The notes under the pieces were generated by a model. It worked only from the letters and a program-made list of their open reading frames with translations. It was not told the DNA's origin and did no database searches. Below, one piece after another: positions 1 to 64,000 of a stretch of DNA of 64,000 nucleotides. Position numbers and translations under genes: made by a program. Numbering within the stretch: position 1 is the stretch's first letter; every line of letters starts with the position of its first letter. Source of the DNA: Bryoerythrophyllum caledonicum (taxonomy: Eukaryota; Streptophyta; Bryopsida; Pottiales; Pottiaceae); assembly GCA_963971425.1 (NCBI GenBank), contig OZ020514.1, positions 16,311,218-16,375,217 of the forward strand. Direction: 5' to 3'.

Positions 1-123
1 ACCAGGCCGAACTTTTATGTTCTTCGGATCAAATCGTTGTGGGTTGTGATTATGGTATGGCTCGAAACAAAGCAATCCGTTGACAAACAATACGACAACT
101 TTCTTCGAGTAGTCACGGCGTCG
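1..123 (-). CDS. U1 gene, second FCP1-like domain (partial exon, runs off window)
   Basis: The exon begins after a CACAG acceptor near position 124 and runs off the left edge. It encodes a HAD/FCP1-like beta strand read as VVVLFVNGLLCFEP and then a KVRPG segment. It matches the start of the exon at 57348-57974, where the rest of the FCP1-like fold is visible. In active FCP1 phosphatases this strand carries DxDx(T/V). Here FVNG replaces it, so the nucleophile aspartate is absent and the domain is probably not catalytic. It lies downstream of the first FCP1 domain on the same strand, separated by an intron of about 170 bases, so it is probably the next exon of the same gene. The rest lies outside the window. 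Confidence 0.55.
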
Positions 124-290
124 CTGTGAACATAACAAAAAAAAGAATGTTATACACAATAGACAAGGTAATGTACAAAATATTGAGGGGAATCATAACA
201 AAACAGCTATGACATGGCGTTGTCAACAGCGTAAAAGAGTGTAACAAGCCCTGCAGGTATACAAAATCGGTGTGGTAAAATCAAAATATA

Positions 291-997
291 CTAGACCACT
301 TCAGTTGATGACGGAGAAGATTCAGGTGAAATAAATCTACAAGTTTGTTGGTCCCACGATTGAGAGCATCCTTTTACTATATTTTCACCTACTTTAGAGC
401 GTCTAAGAACAGAACCATCAGTAAATCCGGAAAGGGGATTGGCCCGCACATATTGAGGTACAGAACAAAGTGAAGCCATCATACTCGACAGCCACGGACG
501 CAGGGTCTGGCGGAGGAAGTTGTCATCCATATCACCAGCCCACGTAGGTGGGTGAATAGCACTGAACTCGTCATTCAGGAGATTCTTCTCAGGACTATCG
601 TCAATAAGCAACGTCAGGCTGGGGTCGATGAAATCATGGTCCCTTGCGAGTTTAGAGAGGTCCTTCAGCATGTACCTCTTCGTAGGATGGTCCACTCTAG
701 GATAAGTGGACTTCGTTGTATCATCTTGCGACAAGACTATAAGCTGATCTCGCGTCAGTTTAGTATCACGTAGAAGTGCTGTGACCATATCATCCACATT
801 ACGGGACATCGCACAACTCCATATGACCACATTAGCCTTACTACGCAAACACTCTAGAAAACGGCCGCCGTCGGGTCTAGGAGTGCAGATGCGGTTAAAG
901 CCAGGCCTGTGAACTAAAAATCCATTTAAGTCCACGACGACAGTGTACCTTGGTACCCTTCCTGTGGATTCCCGAGGTGCTCCGGGCTCAGCTGCTC
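291..997 (-). CDS. U1 gene, FCP1/NIF-type HAD phosphatase domain exon
   Basis: This exon has the FCP1/NIF-type fold known from RNA polymerase II CTD phosphatases and plant relatives. Seen: motif I as TVVVDLNGFLVHR, motif II as NVVIWSCAM, and motif III as LTLLIDDSPEKNLLND followed by AIHPPTW. The first Asp of motif I is present, but the second (general acid) position is Asn, as in plant sequences with a DLNG motif, so activity is uncertain. The likely acceptor is near 997 (AGCAG before CTGAGCC). This frame ends at TAG 291-293, although a splice to the next exon is also possible. The exon at 58348-59036 is its paralogue. The fold call is firm; substrate and role are unknown. Confidence 0.75.
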
Positions 998-1087
998 AAA
1001 TTGGACCACCTGAAATATGAAGCAAAATCCAAAGGTGAGCCATACTATATCTGACAAAACATCGGGCTTTAGAGAAGGGCGTCTCAA

Positions 1088-1171
1088 GTAGAGGATCGAG
1101 CGAGCACCCGATCCCACATAAATATCGGGCGCGCTCCCGATCACCACTAGAAGATCGGGCGCGCCCTCGAT
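1088..1171. repeat. GATC palindrome cluster in U1 intron
   Basis: Three consecutive near-palindromes of the form GATCGGGCGCGCTCCCGATC, about 30 bases apart, lie in the intron upstream of the FCP1 exon. The matching intron of unit U2 (59037-59501) carries a different palindrome, with core GTAGGATCCTAC. Confidence 0.85.
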
Positions 1172-1465
1172 CTCAACAGGAAGAATTCGTCACACGAATT
1201 ACTTAGAATGAAACATGGGCATGGAATCTCACCTTCAATTATTGACGCCGGAACGGCACGTCCGCTGGACAAATGACGCTTTGAAATGCTTCCGGTTTCG
1301 GTAAAAGTTGCGGCAGGCTTTGACACGCTTCCACTAGGAGCAACAACTTGAAGATCGTTTCTTGCATCCGCACCAGTGGATCCTAGATGACCAAGTGCAG
1401 ATTAGGAGCGATGAATATAAGAGTCAGAAGAAAATGAACAAACAACCAAAGCAAGAGATACCTAC

Positions 1466-2230
1466 CTGGGAGAAGGGGATTTCCTCGAGCAATTGAGGAG
1501 CACTCCAAGGAAGACGAGACATCAACTTGAATCACGGCTCTTTCAGAGATTAACCCGTCATGGACTTCCGCAACGGCAGATTCTGATTGAATGTTAGCGG
1601 GGCTAAGAGGCTTCAATTCATCATCGAACATGCCTTCGTAAGCCCCTTCATTGACTACCGGTTCGCAAGTTGAATCCGTCAATGAAAGATTACGCCCCGG
1701 AGTAGAAGGTAGTTGCAGAGACCGTAAGTCAGTAAGTGCGCCGACAACCACCACCTCCACTTCAGTTGGGCCTTCCTCAGGGTCGGCCACGTGACCATCA
1801 GTGGCGTCGCCAGATGAAGACTGGTAGGACTAATCTACCGGCATCAAAGCCGGCCCGGACAAAGGAGACTCCACGACTGCGGGAGCAGTAACTGCTGCTG
1901 GGACACGTACAATCCTCGCCGTTATCCTCGTTCTAGAACCGACACCTTGGACTCTCATTGCCCTTTCATGATCGAACGGAATACGAATTGGCTCCCTTGG
2001 TGGGGATTCAGGCCTGTTATACCACCTCTCTTCCGCCTCCAGTACCTCACGCTCCTCATCCGACTCTCTCACCCTTCGTTCTTCCATTGTCTCCTCCCTT
2101 GCTTCGTCTTACCCAGCTCCGCCAACCTCAATTCCATGCCCTGACAACATATCGACGTGCATATCCTCCACGGACTATGGGGTGTCTTGGGTGGGTACTG
2201 AAGAAGGAGATACATCGCGAGGGTCGGCGG
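1466..2230 (-). pseudogene. U1 gene, charged linker exon(s), interrupted by in-frame stops
   Basis: The region encodes a low-complexity, charged linker. On the minus strand one frame runs from about 2230 to a donor at 1466 (CCCAG then GTAGGT), through MEERRVRESDEEREVLEAEE and a Pro/Val/Ala-rich part. It has in-frame TAG near 2176, TAA near 2115 and TAG at 1830-1832; Gln codons that lost a C would explain all three. The counterpart is the exon at 59502-60271 (shared RTR-I/MT-- segments and a LSPANI/FSPPRNV segment before the donor). No known domain is recognised. Exon limits upstream of 2087 are uncertain. Confidence 0.45.
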
Positions 2231-2299
2231 ATATTTGCTGCGCAAAGGACATACATTCAGTGGACGGACATACAAATGTCGACAATCATACCCAAAGCC

Positions 2300-2490
2300 C
2301 AAAAAGATCGGACTGGAAGATCCGGTGCGCACCCGATCCGGACCATGAGATCGGGGTAGCGCCCGATCCGATCAGAAAGATCCGGAGCACAACAAATCTG
2401 ATAGACGACAACGAAGGCAAACCCGGTCCCATCGGCGAGATCGGGAGCGCACTCGATCCGGTCAAAGAGATCGGGGGCGCACTCGATCTC
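2300..2490. repeat. Degenerate 30-bp GATC palindrome ladder in U1 intron
   Basis: Six or so units with GATC(C/G)GG-GCGC-C(C/T)CGATC cores are spaced about 30 bases apart in the intron downstream of the acidic exon. The same intron of U2 holds the different palindrome at 60457-60476. Confidence 0.8.
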
Positions 2491-2773
2491 AATATACCAG
2501 AATTTTAGAGTATGAAAATTAAACATTACAAGAGAAGCAGACGTTGTTGCAGTCAATGATTGCGTATTCAGAATAAGGGGGTGGCTGTACCGAATTCGAG
2601 GACGGCGATCCACTCGTGGGGTAGGCGCCGACACTCCATGCTGCCTGCAAGAAGGAGGACTACTGAAGATATAAACACTACCAAAGATGTATTACCACGC
2701 ACTACATTAATTGGTTCAAAGTCAATTATAAAGTGTTTAAGTCCATGGAAAAAAAGAAGTCGATGGGTCATAC

Positions 2774-3391
2774 GTTGCCACCAATGTCAGTGTTGTCCCG
2801 GCCAAGATGCAACTGTCGCCTGGTGTCAGAAAATAAAACGCTTGGTTCGGCCTCGGTCTCGGATGGATGGCGCTGAGTGAGGTCTGCTTCGTCGGCGGGC
2901 CGACTCACATCAGGTCCAGGTAGCGCAGCGATCGGATTTCCCATTCGGGTGCGTCTTCCATCCGATCCACTGTCGTTGTTGTCCTCTTCCTCAGCGCCCT
3001 CTTCAGTACGATCCGGATCAGGTATCTCCCCTTCCCTATTGTCGTCCTCTTCGTCGTCACGGTCCAATTCATTGTCTTTCTCCTCGTCACTCTCAGGGCC
3101 ACCGTGGTCAGTGCCAGCTTCATCTTCTGAGGATTCTGATGGAGTCTTTTGTCGTACACTCTTGAGAACGATTCTTCTCTTTGGCTGTACATTTTGGGCA
3201 GGTGCGCGTGAAACGACCAGGGACTTCTTTCTAATTCTCTTTGCCTTGGATAGCCTCTTCTTAGACGGCGGAGCCTCAGGGGGGGTAAGGGCTAGAACCT
3301 GACGTGCATCCCAAAATTTCTTTGCATTGTCAAAAGCAAAGGTCTTGTCTGCTGCTGTGAACACAACCTCCACGACTCTAGCGCCTTTGGT
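2774..3391 (-). CDS. U1 gene, exon with Rossmann beta-2 strand followed by acidic linker
   Basis: The acceptor is TTGCAG before ACCAAAGG at 3391, and the donor is GTATGA at 2773. The first codons (TKGARVVEVVFTAAD) continue the methyltransferase-like fold of the upstream exon. They look like the strand ending in an acidic residue that follows motif I in class I methyltransferases. After a basic patch (KKRLSKAKRIRKK) the product becomes strongly acidic, with EDEAG, DEEKDNELDRDDEEDDN and EGAEEEDN. Such tails are common in chromatin-associated proteins, so a nuclear role is plausible. The exon at 60798-61205 is the paralogue, with the same acceptor and donor context and the same order of basic then acidic segments. 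Confidence 0.65.
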
Positions 3392-3494
3392 CTGCAAGAA
3401 AATACCCGTTTCAAACGTAAGGTATATGATTAACGCAGCTAAAAACATCAAGAGCAAGAGTGATAATGATGAAAAATGATGCCATCATTCTTAC

Positions 3495-4952
3495 CAGGGA
3501 TATCCAAGTAATCGCAGAACCAGCTCCGACGTTGATAATAACAACGTTGCGACGGCAAAGTACACCAATCAATTTGTCCACCACGCCAACGTTGAAGTTG
3601 GCACGCCCAACCTGATCACAACTCGGTCCGGAGACGCTCTCAAAGTCCTTTGCATTCCACACAGGTTGAAACTGCAGATCGGGCCCGAAGTAGTCTCGGA
3701 AGCTTGCCTCCGCTACGTTGCCATCGGTCCGCCCGAAGACGAAATTGAAGTAGAGGGGTAAGGTTGGCTCAACCGATAGCGGTTTGGCGAACTGCTCGGC
3801 CGGAGAAGTGAGGTACACTGTCAACGTGTAATCCCAAACAGGGCCTTGAAGATAATTCCGATCTTTATCATTGAGGAAGTTCACCAGCACAACCAACCCA
3901 ACGCGGTCAGTTATAAACACACGTGGACTTCGCGCTCTCCTAAAATTCTGCTTATCCCTACTCTCCATTGCCGTGAAGCATTTCACCATCTCTTGCTTCA
4001 GGACGGATGCATCTCCAGATCCGCACTGCCCTCGGTTGACGAAGTAGTAAATGTAGATCTGCTTCAAATTCTTCGCATTGAAGGTCTTCAGGCTCTTGTC
4101 TGTCAAGATATTCTTTACATCACCGTTTTTTCTATCCAGCGACCTGACACGATAGTAGGATTCCATAAGCTCTTCAGGTTCTTCTCTAGATGCGCCACGA
4201 CTACCACCAGCACTATCCCTCTCACTGTCCCTCAGCTGTTGAAACATAGTCTTGAGCAAGGGTGCAATGTCATCTATCTTGTGAGAGGGGTTCAGATTGG
4301 CAGTCCGCTTCGAGAAGAATAATTGACCACCTTCATCTTGACTCAATCTGTTGTACCAGCTGAGAAGTACATCCTCGGTAATCTTGTGAGCAGCAGAAAA
4401 TTGCTCGTACTCCTCCTCCTTATACGGTTCTTCTACCATCTTCTGTGGAAGCGGCTTCCCCTCAAAGTGGTGCATGAGCTCGTTCTTCAACACTCTCAGC
4501 CTCCTTTCAATAAAGCAAAGGTCCTTCAGACTCCTCAGAACAGCCGGCTTCTTAAGTCCTTTCGAGAATTTCATAGAAATCTCTTTCCGCATCACCATGT
4601 CGGCCATCTTTTGACACTCATCATTGGTCAGTCCATACAGATCCCGAAGATCGTTCTTGTGCAGCGCCCGAGACTCCCTGTTCTTCGCCTGCTTCGAAGC
4701 GCGACTTTTTGATGATGAAGCTGCAGCGTCGTCGTCGTCGTCATCGACACTCGCAGAAAGGACTCCTGGAACATTGTTCCAAGGATTGGGAAGTAGTCCG
4801 TCGATGTATAACTCCTCAATTTGGACCCATTGTTGGAAGAGAGGATTCGGAACGTACAGCAACGGAAGTTTCGGCGCTCCACTACTTTTATTGAGATCCA
4901 AAGCGCCTGGTTTGTTTTCTGAGAAACATGCTTTGAGCTTCTCAACAAACGC
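3495..4952 (-). CDS. U1 gene, long exon with putative beta-class methyltransferase C-terminal region
   Basis: An uninterrupted 486-codon exon lies between acceptor TTTCAG (4953) and donor GTAAGA (3494). Near the N-terminus it has DDDDDDAAASS, then a helical basic region. Towards its end it reads FPLYFNFVFG-like strands, a helix ending VDKLIGVL, and NVVIINVGAGSAITWISL, continuing across the intron into GARVVEVVF. That order (helix, then hydrophobic strand with G-x-G-S, then helix, then strand with an acidic end) resembles motif X, I and II of N6/N4 DNA methyltransferases with the beta circular order. No DPPY-type catalytic motif is seen upstream, so it may be inactive or the resemblance may be fortuitous. 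The paralogue is 61339-62787. As a coding exon it is well supported; its function is not. Confidence 0.6.
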
Positions 4953-4997
4953 CTGAAAGCATGAAATGAAGTAAGTACACTCTCGATTGAGGGAGAA

Positions 4998-5017
4998 GAT
5001 CGGGTGCGCCCCCGATC
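4998..5017. repeat. Single GATC palindrome in U1 intron
   Basis: GATCGGGTGCGCCCCCGATC lies inside the short intron 4953-5109. The homologous U2 intron (62788-62968) carries two palindromes of the GTAGGATCCTAC type instead. Confidence 0.85.
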
Positions 5018-5109
5018 CTGGAGTAAAGCGAAAACAACGAATAAAAGGAATTGGAAAACTTAGTGGAATTGATGAACCTCAATAAACTAAATGGAATAGT
5101 ACGACTTAC

Positions 5110-6482
5110 ATTGAATTCTTTGGTGTTTAGGGCACCATTCCGTTTGGGCAACGGGTTGCCGAGCTCGTTCCACCATCTCCGAGCTGTTTGCAACTGATTT
5201 AAATAATTGCCTTCCTTCCGATTACCAGCAAAGTCTTGGTTTAGGAACTTGCTGAAGTACGTGAGCTGGTTGAATGACTCCTTTTTTGTCCACAATATTG
5301 TGACAAAGTACTTACGGGCGTTGGCGGCGTCGTGATCACTAAGGCTACCTTCTTCGAGGAGCTGTCTGTGAGCTGCGACACCATGTTGGCCTCCTATAAT
5401 ACAGAAGTGCGTATCCCTGTTGATTTGATCCCGTCTAGGTTGTTCGTCAAATAATTCCACAGCTCCGTCTTCCGTGTTTGGGTCATCAACTGGAGTAGGA
5501 GGTCCCCTTGTCGGCATCACGAAGACATGTTGCAGCGCTGCTTTGAAGGAGGGAATCGTCCTCTTCTGCGTGACTAAAGCTTCCACTCGCGACGGTAAAA
5601 GAGGCCGGTACACGATTGTTGGTGTCGGGGCCCTATGCAGGTTGTCAATGTCCACGAGGAGGTCCGGTTCGTTCGGATCGTCCTTGATCTTGAAAGGGCG
5701 CTGGCCAAATATGTGCAATGGAGCGAACTCCGCCTCGAAAAAGTCGCGCAACTGAACGAGCTCCTTCGTTGTGAATTTCGCAACAGCGGAGTGGGTAAGA
5801 TTCACCGCTTTCGCCAATGTCATTCTGTCAGCAGTTTTGGCTTTGGGTTTCTTCCTGGCCGATTTTTTCTTGATGGGTTCCTCTGCCACAGCCGGACCGC
5901 CGCCCGTTGAAGCTCTCTTCCGCTTTGGAGGGGTGATCGGAGGACGCCGCTGGCTTTCTTCCTCTCCCACGTTTTTTGCAACGACACCCGCCATCAACTC
6001 AGCCCAGACATCACACAAGTCACTTGCGTCGACACTATCGCCATCGATAAAGAACCCCAACGGCTCCACATCTTCGCAAAGCGAATAATTTAATCGCGCG
6101 GTGGGTAGAACTAAACCAAACATTTTTGTTGCTCTTGCTGATGCTACATATTCAGTGACGATCGCAAGGACGTGTTCTGCCGATTGAATTTTGTACAGTC
6201 TCAGAACCTGACAGTCCTTGGTCGGTAATAAGCGTGGCGGGCCGTTGCGCTGTCTTCTGTCCTCAGTCAGGATGACCGGTGCGACGAAGGTTCTACCCTG
6301 AGCCTCTTCTATCCCCAACTCCAGACCCCATTCCTTGGTCATGTCGGCAAGGTAAAAAGCGACAGGCTGCGAATCTGGGTCTCCTTGATACGGCATTGTG
6401 AGCAATCTGCAACTGATCGCAGGTTTAAGCCTCACCGGGAGCAACTCCTTCGGCACATTCTTTAACTCTGCACGGTTGGCTC
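5110..6482 (-). CDS. U1 gene, exon with ParB/sulfiredoxin-like motif and NLS-like tracts
   Basis: The exon starts after acceptor TTTTCGCAG near 6482 and ends at donor GTAAGT (5109), with an open frame throughout. An N-terminal globular part is followed by basic tracts PPKRKRAS and KKKSARKKPKAK (about 5850-5940), which look like nuclear localisation signals. Next comes LAKAVNL...LHIFGQ. Near 5352-5402 is IIGGQHGVAAHRQLLEEG, which resembles the ParB/Srx signature (hydrophobic-hydrophobic-x-G-Q-H-x-x-x-A). The usual Arg after His is Gly here. In bacteria and phages such domains can precede DNA methyltransferases, which fits the next exon. The U2 counterpart (62969-63723) has lost this core. Coding status is strong; the ParB assignment is moderate. 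Confidence 0.6.
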
Positions 6483-6569
6483 TGCGAAAATGAACGAAGG
6501 AAAAAGCTATTAGGAACAGGTCACATGATTCTGAAACTGCAATCCAAATTTGAGACTTATGCCAGAGAA

Positions 6570-7500
6570 CGAGAGCGCAGCAGAGATCGGGAGCGCTCTC
6601 GATAACTTGGTAGATCGGGCGCGCTCCCGAACTTGGGGGATCGGGTGCGCTCCTGAACTTGGGGATCGAATGGGGGATCGGGTGCGCTCCCGAACTTGGG
6701 GATCGAATGGGGGATCGGGTGCGCTCCCGATATTTTAGTGGAGATTGAGCGCGCACCCGATCTCGACTAGGGTATCGGGCGCGCACCCGATCCCAACCCA
6801 GACATCGGCTATGCCCCTGAGTTCGACTGCCATCGGGTGCACTCCCGATATTAATTACAAGATCGGGCGCGCTCCCGATCTATACGAGGAGATCTCGAGC
6901 TCTCTCGACCGCTACTTTCTTCATCGAATGCACTCCCGAGATCTCTTATGAGATTGTGGGAGCAAACTATCTCCTAGTGTAGATCGAAAGCGCTCCCGAT
7001 CTTATTGCAAATCGGGCGCGCTCCCGATCATCACTACGAGATTTTGAGAGCACCTAATGGCCAGTAGAAGATCGGGTGCGCTCCCGATCTTTTAGTGGAG
7101 ATCGAGCGAGCTCTTGATCTCGTCTAGGGTATTGGGCGCGCACCTGATCCCAACCGAGGCATCGGGTGCGCGCCTGATGTTGACTGCATTTAGGACCAAC
7201 ATGCATATACTTGGCAAAAAGTACTACTAACTGGTTCAGCCACTCTGGCACAATATTCGGCTTACTGATCACCACTGCCATCGGGTGCGCTCCCGATTTC
7301 AACTTGGAGATCGGGCGCGCTCCCGATCTATAGGAGGAGAGCTCAAACGCTCTTGACCGCCTTTTTCTTTACTGTGGGATCAACCTATCACGAACTAGAT
7401 CGGGTGCGCTCCCGATATTATTGCAGATCGGGCGCGCTCTCGACTAGGGTATTGGGCGAGCACCCGATCCCATCCGAGGCATCGGGTGCGCACCCGATGT
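6570..7500. repeat. Palindrome-rich 5' region of U1 gene
   Basis: About twenty copies of GATCGGGTGCGCTCCCGATC and one- to four-base variants lie at roughly 30-base spacing across the U1 5' region. A stretch of tandemly duplicated units around 6620-6730 shares the words GAACTTGGGGATCGAATGGG. The two arms of each copy are complementary, so each could form a hairpin or bind a symmetric protein. Confidence 0.9.
7216..7279 (-). CDS. Candidate first coding exon of U1 (copy a)
   Basis: On the minus strand an ATG-led short frame reads MAVVISKPNIVPEWLNQ, just upstream of the palindrome region. A second, diverged copy, MAGSISDSNLAPDWLNQ, lies at about 7638-7690. Conservation at protein level (N-x-x-P-x-W-L-N-Q) suggests a duplicated 5' exon. 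Donor sequences after LNQ are poor in both copies, so splicing to 6482 cannot be confirmed. Confidence 0.35.
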
Positions 7501-7513
7501 CGACGGCGTATAT

Positions 7514-7588
7514 ACGATCACATAACATACGGTCACATAATATACGGTCACATAATATACGGTCACATAATATACGGTTTCATGTATA
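7514..7588. repeat. 15-bp tandem repeat
   Basis: Five head-to-tail copies of ACGGTCACATAATAT lie here. The first and last are slightly diverged and the middle ones are identical. Confidence 0.95.
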
Positions 7589-7637
7589 TGGAAGTATATG
7601 CACATTTGAAATATGAATGAGCAATGAAATACTTATT

Positions 7638-7690
7638 GGTTCAGCCAGTCCGGCGCCAGATTCGAGTCACTAATCGACCCTGCCATCCTC
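7638..7690 (-). CDS. Candidate first coding exon of U1 (copy b)
   Basis: This is the diverged duplicate of the short exon at 7216-7279, reading MAGSISDSNLAPDWLNQ. It lies upstream of the palindrome-rich block and downstream of the fold-back element. Either copy could be the real start of the U1 gene. Confidence 0.3.
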
Positions 7691-8154
7691 GCCGATTATA
7701 AACGCTGCGGAGTATTGACCTGATTCAATAGATTGCCTCAGCATCGATGATTCCAGACCCAATACACAATTCCTATACAGCAAACCTCGAAACCATCTAA
7801 AGCATTGGACTAGGAGAATACAAATCGATTATCTTCGAATGAATATGATGAAACCCGAAAGCAGTTCACTACATTCTAATCAATCAACTAACTTAGTATT
7901 GACTGAAATTCAAAATTTCAACACACCATCTCAGCATATCAAGATGGCTAGAAAATCTGCTGGATGCAAGCCATTCACTGAATTCTAACTAGCAGAAACC
8001 AAGGCAATTTCCTGGAATTGAACTAAGTGAAACTAAGAAGCAGCTCACTTAATTCTTACTAGAATACTACCATAATTTTGAATGAGGAATGAGACATTCA
8101 ACATACCAAAATATCGAGCTCTGATCTTCTTCTTGCTAGTATGTCGTGAACGCC
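7691..8154. other. Non-coding spacer between U1 and fold-back element
   Basis: Apart from short AT-rich stretches with repeated words (AACTAAG, GAATTCTAACTAG) nothing is recognised. No coding frame is supported. Confidence 0.5.
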
Positions 8155-9085
8155 GTCCACCTTGTTCACCCAAGGCGCTCACAAAAGGTCACAGAACTTC
8201 GCTCCTCCTCGCATGCACACGCACCTCTTCAATGCGGCTCTTCTGTTCAACCTGTCTCTACCATGGACGAAGCGTTCTCCAGTTACGAGCACAATTAAAA
8301 ACACAAAGATGGACCAACCGCGAACAAAGACAGAAGAGAAAGACTGAAGAGAGACCGCGGTGAAGGCGATGAGGAAGACAGTGAAGAACTTCAAAGGCGA
8401 TGAGGAAGACAGTAAAGAACTACCACAGAAAATGAAAACGGCTATGGCGAAAAGGCTGTGGCGAGATCGAGCAAGGGAGGAGGAAATGAGAATGAGGATG
8501 GGGAAGAGGAAGGTGAGCGTGGCATGTGAGAGTGACGGTAGACTAGCAATCGATTGCTGTAGGCTGAAGTTGACGTCGTTCACTTCCTCATGATGCTTGA
8601 ATACTTATGGCAACGAGAAGTAATTAACTCGGTTAATACTCAACACCCGGCTAATACATCCAAAATATGTACCCTGAGTGGTGATTGGTATTTTCTTGTG
8701 TTTACAACCAAAGGCAATATTATCTTACAAACACAGGGCCTTCTAATAAACTTCTAAAGGCCTAAGGCAATTTCAAACCATGAATCCAATAAAAATGAAA
8801 AAATGAAAAAAATATATATATATATATTATATATGTATATTTCATTATATATATGTACATATGTATATTATATTCATATATATACATATATAAAATTATA
8901 TTTATATATAAATAGATATATATATATGTATATTTATATCTTATTTTATTTTTTTGATGGAGCTCATATCAAGGACAATCAACTATAGAGAATTTTTTTA
9001 AAATATAATTAAGCAACCAAATGTTATTTTCTTTTAAAAACCATATATCCTAAACCCTGCACCCAAAATCCTAGACCCTATCCAA
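8155..9085 (+). repeat. Left arm of fold-back element
   Basis: This arm is the inverted counterpart of 13635-14578. It includes a (TA)-rich stretch at 8810-8950 and ends inward with CCTAAACCC-type telomere-like words. Open frames in it mirror frames in the other arm, as expected from duplication rather than coding. Confidence 0.85.
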
Positions 9086-9423
9086 GATACAACTATACAT
9101 ACACAGATGATATAAATATATACACAACATACAATGATATCTCCGTACGATATATATCTATTTATACAACATACAATGATACATATATACAACATACAAT
9201 AATTATATATGAATACAATTTATATATTTATATATATATCCAACATACAACTATACATACACAGATATATATATACAACACACAATTATATCTCCATACG
9301 ATTTATATCTATTTATACTACATACAATGATACATACATACATTTTGTACATATATACAACATACAATAATTTTATATGTTTACATATATCCAACATACA
9401 TGTCAACTATACATACACAGATG

Positions 9424-9424
<1 letters not shown>

Positions 9425-9465
<41 letters not shown>
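9425..9465. repeat. (TA)n microsatellite
   Basis: This is a pure TA dinucleotide run within the minisatellite. Confidence 0.95.
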
Positions 9466-9466
<1 letters not shown>

Positions 9467-9572
9467 ACATACAACATACAATTATATCTCCATACGATTT
9501 ATATTTCCATACAATTTGTACATAATATATACAACATACAATAATTATATATCGATATAGTTTATGTATATA

Positions 9573-9750
9573 TAGAAGAAGAAGAAGAAGAAGAAGAAGA
9601 AGAAGAAGAAGAAGAAGAAGAAGAACGCCGGTCCCGGAGAGACCGGTGTGAATAGAGTGTCTAATCGCACCTCCACTAAGACCATGCCCACCAGGCAAGG
9701 AATTAGTAGTACGGGGCTTCTTCCCCCTCTCGAGGGTAGACACTATACAA
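9573..9750. repeat. (GAA)n plus hairpin module, copy 1
   Basis: About 17 GAA triplets are followed by a GC-rich hairpin (CCGGTCCCGGAGAGACCGG) and a conserved tail with CACCACTAAGACC-like and GGGCTTCTTCCCCCTCTCGA words. Related copies occur at 11838-11900 (truncated), 12369-12512 and, inverted, 12815-12895. Confidence 0.85.
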
Positions 9751-10782
9751 ACACAGATGCTATATATATATATATACAACATACAATTATAGATTCTCGA
9801 TACGATTTATATCTATTTATACAATATCCAATTATACATACATACCTTTTGTACATATATACAACATCCAATAACTATATACCAATATATTTTGTATATT
9901 TATATATATATCCAACATACAACTATACATACATAGATATTATATATATATACAACATACAATTATAGATTCTTGCTACGTTTTGTATCTATTTATACAA
10001 TATCCAATTATACAAACATACATTTTGTACATATATACAGCATACAATAATTATATATTCATACAGTTCATATATTTATAAATATATCCAACATACAACT
10101 ATACATACACAGATGTTACATACATATATATACAACACACAATTATATCTCCATATGATTTATATCTATTTAGACTACATACAATGATACATACATACAT
10201 TTTGTACACATATACAACATACAATAATTTTATATGTTAATATATATCCAACATACAACTATACATACATAGATGTTACATATATATATATACAAGAGAC
10301 ATCTATATCTCGATACGATTTATATCTATTTATACTACATACAATGATACATACATACATTTTGTACATATACAACATACAATAATTTTATATCGATACT
10401 ATTTATATATATATCCAACATACAACTATACAGACATAGATATCATATATATATACAACATACAATTATAGATTCTCAATACGATTTATATCTATTTATA
10501 CAATATCCAATTATACATACATACATTTTGTACATATATACAACATACAATAATTATATATGGATACAATTTATATATTTATATATATATCCAACATACA
10601 ACTACACATACACAGATATATATATATATATATACAACACACAATTATATCTCCATACGATTTATATCTATTTAGACTACATATAATGATACATACATAC
10701 ATTTTGTACATATATACAGCATACAATAATTTTATATGTTTACATATATTCAACATACATGTCAATTATACATACACAGATG

Positions 10783-10784
<2 letters not shown>

Positions 10785-10843
<59 letters not shown>
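10785..10843. repeat. (TA)n microsatellite, Helitron target
   Basis: A run of about 29 TA dinucleotides ends where the Helitron at 10844 begins. Confidence 0.95.
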
Positions 10844-10846
<3 letters not shown>

Positions 10847-11716
10847 TACTACTAAAATCATAATCCGCGCAGTGAACCACGCAGGGATCAATCGCGCAGT
10901 CAACCTAGCAGTGAACTATAGGAACGGTGCAGTCAACCGCGCAGCCAACCGCGCAATGAATCATGTTACCTTTTTTTTTTAATAAAGTTTGTAATATAAA
11001 AACTACATTAAAATGGTTGGACTAATGAGTTGCAAAGCATCAGCTTGAGTTTTTGAGTGTGACAAATATGGAATTGTGTGTTGCAATTTGTGCTCTTGAT
11101 TACAAATTTGATGTTCGAAATATTTTTTGAGTTAAGCACTAAAAGACTGAATTGTAAATTATGAGTTGTAAACTTGGAGTGAAAAAGTTGTGAAGTTGGA
11201 GTTGTGATCTTGGAGGTTGGCATACAAAGTTGGAGTTGCAAAATTGCATATTCGAGTTGTGGAGATTGAAATTACAAGTTTTGAGGTGAGATTGCAAGTT
11301 TTGAGATTGTGATTGCAAGTTGAGTTTGTGGGTCAGTGAAATTGAGATTGTAATTGCAAATTGAGCTTGTGGGTGTGTGAAATTGAGATTGTAATTGCAA
11401 ATTGAGTTTGTGGGTGTGTGAAATTTGCATTTGGGTGTTGCAATTTGTGCTTATCCAAAATAAATTTGAAACTCTTGATTACAAATTTGACGTTCATAAC
11501 ATTTTTGAAATTCCATGTTAAAATGCAAAAAATCTAAAACCTAATTAATTTTTTTAATTCTATTCTATTACATTATTAAAATTCATGCATAGGTTTCAAA
11601 GACATATTTATATTTTATGTAGATTTTTATAATTTTTTTTTTTTAATTATTTGTGATACAAAAACTACATTAAAATGGTTGAACCAATGCGTTGCAAAGC
11701 AAGCGCCAACTGCTAG
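10844..11716 (+). mobile_element. Non-autonomous Helitron, 873 bp
   Basis: The element starts TCATACTACTAAAATCATAA immediately after an A and ends CTAG immediately before a T, in TA-repeat flanks. That is the Helitron rule of insertion between A and T without target duplication. A hairpin (GCGTTGC, AAA loop, GCAA-g-CGC with one bulged base, 11689-11706) lies ten bases before the end, as expected for the 3' terminator. A second copy of this 3'-end region occurs internally at about 10985-11050. No RepHel frame is present. Confidence 0.75.
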
Positions 11717-11837
11717 TATATATATATATATATACAACATACAATTATATCTCCATACGATTTATATTTCCATACAATTTGTACATAATATATACAACAT
11801 ACAATAATTATAAATCGATAGAGTTTATGTATATATA

Positions 11838-11900
11838 GAAGAAGAAGAAGAAGAACGCCGGTCCCGGAGAGACCGGCGTGCATAGAGTGTCTAATCGCAT
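11838..11900. repeat. (GAA)n plus hairpin module, copy 2 (truncated)
   Basis: Five GAA triplets and the CCGGTCCCGGAGAGACCGG hairpin are followed by only the first part of the conserved tail. Confidence 0.85.
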
Positions 11901-12368
11901 ATATATACAACATACAATTATAGATTCTTGATACGATTTATATCTATTTATACAATATCCAATGATACATACATATATTTTGTACATATATACAACATAC
12001 AATAATTATATATCAATACAGTTTATATATTTATATTTATATCCAACATACAACTATACATACACAAATGTTACATACGTATATATATGCAACACACAAT
12101 AATATCTCCATACGATTTATATCTATTTATACTACATACAACGATACATACATACATTTTGTATATATATACAACATACAATAAATTTATATGCTTATGT
12201 ATATCCAATATACATGTCAACTATACATACACAGATGTTACATATATATATATATATATATATACAACATACAATTATATCTCCATACGATTTATATTTC
12301 CATACAATTTGTACATAATATATACAACATACAATAATTATATATCGATACAATTTTTGTATTTATAG

Positions 12369-12512
12369 ATGAAGAAGAAGAAGAACGCCGGTCCCGGAGG
12401 GACCGGCGTGAATAGAGTGTCTGTTCGCACCACCACTTAGACCATGCCCACCAAGCAAGGAATTAGTAGTATGGGGCTACTTCCCCCTCTCGAGGGTAGA
12501 CACTATACAAAC
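12369..12512. repeat. (GAA)n plus hairpin module, copy 3
   Basis: The order matches 9573-9750: GAA triplets, a CCGGTCCCGGAGGGACCGG hairpin, and a tail ending GGGTAGACACTATACA. Confidence 0.85.
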
Positions 12513-12814
12513 ACAGATGTTGTATATATATATATCATACAACAGACAATTATATCTCCATACGATTTATATCTATTTCTACAATATCCAATGATACATA
12601 CATACCTTTTGTACATATATACAACATACAATAACTATATACCGATACATTTTGTATATTTATATATATATCCAACATACAACTATACAGACACATATAT
12701 TATATATATATATATATACAACATACAATTATAGATTCTCAATACGATTTATATCTATTTATACAATATCCAATGATACATACATACATTTAGTACATAT
12801 ATACAACATATGGG

Positions 12815-12895
12815 TATGGTCTTAGTGGTGGTACGAACAGACACTTTACTCATCATGCTGGTCCCTCCGGAGTGGCGTTCTTCTTCTTCTTCTAA
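12815..12895. repeat. (GAA)n plus hairpin module, copy 4, inverted
   Basis: The module is read in reverse: GGTCTTAGTGGTGGT, then a degraded hairpin (GGTCCCTCCGG), then TTC triplets. It marks the switch to inverted minisatellite units. Confidence 0.8.
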
Positions 12896-13259
12896 ATATA
12901 TAAACTGTATTGATATATAATTATTGTATGTTGTACATATGTACAAAATGTATGTATGACATATACTCCGATATTGTATAAATAGATATAAATCGTATCG
13001 TGAATCTATAATTGTATGTTGTATATATATATATATAATATATGTGTCTGTATAGTTGTATGTTGGATATATTATATAAAAATACATAAATTGTATCGAT
13101 ATATAATTATTGTAATCTGTATATATGTACAGATTGTATGTATATATCATTGTATGTTTTATAAATAGATATATATCATATGGAGATATATATTGTATGT
13201 ATAGTTGTATCATGGATATCTTTTGAATCCTTTTCTTTTTCAACCCTTACTTTTCAAAT

Positions 13260-13500
13260 CCCTTGTTTTTTTTTATAAAATTTGATTTTCAAATGTTTGA
13301 TCTCTACCTTTTTACCTTTTCACCATTTTTCCAACTTTTTACTTTTCAAATCTTTACTTTGTCTCACTCTTACCTTTTCAAACCCTTACTTTTCCTATCC
13401 TTTACTTTTACAATCCATTACTTTATTTTATCCATAAATTTTGAACTTTTACTTCTTCAATCTCTTATTTTTCTAACCCTTACATTCCAAAGCCCTTACT
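13260..13500. repeat. Degenerate CTTTT(A/C)CTTTTC-type tract
   Basis: The stretch is pyrimidine-rich, with the recurring words CCTTACTTTTC and TACTTTTCAAA. No gene is supported. Confidence 0.6.
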
Positions 13501-13690
13501 TTTGGGTCCAGGGTTTTGGGTCTTGAGTTTAGGGTCTATGGTTTTGGATCCAGGGTTGAGGGTCTATGCTTTAGGGTCCAGGGTTTAGAGTTTAGAATTC
13601 TGGGTCCAGGGTTTAGAGTTTAGGGTTCTGGGTCCAGGGTTTAGGGTCTAGGATTTTGGGTGCACGGTTTAGGATCTATGGTTTTTATAT
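13500..13690. repeat. Degenerate TTTAGGG-like tract
   Basis: Repeated variants of GGGTCCAGGGTTTAGGGTCTA resemble plant telomere repeats interspersed with GTCCA. It forms the inner edge of the right fold-back arm and mirrors the shorter CCTAAACCC words at 9050-9080. Confidence 0.75.
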
Positions 13691-14578
13691 ATATAATAAC
13701 ATTTGGTTGCTTAACCCCTAAAGGCCCAAGTGCCCCTCGGGGGGACGATTTGATTTCGGGCAGGTTCCTTAAATTGGAAAAAAATATATATTTTAAAATT
13801 CTCTATAGTTGATTGTTCTTGATATGAGCTCCATCGAAAAAATAAAATTAGATATAAATGAATATATATATATATATAAATTGATATATAATTTTGAATT
13901 ATTGAAATTCTTATTGGATTCATGGTTTGAAATTGCCTTGGGCCTTTAGGAGTTTATTAGAAGGCCCTATGTTTGTAAGATAATAATTCCTTCGGTTGTA
14001 AACACAACAATAAACCAATCACCGCTTAGGGTACATATATTAGATGTATTAGCCGGGTGTTGAGTATTAACCGGGTGAAGTACTTCTCGTTGTCATAAGT
14101 ATTCAAACATCATGAGGAAGTGAACGAATTGCTCTCCTGTTCTAACATCATGAGGAAGTGAACGACGTCAACTTCAGCCGACAGCAATCGATTTCTAGTC
14201 TACCGTCACTCTCACATGCCACGTTCACCTTCCTCTTGCCCCCTCATTCACATTTCCTCCTCCCTTGCTCGAGCTCGCCATAGCCACTCTTCCTTTTCGC
14301 CATAGCCGTTTTCATTTTTTGTGGTAGTTTTTTACTGTCTCCGCATCGCCTTTGAAGTCATCACCGCGGTCTTTCTCTATTCTTTCTCTTCTGTCTTTGT
14401 TCACGGTTGGTCCATTGTTGTGTTCTTCCTTCTCATCTTCGTGCTTGTAACTGGAGAGCGCTTCGTCCATACTAGAGACAAGTTGAACGGAAGAGGCGCA
14501 TTGAAGAGGTGCGTGTGCATGCGAGGAGGAGCGATGAGGTGGTGACCTTGTGTGGGCTCCTTAGGTGAGCAAGATGGA
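13635..14578 (-). repeat. Right arm of fold-back element
   Basis: This is the inverted copy of 8155-9085. It includes the GGGCCTTTAGGAGTTTATTAG segment and the GCGTGTGCATGCGAGGAGGA outer part. About 55 extra bases near 13716-13770 (CCCCTAAAGGCCC...) are missing from the left arm. Confidence 0.85.
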
Positions 14579-14872
14579 AATTCTTATTGGATTTAAGGTA
14601 TGGTCCTCTATTGGCACTCGGATTTTAGCATGCATAAATTTTGACATGGATGTCTGGTCGATTGTCTCCGTGACATCTTCTTGCTCAATCACTTCTCATT
14701 CAGTCATCTTGATCAATCTCGTGCAGGAGCAAACTGTATCACTCACGGGTCGTCCATAGACGTTTGTAACATAAATTGGGTTGCTACCGTATATACGTAT
14801 CCATATATCCTTACATATACGTATTTCCATACGTTCAAAGGATTTTTAGAAATTCTGAAATCGGGCGCTCAG

Positions 14873-15600
14873 GGATCGGGTGCGCTCCCGTTCCTGTGAG
14901 GGGGGTCATGTGCGCCCCCGATATGTTTTAATGGATCGGGTGCGCTCCCGATCTCATGAGGGGGATCGGGTGCGCCCCCAATATGTTTTAATGGATCGGG
15001 TGCGCTCCCGATCTCATAAGGGGGATCAGGTGTGCCCTCGATATGTTTTAATGGATCGGGTGCACTCCCGATCTCATGTGGGGGATCGGGTGCGCTTCCG
15101 ATCTCTTGCGGGGGATCGGGTGCGCTCCCGTTCTCGTGTGGGGTATCGGCTGAGCTTCCGATCTCTTTTGGGGGATTGGGTGCGCTCCCGATCTCATGTA
15201 GGGGATCGGGTGCGCTTCCGATCTCTTACGGGGGATCGGGTGCGCTCCCGTTCTCGTGTGGGGAATCGGCTGAGCTTCCGATCTCTTTTGGGGGATTGGG
15301 TGCGCTCCCGATCTCATGTAGGGATCGGGTGCGCCTCCGATCTATTGCGGCGGATCGATTGCGCTCTTGTTCTCATGTGGGCAATCGGGTGCACTCCCGA
15401 TCACCTTCGGAGGATGAGGTGCCTTCCCCATCTCCCAGTGGTTATTGAGTGCGCTCGCGATCGCGACTTGGGGATCGCGTGCGCTCCCGATCTCCTAGTG
15501 GTGATCTGGTGCGCTCCCCTTCCCCGGTATAATCAGGTGCGCTTCCGATCTCTCGGTGCTCATCGGATGCGCTCTCCATCTCTCAGTAGGGGACGGGTGC
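14873..15600. repeat. 30-bp GATC palindrome ladder upstream of DUF7869 gene
   Basis: Units begin GGATCGGGTGCGCTCCCGAT at exactly 30-base steps from 14873 to about 15323 (15 units), then with slippage to 15600. Alternate units end in CTCATG-GGG or ATGTTTTAAT, giving a 60-base higher order at the left end. The core is the same palindrome found in U1 introns. Confidence 0.95.
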
Positions 15601-15663
15601 TCCATGTCGCTCTGCGTTGATTTAAACTCACATTTTCTTCTCCACTTACTTTTGTCATTTCGC

Positions 15664-16988
15664 AGGGATAATCGAATCGTGTGGAACTGTTTGTTCCAGC
15701 AGACCGTGATCGATAACTACTTCACCTACGCCCCCCGTTGATTTCACGAATCTTCCCCCAGGGCTGCGCTCCGAATTCGTTTCGGGCAAGGCAGTCTCCC
15801 TTGTCTACCCCTGTCATGGTGTGGTTGGAGAGGGCGTTGTTATTGAGGCTGCTCCAACCGGTCACTGGCTTGGTGTCAACATTCATCTTCACGTGGCCAA
15901 TTTGACGCTAATTAGCGTGTCTGAGATCATCCAAGAGGCCCGTTATCTTCTCATGCACCCACAATAGGACGGCATCTCCGTCCTGGCTGATTCTGTTGGT
16001 AGGACAGTCCTTTGGATGGTAGAGTGCTTAGTCCTTCCATCGAAGGATGTTCCTGTTGATCTACACGGTGATCCTTCTTCTGAATCCCAAATCCCTCTTC
16101 CTTTCTTACCTCAGATCGAGTGGGTGGGTAAGGTGGTAAAGCGGTATAACAGCGACGGTATTCTAGCGGCCACTGGCAGGGTCAACTGCTCCCTAGCTAA
16201 TGAGCCATTCCAGAATATTTCCCTAGGCAAGGGAAATGTTGGCGTCACGGTGTTGGACGTTTTCATTGGGGATCGTGGTGACATGATGAGTCATCAGAGT
16301 TGGCCAATTTCGGAGTGCAAATTCGACGGTGGGCGCGGTCTAAGCAAGACACTCGATCACTTCATTCAACTTCCGGAACCAGCGGACCCAAATGCGCACC
16401 TCGGTGGTCGTCCCAAAGCACCGTACCGGTTTATCCGTCGCCGGAAGCGCACTGACGAGAAGCTCGCCGCGTACTCTAAGAAGACAATGCTGGAAGCGAT
16501 TCAAGCGGTCACTTCGGAGTCATGTTGCCCTACTCAATGCGTCCGCCTAATCCGTCCTGAGGATACCCTCCTAATCCGACAGAAGTTCTGGTTGAAGAGT
16601 TTCGACGATCGACAAGATTATACTAGATCTGTCGGAGGTCAATTCCGTTACTTGGACCACACTCGGAAAAGACAGTATGTCACATTGCTTGGTCGGGATG
16701 TCTGCGCAACAGCATGGTACAAGATTCACGGTATCGCAAAGTCGACATTTCACGAATATATTGACCAGTATAAACTAGGCATCATCTCATCAACACATGG
16801 GAACAAAAGCGTCAAACGCCCCCGCCTCGGTACTGTCCAGGCTATGGGTTCAATTACAACAATCATCAATTAGAACGCTGATCAGATGCCTCATCAGATG
16901 CGGTCGACTGTGCCAGGGCGGATGGACACACTCAAGTTTCTGCCGTCCGGACATAGCTGGAAAAAGATCCAGGCCGACGCTAATGAGG
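15664..16988 (+). pseudogene. DUF7869-type transposase gene, 5' exon with TNP1/DUF8039-like domain
   Basis: The acceptor CATTTCGCAG (15663) opens a frame continuing to donor GTATTG at 16989. Residues from about 15740 to 16020 resemble the plant TNP1/DUF8039 fold (GKAVSLVYPCHGVVGEGVVI ... VGRTVLW) found in En/Spm-type proteins. A second region, RPKAPYRFIRRRKRTDEKL, and a later helical part lead to NADQMPHQMRSTVPGRM, typical of the entry to the transposase core. Three in-frame stops, TGA near 15709, TAG near 15964 and TAG at 16871-16873, fit single C-to-T changes of Arg (CGA) or Gln (CAG) codons. The gene is therefore decayed. Confidence 0.65.
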
Positions 16989-17029
16989 TATTGTATTGTG
17001 TTCACGCTACTCTATTTATAGCAAGTCCG

Positions 17030-17060
17030 AGAGAGATCGGGTGCGCACCCGGTCTCTTGA
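17030..17060. repeat. GATC palindrome in DUF7869-gene intron
   Basis: GATCGGGTGCGCACCCGGTC lies between the 5' exon and the core exon. It shows that the U1 palindrome also sits within introns of this gene. Confidence 0.85.
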
Positions 17061-17116
17061 GTCCGATCCTATGTCCCATGGAATTATTTAGCTAACATTT
17101 TCTTCACTTTCGCAAT

Positions 17117-19128
17117 GTATGATGACTTCATCGATTTGCACACATGGGAGTGCTTGGGTTGCCTATTTCTCGGATTAATATATTATGCACATTGTTGCAG
17201 ACAAATACGGAGTTAGGGTTGCCCACGATATCGCAGTCAGCTGTTAGTAGAATGAAGAGGGATCTCTTCAACAATGTTGCGGTGAAGCCGGTTGGTAGTT
17301 CTTTTGCGAAGTGCACCGTTTGCGACACTCTACAGCGTTTATTAACAGGTCGGTGAAGGGCTCTGCGGAATATGTTTCTTTTGTGAAACAACAAACTCAG
17401 CACCAGAACCTTCAAGCTTTGTGTAGGCGTGTGTACCATAGCTGGAGAGAGGAGTCCAAGTGCAATAAGGGAGAAATTCTTTGCATAATCCACGATAAGA
17501 TGGATACAGTGAAGACCGCAATCCCACGTATGCGAGTTGCCACGAAGTTCACTGCAGCTCTTGGACAACTTCCAATGAACGTCACTGGCACGGTCACTCA
17601 TGGTCATGGGGACGGCGCATATGCTCATTACTCCACTGACCTGTGGCCAGGAGACTCAAACTACACGATTTCGTCCATTGCAAAATTGCTTCGGCGTCTG
17701 GAAGAACCACCCATTCGTGTAACGGGCAAACTTTTTCCTTACGAGCCGGCAAACTCGATGTTTGCTGCTATGCTAAGAGGGAAGTCCAGATGTATGGACC
17801 TCCTACCTCGAGTGGATACCGACCACTCCACTCAGGCGGTCCCTCTTCCAACAAATTTGTACTTGCAGTTGGACAACTCAGCAAAGGATAATAAGAACTA
17901 GTATCACTTCGCGTTTTTATCCATGTTGACTTATCGGGGGGTGTTCAAGGAAATCTAGGTTGGATTCTTGTTGGTAGGGCACACCCATGAGGATATAGAT
18001 GCTTACTTCAGCCACTTGTCCAAGAAGTTGAAGAGTGAGAATACCTATGTAGTCGCGGATTTGATGTCGTCCTTCATGAAGCCGCAGGATTTGAGTTTCA
18101 TGCCCGAGTTTGTTCAAGAGGTTGCCGATTTCAAATCATTTGTGGAGGGCTATATACGTGATCGAGGTGACAGACTCGTTGGCACGAAAGATCAACACCT
18201 CTTTAAGTCCTACGTAGATGAAGACGGTTGGCCCATCATGCGGTATAAGGAAAATACAGTTGATGCACATTGGCTCCCTAGAAACCAACTTGGAGTTCGG
18301 TTTTGGAAGGAAGATGTTGACGGGAGACCCATGATACCTTCTCGTATGCCAACGCTTGTGCCTTTCAGGCGGTTGTGGGGAGACGAGGAGCCTTCCAAAC
18401 GTGGCAATCAAGTCAAGGCCGAAGAGAAGGCTGCAAAAGCGCTGGATAAGAAGTCTATGATTCAGTCTGGAATTCGCGCTTATATAGCATTCTGGGAGGG
18501 AGGAATGGTTAAGTGCGCTGGATGGAGAATGGCTATGCCGCCTTATATCGCTTACTGGAAAGGAATACTTGAAGAACTTGAAAAACCCCTTCCTCCTACT
18601 CCAGACGTGTTGGCAGAAGGCTTTTGGCCAAATCATGATTGGAGAGCGACGGTTCCAACTCCCTTGTGCCTCATTACTAATGGGAATGTCACACCTGAAG
18701 ATCAGGTACCTGAAGTTTTTTGCGGGTCATTCAAGGAGAGGCCGAAGGAAGCTTTGAATCCATGGCAGCATATTATAGCGGGATCATGGGTCCTCCTCCG
18801 TCCCTCTGACCCTGATATTTATTCTGTCTGGATGGGGAGAGCATGTTCATCTGTTAATAATGAGCAAGGTCACGAGGAGTATGGGAAATTTATCATTCAG
18901 TTCTGGGAGCCAAGAAACGCCATAAAGGAGCACAAGCAGAAGTATGCGGGATGCTGGGAAGCGACGTGGGTACCGGAGCCCGGTCGTCGTCCATGTCTTT
19001 GGGATTGTGACTGCGTCGTATATGCCTCTTGGTCAACTAAGGCAAATCCGAAGACACGGACAATTCCAGAAAGGGACCGAATTGTAGCGCTCGTTAACCT
19101 CGATGCTGCAAACACAGCTGATCCTTGA
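17117..19128 (+). pseudogene. DUF7869-type RNase H-like transposase core
   Basis: The core resembles the DUF7869 family, mobile-element proteins with a DDE-like RNase H fold. Seen in order are FAKCTVCDTLQ (17299-17335), CIIHDKMD with TAIPRM (about 17485-17530), HGHGDGAYAHY, LYLQLDN with KDNKN (17860-17900), and LLVGHTHEDIDAYFSHLSKK (about 17970-18030). The acidic residues of these motifs are the presumed metal ligands. A long C-terminal region follows, ending at TGA 19126-19128. Frame changes near 17310-17350 and TAG codons at 17899 and 17957, both where Gln is plausible, break the frame. The exon acceptor near 17117 is weak (CGCAA). It is transcribed away from the U1 gene. Confidence 0.8.
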
Positions 19129-19230
19129 TTGGTGCGCTTCCTATCTCTCGTGTGCGGATCGGGTGCGCTTCCTATCTCTTGTGTGCGGATCGGGTGCGCT
19201 CCCGATCTTGTGTGGGGGATCAAGTGCAAA
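19129..19230. repeat. GATC palindromes downstream of DUF7869 gene
   Basis: Three cores (GGATCGGGTGCGCT-CC-ATCT) lie just after the stop codon. Confidence 0.85.
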
Positions 19231-20534
19231 CTCAGCTGATCCTTGATTGGCGTAGTTTTTTCCCAACCAGATTGGAGGAGCCCTAGTTTTGTCGTCTTCT
19301 AGCCTGCCTCTATTAGGATTTCTTCAACGCGGTGGTTCATAGTATGTCCGAGGAATTTGAACGTTCATCTTGTACTTGAAAGACTTTATCCGAAATTTAC
19401 AAGGGTGATACTTTTAAGACACACATTTTCACCATCGCCTTATATTGCATCCACAAATAATAAAGCCTTTTCAAACACTTTTTGTTCTACTATAACTGAT
19501 TGTATGCTATGAATGTGTGACGCTTTAACTTCCAACCAATTGCTCTTTTGGTCTCCCACTTCGGATCGGGTGCTCGCGGGTAGAAGTCAGCTAGGGTTAC
19601 TCACTTTTGGGCAAAAAAAATATACCCTTCAGTATATTTTTTTGGCCAAAAAAACTTGATTTTGCCCAATTTTATGGAAAAAAAAGGTTTTTCTTAAGAA
19701 AAAATTATGTTTCAAGATGGATTTATGTATGATGTATCTGATTGGATAAGAAATCAAAGAAAAAATCAACATTGAGTCCTATTTTAGGAGCCTTGAAGAA
19801 ATATCTCAGTTTTTAGCAATAAAAGTGAAAATAAGTTTCCGTTTCAAAATTTTCAATTATAATATATGGACACATTATGGCATGAATGTGTCCCAAAATT
19901 TTTGAAGTGTTTAACTTCCTAGAACTCTCAAAATAAGTATATTTGGCAAAAGTCATATACTTGTGACATGTATATACTGATGAAAGATATACCTATATTG
20001 GCCAAGTCGTAAGTCAGAACTCAACATTTTTGAGTTTCCTAGACTTTAAATCAAGGCAATTATCACATTCCATCAATAGAATTCCAAGATCGATCGCACA
20101 TTTGCACTATGCAGCAAAAGAAGGTTCGTGACTCTTTCCAAAACCATTTGTGACACTATAAATATACCACCTTAGTGGACTTTCACCCTCCCCCTATTTC
20201 CTCGCCGGGTTCAGGTGCTCCCCCAATCTCCCAGTCCGGATCGGGTGCGCCTCCGATGTTTCCGTTTTAAATGCATGTACTATGCTTCGTATCGTTTGTT
20301 TCATTCTTCCAATCGCTTCTACTACTATCAACTTCTAATACATGTTTCATGTTTAATGCTTCAAGATAGGTGTTTCATGTTTAATGCTTCAAGTCATCAA
20401 TCCAGATCTCAAGGAAGAGCCCGTTGGATTGGGTGCTCCCCCTATACAATGAAGCAACCCACATGGTATATTATCAAATTAAATACGGACTTTGACCAAT
20501 CTGGACTTTTGAAAGTCCAAATTTAGTTAAATGT
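19231..20534. other. 3' flank of DUF7869 unit, non-coding
   Basis: No gene is seen. There is an AT-rich hairpin around 19610-19665 (GGCAAAAAAAATATACCC and TATATTTTTTTGGCC). Isolated palindrome remnants at 19563, 20205-20260 and 20425-20450 suggest the unit reaches about 20450. Its exact end is not visible. Confidence 0.5.
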
Positions 20535-20645
20535 CGCATGTATTTTCTGTTCGTATACTTTCTCTTCTTGAATTTATGGTGATTGAGTATCTTTTTGCTG
20601 TGAGGGAACAAGATCCATTGTGGTTGATGTATGGTGAAGTAAGAT
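20535..20645 (+). mobile_element. Gag-like element A', left fragment (target of A)
   Basis: This stretch matches the reverse complement of element A just inside its terminal domain (TTTTCTGTTCGTATACTTTC, GATCCATTGTGGTTGATGTA). It continues at 24215 once A is removed. A' is 5'-truncated at about 20535 and plus-oriented. Confidence 0.75.
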
Positions 20646-23600
20646 TGTTGCAGTTCGTAGAGTGAGTATTCCTCCGGATAGCATTTAACTGTAGCCAAAT
20701 GTACTTTAAATATCCGCTCTAAATTGGTTCCCACAGAGACCTATTGTTTCTTTCTCAAATGATAAGTACAACTAACCATTACCACACTTTTATCTATTGG
20801 TTAGCATTCCTATTCATCCCTTGACCTACTCATCCGGATCCTTCCGGATGACGGATATTCCTTCTTTTAACTTCCGGACCCTTCCGGATTCCGGATAGTT
20901 TTAGACGGAGTTTTCTTCCATAGTTTTTAACCGAGTAGCCGGGTACCACTGATCCTGTTTTGTGTAAGTGGCCGGATTCCCCACTCTCTTGTGACTTAAA
21001 GTGGCTAGACACCCACTGCCTCGAGACTTATAGTGGTTGGACACCCACTCTTCCTACTTCGCTAGCCGGTAGTTGGTTTGTTGCTGCCGGACTCGCATTC
21101 TCACATCATCCGGAAGGCCCTTCGGATGCGGTCACTCAGAGGTTTGTCCAGACTACAACGACATTCCGGCTAATGCTCAGTGGTTCAATTGGATGAGTGT
21201 GGTAGATTTACACCTAGACTTCCTTCTAGACATACACCTTAGGCTTTCTCCTCTATCATAAGGGGAAATTCCGGCCGCAACCAAAATCCGATTTCACACG
21301 GATTCTCCATGCCCTAGGAGCTACTAGGCCCACCACTGCAGTACCCTCCCCCCCCCTCCAGGCTACTTCCGGTCACTCTGGATCGTCAGTCTCTATCTAA
21401 CCTCTTCTTCAGCTCTTCCGGGCGATCTTCCAAGGCAAGCCCCAACCGGTTGTACTAGGCGCAATCCTTATAACACTTCCCACATAAGAACTATATTCAC
21501 TACACATCAACCACAATGGATCTTATTCCCTCTCCACAAAACTGTACTCCATTATCATAGATTCCAGAAGAGAAAGTATTCTAACAGAAAACACTCTTCA
21601 TGAAAGAGAAAACAAGACGATGAGCCGACTAAGGCTCATCTATTAAGTAACCACTAACTCCTGATTCTAAAATCTTATCCTATCAGCTGAAAATCCGGAA
21701 AATCCTACCCTCAAAGTAAAAGGGATCTTTTCCCTAGAAATCCGGAATTCAAAACTCAGATCCGGAAATTCCGGATCTTAGATCCGGTTTTCTCGGATCT
21801 AACACAAAATCTAGTTTAGGGTTTTCTTTAGCCTATTGTCTAATAGCCAGCTGCAACCTTGAGCCCCATTGTTAGTCGCTATCAAACTTAGCACTAGAGG
21901 TCCCTATATACGGTGCAACCTGGTTCTTTCTCCTTCTGCTATGGCGTAGAGGGGTAACCTCCGCTGGTTCTGCGCTAGCTTTCGGGCGTGTCGGAATGGT
22001 AGCTCGCGGCTCGGGTACTGAGGCAGGTATCTGCGTCCTTGGTCCGGAAGGTATTTCCGGATCTTCTGCTGTTGCTGTTAGGGCTGGTGGAGGGTCCGTC
22101 CGGACTTGAAGGCTCGGGAGGTCCCGAAAGCTTCCGCTGGGGCTGACTACTATGGGCACTGCTGCACAACTTCCGGGTAAAGAGGCCGTCTTCGATGGCA
22201 CCGGAGAAGGAGATTGTGATGGAATCCGGAAAGACAACGGGGATATCTGCAATGGATCTCCCGACATTTCTTGCCACTTCTGAATACTCTTCGTGCTCGG
22301 GAAGGCCACCTCATTCCAACTCATCGGAGAGTTGAGATCCGGAGTTCCCAAGAGGTTGTTGAAGCCTCCGGTAGGGGTCTAAGGTGTGCCGGCTGCAGGT
22401 CTGGGTAAAGAGCCCGCTGTGGGTCTGGGCGGAGATCCGGCTTCCGGTCCGGATGGAGATCCGGATGGCCCTATAGTGGTTCCGGATGGACCTGCTGTGT
22501 CTGGAATTGGAGGTATTGCTTCCGGATCTAGAACTTCTGGTACTAGTGGAGCTGCGGCAGCGAGATTCTTCACAAGCTCATGCATTTTGCTCCAGGTGCC
22601 CTCCATCTTCCGGTTGTGGTCCATGAGGAACTGGATGATCTGCCCCCTGTTGAGCTTCTCGTTCTACTCCAGGCTCTTAGTGTAGAGAAGAGCCCGGTTG
22701 ACGGTATCCACCGGAAAGCCCAGCGATGCGCAAATCTCTGTCAAGGTCTGAGTGGTTGCCCGGACTTTTGCTTCCGCCGCAACTCTCGCTTGTTGGGCCG
22801 CATCTCGTGCGGCCTCCGCCTGTTGTACCTGCTTCTAGCGCCGGGTGTTGGTGTGGGTGACGGTGGCGTTTTCTCGCTCCAGCTTCGCCAAAGAGAGCTC
22901 AATCTTGGCCTTCATCTGTGTAAGCCGCGGAATGAGGACATTAGAATTCTTCCTACCTACCGCTTCCATGACGGCCAGGATCATGGCGTGCCGTTCCCGG
23001 ATTTCTCCTTCCTCGATCCTGGTCCGCCAGACGATATGTCTGCAGAGCTCATTGATGTCCACCGGAATGTTGCCAATGATACTTGGGGCCAACCTCGGTC
23101 CTGATTCTGATTCGGCCGTGAATTGTTCTTCTTCAGCTTCTTCGGGTGGTGGTGCCTCGGTCGGGCTCTGAGCTTCCACTACTAACAAAGACCGGCAGGG
23201 TCCCGCGGCTTCCGGCGTCTTCTGAACCAAAGGACTCCGCTTCCGAGATCTCCTGAGGATGAGAGGGGACGACGACTTCTCCATCTCAGAGTCCTCCAAG
23301 ACTATCTACTCCTCCTCCGTCTCCATCCCTGCGTATGACTGGATGCTGAGCAGGTTGTCATACTCGTCCTGCTCCTCCGGACTCAGCATTTTCTGCTTCG
23401 CATACATGTGGGCTACGTAGGTGGAGAGGGCTGTTGGGGTTTTCCGGGCTTTTGGCAGGTTCTTGACCATGCGGTCTATCTGCTCGTCCATGATGGCTCC
23501 CAAATCAACAGACAACTTCCCTCTCATTGACCCCAGAATTAAACTAGCTAGCTTTGCCACTATCCGTTTAGGTTTCTCGGGGTAGAAAATAGGGTTAAAG

Positions 23601-24214
23601 AATGCCATCTCTAACCTCGCATCCGGAGCGGTGAAGTCGCTGAGTACGTACCTGTTTTTAGGGTTTGCCTTCCAGTGGAACTCACCCTTTAAGATGTTGT
23701 CGTCGCGCTCCGCCACCTTGATCGTCCCTGCCCGGAGTCCATAAGTGTCGCTCCAAAGTGACGTAGTCCAGACCTCCGGATGCGCCCGAACGCGCTTCTC
23801 GTACTGGCTTGGTGGCTTTCCCAGGACCTCCGCCACCATAGCTTTGCTCTCGAAAGCCCACGATATCCCTAGAAGGCCTGCGCATCCCATTATCTTGAGG
23901 AAGCTCTCCAAAACCCTGTAGGTCTTGTCCGGTTTTGGAAACTCTGGCGTCACCTTCTGCAGCAGTAGGGTTCCACCTGTTGGGGCCTTGCCCTTCTTCC
24001 CCGCCATCCGGACCCACCTCTCCGTGAACTTGCGCCTCGCAATGGTGACCGGAAAACCTGGACGCACTGACCTCACAACATTTAAACCTTATTTCTTCTA
24101 TGAAACTATTTATGCTACTATAGCTGTACTAACTACCTAATTTTTTAATTTTTTCTTCATTTCCTTCCGGATTTAGTGTTAAGATCCGGAAGCTAGTGGG
24201 AACGCCTTTCCACA
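20646..24214 (-). mobile_element. Gag-like-only element A, complete, 5-bp target duplication AAGAT
   Basis: Read on the minus strand it begins TGTGGAAAGGCGTTCCCACT and ends CTACGAACTGCAACA. The five bases on both sides are identical (AAGAT at 20641-20645 and 24215-24219). The TG...CA ends and 5-bp duplication are those of LTR-retroelement integration, yet no direct LTRs are found. A TCCGGA-rich domain of about 830 bp forms the 3' end, preceded by the purine-rich GTGGAGAGGGAATAAGATCC. Copies B (29600-33400) and D (52820-56590) share this layout. It was inserted in opposite orientation into A', which makes the pair look like a long-inverted-repeat element. Confidence 0.8.
22379..24076 (-). pseudogene. 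Gag-like protein of element A
   Basis: One frame with three in-frame TAG stops (23306-23308, about 22833 and 22676) covers 24076 to 22379. The N-terminal domain has KIMGCAGLLGISWAFESK, RAHPEVWTTSLWSDTYGL, NPKNRYVLSDFTAPD and FFNPIFYPEKPKRIVAKLAS. It is conserved in copies B, C and D. A charged middle (RRSRKRSPL) follows, then a coiled-coil-like Gln/Ala/Glu stretch and a Pro/Gly/Ser-rich tail. The domain pattern is reminiscent of the putative plant transposon protein domain carried by gag-like regions of plant retroelements; this is only a resemblance. No protease, reverse transcriptase or integrase is present. Confidence 0.6.
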
Positions 24215-25064
24215 AAGATCTTATGTGTAAAGTGTCACAAGGATTGTATCTAGAATAACCGGTTGGGGCTTGCTTTGGGAGATCGCTCGGAAGAGTTGGA
24301 GGAGAGGTTAGGTAGAGTCTGATGATCCACAGGGACTGGAAGTAGCCAGGAGGGGGAGGGAGTGTACTGCAGGGGTGAGCCCGCTAGCTCCTAGGGCATG
24401 GGGAATCCGTGTGAACACGGATTCTAGTTGCGGCCGGAATTTCCCCTTACGATAGAGGAGAAAGCATGAGGTATATGTCTAGAAGGAAGTCTATTTACAA
24501 ATCTGCATCACTCATCCAATAGAACCACTTAGCATCAACCGGAATGTCGTTGTAGTCCGGATTGACCTCTGAGTGACCGCATCCGGAAGGCCATCCGGAT
24601 GACGTGAGAGTGCGAGTTGAGCAACAACAAATCAACTACCGGTTAGCGGAGTAGAGAGAGTGGGTGTCCAGCCACTATAAGTTTCGAGGCACTGGGTGTC
24701 TAGCCACTTTAAGTCACAAGACAGTTGGGAATCCAGCCACTTATACAAAACAAGATCAATGGCACCCGGCCACTCGTTTAAAAACTCCGGACGAACCTCC
24801 GTCTGAAGCTTTCCGGCATCCGGAAGGATCCGGAAGCCAAAAGAAGGAAACATCCGGAATCGAGAAGGATTCGGATGAGTAGATCAAGGGATGGATAGAT
24901 AAGCTAACCGATAGATAGTAGTGTGGTTGTTAATTAGGTTATACTTATCATTTGAGAAAGAAACAATAGGTCTCCGTCGGAATGAATTTAGAGCGGATAC
25001 TTTGGATACATTTAACTACAATTAAGTACTATCCGGAGGAATACTCACTCTACGAATTGCAACA
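24215..25064 (+). mobile_element. Gag-like element A', 3' terminal domain
   Basis: This is the inverted match of 20646-21490, ending TACGAATTGCAACA at 25064. It contains the conserved GAGAGTGGGTGTCCAGCCAC and CACTTATACAAAACAAGATC words found again at 32980-33080 and, inverted, 53150-53260. With 20535-20645 it makes up the element into which A jumped. Confidence 0.8.
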
Positions 25065-25378
25065 ATGCTACTTACCCACGCTCGCTCACAGTACGTGTCA
25101 TGCTCACCTCCTAGTTATTGCACTATTGAGTCGTTCTTGCCTAGGCAATCTTGTTTTGTTGTTAAGCTACATTGCACTCATGTAATTTAGCTTCATTCGA
25201 GCTTATCTTTATTCGATTGATGGCAAATGTGCTCTTTGAATTTACCCTTCAGCATTGTAGCTCCATTTGACCGAAAGTGCACTTGGATGGATCTTGATGA
25301 TATAGTTTTCATGTGTGCCGTGTAGGAGTATTCGACCTAAAGTGTAATTGTTTGGATTGTATGTCGCACTTATTATGC
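25065..25378. other. Non-coding stretch left of hypothetical exon
   Basis: No coding frame or repeat is recognised. It ends in a plausible acceptor (TTATGCAG). Confidence 0.4.
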
Positions 25379-25624
25379 AGGAACTATTTGGTAAATGTCT
25401 CCGCCCCCATATTCTCTCAGGAAATGCTGTTGGAATCAAATGCTCTCTTTCAGCTCCCACCCGCCGACACTTGCTGCCCAAATCAAGCACTGAGGAGGTG
25501 CGTAGGCGAGATTTGCAGCGTCTTCTAGACAGTCCATTAATGCAAGAGAATGGCTCAACATGGTCTAGACAACGTCAGAGGGCTTTTTTGAAGACGCGTA
25601 TAGAGGCTTATGGAGGATCTCCCT
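25379..25624 (+). CDS. Hypothetical 3'-terminal exon
   Basis: After the acceptor TTATGCAG a frame reads ELFGKCLRPHILSGNAV and later STEEVRRRDLQRLLD and RAFLKTRIEAYGGSP before TAG. It looks like a terminal exon because the acceptor is good and the composition is protein-like. No family is recognised and no upstream exon was found, since A and A' lie directly upstream. It could be the remains of the left end of the kinase-type unit or of another element. Confidence 0.3.
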
Positions 25625-25860
25625 AGACCATTTAATTAGTGCTAGGACAATTGTGTTTTGCCTCAGGGTAAATGAGTGTTGTGTGTGATTTTCTTTCATA
25701 AAGTTTTGAATAAAGCTTGGATTAATGGTATATGCTTCTTTTACCGCTACCAATTTTTTGGACACTCGGCTAATTTGGTCCATGTATGGAATGAAATATA
25801 GTATTTTGGGTACATTTTCTTTATGCTTTGCACCTACAAATGTCTATATATATTGATACT

Positions 25861-26960
25861 TCAAAGATCATTTATCTTCAAAGTCATGGAAATCTCCCAA
25901 TATAACAAATATGGTGTTTTGGGGATAATGTCACCCTTTTCACTGGATTGCAACTTGAGGTTTTGAATCTTTTCTTGGAGATGTTGAATTATCTCATTTT
26001 TTAAGCTTATAGTGTCTAATACTTCTTGGTGAGCATCAACGGCCGTACTTCGTGACCTTGATGCTACATGCCTCAAGTTGGAAGTGGTGATTACAACATC
26101 CATCATTGGCATTTTATTCATAACATGGATGGATTTTTCATCTCCAACACCCCCAAGGCGAGTTGTGGGTTCATCATCGCCAGCAGGATTTACGATTGGT
26201 AAACCTTCTTGGCCACCTTCTTGAACCATTGCAAGTGTTCAAGAAGCTTTGCTTGATGGAGCTTTACTTGTTGCCGCTTTTTTCGTGAAGCACGCGCAAA
26301 TGAACACTCGATGAACGCTGACCTACACATCCATCTGAGTCTGAATCACGTGATGAATCTGACTATACTGGAGGTACTCCTTCTGGGCCATTTGCTTTGT
26401 GTGGCCCTAGTGCCGTAAATATAAACCTTGGATAGTGCTCCCTATACATATAGGAATGCATCCACATCCTTGGCATTTTCGGAGTTTTCCGCACAGTTTT
26501 CAAATCCACTTCTTTATTGAGAATGACCTCAGCATATATCAAGCGAGTAAGTTAGAGGGGACAGTCATTGCGAGGCATGAATTTAAGCTTGTATAAGTAT
26601 TGTTGCGCTTGGAGGGTAGGTGTTTGGATTTGCTCGTTGGTGCAATACTTCAAATTTACCTTGTTAGTGCGACGATTTATCAAATGGTGGTGTGGAGCAA
26701 ATTTTTTTGACAAGTGGCACCACTCGATGTAATCTTTGCAAGTGAGGAGAGACCATGGCGAGGGCTTATCTTCCCAACTTTGGAATGCAACTTAAGTTGG
26801 ATTGTTGAATACGTGCATCCACTTCTTCTAAAGTTTTCCGTGCCTCGGCCTATCCTTAACTTTCTCCCTCTTCCTGTGCGCGCTGGACAATGGTGGCTGT
26901 TGTTTGGCTTCTCACTCACTCGGACTTTCCATAGTGCAAAAATTACAAAATCTACCAAAA
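25861..26960 (-). pseudogene. Degraded spliced gene with coiled-coil C-terminus, divergent from kinase-like gene
   Basis: Minus-strand coding remnants include an exon near 26680-26958 (KVGKISPRHGLSSLAKITSS), a segment near 26410-26500 (KTPKMPRMWMHSYMYREHYP) and a terminal frame 25861-26229. The terminal frame has a heptad-like stretch (ISLKNEIIQHLQEKIQNLKL). Stops and frame changes separate them. The family is not recognised. It is transcribed away from the kinase-like gene at 27994, with the GC-rich ladder between, the same geometry as U1 and the DUF7869 gene. Confidence 0.4.
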
Positions 26961-27229
26961 TATCCCTTAACTACGCTAAGCTCTAGCTCAAAAAAATAAA
27001 AATAAAAAATACCACGTTGAATTTCAAAATAATCCAAGGAAGTGATGTTAATTAATATCAATCCTAAACAAAGGTGAAGCAATACGTCGTAAGTGTGCAA
27101 ATCTAGAGCTCTGATAAAAGATCGCGCAATCAGCCACCTTACAGAGATAGTTGAAGGTCACGATTTCCAAATGGAATTAAGTGAAATGGGCTGGGCGGAA
27201 CCCACTATTTATACCTATAGGCGAGCGTG

Positions 27230-27740
27230 CGCGGCATGGAGATTGGGCGCATGCCGTATGGAGACCGGGCGCATACGGTGGAGGTCGCGTGCGCACTATT
27301 TGAGGTCGTGTACGTACGATTTCAGGTCGAGCGCATGGAATCTAGGGCAGCGCGCGCACTGTAGGCGGTCGGGCGCATGGATAAGGGAGGGTCCACAAGT
27401 GGCGTGGGGCCAAGCGCGTCATCAGCAAGGGCACGTGCGTCTTAATCAAGGACGAGCGCGTACAGGTCTAGGGCATGCGCGTCCCAATCTGGGTCGAGTC
27501 TGTATTGTAGTAAGGGTGGCACGTGCGGACTTTTGGCCTGGCGCGTTACTAACCATGGCGGGCGAGAGCGAGTCCGGGCCGGCGTGTGCCAATCTTGGCT
27601 AGGCACGTGACGATCCGAGCCAGGCCCGTGATAATCCGGGCCGGGCAATGGCCAATCTGAGCCAGGCGCGTGGCGTTTGGAAGTGCGCGCGTACGGATAT
27701 GGGATTCTGGGTTTAGGCGCATACGGACGTGCATGCGAGG
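27230..27740. repeat. GC-rich ladder with GCGCAT(A/G)CGG core, about 21-bp period
   Basis: Words such as GGGCGCATACGG, GCGTGCGCAC and GAGCGCATGG recur at 19-22-base steps. The core is the reverse complement of the CCGTATGCGC-type core in the 33414-33645 ladder, so the two blocks flank the kinase-like gene in inverted orientation. Confidence 0.8.
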
Positions 27741-27993
27741 GATCAGATTTTAATCATGCCACTATAAAGGGGCTAGATTTTATTCTCAATTCACATAGGC
27801 TCATCTCAAGTGGCTCCTTGTCCTAGTACAATTTGTTCTTTGCTAGAAACTAAGAAGGGGGATACCATACATTGAAGGGGGGAGGAATGCGGGTTCTCCA
27901 CCAAAGAAGTATACCGCATTTCTTTGAGGTGTGGCAATACAATATTACCGTTAGTGGTGTGAAACTGACGTGGTCTGATTCCGTCAAGTTGAT

Positions 27994-29346
27994 TTGAAGA
28001 AGAGAGAGCCAAGAATCATGTGCCTACAAGTTGACCTTCAGTCAAAATTTGAGCGCGCTTTGGAGAGTTCTAAATCGTTCAAGGATGCATACGGCATGTA
28101 CCACTATGCCTCATTCATGAAGACAGTAATCACTCAATGCACAAGTAATGCATCGCATGTATTCGATTGTGAGGTGAAAAAACCTAATGGGGACCAGCTT
28201 CTGCCTCAAGACTTGACGCTCCGCAAGTTCCTCGGAGGTGTGAAGACCAATATTGGCAGGTTTTCAAGCTCTTATACGAGAAGCATGCCTTGGAATGAAC
28301 AAGCAATGAAGTCGGCCATGGAGATGTATATGTTGCACAGCTTGCAATTCCTTCCAAAAGATATCAAAGTCTATGGACTTTCCGGATATGATGCCGTTGG
28401 TGGATACGAAATGGTTCAGAAGGTCCGCATCGTAGGTGTGAGAGCCATTTCAACATACATAGAGTTTGCCGAGAATATGCCAACGGCGTCTCATCCAAAG
28501 GAGAAATTTAGACAACGGTCTCACGAGGCCGTGATATGTCATGTTGCACACCCAGGAGTTATAAAGTTTTGGACGGTGAATACAAAGAATATGGAGGCGT
28601 AGACATTGTGGTGGAATGGTGGTAGTTGGGCCCATTTTAAAACCATTAATTCAAAGGCAAATCCGGCGGCTTTGAGCAACTCAATCCTTTCGGTTCCATA
28701 CATTCCGGCGGAGGATATTGTACAAATCTTAGCCTTTTGGAAGAATATAGCAAGACTTGCTTGGGCATTGATGTGCACCATGGCCCAAGTCCACAAGGCA
28801 AATGCCTCTCACAATGACATCGCTCCCACGAACGTGCTTCTCCACTTTCCTCCAAAGAAACTAAGGTCCGTCTTTATTGGTGCTAGTGACTTGGGAACTG
28901 CAATCCAAGTGTCACACGAAGAGCCATGAAAATATGGATTCCTAATTGAAACGGAGCTTGACAACTAACGCCATAAACGACATTGGGTAGCTCTGGAGTT
29001 GTTTTACAAATTTGGCCAACAAAATTCAGAAACGGCATTGGATGTGATGCAACGACGACACCAATACATCCAACTCGCCGATTTGTACTCTATTGGGTGG
29101 ATGGCTAGAGCGATTGGGGCAAAAGAATTTGACTCAACATTCTTCAAATCAATCATTAACTATGCAGCTTTGCAAGTAAAGATCAACAAGTTACTGGAGC
29201 AAGATCCAATTAAATGTCCGACAGCCTCCAAAGTGGTTGACGAGCTAATGGTAAAACCATTCAACTTTGAAGTTCTAGACGCTTGCTTCCGCTATGAGAT
29301 ATTGCATTTTTGGCTTATTGTTTTGAAAGTCAAGGAAATTTTTTGA
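27994..29346 (+). pseudogene. Protein-kinase-like gene, decayed
   Basis: The first frame (27994-28602) has no recognised N-lobe motif. After TAG 28600-28602 the same frame continues with kinase C-lobe landmarks. These are HNDIAPTNVLL (about 28810-28842, HxDxxxxN), GASDLGTA (about 28882, DLG in place of DFG), WVALELF in place of the APE segment, LADLYSIGWM (helix F) and LEQDPIKCPTASKVVDEL near the end. Catalytic Asp and Asn are kept. Further stops are TGA near 28927 and TAA near 28966, explainable by loss of C from Arg and Gln codons. It is flanked by 21-bp ladders on both sides. It is probably a captured or element-borne kinase now inactive. Confidence 0.6.
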
Positions 29347-29359
29347 TCCTTTTGCAATA

Positions 29360-29599
29360 TGGACTAGCATTGTGATGTGATAGTGTGTTTTGCCCATCTT
29401 GTGATAAATAAAAGATTAACATTTTTCATACACATTGTGATATGAAGTTCATGCATGTTAAGCCGTCAAGAGCGCGCGCGACCAATGAATCCCATACATG
29501 TACGCGCAAACGCCCAGATGCCATGCGCCCACCCTAGTCGCCTCGACGAACACGTCCAACTCTCAACGCGCGTGTGACCTTGGTCGGACGCGCCGAGCC
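29360..29599. repeat. 3' flank of kinase-like gene with GC ladder remnant
   Basis: After the gene, 29460-29599 contains GCGC-rich units (ATGTACGCGCAAACGCCC, CCATGCGCCCACCC). These resume at 33401 beyond element B. Confidence 0.65.
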
Positions 29600-32500
29600 C
29601 GTGGGAATCCGTTCCCACAAGGTTCCGAAATTTAACCTAGAAATCCAGCAATAACAAGAAAATTGTACTAAAACGTTAGAAAGATAGATTAATACAGTAG
29701 GAAAGTAGAATCAACAAATAAGACGTATCGGCGGCGGGCAGATTCCTTAAATGCTCCAATGAAATGCAAATTCCGTTGGATTGGATACAACCGGATCCGG
29801 CAAAACTGTCTCGATAGGAACGCTCCGGAAGCATCTGGAACCGGGAGCAATCTAGAAACCAGAAACGCCAGCATGATTGCGACAACCTTTGATTGTCTTT
29901 CATACGCGGAGAGTGGTATTAGAGCGGAAGGCAATTTTTGACATCTCCCACTTCTTCGCTCGCTCTCTATCTCTCTCTCTTCCTCCTCCCTGATTCTTGT
30001 CTTTTTGTTGTATTAGTTTGGAAGTGTTTCCGGTAGACAGGGTTTTGGGTGAGGTTGGTGCGTGTAGGTGTGACCGGAGAGACTGTGAGATGAGAAGAAC
30101 ATTTGTTTTGTAGACATGGCCGATGAGGGACCTTCCTGGGCAACCTAGGGTACTACAATGTTGCCGTCGGTGCAGCGGATGTCGCTAGTAATACCGACAG
30201 ATCCAGAGGAGCTCAGAGTCCTCAAGCAGTACCTCAACCACATGGGATGCCCTGGATTGCTCCAAGTAGCATGGGGCGTGAAGGACGTTAAGTTGGTGGT
30301 GGAGCTCCTCGAAACTTCCGACAACCAATATGATAGTACGATCCGCACCCATCCCAAATCCTGGGGTGTACCGGAATGGTGACACACCTACGCATTCGCG
30401 AGTGGAGACGTGAAGACGGCGGAGCGGAAGGATAAAATCTTGGAGGACGAATTCACGAAGCAAGCCGACGTGAATGAATGGTATCGCACCAATGACTTGC
30501 GGCACCAAGACGACCAGATTGTGGTAAGATTTCTGAATTCCATCTTCCACTCAGAGAAACCAAAACGGGTGGTTTCTAAATGGGCAGCCACCATCCTAGG
30601 GCCTATAAGGGGGAAGTCGAGGATAGATTGGGCGTGGCTTATGAGCGACATGATCACCCGGATGGAGAAGGGTCTCCAAAATGTAAAGAAGTTTGGAACC
30701 CCCTATCCTCTTACCTCACTCAACTCTATGCACTCCACGACGTCCTTACGTCGGAGGATCAAGACAAGTCCAAAGAGTTGCTGAGCATCCAGACCTACGG
30801 CGGACCGGAGCCAACATCTGACGAAGAAGGCATGGAGGTAGTAGATATTCCATCGCCAGAGCCAATTCCCCAGCCCCGGAAGAGGAGCCGGTTTGTACAA
30901 AGGGAGTCGGCGCCCGGACCCGCTACGTCAAGCCAACCCATGGGTACGCAAGAAGCCCACGAAACCCCCAGGCCAGTTCCTAGAAAAGGTTATGTGCCGT
31001 CGGCGGAGCCACTGACACTCACAGGGATAACCGGACCAGACCTGCTGAAGCTCATCTATCACCTGGGATGGCAGGCTGGCCTCCTTTGCGAGTCTGAGGT
31101 AAGACACGTAAGCATCCTCAATGGTATTCGGCAAGAACTTGAGGTGGAGAAGTTGGCCAACATACCGACATAGATCGGAGAGCTCTAGAAGAACACTCGC
31201 CGACTTTGGGCCTTAGAGGATCAGCAGGCGGCCATAATCCGGAGTCGCGACAAGTTTGTAGAGCCGTTGAACAAGATAGAGATGGCCTCGGCGGAAACCA
31301 AGGCCGTGCGGAAGGAAGCGGAAAATCAAGCGAATGCCTCAGCCCACGCCTTGGCCGAGGTCTGAGCAGCTCTCGCTTTTCGGTTGAAACTATCAACCGA
31401 AGTCTCCTCTTCACCGAGCAGCTAGAGAAGGAAGACAAGCTGAACTGGGTTCAAATCATCAGGTTTCTCCACGATCATGGCAGGACGATGGAAAAGACCT
31501 CGAGCCGGATGCAAGAGCTGGTGGCAAACATGTCTCCGAAAGGACTAGAGACCAGAAGTACCCAAGCACCAAAGGACCGCCCATTTTCGATCCCAGTCCG
31601 GACCACTCTGGATGAAGCCGGGCCCTCGAGAGTGCATCAAGAGCCGATTGGAAAACAGAAGGCAGTCGCAACCACGCCGAATTTTCTTGCATTAATGAGT
31701 TGGAGTCTTCTTGGCGACCCCAACACAGGTATGGACAAGCACTGGACGGGGTTACTACCAGAGGTGAGTCCGGAAGAGACGCCTTCTTCCATCTAGCCTG
31801 CACCTATTCCTTCTTCATCGGGCCGCCGGAAGTCGACACCTCCGCTAGCACGGCGTTTGGTGACGGACCCTTCGAGCCCAAGCGCAAGTTTCCAGGGATT
31901 CATTGGAGCACTAGAGGCTGCTGCGATGGATTCCAACACGGAAACAGCCTCACCGGTGGGACCACCGGCACCACCTTCCGGATCCAGATTCCTGACACCA
32001 CCGGCAGCCACAACACCCCAGAAGAAGAAGACCGGCAAGGCCAAAGCGGAAGGGTCCACAAGGCGTATCAGCCGACGATTCAAGAATGTTAGATCACCCC
32101 CCTAGTTAGATTTAGGATTAAAATTAGGAGCAACTTAGTGATCTAGGTTAGGCAATGATTAATGATCGGGCTCAGAGTTGCACCCGGCTACTTAACCCAA
32201 AAACTAAGACATTTTGTAAATTTCCGGACTTCAGCAAATTTTTGGATGTCTAGATTCCGGATCCAGGTATTTCATATCTGAGATTCAATTTCCGGATTTT
32301 TTGGGATAAGTTCCTTATTGTTAGGATAAGATTATCCGGATTTCTTGCGGATAGGATAAGACTGAGATTAGGAAACTTAGCTATTACTTAGTAGATATGT
32401 TTTAGCAAACTCATCATCTTTTTTTCTTATGTTGAATATATTTCAAACCTATTAGTAGATTTGCTTCCTAGTTCTTGTGGCGAGGAGTGTTGTCTTTGTA

Positions 32501-33400
32501 AAAAAATGGATCCATTGTGGTGGAAGTTAATGTAGAGAAGTTCTTTGGTAGTAAGTGATATCTTGTTTTATTTAAGAGGGAACTAGTTGGAACTTGCATT
32601 GGGAGAACGCCCGGAAGAGCTAGAGGTGTATTGCAGAGGTGTTTTTGGTTGTCTTCCGGGTCCGAAAGAAGCCAAGAGGGGAAGAGATGAACTACAGAGG
32701 TGTTCCTGGTAATCTCTAGGGCACGATAGAATCTATGTGAACCCGGATTCCGGTCGAGGCCGGAGTTTACCCCCACTACAGGAAAAAGCCTGATGTGTAA
32801 GTCTAGAAGGAGTCCTCTTTAGTAAACTGGGACACGTGCTCCGGAGATTCACAATAGTACTTACCGGAATGTTGTTGTAGTCCGGACTTGTCTATACATG
32901 ACCGCGTCCGGAAGGCCATCCGTATGTTGTGAGAGTGGTCTAGTAGCAGCAATCAATCACCGATTAGTAGAGTAGGGAGAGTGGGTGTCCAACCACTATA
33001 AGTTCCGGAGCAATGGGTGTCTAGCCACTTAAAGTCACAAGGCAGTGGGGAATCCGGCCACTTACACAAAACAAGATCATTGGCCTTCCGGTCACTCATT
33101 TAGACCTTCCGGAAGATTCTCTGAGGAGAAACAAAGATAAACCAAACTATCCTCCTACTGTCCGGAAATTAGTTCCGGAAGCCATAGTATGAAATTACAA
33201 AATCCGGAAGGATCCAGATCTATAAAAAAGTGTATGAATAGAATAGTTAGCCAATGAACGATTGAATGGTAGTTTTTGTTGGATATTCTTAGAAAGACAA
33301 TGAATCTCTCTGTGAACAAAATCGGAGCGGTTTACTTTGAAAACATTTAGGGACGATTAAGTGTATTTTGGAGGATGTACTGATCCTACGAACTGTAACA
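29600..33400 (+). mobile_element. Gag-like-only element B
   Basis: The start CGTGGGAATCCGTTCCCACA aligns base for base with the TGTGGAAAGG-GTTCCCACT start of copies A and D and forms a perfect 7-bp hairpin. The end reads CCTACGAACTGTAACA. At about 3.8 kb it matches D in length. Flanking five bases agree only in part (GAGCC and CAACC), so the insertion is older or the ends have mutated. It splits the GC ladder of the kinase-type unit. Confidence 0.7.
30158..31796 (+). pseudogene. Gag-like protein of element B
   Basis: The domain follows copy A: LNHMGCPGLLQVAWGVKD, IRTHPKSW, FLNSIFHSEKPKRVVSKWAA and ATILGPIRGKSRIDWAW. TGA at 30380-30382 sits where copy A has a Ser-Asp just before Thr-Tyr, and an Arg codon would restore the frame. 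A frame change occurs near 30700. The second half has SSDEEG-like acidic and RKRSRF basic segments, a TGPDLLKLIYHLGWQAG helix and an Ala/Glu coiled-coil-like stretch interrupted by two TAG and one TGA. The coding region is clearly related but broken. Confidence 0.6.
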
Positions 33401-33413
33401 CAACCTCTCTTTG

Positions 33414-33645
33414 TATGCGCCCGACCTTTCACCGCGCGCACCTGGCCACTTCCAATACGCGCCCGGTAGCTCCTTGTATGCGCTCGGCCCCTTACGGTAC
33501 ATGCCCGGTCCCTTCCTGTATGCGCCTGGCCCCTTACGATATGCGCCTAGTCCCTTCTTGTATGCGCCCAGTCCCTCGCTATATGCGCTCGGCCCTTCCT
33601 AATATGTGCCCTACCCATCTCCATATGCGCTCGCCCCTTTCACGC
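33414..33645. repeat. Exact 21-bp tandem ladder, eleven units
   Basis: Eleven units begin TATGCGCcnG at 33414 and every 21 bases to 33624 without a single indel, while the sequence between cores varies. Typical units are TATGCGCCTGGCCCCTTACGA and close variants. Two DNA turns per unit would place each core on the same face. A frame through it encodes a 7-residue repeat (CMRSAPY-like), judged incidental. Confidence 0.9.
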
Positions 33646-34681
33646 GCCCACCGACTGCCTGCACGGGCGCGACAATGTAGTCAACGTGTCAGCCACATAG
33701 TTGCCTTTGTCGCAGTGGATAAATTGATTTACCTCTAATCATGGTCAAACTAGCGTAGTCCCTTATTGGAAGGATAGTTGCCTCAATTGGGCGGACATCC
33801 GGATAGATGGATACTACTGGACGGACAAATTCCAAGACAACCTAGCCCTTTGCTTACTACAAAGACATGATTCCTACAGAATTCAGATCCGGTTATGACT
33901 AGATACGGTTTTCAACCTTCTCGCAAAATTCCAAAGGAACCTGGATCCCTCACCTCTCCTTTCCACTACAATCTAGGCTTCCAAAGGTTACTCAACCATT
34001 TCTAAATGGGATACGTCGGTGACACAGCCACTTCAAGGCTTACACGAAAAGAGATAGAAAGGTGTTAAGATTAAGGACAAAAACTTAACATAAACGTGGG
34101 CAACGCATCTTATACAACTTGTAGGAAATGGTGCCCCGCACTTGGATGCTTGCAAACCCTCTTCCTAATGCTAACGTAACAGGATTCAGATTCTGAATGC
34201 AGCAGCGGCCATGCAAGGCGTCCGACCTACGCACCAAAATCCAAGTATCTCGGGTCCGCAATCTCCCAACGCTATCACGATTGGATCAACTATCGAGACC
34301 CTAACAGCCTCGCAACTAACAACTAAATACTCTCCCTTCGGAACCAACCACAGAATCCAGAAACCCCTTGATGAGTCTCGTGGACACCTCATTTCCACAA
34401 TGACCAGCTATACATTGGACAAAGCGATCCATCACAGCTGTCCTGTCACTTCTAACTACCACCAACCAGATCTGAAAGTTATAGATCAAATCCACCTTTC
34501 TCGGAACAATTTCCGCTTTTGGATAAAAATCCTACTTATCGGGTCACCGCCGTGACCGTTTAACTCTACCACTAAACTTCTAACTTCCTACGGCTAATTC
34601 TTTGAGCACAAAACAAGGCTTGGCCCTAGTCCTTGCCTACATGATCTTGATCTTTGTCCTCCTCCGACGAGTCCGAAAGCC
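33646..34681. other. Unassigned stretch between ladder and gag-like copy C
   Basis: No gene or repeat family is recognised. TCCGGA-type words (GACATCCGGATAG, GATCCGGTTATG) hint at the gag-like element family, so it may be the 3' domain of copy C, heavily diverged. Confidence 0.4.
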
Positions 34682-36426
34682 TCACCATTGAAGTTCCAAC
34701 TTGGGGTGATGCCGCTCTTTCCTTGTCGTCATTGTCCTTCGGCTTCTGAAAATCAATTTGCTCCCTTGCAAATGTCTTCTCCCCCACGTCTCAAGTGATA
34801 GTCGGTGAAGTTGACCAAGTTTTCCGCATAAGGTTGCCCTCTCGGAAACGGAGATGGTCCGCCTCTTGGAAACCTGGAAATCTGGAGTATTCTCCTCCAC
34901 CTTACCCGTCTTCCCCTTCCAAACCTCCACCTTCAGCTGAGATACCGATGGGAGCTCGTCCTTCCGCTTCTTGGAATCTAGATTCTAGACCGAGGGTTCC
35001 GAATCCGGCTTCCGGTTCCGAAACCGCAAGCACTCTCGAAAGCGCATTCCTCGGCTCCGAGTCGAGAGAGACCTTCCACTTACCTTTCCCAATGTCGTGG
35101 AAGATCCTTGCATGGATCTTCCGGCACTCCTTCAACACCTGCTCCATCTTTGTGTCGTACTCCACCAGCACTCCAACAAGCTTCTTTGCTACCGGACCAG
35201 AGTGTTTCTGGACTTCGTCAAATCCCTTGCGAACAACCTCGCCTTTAGCAACACGTCGCTCGAGTGTTGCACAAACTCTGTGACACAGGTGAGCAATCGC
35301 GGAATCATTAGCACTCTTCATCCTTCTTGTCTATGGCCACAACCAACTCTTCATCCTTCTTGTCTATGGCCGTCTTCATCTTTCGGTTTCGGTTCTCCAA
35401 GGAAATGAGACGAGCCTCCAACTCTTGCTCGTTCCGGGGTTGCAAGTTCTTCTCTTTATGCCCTCACAGCTCATCCGGTCCCACATCTCCTGCAATCGGG
35501 CATGCCTAAGCCATGATCACTTCGATCCGCTCATACTTGTCTTTCGCCTTCTTGTACCCTACCGCGATGATGTCGAAAGGATCTTCGTCCTTCCGTTCCT
35601 TACTGACCTTCATTCTGCGGATCAGAGGTGTAGTGTTGCACCTCTCAGTCTGCTTCCTCCTCTTTCTTGCGCTGGCTAATGCCGGTTGAACTTCGTCTTT
35701 GAAGGAATTCAAATCTGGTTCCTGTTCAGGTTTTGCATCCTCCCAATTGTGGCTTGCCAGCACATTGGCCGTCTCGTAGGCGGTCTTCTTGTTGTCGGGC
35801 AGCAGGTCATCATGCTAGTAGAGGTGATACAAGAATGGGAAGATTGGGGTAGGTCACACCTTCCCCAATCAGGTTAGAAACTTTCCCACCAATTTCCCTA
35901 CTATCTCTCTCCATGCTACCAATCTCTCACCTATGTACGCTCCCCATATGGTGTTGGCTAACGTGGTGGTTGTGTTAGTGGGCCAATCCGGATATAGGAT
36001 CGGGAACAAGAATTCCATCACCCTCCATACTCTTGAATCCTTACAGTCTGCCACAATCAGCCTATCCTTTGGGTTTGCCTTCCGGATAAACTTCCCATTT
36101 ATAAACAACTCCCTACAAGAGCACATATCTTTTCCTTGCATCAAGAATCCGTACACGGCACTCCAGATTGTCATGGTCCACTTCTCCGGCCTCCCTCGGA
36201 TGGTGCCCTCAAAATCGTTGGAGACTCCCACGATCAACTCCTGGACCATAAGGTCGTCGCTGAAACACCAGGGACGCTCTTGTGATCCAAAACAGCCCAT
36301 CCTCTCTGAGTCCGCGTCCAGCGCCTTCCGGTTGCGCTCGAATTTAGGAGTCATCGGGACCACAGTCCAGAGATTTACGATCGCCTCTATCGCCGCCTTG
36401 CTGCTTGTTGCCTTATTAAGCCTCAT
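34682..36426 (-). pseudogene. Gag-like protein, divergent copy C
   Basis: The first frame (36426-35869) parallels the N-terminal domain of copies A and B, with MGCFGSQERPWCF, RGRPEKWTMTIWSAVYGF, NPKDRLIVADCKDS and FLFPILYPDWPTNTTTT. In the same frame after TGA and TAG codons (Arg and Gln positions by context) it continues PTPIFPFLYHLY and NVLASHNWEDAKPE. Further down, KKLVGVLVEYDTKMEQVLKE matches the coiled-coil part of copy A (IIQFLMDHNRKMEGTWSKM). It is more distant from A, B and D than they are from each other, so it represents a second subfamily. The CACTA element at 36656 interrupts its 5' side. Confidence 0.55.
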
Positions 36427-36655
36427 CCCTACAACCCTCTACCGAATCCAAACCCTTGCTTTTCCACAAGACCCGCAAATGAATGTGCACTCAAACTCTA
36501 ACCCGCACTTCCTGATCCTAACTCGCACACGGTAGCAACCCTGGGTACGAATGCTCTGACGCACAAACTTCCTGCTTCTCACACTCGCTCACTTGCCGCT
36601 AACCAACCTCAAACATACTATAAAAGATGAGAGGGAGAACCCTAGAATGAACTAT

Positions 36656-36671
36656 CACTAGTAGAATCTGG
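36656..36671 (+). repeat. Outer CACTA left terminal inverted repeat
   Basis: CACTAGTAGAATCTGG; the paired end is at 50702-50717. Confidence 0.75.
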
Positions 36672-38704
36672 TGTATTTACGACTGTCACTTCACAACTGC
36701 AAAACAGTCGTATGTGACATGGCACGACTTGCATACAATTGCTGCAGTCGTAAAACAGGCGCAACTGTCTTTGACTCATCCCGTAGTCGTGCCGCAGTAA
36801 TTTGTATGTAGTCATATTTTTACGACTTCAAACTTTCCATCCACACGAAAATCATCCTTTGCCCTTCAAAACTTTCACTACCTCAACCCCCCTGCCTTCT
36901 TTTTCTTCTGTGGCAAGAAATCTTTTGCACGGTTTTCAATGTTGCATTGAATTTTCTCAAACACATGATTCTCAAAGCGATCTAGTTGTGCCAAGTGTCA
37001 TGATTTCATAGGAGTAGAATTCATTTTTAATGTTTAATTTGAATGTTCAACACGTTGTAAGAGTAGTGACGTAGTTGTCCCGCAGTTGACCAGTAGTTGT
37101 ATCATCATGGAAATTGAGTTGTCCCCCAGTTTTCCACTTACACACACACACACACACATCAACACTTACATCACCTTAAACTTCGGATCATCAGCACCCT
37201 GACAAGTAACAACCCCATTCAAAAGCACCACTCCTTTAGGGTTACTCACACAACTACAAGATTCCTTGCCAGTTGAACTCCAATCCACACAACAATGCTA
37301 AGTACAATCACAATGTAGGAGAGAAGAGAGCAAATTGGAGGAGACTAGAAGAACTTGCACAGAATTGCTGCAACTACAAGATTTTCTAGGAGTCTTGGCT
37401 GTGGGCAGAAGACGGCGCGCGGAGGTAAGCCGTCACACATTATATTGATCTCAAAATGCATGCATAGTCGTTTTGTAGTTGTATGTACAACTGCATATAT
37501 AAATGTCCGACTAGTGATAGTTGTTTTGTAGTTGTATCTTAGTAGTGAATTATTTGTAAACACCTTCTCAGTAGTATTAGTTATATCATAAGTTTTTTTG
37601 AACAAAATTGTAGTGTTGGCTCAAAAGTTTGCCCTTGCAATCCAGAAGTAGTTGACTAAATTATGTTATTGTATTTAAGAATGAAGAATATCACAAGGTA
37701 CTTAGAAAAATACAAAATGGAAAATCTTCATTTGTCCATACAAAATTTACAATATCGATTGTGGTTGAATGGAAGTGGTTTTAAAGTATAAGACAACTAA
37801 AATGAACGCTTTAAACATAATCACTAGAAGCTCTGTTATAAAATAATATAAATATTTTAGTACTCGTAGCTACATCTTCTTTACAATGTATAATGTTTAA
37901 AGAAAACTCATGTTGAAAGCGTCATCTATTGATTCTTCTTTTCTTAGAGTATATAAGAATGAACTAGATTCAATCTTGAAGACAAAAACGTGAGCAGCTA
38001 GAATTACATTCAATATTTTTGTGAGAAATTTGAAGTACATTTGATATTTATGTCTGCAACAAGTTTTGTATCAATTTTTTTTACGCTTTTCAACCTCAAC
38101 TCTTATCGGGTGTTTTTAAAATAATTCAATGATTTTTCATGCATGTGTTATATAAATTAAAACACAAAATTTGTAGTCTAAAAGACCAATATGTCTTTGT
38201 CTTCAAGGTCCAAATGTATTCCAAACTTTACATTGAAATTAACAAATAATGATTCATTTAAACCTACAATGTAAACCCTTTATTGTCTCCACATCATTTA
38301 GAAAATAAGCATCCAAATGCTTCTGGAATAATACCAAAATGTAATTCATTGGTTTAACTTGGCAAAGGTGCTCTACAATAATGAAACCTTTCTATGATCA
38401 AAATGACAAATTAAGGTCATGAGAATGATGTCTCCATGTTAAAAATCATCACATACAATTATACAAATATTTTTATTTAACAAACCAATTGTGATACATT
38501 GTTTGGAGTTTTTTCAGTAGACAACATCTAGTTGTAGTACACGGACAAGACTGAGGAAGAGCTTGAACCAAAGTATGGTATCTTAACCATCAAAATTCAC
38601 CTGTCCCATGCTCCAAAACTTGTCCTCTTTATACTTGTAATCCCTAACACAGTAGAAAGTGAGCGACGTACATACTTTAATGTTGGAGCAACTACAGTGC
38701 GTCT

Positions 38705-38733
38705 CACTACAAGAAAACCAGCCCAATGTGACT
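38705..38733 (+). repeat. Inner CACTA left terminal inverted repeat
   Basis: It begins CACTACAAGAAAACC and is the exact inverse of 49335-49363. Confidence 0.95.
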
Positions 38734-39449
38734 AGGTTTTATGACTACAGTTGGGCATAAACCAAAATGTGACTAGCACTGTTTCTAGTCATTTTGACTT
38801 AGTCGCTTCGGACAATCTGACTGGGGGTCATATCGGACACTTCTGGTTCCCAATACTGTGTTCCCACAGTGTTTTGGGACCTCAAAACGGGACCTGCAGT
38901 GGGACTTGGGTCCATATGACTCTATATAGTCATATATGTATGACTACACGTAGTCATCCATATGTAAATAGTGACTGAATGAATGACAATTTCTAGTGAG
39001 GTATAAGTCAACATAATACTGGTTTTATCACTACGCATAGTAGTGAGATGGTGACTAAATTGAGTCACCATTTGAGTTGGGAGAACGTGACTCTTTGGAG
39101 TCATAGTATACTAGTCACTCATATAATCTGATGACTGCATGGAGTCATAGTATACTAGTTTCATTCACTACTGGGAGAAAAATTTCAATATTAAATCGAA
39201 AGCATCTGACTAGAACTTGACTGTCCGTAGTCTAATGCAAAGATATGCCATGGAGTCGAATTTTCCATTCTTACTGTGTGTAGTCATAGATTTCAGTTTC
39301 AGATTAGGGTGATAATGAGATCTGCTGACTATTACAAGTCAAACGTGCGGTTGTGAGCACTGCATTAGGTCATACAAGTGATTTTCACACATTTCATTGA
39401 AACAGAAAATTTGTGTTCAAACAAGATGCACTCCAACTGGAAGGGGATC

Positions 39450-39774
39450 AACCTAAACTGCTTGGGAGAAGGACAGATCAATGTCCATGAACTCCGTGGG
39501 CCACAGTACAAAGTGCCCTACTGCTTGTCCTGCCAAGGTCACAGGAGGATCATCTAGATCTACGGGAGCAAATAAACTGTAGTCGTCATCTAGGCTTTTT
39601 AGCACTTCTACAGACACTGTACCTGCAATTATGGTTTTCCCGTGTAGAGAAGCCCCAGCTACATTCTGCACTTTCCCGAATGCCACAACTTTATCCTCCT
39701 CCCCTTCTTCAAGTCCTTTGAGTCTCACAGGGTCACCCATCTTGAACTCCAGGTCCTCCCCTTCTTGTATAGCC
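39450..39774 (-). CDS. TNPA-like gene, last exon, DUF8039/TNP1-like domain
   Basis: After acceptor AATATAG a frame reads KMGDPVRLKGLEEGEEDKVV, ASLHGKTI and QAVGHFVLWPTEFMDID before the stop. The pattern (a beta-rich run, then A-V-G-x-F-V-x-W-P) is that of DUF8039/TNP1 domains in plant CACTA proteins. The preceding small exon (about 40066-40156, PELKKGDPVRPK) looks like a duplicate of its start. Confidence 0.6.
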
Positions 39775-42700
39775 TATATTAAAAAAAAATACACACAATA
39801 CAAGGATTAGTTGGGACTGAATTGTTGCCTTGATACAAAGATGTACTTTTCCAAGGCTCATGGCACTTATTTAAATTCAATGACTATGAGAAGTCACATA
39901 TTCTAATGTCATTACTAATCTCAGTCACATATTCCAACTTCATGACTGTCTCTAGTCAAGCATGGTCACTCGTTCCATATGAATGACTAAAAACAGTCAC
40001 AAACTTGGCATACTGAATTTGTACAGAACTAAGACACAACATTCCAAGATGTAGCTCATGGCACTTACAGCTGAGCTCATTGGTGCGTTCACGTTTTTCT
40101 TCGGTCTCACAGGGTCACCCTTCTTCAACTCGGGGTCAGAGGTTTCTTGTACAACCTATAAAAGTAAAAAAATACACAAAACAGGGATCAGCTGGGACTG
40201 AATTGGTGCTATCAGAAATAAAAATGTGAAAATACAAGGTTGACTACACATACATGTTCACTCCCCTGTGCGTTCATGTTTCTCTTCCGCTTCCCTTTCG
40301 CGTTGTGTTGATTCTCAATGTTGCCTACCTTGCTCTTTTCAGCTTTCTCTTTGCTCCCCCGGACTGTCCTTTGCTTCTTTGTGTCATCGTGGTCTTTCTT
40401 CAGATTCTCAAGCTCTGTCAAACGCATTTTCTTCTGGGTGCGAGTGTCCTCCTTTGCAAGCTTAGAAGCCCTCAAATTTCGAGTTGAGTACACAACTGCG
40501 GCACGTCCTCCCGCCTCTGCCACGGTCACTGCACTACAATCTGGAGTGCCTCCTGCAGGGTTGTTCAAAGTTTCCGTTGTCTGTGAGTCCTTCACATCAC
40601 CTACTGCAGGAATCTCCACTGCCTTATCCGGATCTGTAGGCTGCAATTCGCACTCCCCTGCTTCCTGCAATCCCTATTAAGTACAGAGGCAACACGTCAA
40701 TAGGGATCCTCTTAGTCATTGCTTTCAATCATGAGCAATGTTCGTGATTCCGTTTAACAATGCCACACCTTCTTTACCATTCTAGTCACTTATTCAAATT
40801 CTATGACTATGAATAGTAATATATTCAAAACTGGTGACTGTGAGAAGTCACATTTTCTAACTTCATTACTAATATTGATCACGTATTCCAGATTCATGAC
40901 TGCATCTAGTAAAGCCTAGTCACTTGTTCCATATCAATGACTACAAACAGTCACGAAATCCTAGGCACATTGAATGTTGCAAGAACCAAGGCACAACACA
41001 CATCAAAATGCTATTCGTACCTGTAGTGCCAGGATACTTTCCTGAACGTTATCTGCCTTTCGTAAAGTGTCGGAGCCGGTGGACTCTGAGCTGGAGCTGC
41101 GCTTTTCACTTGCTGCCTTCGTGGGGATGACAACGGGAATCTGCAGGTGCTGCATGATGCGTTCAATGTTCTTCTCAATGGATCTCCGCCAATCACTATC
41201 GTGCTCTGGCTGTGCATCAGACGCTCGGCTACTCGGGGAGGTTTCCTTTCCCGGAATGAGTCTTCGAGGGGCATATTTGACCCGTGCAAGCTCCCTTTCA
41301 ATTTCATCCCTAGTTGGGCTTCTCTCCAGCTCAATGGCCTGCACAGGAGATGTTACATTCCCTAGTTAGTGCTGCATGATTGGTGCCAATTGTAGAGGCT
41401 TCTCTCACGATTGCAGGAATCTGCTACGTTGTCGGGTTATCACCAAAACTTCACGGGCTTCTGCAAGGCAATGAGCAAGACGTGCAGGAAGGACTGGACT
41501 TGGAAAATGTGACCAACTTCAACACAGTCTCGCGGGCTGAGGAATGAGCTGCTCCCGTCAACTGTCCTCAAAAAAGGATGGGTTAACCTGGTCGGACATC
41601 TCTATGACTAAACAGAGTCACAAATTTGAACGAGATGACTGAGAACAAGCACAAACTCGGTTTCGATGACTGCATAGTCACGAATTTGAACGAGATGACT
41701 AAAAACAAGCACAAACTCGGTTTTGATGACTGCACCTAGTCCCTTCAAGGCCTGATTTGCACTATGGCACAGTTATACAGCCTTTGAGATCAGGAGCTGT
41801 AATGGACTTCTGACAAAACTAAATATGAATAGATGCAAGTTTCTCCAAGTACCAATGATCATCTGACTTTGCTCGCAGTCTACAAAGCTTGGAATGATTG
41901 TCATGAAAGACATAAAAACATAGAGTGAAAACTCACCAAATTAGCTCGAACATATTCTTCGTTGCGCCCGGCTGAAGACGGCTTCCTCACTTGGGCTCGG
42001 CTGTATCGCAGCTTCTCTGCTTCATGCTGTTTTGTCTCCTCCAAGATGAGTTTTGACAACTTTACCCAATGGTCATGCCGAATGTGCTTTGGCTTGTCCT
42101 TCCCTTCTTGCATTCTTTTCTTCAACTGATATCTCTTCACCTTCAACTGGCCCTTCAAAATGTTGTGGAAAGCCTCCTCTGTCACCTTGCCAAGGCCCCC
42201 ATGGTACTCAAAAGTGTTGTCCACTCGTTCCTTGACAGCGAGCAACATGGAAGTGTTGAGATTCATGTAGTTGTCTTCACTGAAATCTATATCCTGCGCA
42301 TGACCTCGAAGACAAGTTAGCCACAGCGGTCGATTCTGTCCTTGCGGATGTCCTCTCAGGTCCACCTCCACAAGGTGTTTTTTGGGCCCACCTACATGCA
42401 AAACTGTAACCTCCTGAGCTTGTTGTTGCTTCAAAGCAACCTGTCGTCTGGACTTCTGGTCTCTGGAATATGAGGGTTGATCAAAGCTCTCAGTCATCTC
42501 TGATGGAGAATATGTGGAGGAGTTCACCCCGGGCTCCTGCAACTCCATCGCTCGCCTCCATTGCAGTACTTGCAGGTGCCTTTCTGCAATTTCGAGGTCC
42601 AAGCTGGTAATGGACCCATGGCAAGGAACGGCTGTAGGCAGGCCACGCGAAGAAGGTGTGTTGCCTCCCTAGTTAGGATGAATCTCAGCTGCAACATCAT

Positions 42701-45700
42701 TGCAGTAGTCGAAGGCCTCCCCTGATAGTGAATCCTCTGACATCTTGAGACGTTTTCTTTGTTGAGGTTGGGCTGCTTGCTGCGGACGTAGGCCTTGTTG
42801 ACCTGGGTTTGGGAATTCCAGAACCGGTTGGACCTCGCTTACGCACCTCCCACACAAATGGCTCGGTTGTCGGTGCTCTGCCCTACACAATGCGTTCAGC
42901 GGTAATCACAGTCAATGTTAAGGTTAGTCATTATCGCAGTGCATGTGACTAGGACCAGCCACAAATCCTAAACATACACGGAGTTTGATAGTCATCTATT
43001 CAGTTCATGTGACTGAACGCAATCAACAAATTCATTGTCAAACTGGTTCCAAGCACTCAATGAGCCTACGAAATCAACTACTCGATTATCACAAATGGTT
43101 TGCATGAAAATCTATTAATTAGCACCACAGGTGAAATGGAGAATCATTCGACACAAAAGTTCAACATAAAACTTCAACACATATCGCTGGCAGACTTGAG
43201 CAATCAATCACTCCAATGCAAATGAAGCAAACTGAGGCAATCAATGAAACCTACAGAAAAGGAGTCATGTAACAAGCCACCAAGTAAAAACCAACAAATC
43301 AGTCATATATCTTGAGCATGATATGGGTTTGGTAGTCAGAATTCTCATTCATGTGACTATGAGCAGTCATAGACCTTGGAAACATGACTACAGTTTCAAG
43401 GCAAGCAAATACAAAATCCATACCACACAATTAAACACCTACCATGGCTGCAGTTTCAAGGAAGCAAACATGACTGCATTTTCAAGCAAGCAAACACAAA
43501 ATCTTAGGCACAGATTCAGAATATAGCAAACAGTATGAATCAAACAGAATGAAGCAAACATGCTGCTGAAGTAGAGCTAAGTTTCAACCATGACTACAGT
43601 TCTAGAAAACAAGAATCACGAACAGGGCTACGTTCCAGAAAAATGAATCACGAACAATAAGAACAACAAGGAGTCGTGTAACAAGAACTAGAAGCAGAAA
43701 CCAGCATCTGTCTTACATCTTGAGCACGATACGATTTCAGTGGTCAGAATTGTTGTTCGTGTGACTACGAGCAGTCAGAGACCTCCATAACATGACTACA
43801 GTTTCTGGGCAACCATGACGATGTGGCAATCACCCCAATGCGATTTCAAGCATAATGAAGCAAACATGCTACTTAAGATGTCTCAAAGTTCCAACAATGA
43901 CTACAGTTCCAAAAAAATTAATCACGAACAGAGCTACGTTCCACAAAAATGAATCACAAACAATATGAACAAAATGGAGTTATGTAACAAGCCAAGAAGC
44001 AGAAAACAACATCAGTCAAAAAACTTGAGCTTCATACTAGTTTTGTGGTCAGAATTCTCGTTCATGTGACTAAGAGAAGTCACAGCCCTTGGAAACATGA
44101 CTGCAGTTTCAAGGCAAGCAAACACAAAATCCATGCCATAAATTCAAACACCTACTATGAATTCAGTTTCTTTGTTGCATCGTTACTGCAGTTTCAAGCA
44201 AGGAAACAGAAGATGAGCTACAGTTTCAAGCAAATGTTGCAACAGTTTCAAGCAAATGTTGCAACAATTTCAAGCTACAGAATATGAGCCACGTATCCTC
44301 TACATTAGCACTCTCTCGTGATGTTAAACTTACTCATACTACCCCCAAATGCATCGATCACATGATATTTATCGATCTCATGCTATTTGAGATTGAGCAT
44401 TCTCTATAATAAAACACACACCAGTTGGTGATCTTCACCATTTGCGAGATGTTGAAGATTGAAAACTGCCATTTTGTAACATGCAAAACTAGAGAACTAA
44501 CAAAAAATAGCATCTCCTCAAAAGAAGAATATAATCTCCAACACATCAGTAATGTATAGTAAAACAAGGCGCGGGGGTGGCAGCTCTGTACATGAGAGAA
44601 TGTGCATGCTAGCAGCAGGTAGCACCAGGTTCTGGGTAAACATGATGAGCGAGAAGCAGTCCTGGAATGAAGCAAGAAGCAAAGGAAACCTACAGGGTAT
44701 AGATTTGTTGGGCTCCATACTAGTTTTGTAGTCACAAATCTCGTTCATGTGACTATGAGCAGTCACAGAGCTTTGAAAGATGATTGGAGTTGCAGGGCAA
44801 ACAAACACCGATTTAAGGTACTTTGATGGAAGCATATATTCCAACAAATCTAGGTAGTTTGATGTTTGCAAGTGAAAACTGTGCACCCATCAGCATGTTA
44901 AAAAATCCCAATACTCAGTCAGTACACTCACCTGAGATTTTTGCTTGCCTCGATGGGGCTTTTGCACTCCTACTTGTGAGACCTCATCATCGCCATTGCC
45001 ACGCTCGTCATCATTCTCGATGTCAGTGCTCTCCGTTTTCTCCTCTTCGCTGTGCCACTCGTCGGAGCTGCTCTTCACGCTTCTCACGATTTCCTTTGAT
45101 TCCTTGCAGAGCGCGTCTTTCTGCTTCTTCCCCCGCTTGCGTGACCTTCCAGCTTTTAGTGGTGGTTGTTTAAGTCGCGAACTCCGACGCACCAGTTCCG
45201 CACCGTCGCTGCAGTTCAAGCAATCAAGAAGTCAGAACAAATTGCGGAGGTTAGGAGGACCGCGATTGCGAAGCACCTGGAATGGCTGCAGGTCGGATGG
45301 CTGTAGGGTTTTGTACGCGATTGCGAGGGGAGAGGTACGCTAACCAATCGTCAACGGCCAGTGCATTCAATGGACAGAGTTAGGGTTTAGGGTTTCGTAC
45401 CCGGGGCAGTTTTCGAGGTTGCTGGCGCCGGCGCTGCGAGTGCTCTTCGTCGCGGTCTTCCCCTCTCCTCCCCCGCTTCGGTGGTTCTCGACTCTCTCAA
45501 AGATGCTGCCAGCAGCGGGACTCCGAGCTCGTGTAGCTTGAGGGAGTTCTTGTGCAAGTTCTCCTGCCGCAGCCTCTCGTACTCAGGCACTTTGGCCTCC
45601 TCGTCTCTCGTAATCCCTTCCTCCCGTTCAGAGCCTTCAGATGCGTGGGAAACCTGCTCGCCGAAGGAGGTGTCGCCGTCAGTCGCCGAAGGCGCTTCAG

Positions 45701-45821
45701 CAGCATTTGTGGGCATCGCCATCGCTCGAGGCAGCAGTAGCAGTGATGCGTGGGAGCTGTGCGTTCGCCCTTGCAATCGCCATTTTGAAAAACTGAGGTA
45801 CGATTCTGCCGCAACCGTCAA
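39450..45821 (-). CDS. TNPA-like gene of inner CACTA (spliced, at least seven exons)
   Basis: The putative exons on the minus strand are 45821-45400, 45208-44932, 42886-41937, 41338-41021, 40664-40253, about 40156-40066 and 39774-39450, each with plausible GT and AG borders. The order of domains (charged N-terminus, Transposase_24-like core, ELERSPTRDEI motif, basic linker, DUF8039-like C-terminus) is that of plant En/Spm TNPA-type regulators. These bind sub-terminal repeats and assist excision. A TAG at 42669-42671 interrupts the core exon, and the first splice joint does not keep frame with the borders chosen. It is probably a recently disabled copy. Confidence 0.6.
40253..40664 (-). CDS. 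TNPA-like gene, basic linker exon
   Basis: The acceptor is ATTGCAG near 40665 and the donor is GTATGT near 40252. The product has a short acidic start (PTDPDKAVEIPAVGD) and a long basic helical stretch (KMRLTELENLKKDHDDTKKQ and KGKRKRN), which could serve as coiled coil and nuclear signal. Confidence 0.5.
41021..41338 (-). CDS. TNPA-like gene, exon with ELERSPTRDEI motif
   Basis: The acceptor is TGTGCAG at 41339 and the donor GTACGA at 41020. It starts AIELERSPTRDEIERELARV, similar to the AIELGRPPTRAE-type segment that follows the Transposase_24 core in plant CACTA proteins. A Ser-rich region follows. Confidence 0.6.
41937..42886 (-). pseudogene. TNPA-like gene, Transposase_24-like core exon
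   Basis: The acceptor TGTGTAG lies near 42887 and the donor GTGAGT at 41936. Early residues include HLCGRCVSEVQPVLEF and RKRLKM. One in-frame TAG at 42669-42671 (a CAG codon would fit) separates them from the core. The core has RGHPQGQNRPLWLTCLRG, FHNILKGQLKVKRYQLKKRM and HDHWVKLSKLILEETKQHEA, then EKLRYSRAQVRKPSSAGRNE. This closely follows the Transposase_24 pattern (W-x-x-L ... K-x-x-x-K-x-x-R-x-x-x-S-x-G-x-x-E). Confidence 0.65.
43310..44780. repeat. Degenerate tandem repeat, 300-650 bp steps, inside CACTA intron
   Basis: Units starting near 43315, 43735, 44040 and 44710 share GTGGTCAGAATTCTCGTTCA, the GTGACTATGAGCAGTCAC palindrome and CATGACTACAGTTTCAAGGC. They lie in the long intron between the second and third TNPA-like exons. 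Confidence 0.75.
44932..45208 (-). CDS. TNPA-like gene, second exon (basic/acidic)
   Basis: The acceptor is AACTGCAG and the donor GTGAGT (44931). The product has LVRRSSRLKQPPLKAGRSRK, a lysine-rich run and an acidic EEEKTEST-DIENDDERG stretch. The RRSSRL motif is common near the N-terminus of plant CACTA proteins. Confidence 0.55.
45400..45821 (-). CDS. TNPA-like gene, probable first exon
   Basis: The frame contains MAMPTNAAEAPSATDGD and EYERLRQENLHKNSLKLHEL, a helix pattern (Y-E-x-L-R-x-x-N-x-x-x-N) seen in many plant element proteins. The donor is GTACGA after GCCCCGG near 45400. The start could be the ATG near 45734. The TTAA-flanked MITE lies just upstream. Confidence 0.5.
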
Positions 45822-45830
45822 TTCGAAAAC

Positions 45831-46607
45831 TTAACCCCTAAAGTCGAAATCGACCAGAAGGTTGTAGAGTTTTCCCATACCTTTAAAATGACACCATTCA
45901 AGCTTCAAAATTCATCATACTTTAGGAGATATTCACGGTCAAAGTTTGAAAACACTGTTAGGGCATGCTGAAATCTGCCCAAAACTGCGGTATATGCTCA
46001 TTTATTCTCAAAATCTGCCCAAATTCAATTAGATCGCAGTAACTTCAAAAATTCACCAAAAATTGAGGTTTTTTTCTTTTTCAAATTTTAATTTTTGTAC
46101 ATGTAAAAGAGGTAGTAAAGCATGATCTCACCGTTTGGATTTTCAATCCGATAATTTTGCATGCCTTTTTAATTGTTGAAAATGGGCATTTGTATTTGTA
46201 TTTCAGCATACCTCCATGTGAAAAATTAAGCATTTCTTTAGGTTTTTTAGGTCCTATGAGGGTAAAAATTATATGGACATATTCCTTACTGACATAGGAA
46301 CAAGAATTTGGAGAGCCTCATGTCAAGTTTCCTTTCAAAATTGGTTTTTTTGGCCCCCAAAACGTTAGTTTTCCATTCTACAACAAGGAAAAAATCTTTT
46401 TTTTCAACTTTGAACATTACGATCTCACAAATGGAGAGGAATTTGAATCTAAGATTCAATATGCATGTACATGTACAAGTTAGGTACTAGATCTTACGGT
46501 TGTATACTCGAAAATTTGTCAAAAGTTAAAAATTTTCACCTTGCATCGAAAGAGGGCAGTTTTGAGGGTTTTTGGCAGTTTTGAGGGCTTTCGACTTTAG
46601 GGGTTAA
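45831..46607. mobile_element. TTAA-flanked MITE with CCCCTAAAGTCGAAA ends
   Basis: TTAACCCCTAAAGTCGAAA at 45831-45849 is exactly inverted at 46589-46607. TTAA outside ends beginning CCC and a TTAA duplication are features of piggyBac-like elements. The AT-rich 0.75-kb interior holds no transposase. It lies immediately upstream of the CACTA TNPA-like gene. Confidence 0.7.
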
Positions 46608-47990
46608 TGCGAGTTTGATAGAGAGTAGCACCACTACGCTAAAACGCCTGTACGTGGATTGCTTGTACGGTTTCCTTGATCCGTTATGGTTTAGAATGTG
46701 ATAGATTTATACAAGTGTTGATTTAATGCGTGGCAACAAACTACGTCCTCTTAGAAATTCAGTAGGACTCTGTGCACTGTAACACTCAATCCAATGCTTT
46801 CTGCTGACCAATGTTAGTCATGATTCTGGTTCTTGTGACTGAAAGGAGTCAGAATCCTTGAATACATAACAAGTTCAATAGTTAGCTCTTTGGTGCATGT
46901 GAGTGGAGGCAGTCACAGAGCATATCAACGTGGATGGTTGCAACAGTGTGATTCTATTTTTATTAAGGCCGGTAGTGTGATGCCATTCATGTTGTGTTCA
47001 GACTGCACTATCAGACATAATTGGAAGTGCATTAGCAAACATTGCGAATGAAGTATGAAAAAAAATGTGCATTATACAGAAATCTATGCATTATAAAGTA
47101 GGTGTTAGTATATTTAAATGTTGACACTTACACAATTTTGCAAGTTAGTGTGGCAGATGAGGAAGTTCCTACCTGATTGGTATGTTTGACACGTAGGTGC
47201 GAGCCAGTGCAGCGAGTTCAAATCCTGTGAGAGAAGTGATTGACACCACTTTGCCCTTCTGCTGGGGTAGCAAATTGAAGTTCGAGTAAGCCACATTTTG
47301 CTGTCAAGTACAATAACGTGTTGAATAGTAAGGGTGAGTGGCGTCCGTATTCTACTTTCAGCTAGTAGGAAATTGAAGAATATGGTAGAGTTGTTTCCAG
47401 GATTTCCATGTTCTGTGCTACGGTACACTCTCTAGTAACAGCTGATGCAAACACCATGTCATGCATACAGAAAAAAGGGAATGTGTGCCTTGGAATTTTG
47501 AATGCACAAGGAGGGAGTGCAAACTCTATGAACATCCTAATTGGTGGTACTAGTTTCTATTTTTCACCCACTTCATATTTTGTTGAGTTCATTGAGTACT
47601 ACAGATTGCCAATTTCCAACATGGAAATCTTCGATTGAAGTCGAAGAAATTCTCTACTGAGAAAAACTAGTTAGACTGTAAACTGATGCTTTGTTCAGTT
47701 TGTTAGATGTGCCTTTACATGCAATTCCGGGTTCGTGTGGTACCTAGGTTTTAGAACAAGGTAGTGCAATGTATGACCACGCTTAGTCATACGTCTGGTT
47801 CTTATGACTATAATTAGTCACAATACCTAAAAACATAGCGAGATCTGTAGTCAGTGTTTTGGTTCATGTGACTGAAGGAAGTCATGGAGCTAAAACATCT
47901 GTGGCAAATGCAAGTGTGATTCTGGTGTGACTAAGGTAGTTTCTTCTATCGTTTGTGGTGTGAGTAAGGTAGGTTCTTCTCATGTTTACA
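46608..47990. other. CACTA interior, non-coding
   Basis: No gene is supported. Motif pairs such as GTGACTGAAAGGAGTCA and GACTATAATTAGTCAC recur (46840, 46900, 47785, 47860). Confidence 0.5.
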
Positions 47991-48870
47991 ACATCTGCGG
48001 TGCGCACGTTCTCTGATCCAGAGTATTTTGAGACAACTGTTCTCATGACTACAGTATTTTGCAATCACTTTGACATCTCAAAAAAGTTTGTGCATCATGA
48101 AAATAAGTGGAAAGATAGAGCACGTGCTAATCAAGAGTTTTGGACTCTTCTGCAAGTAGTCAGTAATTGTTTGAAGTTGTATTTATAGGTGTTGCTAACA
48201 TGCAAATCATTTCTAATATAAGTAAAGGAAACAATCTACATGACTATGTGATTTTTCATTTATTACTAATTGTAGTAAAGAGAACTGTTCACATGGCTGT
48301 ATTATTTTGCAGTCACTTTGACGTCTCAAAAAATTATGAGAATGTGATCAACTATAGCCCAATGTGTCAGCATGGGAAATCTAAAGCAAAGTGAAGGCGT
48401 TTTCGTGCATCTAGAAAGTAAGTGGAAAGGTAGAGCAAGTGCTAATCATGAGTTTTAGACTCTTTTGCAAGTAGTCAGTAATCGTTTGAAGTTGTATTCA
48501 TAGGTTTTGCTAACATGAAATTCATTACTAATATACGTAAAAGAAACTGTCTAGATGACTATCAGATTTTGTATTCATTACTAATTGTAGTAAAGAAAAC
48601 CGTCCACATGACTACATTATTTTGCAGTCACTTTGACGTCTCAAAAAAATATGGAAATGTGATCAATAACGGCTTTTTTGTGAGCATGGGAAATATGTAT
48701 GAAAGTTAAGCCTACAAGGCAGTTTCGTGCATCTGGAAAGCAAGTGGGAAGATAGAGCAAGTAGGAAGATAGAGCAAGTGGAATCATGATTTTTGGACTC
48801 TCTTGCAAATTAGTTACTAATTTTTGAAGGTGTATTTAAAAGTGTTTCTAGAATGGTGCCCTAAAATGAC
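47990..48870. repeat. Three-copy tandem repeat, about 320 bp
   Basis: The words CAGTAATTGTTTGAAGTTGT, CATGACTA-ATTATTTTGCAG and CAGTCACTTTGACGTCTCAA recur at about 48050, 48310 and 48620, and again in a diverged tail near 48817. They lie at the right side of the inner CACTA. Confidence 0.75.
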
Positions 48871-49334
48871 ATCCTAGAATGTTGTAGCGCAAACATAGTA
48901 GTGTTGAATAGGGAAGTTATTATGTAAGTGGAGATTATGGACCTACTCCAATTTCACAGCACTCACCTATTGAGCCAACGAGTAGAGGACTTCAAAATCA
49001 TCTGATTAACATATATGACTACTACTAGTCAGGTTATTTACTACATGAGTGCGTGTAGTCACCTAAACCAACTCTCTTACTACAATAAGTCATACATAAA
49101 CCAATTACCCTTACCATATGACTACATTACTATGACTACACATAGTAAGCACTTAGAGCATGACTCTGGGAACCGGGCAGGAACATATGTCCCGTTCCCC
49201 TAGCCGTTCCCACCCAGGTCCTCAAAAATATGACTACATATATGACTAGTGCATGACTGGACCCTCTTAGGACTGATTTTAGACTAAACCAATGACTAAA
49301 GTGACTATGCAGTCATATGCGCTTAGTCACATCC

Positions 49335-49363
49335 AGTCACATTGGGCTGGTTTTCTTGTAGTG
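49335..49363 (-). repeat. Inner CACTA right terminal inverted repeat
   Basis: It ends GGTTTTCTTGTAGTG and is the exact inverse of 38705-38733. Confidence 0.95.
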
Positions 49364-50717
49364 ACTGCATGACCTAAGACTCAATTTACCCCTATCAAGC
49401 TAACCCCAAACATGCATTTCTACACAAGATCGTGATGCTTAGTACATGGAATAATATGAAGAATAATCACTATAAACGAAGTTTCAAAATTCTCGATTTT
49501 AAAAATAACATGATTTATCTTTAGTTGTTGATTAGGTGTTTCACAGTAAGCTTAGAAAAAAATGGCATAGCAACTAAATTGAAGTGTATCAATAATGCCG
49601 TAGTATAACCCAGTCACATTGACCACAATTAATTGTTATAGCACTTGACATGGTTGGTCCTCCAAAATCCAAGAATGTTAAAAGAAAATTAATTACGTAA
49701 ACCAAATTTACGGAGTACGAAATGTTATGAAAAGTATTTGTACATCAGCCGTTAATTAATTGTCCCACAATAGTATAGAAATGCTGCAACAATTACATTG
49801 TTACTACGTGACATGTGACACAATATTCCCTATTCACACTGACCTAATGAAGGCATTATTGCATATGAAATTGTTTCTTAGTACATCTAGGGCTATCAGG
49901 AATAAATTATATGAATCAAATTTAAATTATTGAGTACTAATAATTGAAATAGTTGTACTATAGTTGTTGTTGAATTGTACCACAGTATATTAATGCTAGA
50001 ATGACTACATGGCGACTGCGCGAAATGTATCACATACATAACCTATTTACATTGAACCTTAAGAGTGCGTTAATGCACCTGACAATGATGCCTAAGGACA
50101 TGTATAAATGTCAGAAATAAGTTACATAAACCAAAATTGATAAAGAAAGCCCCCTTTAAAAAAAAGGTTGTATTCTAGTCGTTACTTAGTTGTTGCACAG
50201 TAGCAAAGAAATGCTACAGTGACTACATTGCAACTACGCTGCGACTACACTACAACTGCATTACCAATGTCCCAACATAACACATTCACACCAACCTCAA
50301 AAATGTCACTTTCAGCATAAACAATTGCCTAGGGCAAAATGAAATTGAATTTATTCTTTTAAAGAGTGAGGTATAAAGAAGGTAGCAAAAAAATGAAGTG
50401 CAGTTGTGCCGCAATTGTTTATTAGTAGTATTACAGTTGAATGAAAGCCAAGACACAACTACAAGATGACTTTGGTGAAAAATATGGACTACATCCCTAA
50501 TTTTCATCTAATCACTTACTGAAATCGTTGGCGAGGGACGAAACTGTTCAACGCAGTTGTAGAGCAATGTTATGTAGTTGTAATTACAACTGCAGTACAA
50601 CTCAAGAAGGTCAGCGTTAGCATTGTAGTTGTTTAATTCTTAATTCAGTTGGATGCACTTGTTTTTCACAGGGAGTTGTATAAGTGTAGTTGTATTTTGC
50701 CCCATTTCCTACTAGTG
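49364..50717. other. Right half of outer CACTA, non-coding
   Basis: The stretch is AT-rich with many GCAACTAC, GTAGTTGTA and ACAACTGCAGTACAAC words, the sub-terminal repeats of the outer element. No coding frame is seen. The terminal repeat is at 50702-50717. Confidence 0.6.
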
Positions 50718-50919
50718 TACTTATTCCTAGTCAAATAATCATTACTTATATCCAAATTCGTGTCCCATTATTGCCGTTGGACCCGGTTCTGGTTTTGACC
50801 GTTAGATCCTGATTCTGGTTATAATTGTTTGCGCCCAATTTCTTGTCATCGATACCTGGACTCCTCCTTAGCAATTTTATGGTTTTCGATTTTAGGCAAC
50901 GAGGACTTACGATGGTTTT

Positions 50920-52819
50920 TAGCAAAACCATCAATTTACAATGGTGGTGTTCGTAATATCCAAAAAACACCATCCACTCTCTCCTTGACTTATACTAAAA
51001 CCACATCTTTTCAAAAACTAGGTTCGGACACCTTGCTTCTAGGGAGACCGTGGTTAAGGGCAGCCAATGCCAAGGTAGATTAAAGTGGTGATAAACCTCA
51101 CATCACTTATGGTTAGGGGTCGAATACAACCAAAGTATACATTCAACCTAGCTTCTCTAGGAATTCAGGATCTTCTAGTTCATTCTTAGAGGGTGAAGAC
51201 CACGTGCCAGGAAGAGCTAGGAAGACAATCAAAGGGGTTAAGTTCGCCTTTCCATATGTGGCAGAATCCACCTTTTCACCTCCACTGAGTTGCTTAGGGC
51301 TTAGTTTATATGAATGGGCGGATGATGGGGAATTCTCTACTTGGTTGTCTAAACACCCGCACACTGAGTCTGAGCAATCCATGGACACCTTTTTTATGGA
51401 AGAGCTTAGTTATGATCTTTTCAAAGACATCGATTTAGCCGTTTTCGTAGATGACATCCACTACGAGGAGGTTTGTGGAGTCACTTTAGATGGCACACAA
51501 TTGTCCAATGTAGATCCTATCTTGGATGAAGAGGCCCTCATTTCTCTATTGCATATTAAGTCTTCTTCATCAGATATACATGTGAGAAGTGTTTTACCTA
51601 TATTTCCACCAATCCCCAATGACTGGTACCAAGGGCCAACAGAACAATCACATGCTAGTCCAAAGGATTGGCGAGAGATTGATGAATCATTTGAAGGTGA
51701 AGAACCACAAATGACCAAGGTTGGAAGCCAACTCACAAAGGAAGAATTAGAGCCTTATAGAGTCCTAGTCATGGAATATTGTGTTGTATGTGCTTGGTCT
51801 TGTAAGGAACTCAAAGGCATCCCTCCACAAGTGGTGCAACACCAGATTTTTTAAATTCCAGGCTCAGTTGCCATCTGCCAAAAGGAGCGGCAAATGAATC
51901 CACAACTCCAACTTATAATCAAGGCAAAGTTAGAGAAACTCCTTTAAGCTGGATTTATCCACCCAGAAGAAATTACCGACTGGATTTCTTCTATGGTGAT
52001 AGTCAAGAAAATAAATGGGAAGTTGAGAGTTTGCATAGACCATTGCAAACTCAACCAAGCCACACAAAATGATCACTTCCCTCTTCCTTTCATTAACACC
52101 ATTTTTGACGAAGTGGCTGGTCATGAACTTTACACCTTCATGGATGGTTATTCTAGTTATAATCAGATTTCCATACACCCCAATGACTACCACAAAACGG
52201 CCTTTACCACTCCTTGGGGCACCTTTATCTATGTAGTCATGCCTTTTGGTTTGTGCAATGCACCATCTGCCTTCCAAAGGGCAATGACCCATGCTTTTTC
52301 TGATTTCATACACTCATCTATGATAGTGTTTGTAGATGATTTCTTTGGTCAAGAAACATTTGGCATGTGTTCGAACAAGCTTTGAGCTGTGTAGAAGGAC
52401 GGGCATCGCCCTAAATCCAGACAAGATTATTTTAGTAGTTCAAAGAGGTGTCTTATTGGGCCACGTGGTCTCTAAGGACGGTAGAGAAGCAGTTCCAGAG
52501 AAGGTCAAAAAGATAGCAGAACTGCCTCCACCCACAGATGTTAAAGAAGTTCAAAGGACTCTTGGACACATGGGATGGTATCGGGAATTTATCCTTGACT
52601 AAACAACAACCTCTTTACCCATCAATCGGTTGCAACAAAAGGCAGTGAAGTTTGAATGGACTCCAGAGTGCCAAGGGCATTTGACACCATTAGGACCAAG
52701 CTTAGCACCTTTCCAGTGTTAAAAACTCCAAATTGGAAGTGCCTTTCCACATTTATTGTGATGCCTCCTCCGTAGCTGTAGAAAGTGCGTTATGCCATCA
52801 ACTAGTGAGAAGGGAAAGG
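50920..52819 (+). pseudogene. Ty3/gypsy pol, 5' part (protease to RNase H start)
   Basis: Seen in order are LLLGRPWLRAANAKVD (end of the protease, about 51030-51080), a long spacer frame 51204-51854, KGIPPQVVQHQIF, and then reverse transcriptase. RT motifs are GKLRVCIDHCKLNQAT, YTFMDGYSSYNQISIHP, TPWGTFIYVVMPFGLCNAPS and MIVFVDDF (52320-52340, the FVDD catalytic box). A frame change near 52345 leads to IALNPDKIILVVQRGVLLGH and RTLGHMGWYREF (52350-52600). After another break CDASS begins RNase H. Stops and shifts show it is dead. The reading resumes at 56591. Confidence 0.9.
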
Positions 52820-55800
52820 TGTTGCAAGTTGTAGAGTAAGTAATCCTCCAGATAGTACTTAGTTGTAGCTAAATGTATCCAAAGTATCCGCTCTAAGTTC
52901 ATTCACATAGAGACCTATTGTTTCTTTCCTAATTGATAGGTAAAAACTAACTAACTACCAAACACTACTCCACTAGTTAGCTATTCAATTCATCCTTTTG
53001 ATCTACTATCCGGATCCTTTCATGAAACTGGAGTTCTTACAAACAGTTTCTAGAACTGGTTTCAGGACTTTTGGAGGGTGGTTTGATTTATCTCTGTTCC
53101 TCCTCAGAGAGTCTTCCGGACAGTTTAAACGAGCGACCGAAAGGCCACTGATCATGTTTTGTGTAAGTGGCCGGATTCCCCACTGTCTTGTGACTTTAAG
53201 AGCCTAGACACCCACTGCCCCAAAACTTATAGTGGCTGGACACCCACTCTCCCTACTCCGCTAATCGGTGGATGATTGTTGTGGCCTGACCTACCCTCTT
53301 TCATCGTCCGGATGGCCATCCGGATGCGGTCACAAAGAGGTTGATCCGAACTACAACGACATTTTGGTTGGTACTACAGTGGTTCTACTGAATAAGTGTT
53401 GCAATTTGTAAGTAGACTTCCTTCTAGACATACACACCGGACTATTTTCTTATCGTAAGGGGAAAATCCGGGTTCACACAGATATTCCGTGCCCTAGGGA
53501 CTACCTAGCCCACCCCTACAGTACGTCCCTTCGCCCCTCTTGGCTACTTTCGGTCCCTCCAAATTGTCAGGTCTCTACCTAATCTCTCCTCCAGCTCTTC
53601 TTGGCGATCTTCCAATGCAAGCCGTAATTGGTCGTTCCAAGTCCAACCATTGCAACACTCAACACATAAGAACCACAATGGATCCGCTTCCTTATAAGAA
53701 AAAAACCTTAATCAGCACAAATTCAAGATGAGATAACGTGATAAATCAAAAATACTCTTCATGAGAGAAAACAAGATGATGAATTGACTAAAACTCATCT
53801 ATAAAGTATTAACTAAATTTTGAATCTAAAGTCTACCTTATCCGCTCAAAATCTGGAAAATCTTATCCTAAAAGTAAAAAGATCTTATCCCTGAAAATCC
53901 AGATTTCAAATCTCAGATCCAAAATTTATGGATCTGAGATCCGGTTTTCCAGCTCCTAACTAATAAACCAGTTTATGGAATTCTTTAGCCTAGGGTCCGG
54001 TAGCCGGGTGCAACCTTGAGCCCCATCGTTAATCGCTACTAAACCTAGTAGACTAAAGACCCTAACCACAGAGTAATCTGGCTTTTTTTCCTAAGACCCC
54101 TACGACTAGAGATTACCTCTTCTACAACCGTACAAGTCTTTGGCTGCTCCAGAGTGGACTCAGGTTGCTCCGGCGTAGACTCTAGCTCTTTGTCTTTTTG
54201 ACAGGAAGGAGGTTCCGGATCTCTTGCTGTTCGTGCGCTGGTCTGTGGTGAGGGTGATCGGACTCGAGGGTCGGGAAGGTCTCAGAAACTTCCACTGGCA
54301 CTGATGTCCATGTTAGTCAGTGCTCGGCTGCAAGGTGGAGGAGTCGCCAGCTCTTGAACCAAGGAGGGAGACTCCGACAGAATTTGGAAGGAAAGAATGG
54401 GTTCTTGCAAGAATCCTTCTGGCATGACGCTCTGCCACTTCTGGAGGGTCTCTGTGGTTTGGAAGGGCACCTTGCTCCAGCTCATAGGAAAGGCTAAATC
54501 TGGAGTCCCAATGAGATCATTGAAGCCTTTGGTCGGTGTCAGTGGAGTTCCGGCTGCAAGTCCAGGTAGAGTTCCAGATGGCCCGGCTCTTGCCGGCGTC
54601 GGAAGTGCTTCCTCCATAACTTCGGTCTCCGGTGCCTTAGGAGCTGCGGGGGTCACTTACTTCACCAGCTCTTACATCTTGCTTCAAGTCTCCTCCATCT
54701 TGTGGCTATGGTCTAGGAGAAACCAGATGATCTGTCCTCAGTTGAGCTTCTCGTCCTTATCTAGACTCCTAGTGTAGAGGACAACCCAGTTGACGGTGTC
54801 CACAAGAAATTTGGTGGCGGCACGAACCTTCGTCAAGGCTAGGGCGGAGGCTGAGACCTTTGCATCCGTCTCGGTTCTCGCTTGCTAGGCCCCTTCCTAA
54901 GCAGCTTCGGCGTGCTCCACCCGCTTCTAAAGCCGGACATTGGTCTGGGTGAGGATGATTTGTTGCTGCTCCTGTTGTCGGACCAAGCCTTCTTTGGTCA
55001 TCAGGTCCTTAAGTCGTGGGAGGAGATCCACGGAGTCGTTTGTTCCAAATTCTTCCATGATGGCCATTATCATGGCCATTTGCTCTCTGATCTCTCCGTC
55101 CTAGATCCTTGCATGCCAGACCACATGTTCGCAGAGTTCCGCTATGTCCTCCGGGATGCCGCCGGTCATTTCCGAGGAAAAAGTCGGTCCTGGCTCTACT
55201 CTGGTGGAGTTGGATTTAGCCGGTGACGCTTCGGAGGCTAGTAACTCGGTTTGGGTCTGCGTCTCCCTCTCCTCCGGGGGCTAGCTCGGACCTGCGGGTT
55301 CCAAAGTCTTCTCAACTGACCTGCTTTCCTTCCGAGATCTCTAGGTGACGAGCAAGGACGATGTTTGAGACTCCGTGTCTTCAGTGTCCTCCTTCTGGTC
55401 CTCCGTCTCCCATCCCCCGTAAGATTAAATGGTGAGAAGCTTGTCGAACTCGTCATGTTCCTCTGGACTCAACAGCTTTTTTTTGGCGTATAGATGCGCC
55501 ACGTATGTAGAGAGAGGCATTGCCATCTTCCTCACCATTCGAATGTTCTTGACCATCAATTCGACCTAGTCTCCTATCAGGGCCGCCTAGTCTATCATAT
55601 GGTTCCCTCTCATTGCCCCCAGGAATAGACTAGCTAGCTTCGCCACTACCCTCTTCGGCTTTTCGGCTCAAAAACAGGGTTTAGAAAAGCGATGACTAAC
55701 CTGGCGTCTGGATCCTTGAGATCACCAAAGATGCATCCATCTTTTGGGTTGGCTTTTGCAAGAACTCTTCCGTCAACAAGTCGTCATTGCGCTCAACCAC

Positions 55801-56590
55801 CTTCACTACCCCCTGCGGGAAGCCGTAGGTGTCCCTCCAGGTCGCGGCAGTCCACTCTTCCGGATGAGCCAGGATGCTTCCATCATACCGGTTCGGCGGC
55901 TTCTCTACGAGCTCCATCACCATCGCTTCACTTGGAAAGCCCACGGCGCTCCCTGAAGGCCGTTGCAGCCCATGAGCTCCAAGTAACTCTCCAAAATCCT
56001 AAGCTTCTCCTCCGAAGTTGGCAGTTCCGGCGCCACCTTTTGGAGCAGTAGGGTTCCGGCGGCTGGAGTTTTGCCCTTCTTCCGTGCCATCCGGCCCCAC
56101 CTCTTGGTATGCTTGCGCCTTGCAATCTTTCCCAAAGCACCTGCAAGCACTGACCTCACAAAGACCCTCGTTTCTAGAAACTACTTCTGTACTAGAGAAC
56201 CAAAATACGGAAGGTGGAGGGAAGCAAAAGAGAGCAGAGAGCGCATAAACGACAAACGAGAAATGATGGCGCCCTCTTCAAGCAGACGCGTTTTACATCC
56301 GGCACGATGTACAAATGTCGTGGGGGTCATGATGACGGTTCCGGATCCGCATATCGTCCAGATCGTTACGGCCGGTTCCGGACTCCACCGTATTCCTGGC
56401 TTCCGGACTTCCGGAATAGTATAGAAATTGTCATGTTTAACGATGTCGGTTTAGCAGTGAGACCTTATTTCTACCTAGGACCTATTTATGCGATTAAATC
56501 AAAGCTTATTGCCTTATTTTTTTAATTTTCTTCCATTCCTTTCCGGATTTAGTGCTAGTGTCCGAAATCGAGTGGGAACACCTTTCCACA
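52820..56590 (-). mobile_element. Gag-like-only element D, nested in Ty3/gypsy
   Basis: On the minus strand it begins TGTGGAAAGGTGTTCCCACT and ends CTACAACTTGCAACA. The five flanking bases are AAAGG and GAAGG, and removal of the insert restores the gypsy RNase H frame. It has the same TCCGGA-rich 3' domain and gag-like region as A and B. The length is 3771 bases against 3569 for A and 3801 for B. Confidence 0.85.
54282..56159 (-). pseudogene. Gag-like protein of element D
   Basis: Fragments match copy A: KRWGRMARKKGKTPAAGTLL, SYLELMGCNGLQGAPWAF, HPEEWTAATWRDTYGFPQG, and near the end ETLQKWQSV and LAAGTPLTPTKGFNDLIGTP. Several stops and frame shifts separate them. In the coiled-coil part EKLN-stop-GQII stands where copy A has EKLNRGQII, a CGA-to-TGA type change. 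Confidence 0.6.
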
Positions 56591-56760
56591 GAAGGACCAC
56601 CTTGTAGCCTTTGCTAGTCGCCAGTTAAATCCGGCAAAGAAGAATTACACCACTACCAAGCGGGAATATAAGGCCATGGTGTTCTTTTGAAGAAATTTCA
56701 CCACTATTTGTTACTAAATCGTATGGATGCGACATTTAAGTAAATGTGGACTTTAAGATG
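56591..56760 (+). pseudogene. Ty3/gypsy pol, RNase H continuation
   Basis: Directly after element D the frame reads LVAFASRQLNPAKKNYTTTK, then REYKAMVFF, a stop and, with a shift, KFHHYLLLNR. These are standard RNase H landmarks of Ty3/gypsy elements and continue the frame broken at 52819. Integrase is not found before unit U2 begins. Confidence 0.85.
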
Positions 56761-56945
56761 AATTTTGGACTTAGGATCAATTCTTGATATAGGAAGCAAG
56801 ATCATGAGATCATACGGTCTTACCATTGGCATCAAGAATAATTTCAATAACTATAGGATTGAGCCTACTCATTACGGGTAACTGCAACATTCACTTAGGG
56901 ATGAAGTTTAAAAAGGCATCAAACAATGTAGTGGGATCTGGCAAT

Positions 56946-57330
56946 CAAAGATACATCGCTTACATAGTGGGATCCTATAATCTAACAACACATGTAGGGC
57001 AATCAATGTACTACACGTCAAACAAAGAAGCATTCAATTAGGCGCGGAGAATGGGGGTATGAACCATTGACAACTTTACTTATAGAGTATACTGAACAAA
57101 AGTAAGCCGCTGAAGAACTGAATGTAGGGAAGCGGCTACATACTTTGTATTACTCGCTAAAGATACATAGCGTACATAGTAAGATCCTACGGTCTAACAA
57201 TACATGTAGGGCAATCAATGTAGTACACATCAAAAAAATAAGCATCTGGCGTGGAGAATGGGGGTAATGACTATCAAAAATATATATTCATAGAATAAAC
57301 TGGATGAAATCGAACGCCAAGTTACAGAAC
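56946..57330. repeat. Tandem duplication, about 212-bp step
   Basis: AAAGATACAT-GC-TACATAGT ... ACATGTAGGGCAATCAATGTA ... GGAGAATGGGGGTA occurs at 56946 and again at 57158. Both copies carry a GATCCTA palindrome remnant. Confidence 0.8.
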
Positions 57331-57347
57331 TCAATGTAGGGAACCGA

Positions 57348-57974
57348 CTACGTACTTCGTAACCCTCGCTCAAAGTGCCACGGTTCAAGCAGTCTACGAT
57401 TAAACTTTACATCCATCGGGTGCCCCCGTAGATACTCCTTCACCGAGGCATAAGATCGCAGCGGAAGGATGAACGGAAGCAACGCTGTGCCAATATTAGG
57501 TATTACATTGGATGTGTTGGATAAGGTCATTTCACCATGCCATGACTTCGGAAAGTAGCAAGCGAGGTCTCCGTTGAAGACATGACGCATTGGCTGGTCA
57601 TCAACCATCAATATTTTGTCAAGAAGACAGAACTGCTTCGTCTTCCGGTCCGTTGAGAGTCTCTGAAGAACCTTGTCACAGAAAGGATACAATTGTGGCC
57701 TGGAACACTTGTTTCATCCATAACAAAAAAGAAGTCTTGACCTTATGTCTTCGGGGAGGAGGACTTCAAGGACCTTCTTCAGGCGCGCGGGGACCATGGA
57801 CGACCATATACCAACTTGGAACGACCTCAGAAGTATACTGAAGAACTCTAGGAGACCAGGCCGAACAATGATGTTGTTCCGATTGAAGCGTCCCGGAGAG
57901 TAGGTATCGTATTGCTCGAAACAAAGCAACCCGTTGACAGACAACACGATAACTTTTGTCGAGTCGTCGCGTCG
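57348..57974 (-). pseudogene. U2 gene, second FCP1-like domain, nucleophile lost
   Basis: The acceptor is ATCACAG at 57975. The product reads VIVLSVNGLLCFEQ (motif I strand with no Asp), LLEFFSILLRSFQVGIWSSM (motif II region), KILMVDDQPMRHVFNGDLA and FPKSW (motif III region). It has the FCP1 fold order without the DxDx core, so it is a pseudo-phosphatase type domain. TGA at 57714-57716 interrupts it. It matches the partial exon at 1-123 in U1 and shows what lies beyond the left window edge. Confidence 0.6.
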
Positions 57975-58017
57975 CTGTGATCATAGAGAAAGATAGAAGT
58001 TATAAACAACATCATGG

Positions 58018-58192
58018 ATCGTAGGATCCCACCACAGTGCCATCCATACTACAAACAAATCATCCATACAAGATCCTTAACTACTCCATCCATGAGGGTC
58101 GTAGGATCCTACCACACTGCTATCCGCATCACAAAAATCATACAGTATCCTTAACTACTACATTCCTCAGGGTCGTAGGATCCTACCACCCT
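58018..58192. repeat. GTAGGATCCTAC palindromes, U2 intron between FCP1 exons
   Basis: Three cores (58018, 58098, 58172), each preceded by (G/A)TC and followed by ACC, form parts of GATCGTAGGATCCTACGATC. Confidence 0.85.
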
Positions 58193-58347
58193 AACGATAA
58201 TTCATGGGAGATATTGAAATTAATAATATTCAAAATAAGATGATGGCCTCAATACTGAAGAGTGTCTGATAGAGTAGAGGTAAATCCTACAAGTTTATAT
58301 TGAAACAAAGTATACAAAATATACACATCACCGATACGAGTGAGTAG

Positions 58348-59036
58348 TCATTGAAATGCCCCGACTTTGGAATTCCATTTTCGAGAACACCCAATTTCGA
58401 TGTTCTGAGCCAACGCAGTGGACCTAAATTCTCCAGGAACCGGACATCCAGGAAGGGGATGGTTACGGACATATTCGGCCACAGAGAGATTTCAGGAAAA
58501 CATATTTTCGAGCCATGGAAGCATAGTGTTCATGAGGAACTTATCCTTCAGGTCACTTGTCCACGTTTGAGGATGAATCGCACTGAATTCATCATTGAGG
58601 AGGTTCTTCTCCGGGCTGTCGTCAATGAGCAATGTCAGACTGAGGTCTACGTGGTCAACATATTTCCTGACGTTATTGAGGTCCTTGAGCATGTACTTCT
58701 TCTCAACGTTGTTCCCCGCTCTCGGAAAGCTCGACTCCGTAATATCAGATTGTGACATAACTCTTAGGTCAACTAGCTTAACAGTAGAACTACCCAAAGC
58801 CACCTGTAACATGCTATCGACATTTTTCCTCATGGCGCAACTCCATACCACGACAGTAGCCTTATTTGTGAGCACCTTCAGAAAATTTGCACACTCAGGT
58901 CTAGCAACAGTTTTACACCCCTTATCGTACGATCTGTGAATCAGAAATCCATTCAAGTCCAGCACAACAGTGTATCGAGGTTGCCTTACCTTTGCTGATC
59001 TAGGGGCTGATTTAATGGCGGGTGCACTGAGTTTTC
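58348..59036 (-). pseudogene. U2 gene, FCP1/NIF-type HAD domain exon
   Basis: The acceptor is CTGCAG at 59037. Motifs are TVVLDLNGFLIHR, ATVVVWSCAMRKNVD and SLTLLIDDSPEKNLLNDEF with AIHPQTW, all as in U1. TGA at 58492-58494 is in frame; the similarity to U1 continues past it (AEYVRNHPLPG against QYVRANPLSG) to a stop near 58348. The protein is therefore either truncated by about 50 residues or decayed. Confidence 0.7.
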
Positions 59037-59299
59037 CTGCAGAAAACAAATGTTGCAAGAATGAGTCTCCAGTACAAAAAACAAATAATAAGTAGTAGAG
59101 TTGTCTAGAATCATACCTTCTCTAGAGGAACCAGAGCCCTTATGTGCCACCGATAATGGAACCTTTCACGACGTTGAGCAGTCCCCAACATCTCAACTGC
59201 CCAAAAAAAGGAGGTAATTAGTGAAGAATACACGACAAAAAAGCCATTCAGAATGCATATACATTACCAGCATTCGAGACAACAGTGCTGGAGGAAGGT

Positions 59300-59390
59300 A
59301 GGATCCTACCATCCCATCGGAATGGTAGGATCCTACCATCTCAATAAGAACAAAAAATACTATACTCCCCAAAGCGATCGTAAGATCCTA
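59300..59390. repeat. GTAGGATCCTAC palindromes, U2 intron upstream of FCP1 exon
   Basis: Two complete GGTAGGATCCTACC palindromes and one GATCGTAAGATCCTACGATG lie in intron 59037-59501. The matching U1 intron has GATCGGG-type palindromes at 1088-1171. Confidence 0.9.
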
Positions 59391-59501
59391 CGATGGCCAT
59401 AAGGATCGCCAATCCTGATATCCCCTGAGGATAATAGTGTGAACATAGAACATAAGAGATACACAGAAAACACTAAGATTGTTGAATTTAGTAGCTCATA
59501 C

Positions 59502-60271
59502 CTTCTGCAGAGGTTCCTGCATCGGTATGTTGTGCAGATGGAGGACCCTTTTCAGCAGCATCAGCCTCAACATCAGGTATTGGGACGACCCTAAAGGTTG
59601 TTGGCTGAATTTCTTGACTGAAATTCAAAGGGTCATCTAAGTAGTCCTCAACAATAGGTGTATTCGAAACATTCCTAGGAGGGCTGAAGGCCTGTAGTGA
59701 CTGACTAGCCTCCTCAAATATGCCTATGATAAGGTCCCTATCGAACGGCGCTTTACTTACTGGGGGTGAAACAGTCGGATCAATGTCCTGTAACGTAGCA
59801 AGTGTATTCGCGGCCGAGTGTTGCTCAGGATCCGTCGTAGTCTCCAAGTCCTGGCTGGAAGAAGGATGAGACGATGGTTCTAACTCCATCGGTGTAGGTT
59901 CGGACGACGGGGGATGAAGCACGTCCGATCTTCTCAGCTTTAATGGTGGTACATTTGTGACGGTCATCCTCGTTCGAGGAGCAAGTAACTCTTCCTCCGC
60001 GAGCAACGACGCCTCCTCTTCTCTTCTTGTCCTTTCTTGATCTGGAACTGAACTCACCTCCAGAAGTTCACCTCCTCGACAACTCAGGACCCCATGGCAC
60101 TCATTGGGCAAGTCGTTAAGTAGAGCCTGAAGGCTGATATCCTCCGCTTCATATATTGTGCTGGCATTGACTTGGTCGATATCATGCATAAGAGAATCGC
60201 CATGACCGTAAACATGCTCCGCCGCTGCTGAAGTAGACCGCACATGATCGTCATGAGAAATTTGGAAAAGC
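59502..60271 (-). CDS. U2 gene, charged linker exon
   Basis: The acceptor is GCCGCAG near 60272 and the donor GTATGA at 59501. The frame is open, with AAEHVYGHGDSLMHDIDQVN, a Glu-rich REEEASLLAEEELL, RTRMTVTNV, a Ser/Pro-rich part and EEASQSLQAFSPPRNV before the donor. No domain is recognised. It aligns with the broken linker of U1 (1466-2230) and shows that region is genuine exon. Confidence 0.5.
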
Positions 60272-60456
60272 TGCGGCCATTAAATAAGGTCAGTCAAGCT
60301 CTTGTCCCAGTTGGCAACTACAAACGAAAACCTAAACATCAAAATGGCTGAAAGGGGGTGTAGGACAAAGTGCGTTGTGCACGTAGTAGCATCTATGCAT
60401 AACTACAACGATCAGAACCTGGTAAGAATAAATCTCTACAACGAAAGACGAGCAGG

Positions 60457-60476
60457 GATAGTAGGATCTTACGATC
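60457..60476. repeat. GTAGGATC palindrome in U2 intron
   Basis: GATAGTAGGATCTTACGATC lies in the intron between linker and acidic exons. The corresponding U1 intron carries the 2300-2490 GATC ladder. Confidence 0.8.
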
Positions 60477-60797
60477 CTAAAGCACTCTTCGAGTAGTAAC
60501 TGATGACTATATCGCGTAAAATGGATCCATCGATTCATATATTCCAAGTTCTATAAACTACAAGCGGAGCAATGTTATTCATACCGGCCGCTTTGAAGAT
60601 GAAGTACGCAGATGCCGATCATGAACTTCCTCAGTTCCCTGCATGGAGTTGGGATATGATGATGAATACAACGAATATGCAAACATAAATTTAACCACAG
60701 TACATAGCTGATCAGCTCACATGGTTATTGTTATATACAATTGTCCTAGAAATAGTTTGTCCGCTGAGAGAGATAAAAATAAGCGTGTGTATCATAC

Positions 60798-61205
60798 AAT
60801 GGTCGCCTCATGGGCACCGGTTTGTGTAGAAGAGGGCGGAGTCAAGTTGATCTGCTCCTGGTTTTGCAGCTGCAATCTTCGATGAGACTTGGACCTGCCC
60901 GAACGCCTGTCGTCCAAAGGTGGATCCTCCTCTTCGGTGTCCTCCGCCTCCACATCAGTGGCCTTCTCGGAGGGTGCCTTGTCCGAGTCGCTGGAGGAAT
61001 CACTCTCGGAGCTGGATGCGGGTATGACCTTCTTCTTGCCTCTTGCGATCGTCTTTTTCTTCCTCTCGCTCACAGTCAAGGCTGCCATGGCAGGTACTGC
61101 TATTGCCAGCGTCTGAGCACTTTCCCAGATATCCTTCGCTGTCTCATCGGCTCTCATCACTTCATCCCTGGAGAAGACGACTTCGATGACTTGTGCTCGT
61201 TTAGT
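60798..61205 (-). CDS. U2 gene, acidic linker exon
   Basis: The acceptor is TTGCAG before ACTAAACG and the donor GTATGA at 60797, identical in kind to U1 exon 2774-3391. It starts TKRAQVIEVVFSRDE (the strand after motif I), then a KKKTIARGKKKVIP basic patch and SSESDSSSDSDKAPSEKATD with EAEDTEEEDPP. Confidence 0.6.
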
Positions 61206-61311
61206 CTGCAACACAGAGTGGTAGGCTGTATTAGATGACAGGAAACAGATTCATACAATGTAAGGATAGCGTGGATAGAGAACTTGAACAAACTGAGAGA
61301 TGAGGTAAAGA

Positions 61312-61331
61312 GATCGTAGGATCCTACGGTC
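61312..61331. repeat. GTAGGATCCTAC palindrome in U2 intron
   Basis: GATCGTAGGATCCTACGGTC lies in the short intron 61206-61338. Confidence 0.85.
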
Positions 61332-61338
61332 ATCTTAC

Positions 61339-62787
61339 CAGGCCAATCTAGGTAATCGAAGGACCCCCACCGATGTTGACAATAAGATTGTTAGGAGCCC
61401 CCAATGTGCCAATCAACTTGCTAACCGCGTTGATATTGAAATTGGCATAAGAATGTTGGGCCCATTGTTTGGGAGCATCCTCAAAATCTGCTGCGGATAT
61501 CACTGTCTGGAACGGCATCTCATTCCCAAAAGCAGATCGGAAGCACACTGCTTCAGCAGAATTGAAGTCGTTCCCGTACACAAAGTTGAAGTATAAGGGA
61601 AACGTTGGTTCCGGAGATGAAGGACTCACGAAGCCCTCCGTCCCCTGGGTAATATATAAAGTGGGGATATGAAACCAGGGTAGCGTTTGTGTAGCGACCG
61701 CGCCCCTCTCAGCTACAGCGTTGGCAACATCCACCATTCGAGCCCGATCTGTGATAAACACACTTGGATAACGGACCCTCTTGAACTGGTTATCATCCTT
61801 ATGCTCCATGGCCTGCAGCGTACGCAAAACCTGTTCCATGATTGAAAAATCAGGTTTTCCTTTCTCTTTGCGATTGACAAAGCAGTACACCATAACCACC
61901 GTTGCGTCCTTCTTTGTCCATTGCAGCATCTGGTCACTGCCCAACAGTAGAATCTTCGCCACATCTCCCAATTTCCTGTTCATCCAGGCGGATTTATATT
62001 TCGCAGAGAGCGACGATCCGGAAGATGTTGGAGCGCTCTCAGCTCGATTCTCTTTGATGGCCTTCTGGTGATCGAAGAGCATCTTTAGAATAGTCGGAAA
62101 GTCATCCTCCTTGTTTGAGGGGGCTAAGGCGGATCCTCGCTTCAAGAAGAAGCGCTCTCCAGCAGGGTCCTTAATAACCTTCTCAAACCACGTTTCGATG
62201 GTGGCTTCGGTGACCTTGTACTCCGCTGCTGCCCTGACATAATCATTCTCAGAATACGAGGCTTCCTTCAGTGTCTTACACCTCAGGGGCTTCTTACAGA
62301 AGTAGTGCATAAATTCATTCTTGATGAGTCTATGCTTCTTCTCAGTCTGACACGCCTTCTCAAGGCCCTGAAGAACGGGTACCTTCTTAGCCGACTTCGT
62401 CGACTTCACCGAGACTTTCTTCGCCATCACCAACTTCGCCATCTTCTCGATGTCACTATCCCACATGAAATAAAGTGGCATCAAGTCGTTCTGCTTTAGA
62501 GCCCTCGCCTGGTATCGCTTCTACTTCAAACGCTCCTTCCTGGACCTATCCTCGTTGTCCTCAACGTCATCTGCAGAGTCCTAGTCAACACCTGAGACAA
62601 AGCTCGAAGTAATCCCGAATGCGTCGGGAAGAAGTCCAAGTACCCAACTCTCCTGGATCTACAACCAAATCTGGAAAATTGGCTCCGAAACAAACAGAAG
62701 CGGATATTTCGGGATTCCTGTGTTGCTGTCTTCAACGATCTTTGAATCCGAGTTGGAAAACAGTGCCGGAAGTTTGTCAGACCAGGC
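61339..62787 (-). pseudogene. U2 gene, methyltransferase-like exon
   Basis: The acceptor is TTGCAG at 62788 and the donor GTAAGA at 61338. It aligns along its length with U1 exon 3495-4952 (FITDRARMVDV, FPLYFNFVYGNDFNSAEA, AVSKLIGTL, NLIVNIGGGPSIT). In-frame TAG codons occur near 62655 (a Gln codon in U1), near 62582 and 62520, and at 61350 where U1 has Trp. The G-x-G loop is kept but becomes GGGPS. The exon is conserved in layout and decayed by point mutation. Confidence 0.65.
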
Positions 62788-62831
62788 CTGCAAGGATATC
62801 GGGAGTAAGAAGTGAAACACAAAAATTTGGA

Positions 62832-62899
62832 GATAGTAGGATCCTACGATCCTGACTACCATGTGGTTAATTGAGTTGGGATCGTAAGATCCTACGATC
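62832..62899. repeat. Two GTAGGATCCTAC-type palindromes in U2 intron
   Basis: GATAGTAGGATCCTACGATC (62832-62851) and GATCGTAAGATCCTACGATC (62880-62899) lie in intron 62788-62968, the homologue of the U1 intron that holds a GATCGGG palindrome at 4998-5017. Confidence 0.9.
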
Positions 62900-62968
62900 A
62901 GTTTATACCTTGTATATGAATCGGTAAGTCACACATTAACGTGATGGGTAATGTATAAAGTGACTCAC

Positions 62969-63723
62969 CTTGAACTCCTTGGAGTGCGCCAATCCATTCT
63001 TGGATGGAGCTGGACTACCGGCTGAAACCCAGCTCTTACGCACTAGACCTAGAAGGGTAAGATAGTTGCCCTCTGATCTAACGCCAGCAAGATCTTGGTT
63101 GAGGACCCTTGAGTAGTATAGCATTAAGTTCCAGTCCTTGGGATCCTGCCAGACGATTGTTATGATGAAGCTCTTGGCTTCTTACCAAAAATATGGAGTT
63201 TTGAGAACTCTCTTTCGTACAGAGTCCTCACAAGCAGCAACTCTTTTGCGGTTTTCCCTGCGACGGTCTTTCTCGTCATCCCCACTGCCTTCGCTAGTGT
63301 CAGCTCGTCCACCTTCGGGTCCGAATTCTTCCTCTGTGACTTCTTCTTTGGCGGCCCCTCCGCCGCAAGAAGTGAAGACAACCGCTTCTTCTTAGGAGGT
63401 GTAGGCGAAGCTGCTTTCTGTCGGTCTCTATTGTACGAATCTCGATTCGCCTACAGCTCCTTCCAGCCTTGCACAATCCTTCTGACATCGGGATTAAAAT
63501 TCGATATAGTGAATCCCTAGTCCTTGACCGATTCGTTTAGTGCAGGAACCAAACCTACTTTGTCAATGACTAAGCCAAACACCCTGGAACAGCCCGAACT
63601 CGCCACAAACTCGGAGATGACAATTACAAAAATGGTGGCGGTCAGGTGTTCACAGGACACCAGTCGAGGTTCACGTCTTCGAGTTCGATGATATTTTCCC
63701 TGACCAAACCAATGCAGAAACAT
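62969..63723 (-). pseudogene. U2 gene, 5' exon with ParB-like core deleted
   Basis: The donor is GTGAGT (62968). From 5' to 3' it aligns with U1 exon 5110-6482: SRVFGLVIDKVG, PPKKKRLSSLLAAEGPPKKK (basic tracts), LTLAKAVGMTRKTVAGKTAK and LHIFGKK. It then jumps at about 63180 straight to KSFIITIVWQDPKDWN and SRVLNQDLAGVRSEGNYLTL. The roughly 175 codons carrying the U1 ParB-like motif are missing. TAG codons near 63518 and 63453 also interrupt it. Confidence 0.6.
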
Positions 63724-63786
63724 AGTAGTCAGAAAAGAAACTTAGGTGTCAACGGTTTGCTTTCAAATCACGGGCAAGCATCTAAC

Positions 63787-63950
63787 TGAGGATCGTAAGA
63801 TCCTACCATCCTAAAAGGAACGGATAGTTCATACAGAACTTAGGGGGATCGTAAGATCTTACTATCCCATTCAACAATGGATACAGAAGAAGTTGTGATA
63901 ACTAGAGTACACTGTGAAATGGATCGTAGGATCTTACTATCTCCGAGGGG
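63787..63950. repeat. GTAAGATCTTAC-type palindromes, 5' region of U2
   Basis: Three near-palindromes (63792, 63850 and 63922; GATCGTAAGATCCTACCATC and variants) begin a palindrome-rich 5' region like that at 6570-7500 in U1. The region runs off the window. Confidence 0.85.
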
Positions 63951-64000
63951 ACCTTTGGTTCAAGCAGAGCTGAGGGATTGCAAAAGATCATATGATCCCT

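Follow-up and report, generated by a model that had tools for sequence, protein, structure and literature searches.

Related transposon-like units in Bryoerythrophyllum caledonicum carry different palindromic words at matching noncoding places

In a 64,000-nucleotide stretch of the Bryoerythrophyllum caledonicum genome (the window), two related units, U1 and U2, carry the same kind of 20-bp tag at matching noncoding places. The wording differs between them, suggesting that every unit labels its DNA for a dedicated DNA-binding protein. We give about even chances to the reading that the tags are family-specific sites for an element-encoded protein with a VANC-like role in anti-silencing or self-expression.

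Two copies of probably one kind of element

The units and their ends lie as follows:

1–20539, no strand assigned: unit U1, TIR DNA-transposon-like, truncated by the window start; delimited by the gene A model, the range of the sites and the right end shared with U2
20512–20539, minus strand: U1 right terminal repeat, 28 bp, of which 26 match the U2 left end in inverse orientation
56727–64000, no strand assigned: unit U2, truncated by the window end, with homologous genes A (broken) and B
56727–56754, plus strand: U2 left terminal repeat, the 28-bp match to the U1 right end

U1 and U2 appear to be TIR DNA transposons of a single kind, made up of the 28-bp end, a DUF7869 gene, a gene for a novel large protein (gene A) and an FCP1/NIF-like gene (gene B). 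Protein identity between them is 38–48%, both copies are partly broken, and all comparisons of the units rest on these two copies (n = 2) in one window. U1 proved larger than the sequence-only reading had given it: a nested element interrupts it at about 8150–14560, and past this insert its sites resume at 14874–15561, 17035, 19157–19188 and 20209–20427.

The U1 right and U2 left ends are inverse to each other, as expected of terminal inverted repeats, and match at 26 of 28 positions; each unit's other end lies outside the window. With 7 mismatches of 26 allowed, the window gave no further copy of the 28-bp end. We also considered whether the 28 bp belong to a neighbouring repeat family, but the scores obtained (61 and 53) reflect that family's own flank. 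Homology to this family ends at 20540, adjoining the 28 bp of U1, and 132 bp before those of U2, at 56594, and a search of the family's other end returned no copy; the 28 bp were therefore assigned to U. Searches of viral_contigs for further copies by exact words and by a gene A profile gave 0 matches each, as did a DUF7869 profile in viral_contigs and genome_contigs. Rfam gave 0 matches at the gathering threshold.

Gene content

2768–7281, minus strand: U1 gene A, exons 7281–7232, 6481–5110, 4952–3495 and 3391–2768; an open frame of 1167 aa whose sole stop is the last codon
60783–63666, minus strand: U2 gene A, with in-frame stops and about 125 residues missing (the segment matching U1 5695–5319)
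294–2245, minus strand: U1 gene B, NIF/FCP1-like domain at 294–995 (Pfam NIF, E 4e-14)
57414–60279, minus strand: U2 gene B, NIF domain at 58495–59121 (Pfam, 3e-16)
15930–19128, plus strand: U1 DUF7869 gene (Pfam DUF7869, 6e-13 and 8.4e-15), with a palindrome at 17035 in its intron

Judged from its sequence, the U1 gene A product is a novel protein and a candidate binder of the sites. Three relatives were found for the part at 5110–6480, and none for that at 3414–5078 among the 7996 candidates scored in the protein search. Gene A matched no Pfam or NCBIfam family above the cut-off, no recognised DNA-binding domain was found there or in the PDB search, and its AlphaFold models have mean pLDDT values of 41.2 and 41.4. 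The earlier suggestion of a ParB/parS system is not supported by the sequence. The sites of the U units are palindromic, as in ParB-parS, but by sequence (Pfam, NCBIfam, PDB) gene A has no ParB N-terminal domain: it gave nothing in Pfam at E values up to 10 and no NCBIfam match, its profile found only Anamorsin in PDB (E 1.4 or worse), and models at pLDDT 41 are too poor to judge the fold. The motif 'GGQHxVAAH' in gene A presumably bears a weak resemblance to ParB, with the usual Arg absent.

In U1, the upstream exon of gene B (about 1466–2245) has three in-frame stops, and U2 gene B contains a second, degenerate NIF-like domain at 57414–57980 (Pfam NIF, 5.3e-05 over 57717–57980); the NIF frame had 0 matches in PDB. 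DUF7869, for which 54 relatives were found, is encoded by a separate, divergent plus-strand gene apart from gene A. This gene is broken in U1 by in-frame stops at 17899–17901 and 17956–17958 and a frame shift near 17350, as judged by eye. A Pfam scan of ten U1 and U2 frames gave only DUF7869 and NIF above the cut-off and no MULE transposase, and a literature search on 'DUF7869' found no paper.

Two palindromic words, each private to its unit within the window

Whole-window scans with a symmetric consensus at up to 4 mismatches found 57 copies of the U1 word, GATCGGGNGCGCNCCCGATC, between 1094 and 20427, and 15 copies of the U2 word, GATCGTARGATCYTACGATC, between 56800 and 63922. The sites, to which no strand is assigned, are distributed as follows:

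1094–1172: three U1 palindromes, gene B intron 1004–1465
2319–2488: four U1 palindromes at up to 4 mismatches and two decayed 30-bp units, gene B intron
4998–5017: one U1 palindrome, gene A intron 4953–5109
6585–7499: 21 U1 palindromes (4 mismatches or fewer) in the first intron and 5' region of gene A
14874–15580: U1 array upstream of the DUF7869 gene, repeating every 30 bp apart from two slips; 22 of its 24 units have no more than 4 mismatches
19157–20446: U1 palindromes at 19157, 19188, 20209, 20239 and 20427, in the sequence flanking the DUF7869 gene on its 3' side
56800–58190: U2-type sites at 56800, 57175, 58017, 58097 and 58171, from the window scan
59294–59395: three U2 palindromes, gene B intron 59038–59503
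60457–60476: U2 palindrome, gene B intron
61312–61331: U2 palindrome, gene A intron 61206–61338, whose U1 equivalent has none
62832–62899: two U2 palindromes, gene A intron 62788–62968
63791–63941: three U2 palindromes, assigned by position to the first intron of gene A

A strand-wise scan allowing 3 mismatches returned 75 matches to the U1 motif and 11 to the U2 motif, against 0.00 expected for each. Allowing 5 mismatches raised the counts to 61 U1 and 18 U2 sites, and the 18 include the U1 site at 6982. Within this window each word is private to its unit: no mixed-type sites occur, U1 sites differing from the U2 word at 5 or more positions and U2 sites from the U1 word at 6 or more. The letters common to both words, GATCG...G..C...CGATC, suggest homologous readers.

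Sites avoid coding sequence and share introns

No site centre falls inside a coding model (0/57 in U1, 0/15 in U2), where coding sequence makes up 8027 of 13941 bp and 4691 of 7251 bp, respectively. By a hand calculation, the chance that the 8 separate clusters of U1 would all be noncoding is about 0.001, and it is the same for the 7 of U2. One U1 palindrome, at 7279, overlaps the proposed gene A ATG by three bases.

The earlier observation that matching places carry a swapped motif was borne out, in that four of six comparable introns are occupied in both units (U1/U2): 6482–7231/about 63690 to the window end, 4953–5109/62788–62968, about 2246–2592/60280–60588, and 1004–1465/59038–59503. Two further introns are occupied in U2 only (61206–61338 and about 57999–58353), their U1 counterparts (3392–3494 and 145–332) being empty. 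Neither the number of sites nor their place inside an intron is conserved. Intron edges given as 'about' come from sequence and protein alignments rather than a verified model, and since the U2 gene A splice model is out of frame (42 stops), the U2 edges rest on alignments and splice signals. A division of 1004–1465 into two introns around a small exon was rejected; direct splicing holds the frame (by eye), and the interval was therefore kept as one intron.

Because they lie in introns of the two divergent genes and upstream of them, the sites could also serve as intronic enhancers or promoters for a host transcription factor. We regard this as very unlikely, since a host factor would favour one word, whereas these related units carry different words at homologous places in one window.

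Cores are conserved and half-sites vary independently

Between clusters, the cores are 78% identical and the flanks 28–34%, a contrast inflated by the choice of sites by their core. This bias is smaller in a comparison of four palindrome arrays, hand-picked as they still are, which included decayed units and gave core identities of 0.79, 0.68, 0.82 and 0.70 against spacer identities of 0.50, 0.44, 0.43 and 0.35. Such arrays might be a minisatellite, selfish or neutral, that expands through slippage and gene conversion and is tolerated in noncoding DNA only; the 30-bp register is held through decayed units, and purifying selection on the proteins alone could explain the absence from exons. It is nonetheless a rather improbable account, given that the 20-bp cores are conserved between clusters while the spacers are near background, that lone sites sit in separate introns without a tandem array (4998, 17035, 60457, 61312), and that the same design recurs with different words in U1, U2 and a CACTA element of the window. 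The 30-bp spacing itself looks inherited from duplication rather than selected, because decayed units retain it and U2 lacks it; we therefore dropped the idea of a selected spacing.

The two arms of the palindrome do not covary (P 0.80 and 0.20). One-sided departures outnumber two-sided ones (U1, 85 to 9; U2, 22 to 4), and positions 8 and 13 of U1 are complementary in 5/57 sites against 9.5 expected, indicating a protein-bound double half-site rather than a hairpin. RNA or DNA hairpins, acting in splicing, as a small-RNA source or by extrusion, would account for palindromic sites; with compensatory changes in no excess, this test of arm independence rules them out in practice and leaves them hardly any credence.

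The sequence-only reading had also proposed that the GATC ends are kept and may be a modification target. The first part is true of the consensus but not of individual sites: GATC stands at both ends of 20/57 U1 sites and 1/15 U2 sites and at one end of 29 and 9 more. A modification target would agree with GATC at one end or more of 49/57 U1 and 10/15 U2 sites, with the consensus terminating in GATC, with a central GATC in 15/15 U2 sites and with the good conservation of A2, T3 and C4 in the U1 word. We nevertheless consider it highly improbable, because many sites no longer have intact GATC ends (the base affected being the outermost in U1 and the fourth in U2), leaving GATC at both ends in the minority given above, while the centre of the core is kept and the conserved core lies largely outside GATC.

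A CACTA element with a third word

38705–49363, no strand assigned: complete CACTA element, with the palindrome TRTGACTN6AGTCAYA in its terminal regions and between its frames; TIR 29/30

This element repeats the U1/U2 pattern with a third word. Its terminal inverted repeats, CACTACAAGAAAACCAGCCCAATGTGACT, match at 29 of the first 30 positions, with an imperfect 3-bp duplication (TCT/ACT). Of 38 matches to its palindrome in the window, 35 lie within the element (10.7 kb) and 3 in the other 53 kb; the commonest short gap is 31 bp.

The CACTA superfamily is known for subterminal repeats, and those of En/Spm are bound by TNPA, an element-encoded accessory protein. The U units resemble these elements in their dense, family-specific motif arrays near the ends, but have no CACTA end, and their introns are filled with sites as well; in the window's CACTA element, sites lie both near the ends and inside. 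A less likely reading is that the U sites are accessory transposase-binding repeats that assemble a transposition complex, as TNPA sites do, with intronic copies as spill-over. Dense arrays flanking both genes, some sites close to the ends and the same design in the CACTA element would agree with this. Against it, U1 sites occupy five internal introns, and the end repeat is nearly identical in U1 and U2 (26/28) although the sites have changed, so that the palindromes are not simply an end-recognition signal.

Discussion

A DNA-binding protein and its site, as the sequence-only reading proposed, remains the best reading of the form of these data: the motifs are private and noncoding only, have sharp core edges and independent half-sites, and are never mixed. 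Co-evolution of protein and site, the other part of that proposal, is plausible. We envisage U1 and U2 as families that diverged long ago within a single kind of TIR DNA transposon; each would fill its noncoding DNA (5' region, introns and subterminal parts) with a pseudo-palindromic 20-bp site private to it. We infer that these sites are bound by a dimeric protein which the element itself encodes, gene A being the likeliest source. Once bound, it may mark the whole element as 'own' and oppose host silencing or drive its own expression, as VANC does for VANDALs. The sites would multiply by tandem duplication of roughly 30 bp and turn over with the specificity of the protein, so that related families would come to differ in their words at equivalent positions. 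The noncoding DNA of U1 shows no CpG depletion (o/e 1.13, sites included), and hence no independent sign of methylation for anti-silencing to counter.

Reports on the VANDAL elements of Arabidopsis describe a VANC motif located in introns and in intergenic and terminal noncoding DNA and bound in vitro, motifs that spread as tandem repeats, and other motifs in a related family; the VANC21 motif has 9 bases, YAGTATTAY (Hosaka et al. 2017, PMC5735166; Sasaki et al. 2023, PMC10398659). The U units are alike in having a short motif, private within the window, dense in noncoding and absent from coding DNA (0/57, 0/15), in tandem spread (the 30-bp arrays of U1), in a different word in the related unit (U2), in arrays of one orientation and in extra genes besides the transposase. 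They differ in having a 20-bp pseudo-palindrome instead of the 9-base VANC21 motif. Their accessory genes, for the novel 1167-aa protein and the FCP1/NIF-like protein, also appear to differ from VANC. The transposase-like gene of U is DUF7869, with no MULE transposase in the ten frames by Pfam. Among the papers listed for subterminal repeats, TNPA, palindromes, introns and anti-silencing, we found none on this site design.

More tentatively, and with some doubt, private palindromic address codes may be a general strategy that unrelated DNA-transposon superfamilies of this genome (DUF7869-type, CACTA and perhaps TCCGGA-rich) evolved separately. Each family would fill its noncoding DNA with a private word and read that word with its own protein to escape silencing, and a new family would arise whenever the word changed. 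For Arabidopsis VANDALs, anti-silencing that is sequence-specific and shows motif turnover is described in the two papers cited (PMC5735166; PMC10398659). If U elements and a CACTA element work on this principle through other proteins and longer palindromic words, noncoding self-marking would be a convergent transposon strategy, and U1 and U2, with their near-constant end and swapped words, would, if this is true, offer a direct test of the joint change of a DNA-binding protein and its dispersed sites.

Two related units carry distinct 20-bp palindromes

The transposon-like unit at the window start (U1, 1-20539) and the related unit at its end (U2, 56727-64000) each have their own 20-bp near-palindrome consensus, the U1 word and the U2 word. 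With up to three mismatches, the U1 word matched strand-wise 75 times and the U2 word 11 times, against an expectation of 0.00 in 100 shuffles for either, bearing out the sequence-only reading that the units carry distinct palindromes. Site calling with symmetric consensuses and up to four mismatches gave 57 U1 sites (highest position 20427) and 15 U2 sites (lowest position 56800) in a scan of the window. A more general scan, for near-palindromes of 20 bp containing five or more G or C, returned 87 overlapping matches in the window versus 17 to 31 in 20 block shuffles; the U1 word accounted for 34 of them and the U2 word for 12. The other 41 alone exceeded the shuffle counts, partly owing to TCCGGA motifs and the palindrome of a CACTA element.

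Structure of the sites

Both words share the frame GATCG...G..C...CGATC, agreeing at 6 of 9 defined half-site positions (chance ~0.01, hand binomial). GATC ends had been claimed to be kept, which holds for this consensus frame but not for individual sites: the looser positions are the outermost bases in U1 (G 42/57, C 44/57) and the fourth and seventeenth in U2 (C 10/15, G 7/15), and intact GATC ends are therefore frequently missing. Between clusters the 20-bp core was 78% identical, a value inflated by selecting sites on the core, and the ten bases each side 28-34%. In four hand-picked arrays, with every unit included, even decayed ones, identity was 0.79, 0.68, 0.82 and 0.70 for the core and 0.50, 0.44, 0.43 and 0.35 for the spacer.

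No covariation between the two arms was found in U1 or U2 sites, which speaks against a hairpin; arm complementarity was 427 cells against 429.8 expected in U1 and 121 against 118.3 in U2. U1 positions 8 and 13 are free to vary, with T and T commonest (27/57), so that arrays hold one orientation. Given these free positions and the lack of arm covariation, the sites fit two putative protein-bound half-sites.

Gaps below 200 bp in U1 were exactly 30 bp in 29 of 49 cases. This spacing reads as a trace of tandem duplication, because the register persists across decayed U1 units and is absent in U2. That the sites are a selfish minisatellite seems to us distinctly improbable.

Placement of the sites

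No site centre fell inside a coding model (0/57 in U1, 0/15 in U2), coding models occupying 8027 of 13941 bp in U1 and 4691 of 7251 bp in U2, with approximate exon edges for gene B, the DUF7869 gene and U2. The U1 palindrome at 7279 overlaps the proposed ATG of gene A by three bases. Matching introns had been said to carry swapped words; this held in four of the six comparable introns, the other two having sites in U2 only. Extra U1 sites were located as follows.

14874-15580, site array
17035, site in an intron of the DUF7869 gene
19157-20427, sites towards the element end

Anatomy of U1 and U2

Gene A of U1, encoding a large novel protein, lies on the minus strand in four exons with GT-AG introns, its spliced frame open over 1167 residues. 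Its first exon and 5' region appear duplicated by eye (7232-7281 and ~7640-7690), the splice donor seemingly lost in the second copy. U2 gene A is ~38% identical over the longest match, contains in-frame stops and lacks the equivalent of U1 5695-5319.

Gene B (minus strand; 48% identity between units) encodes a NIF/FCP1-like domain, recognised by Pfam at E 4e-14 in U1 and at 3e-16 in U2; stops interrupt its upstream exon in U1. NIF/FCP1 domains are expected to carry the motif DxDx. In U1 (294-995) and the first U2 domain DLNG stands at that position, making activity doubtful. The FCP1/NIF-like region of U2 (57414-59121) also includes a second, degenerate domain.

The third U1 gene (~15.9-19.1 kb, plus strand, divergent from genes A and B) is a broken copy encoding a DUF7869 protein, for which 54 relatives were found and which we infer to be the transposase of U. 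U1 also contains a nested element, with a degenerate TTTAGGG-like telomere-type repeat at 13500-13685.

~8150-14560, nested element, AT-rich and bounded by inverted ends; contains repeats of 150-180 bp and a (TA)n run

Read in inverse orientation, the right end of U1 matches the left end of U2 at 26 of 28 bases, and U accordingly resembles a TIR transposon. We rejected the 28-bp repeat as part of the neighbouring repeat family, since homology of that family ends outside it, at 20540 and 56594. The sites could be accessory transposase sites, which we consider unlikely: the end repeat is nearly unchanged between U1 and U2 although the words differ, an argument for the words having some role other than recognising the ends.

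A similar design in a CACTA element

A CACTA element, complete by its ends (38705-49363, 29/30 end match), contains 35 of the 38 window matches to TRTGACTN6AGTCAYA (up to three mismatches). Its CACTA ends and the TTTAGGG-like repeat in U1 would point to a plant or algal host. Among its gaps below 150 bp, 31 bp was commonest (7/23). Placement was judged on listed open frames of at least 90 codons rather than gene models: 17 of 20 had no site and three had one each.

43248-43523, plus strand, frame with one site
43988-44284, plus strand, frame with one site
44521-44889, minus strand, frame with one site

By its sequence, this private 20-bp palindrome in the element's apparently noncoding DNA is the same design as in U1 and U2, and the pattern reaches beyond U. 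A TCCGGA-rich repeat family (first copy 20540-25150; 34 TCCGGA in 4.7 kb, counted over 20.44-25.15 kb) gives only a hint of a further private motif, because TCCGGA partly falls in coding-like frames. Its second copy (~52800-56594) has 11 TCCGGA; the family shows inverted repeats and related minus-strand frames, and related frames also occur at 30.1-31.8 and 35.7-36.5 kb.

Comparison with VANC and a possible role

As described in PMC5735166 and PMC10398659, VANC21 occupies introns, intergenic stretches and noncoding terminal parts and binds in vitro a nine-base motif that expands through tandem repetition, and targets of the related VANC6 have different motifs. VANC of Arabidopsis VANDAL elements is, by analogy, the closest known logic to U1 and U2, which agree with it in those distribution features open to comparison. 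The words differ from the VANC21 motif in being longer and palindromic, and the transposase type does not match.

CpG o/e was 1.13 in U1 noncoding DNA, sites included, and thus not depleted; the CACTA element had a lower value, 0.57. These values fit U with or without methylation. No further U copies were found in viral and genome contig collections. We give an even chance to a reading in which an element-encoded protein would bind family-specific sites, with a self-marking or anti-silencing effect.
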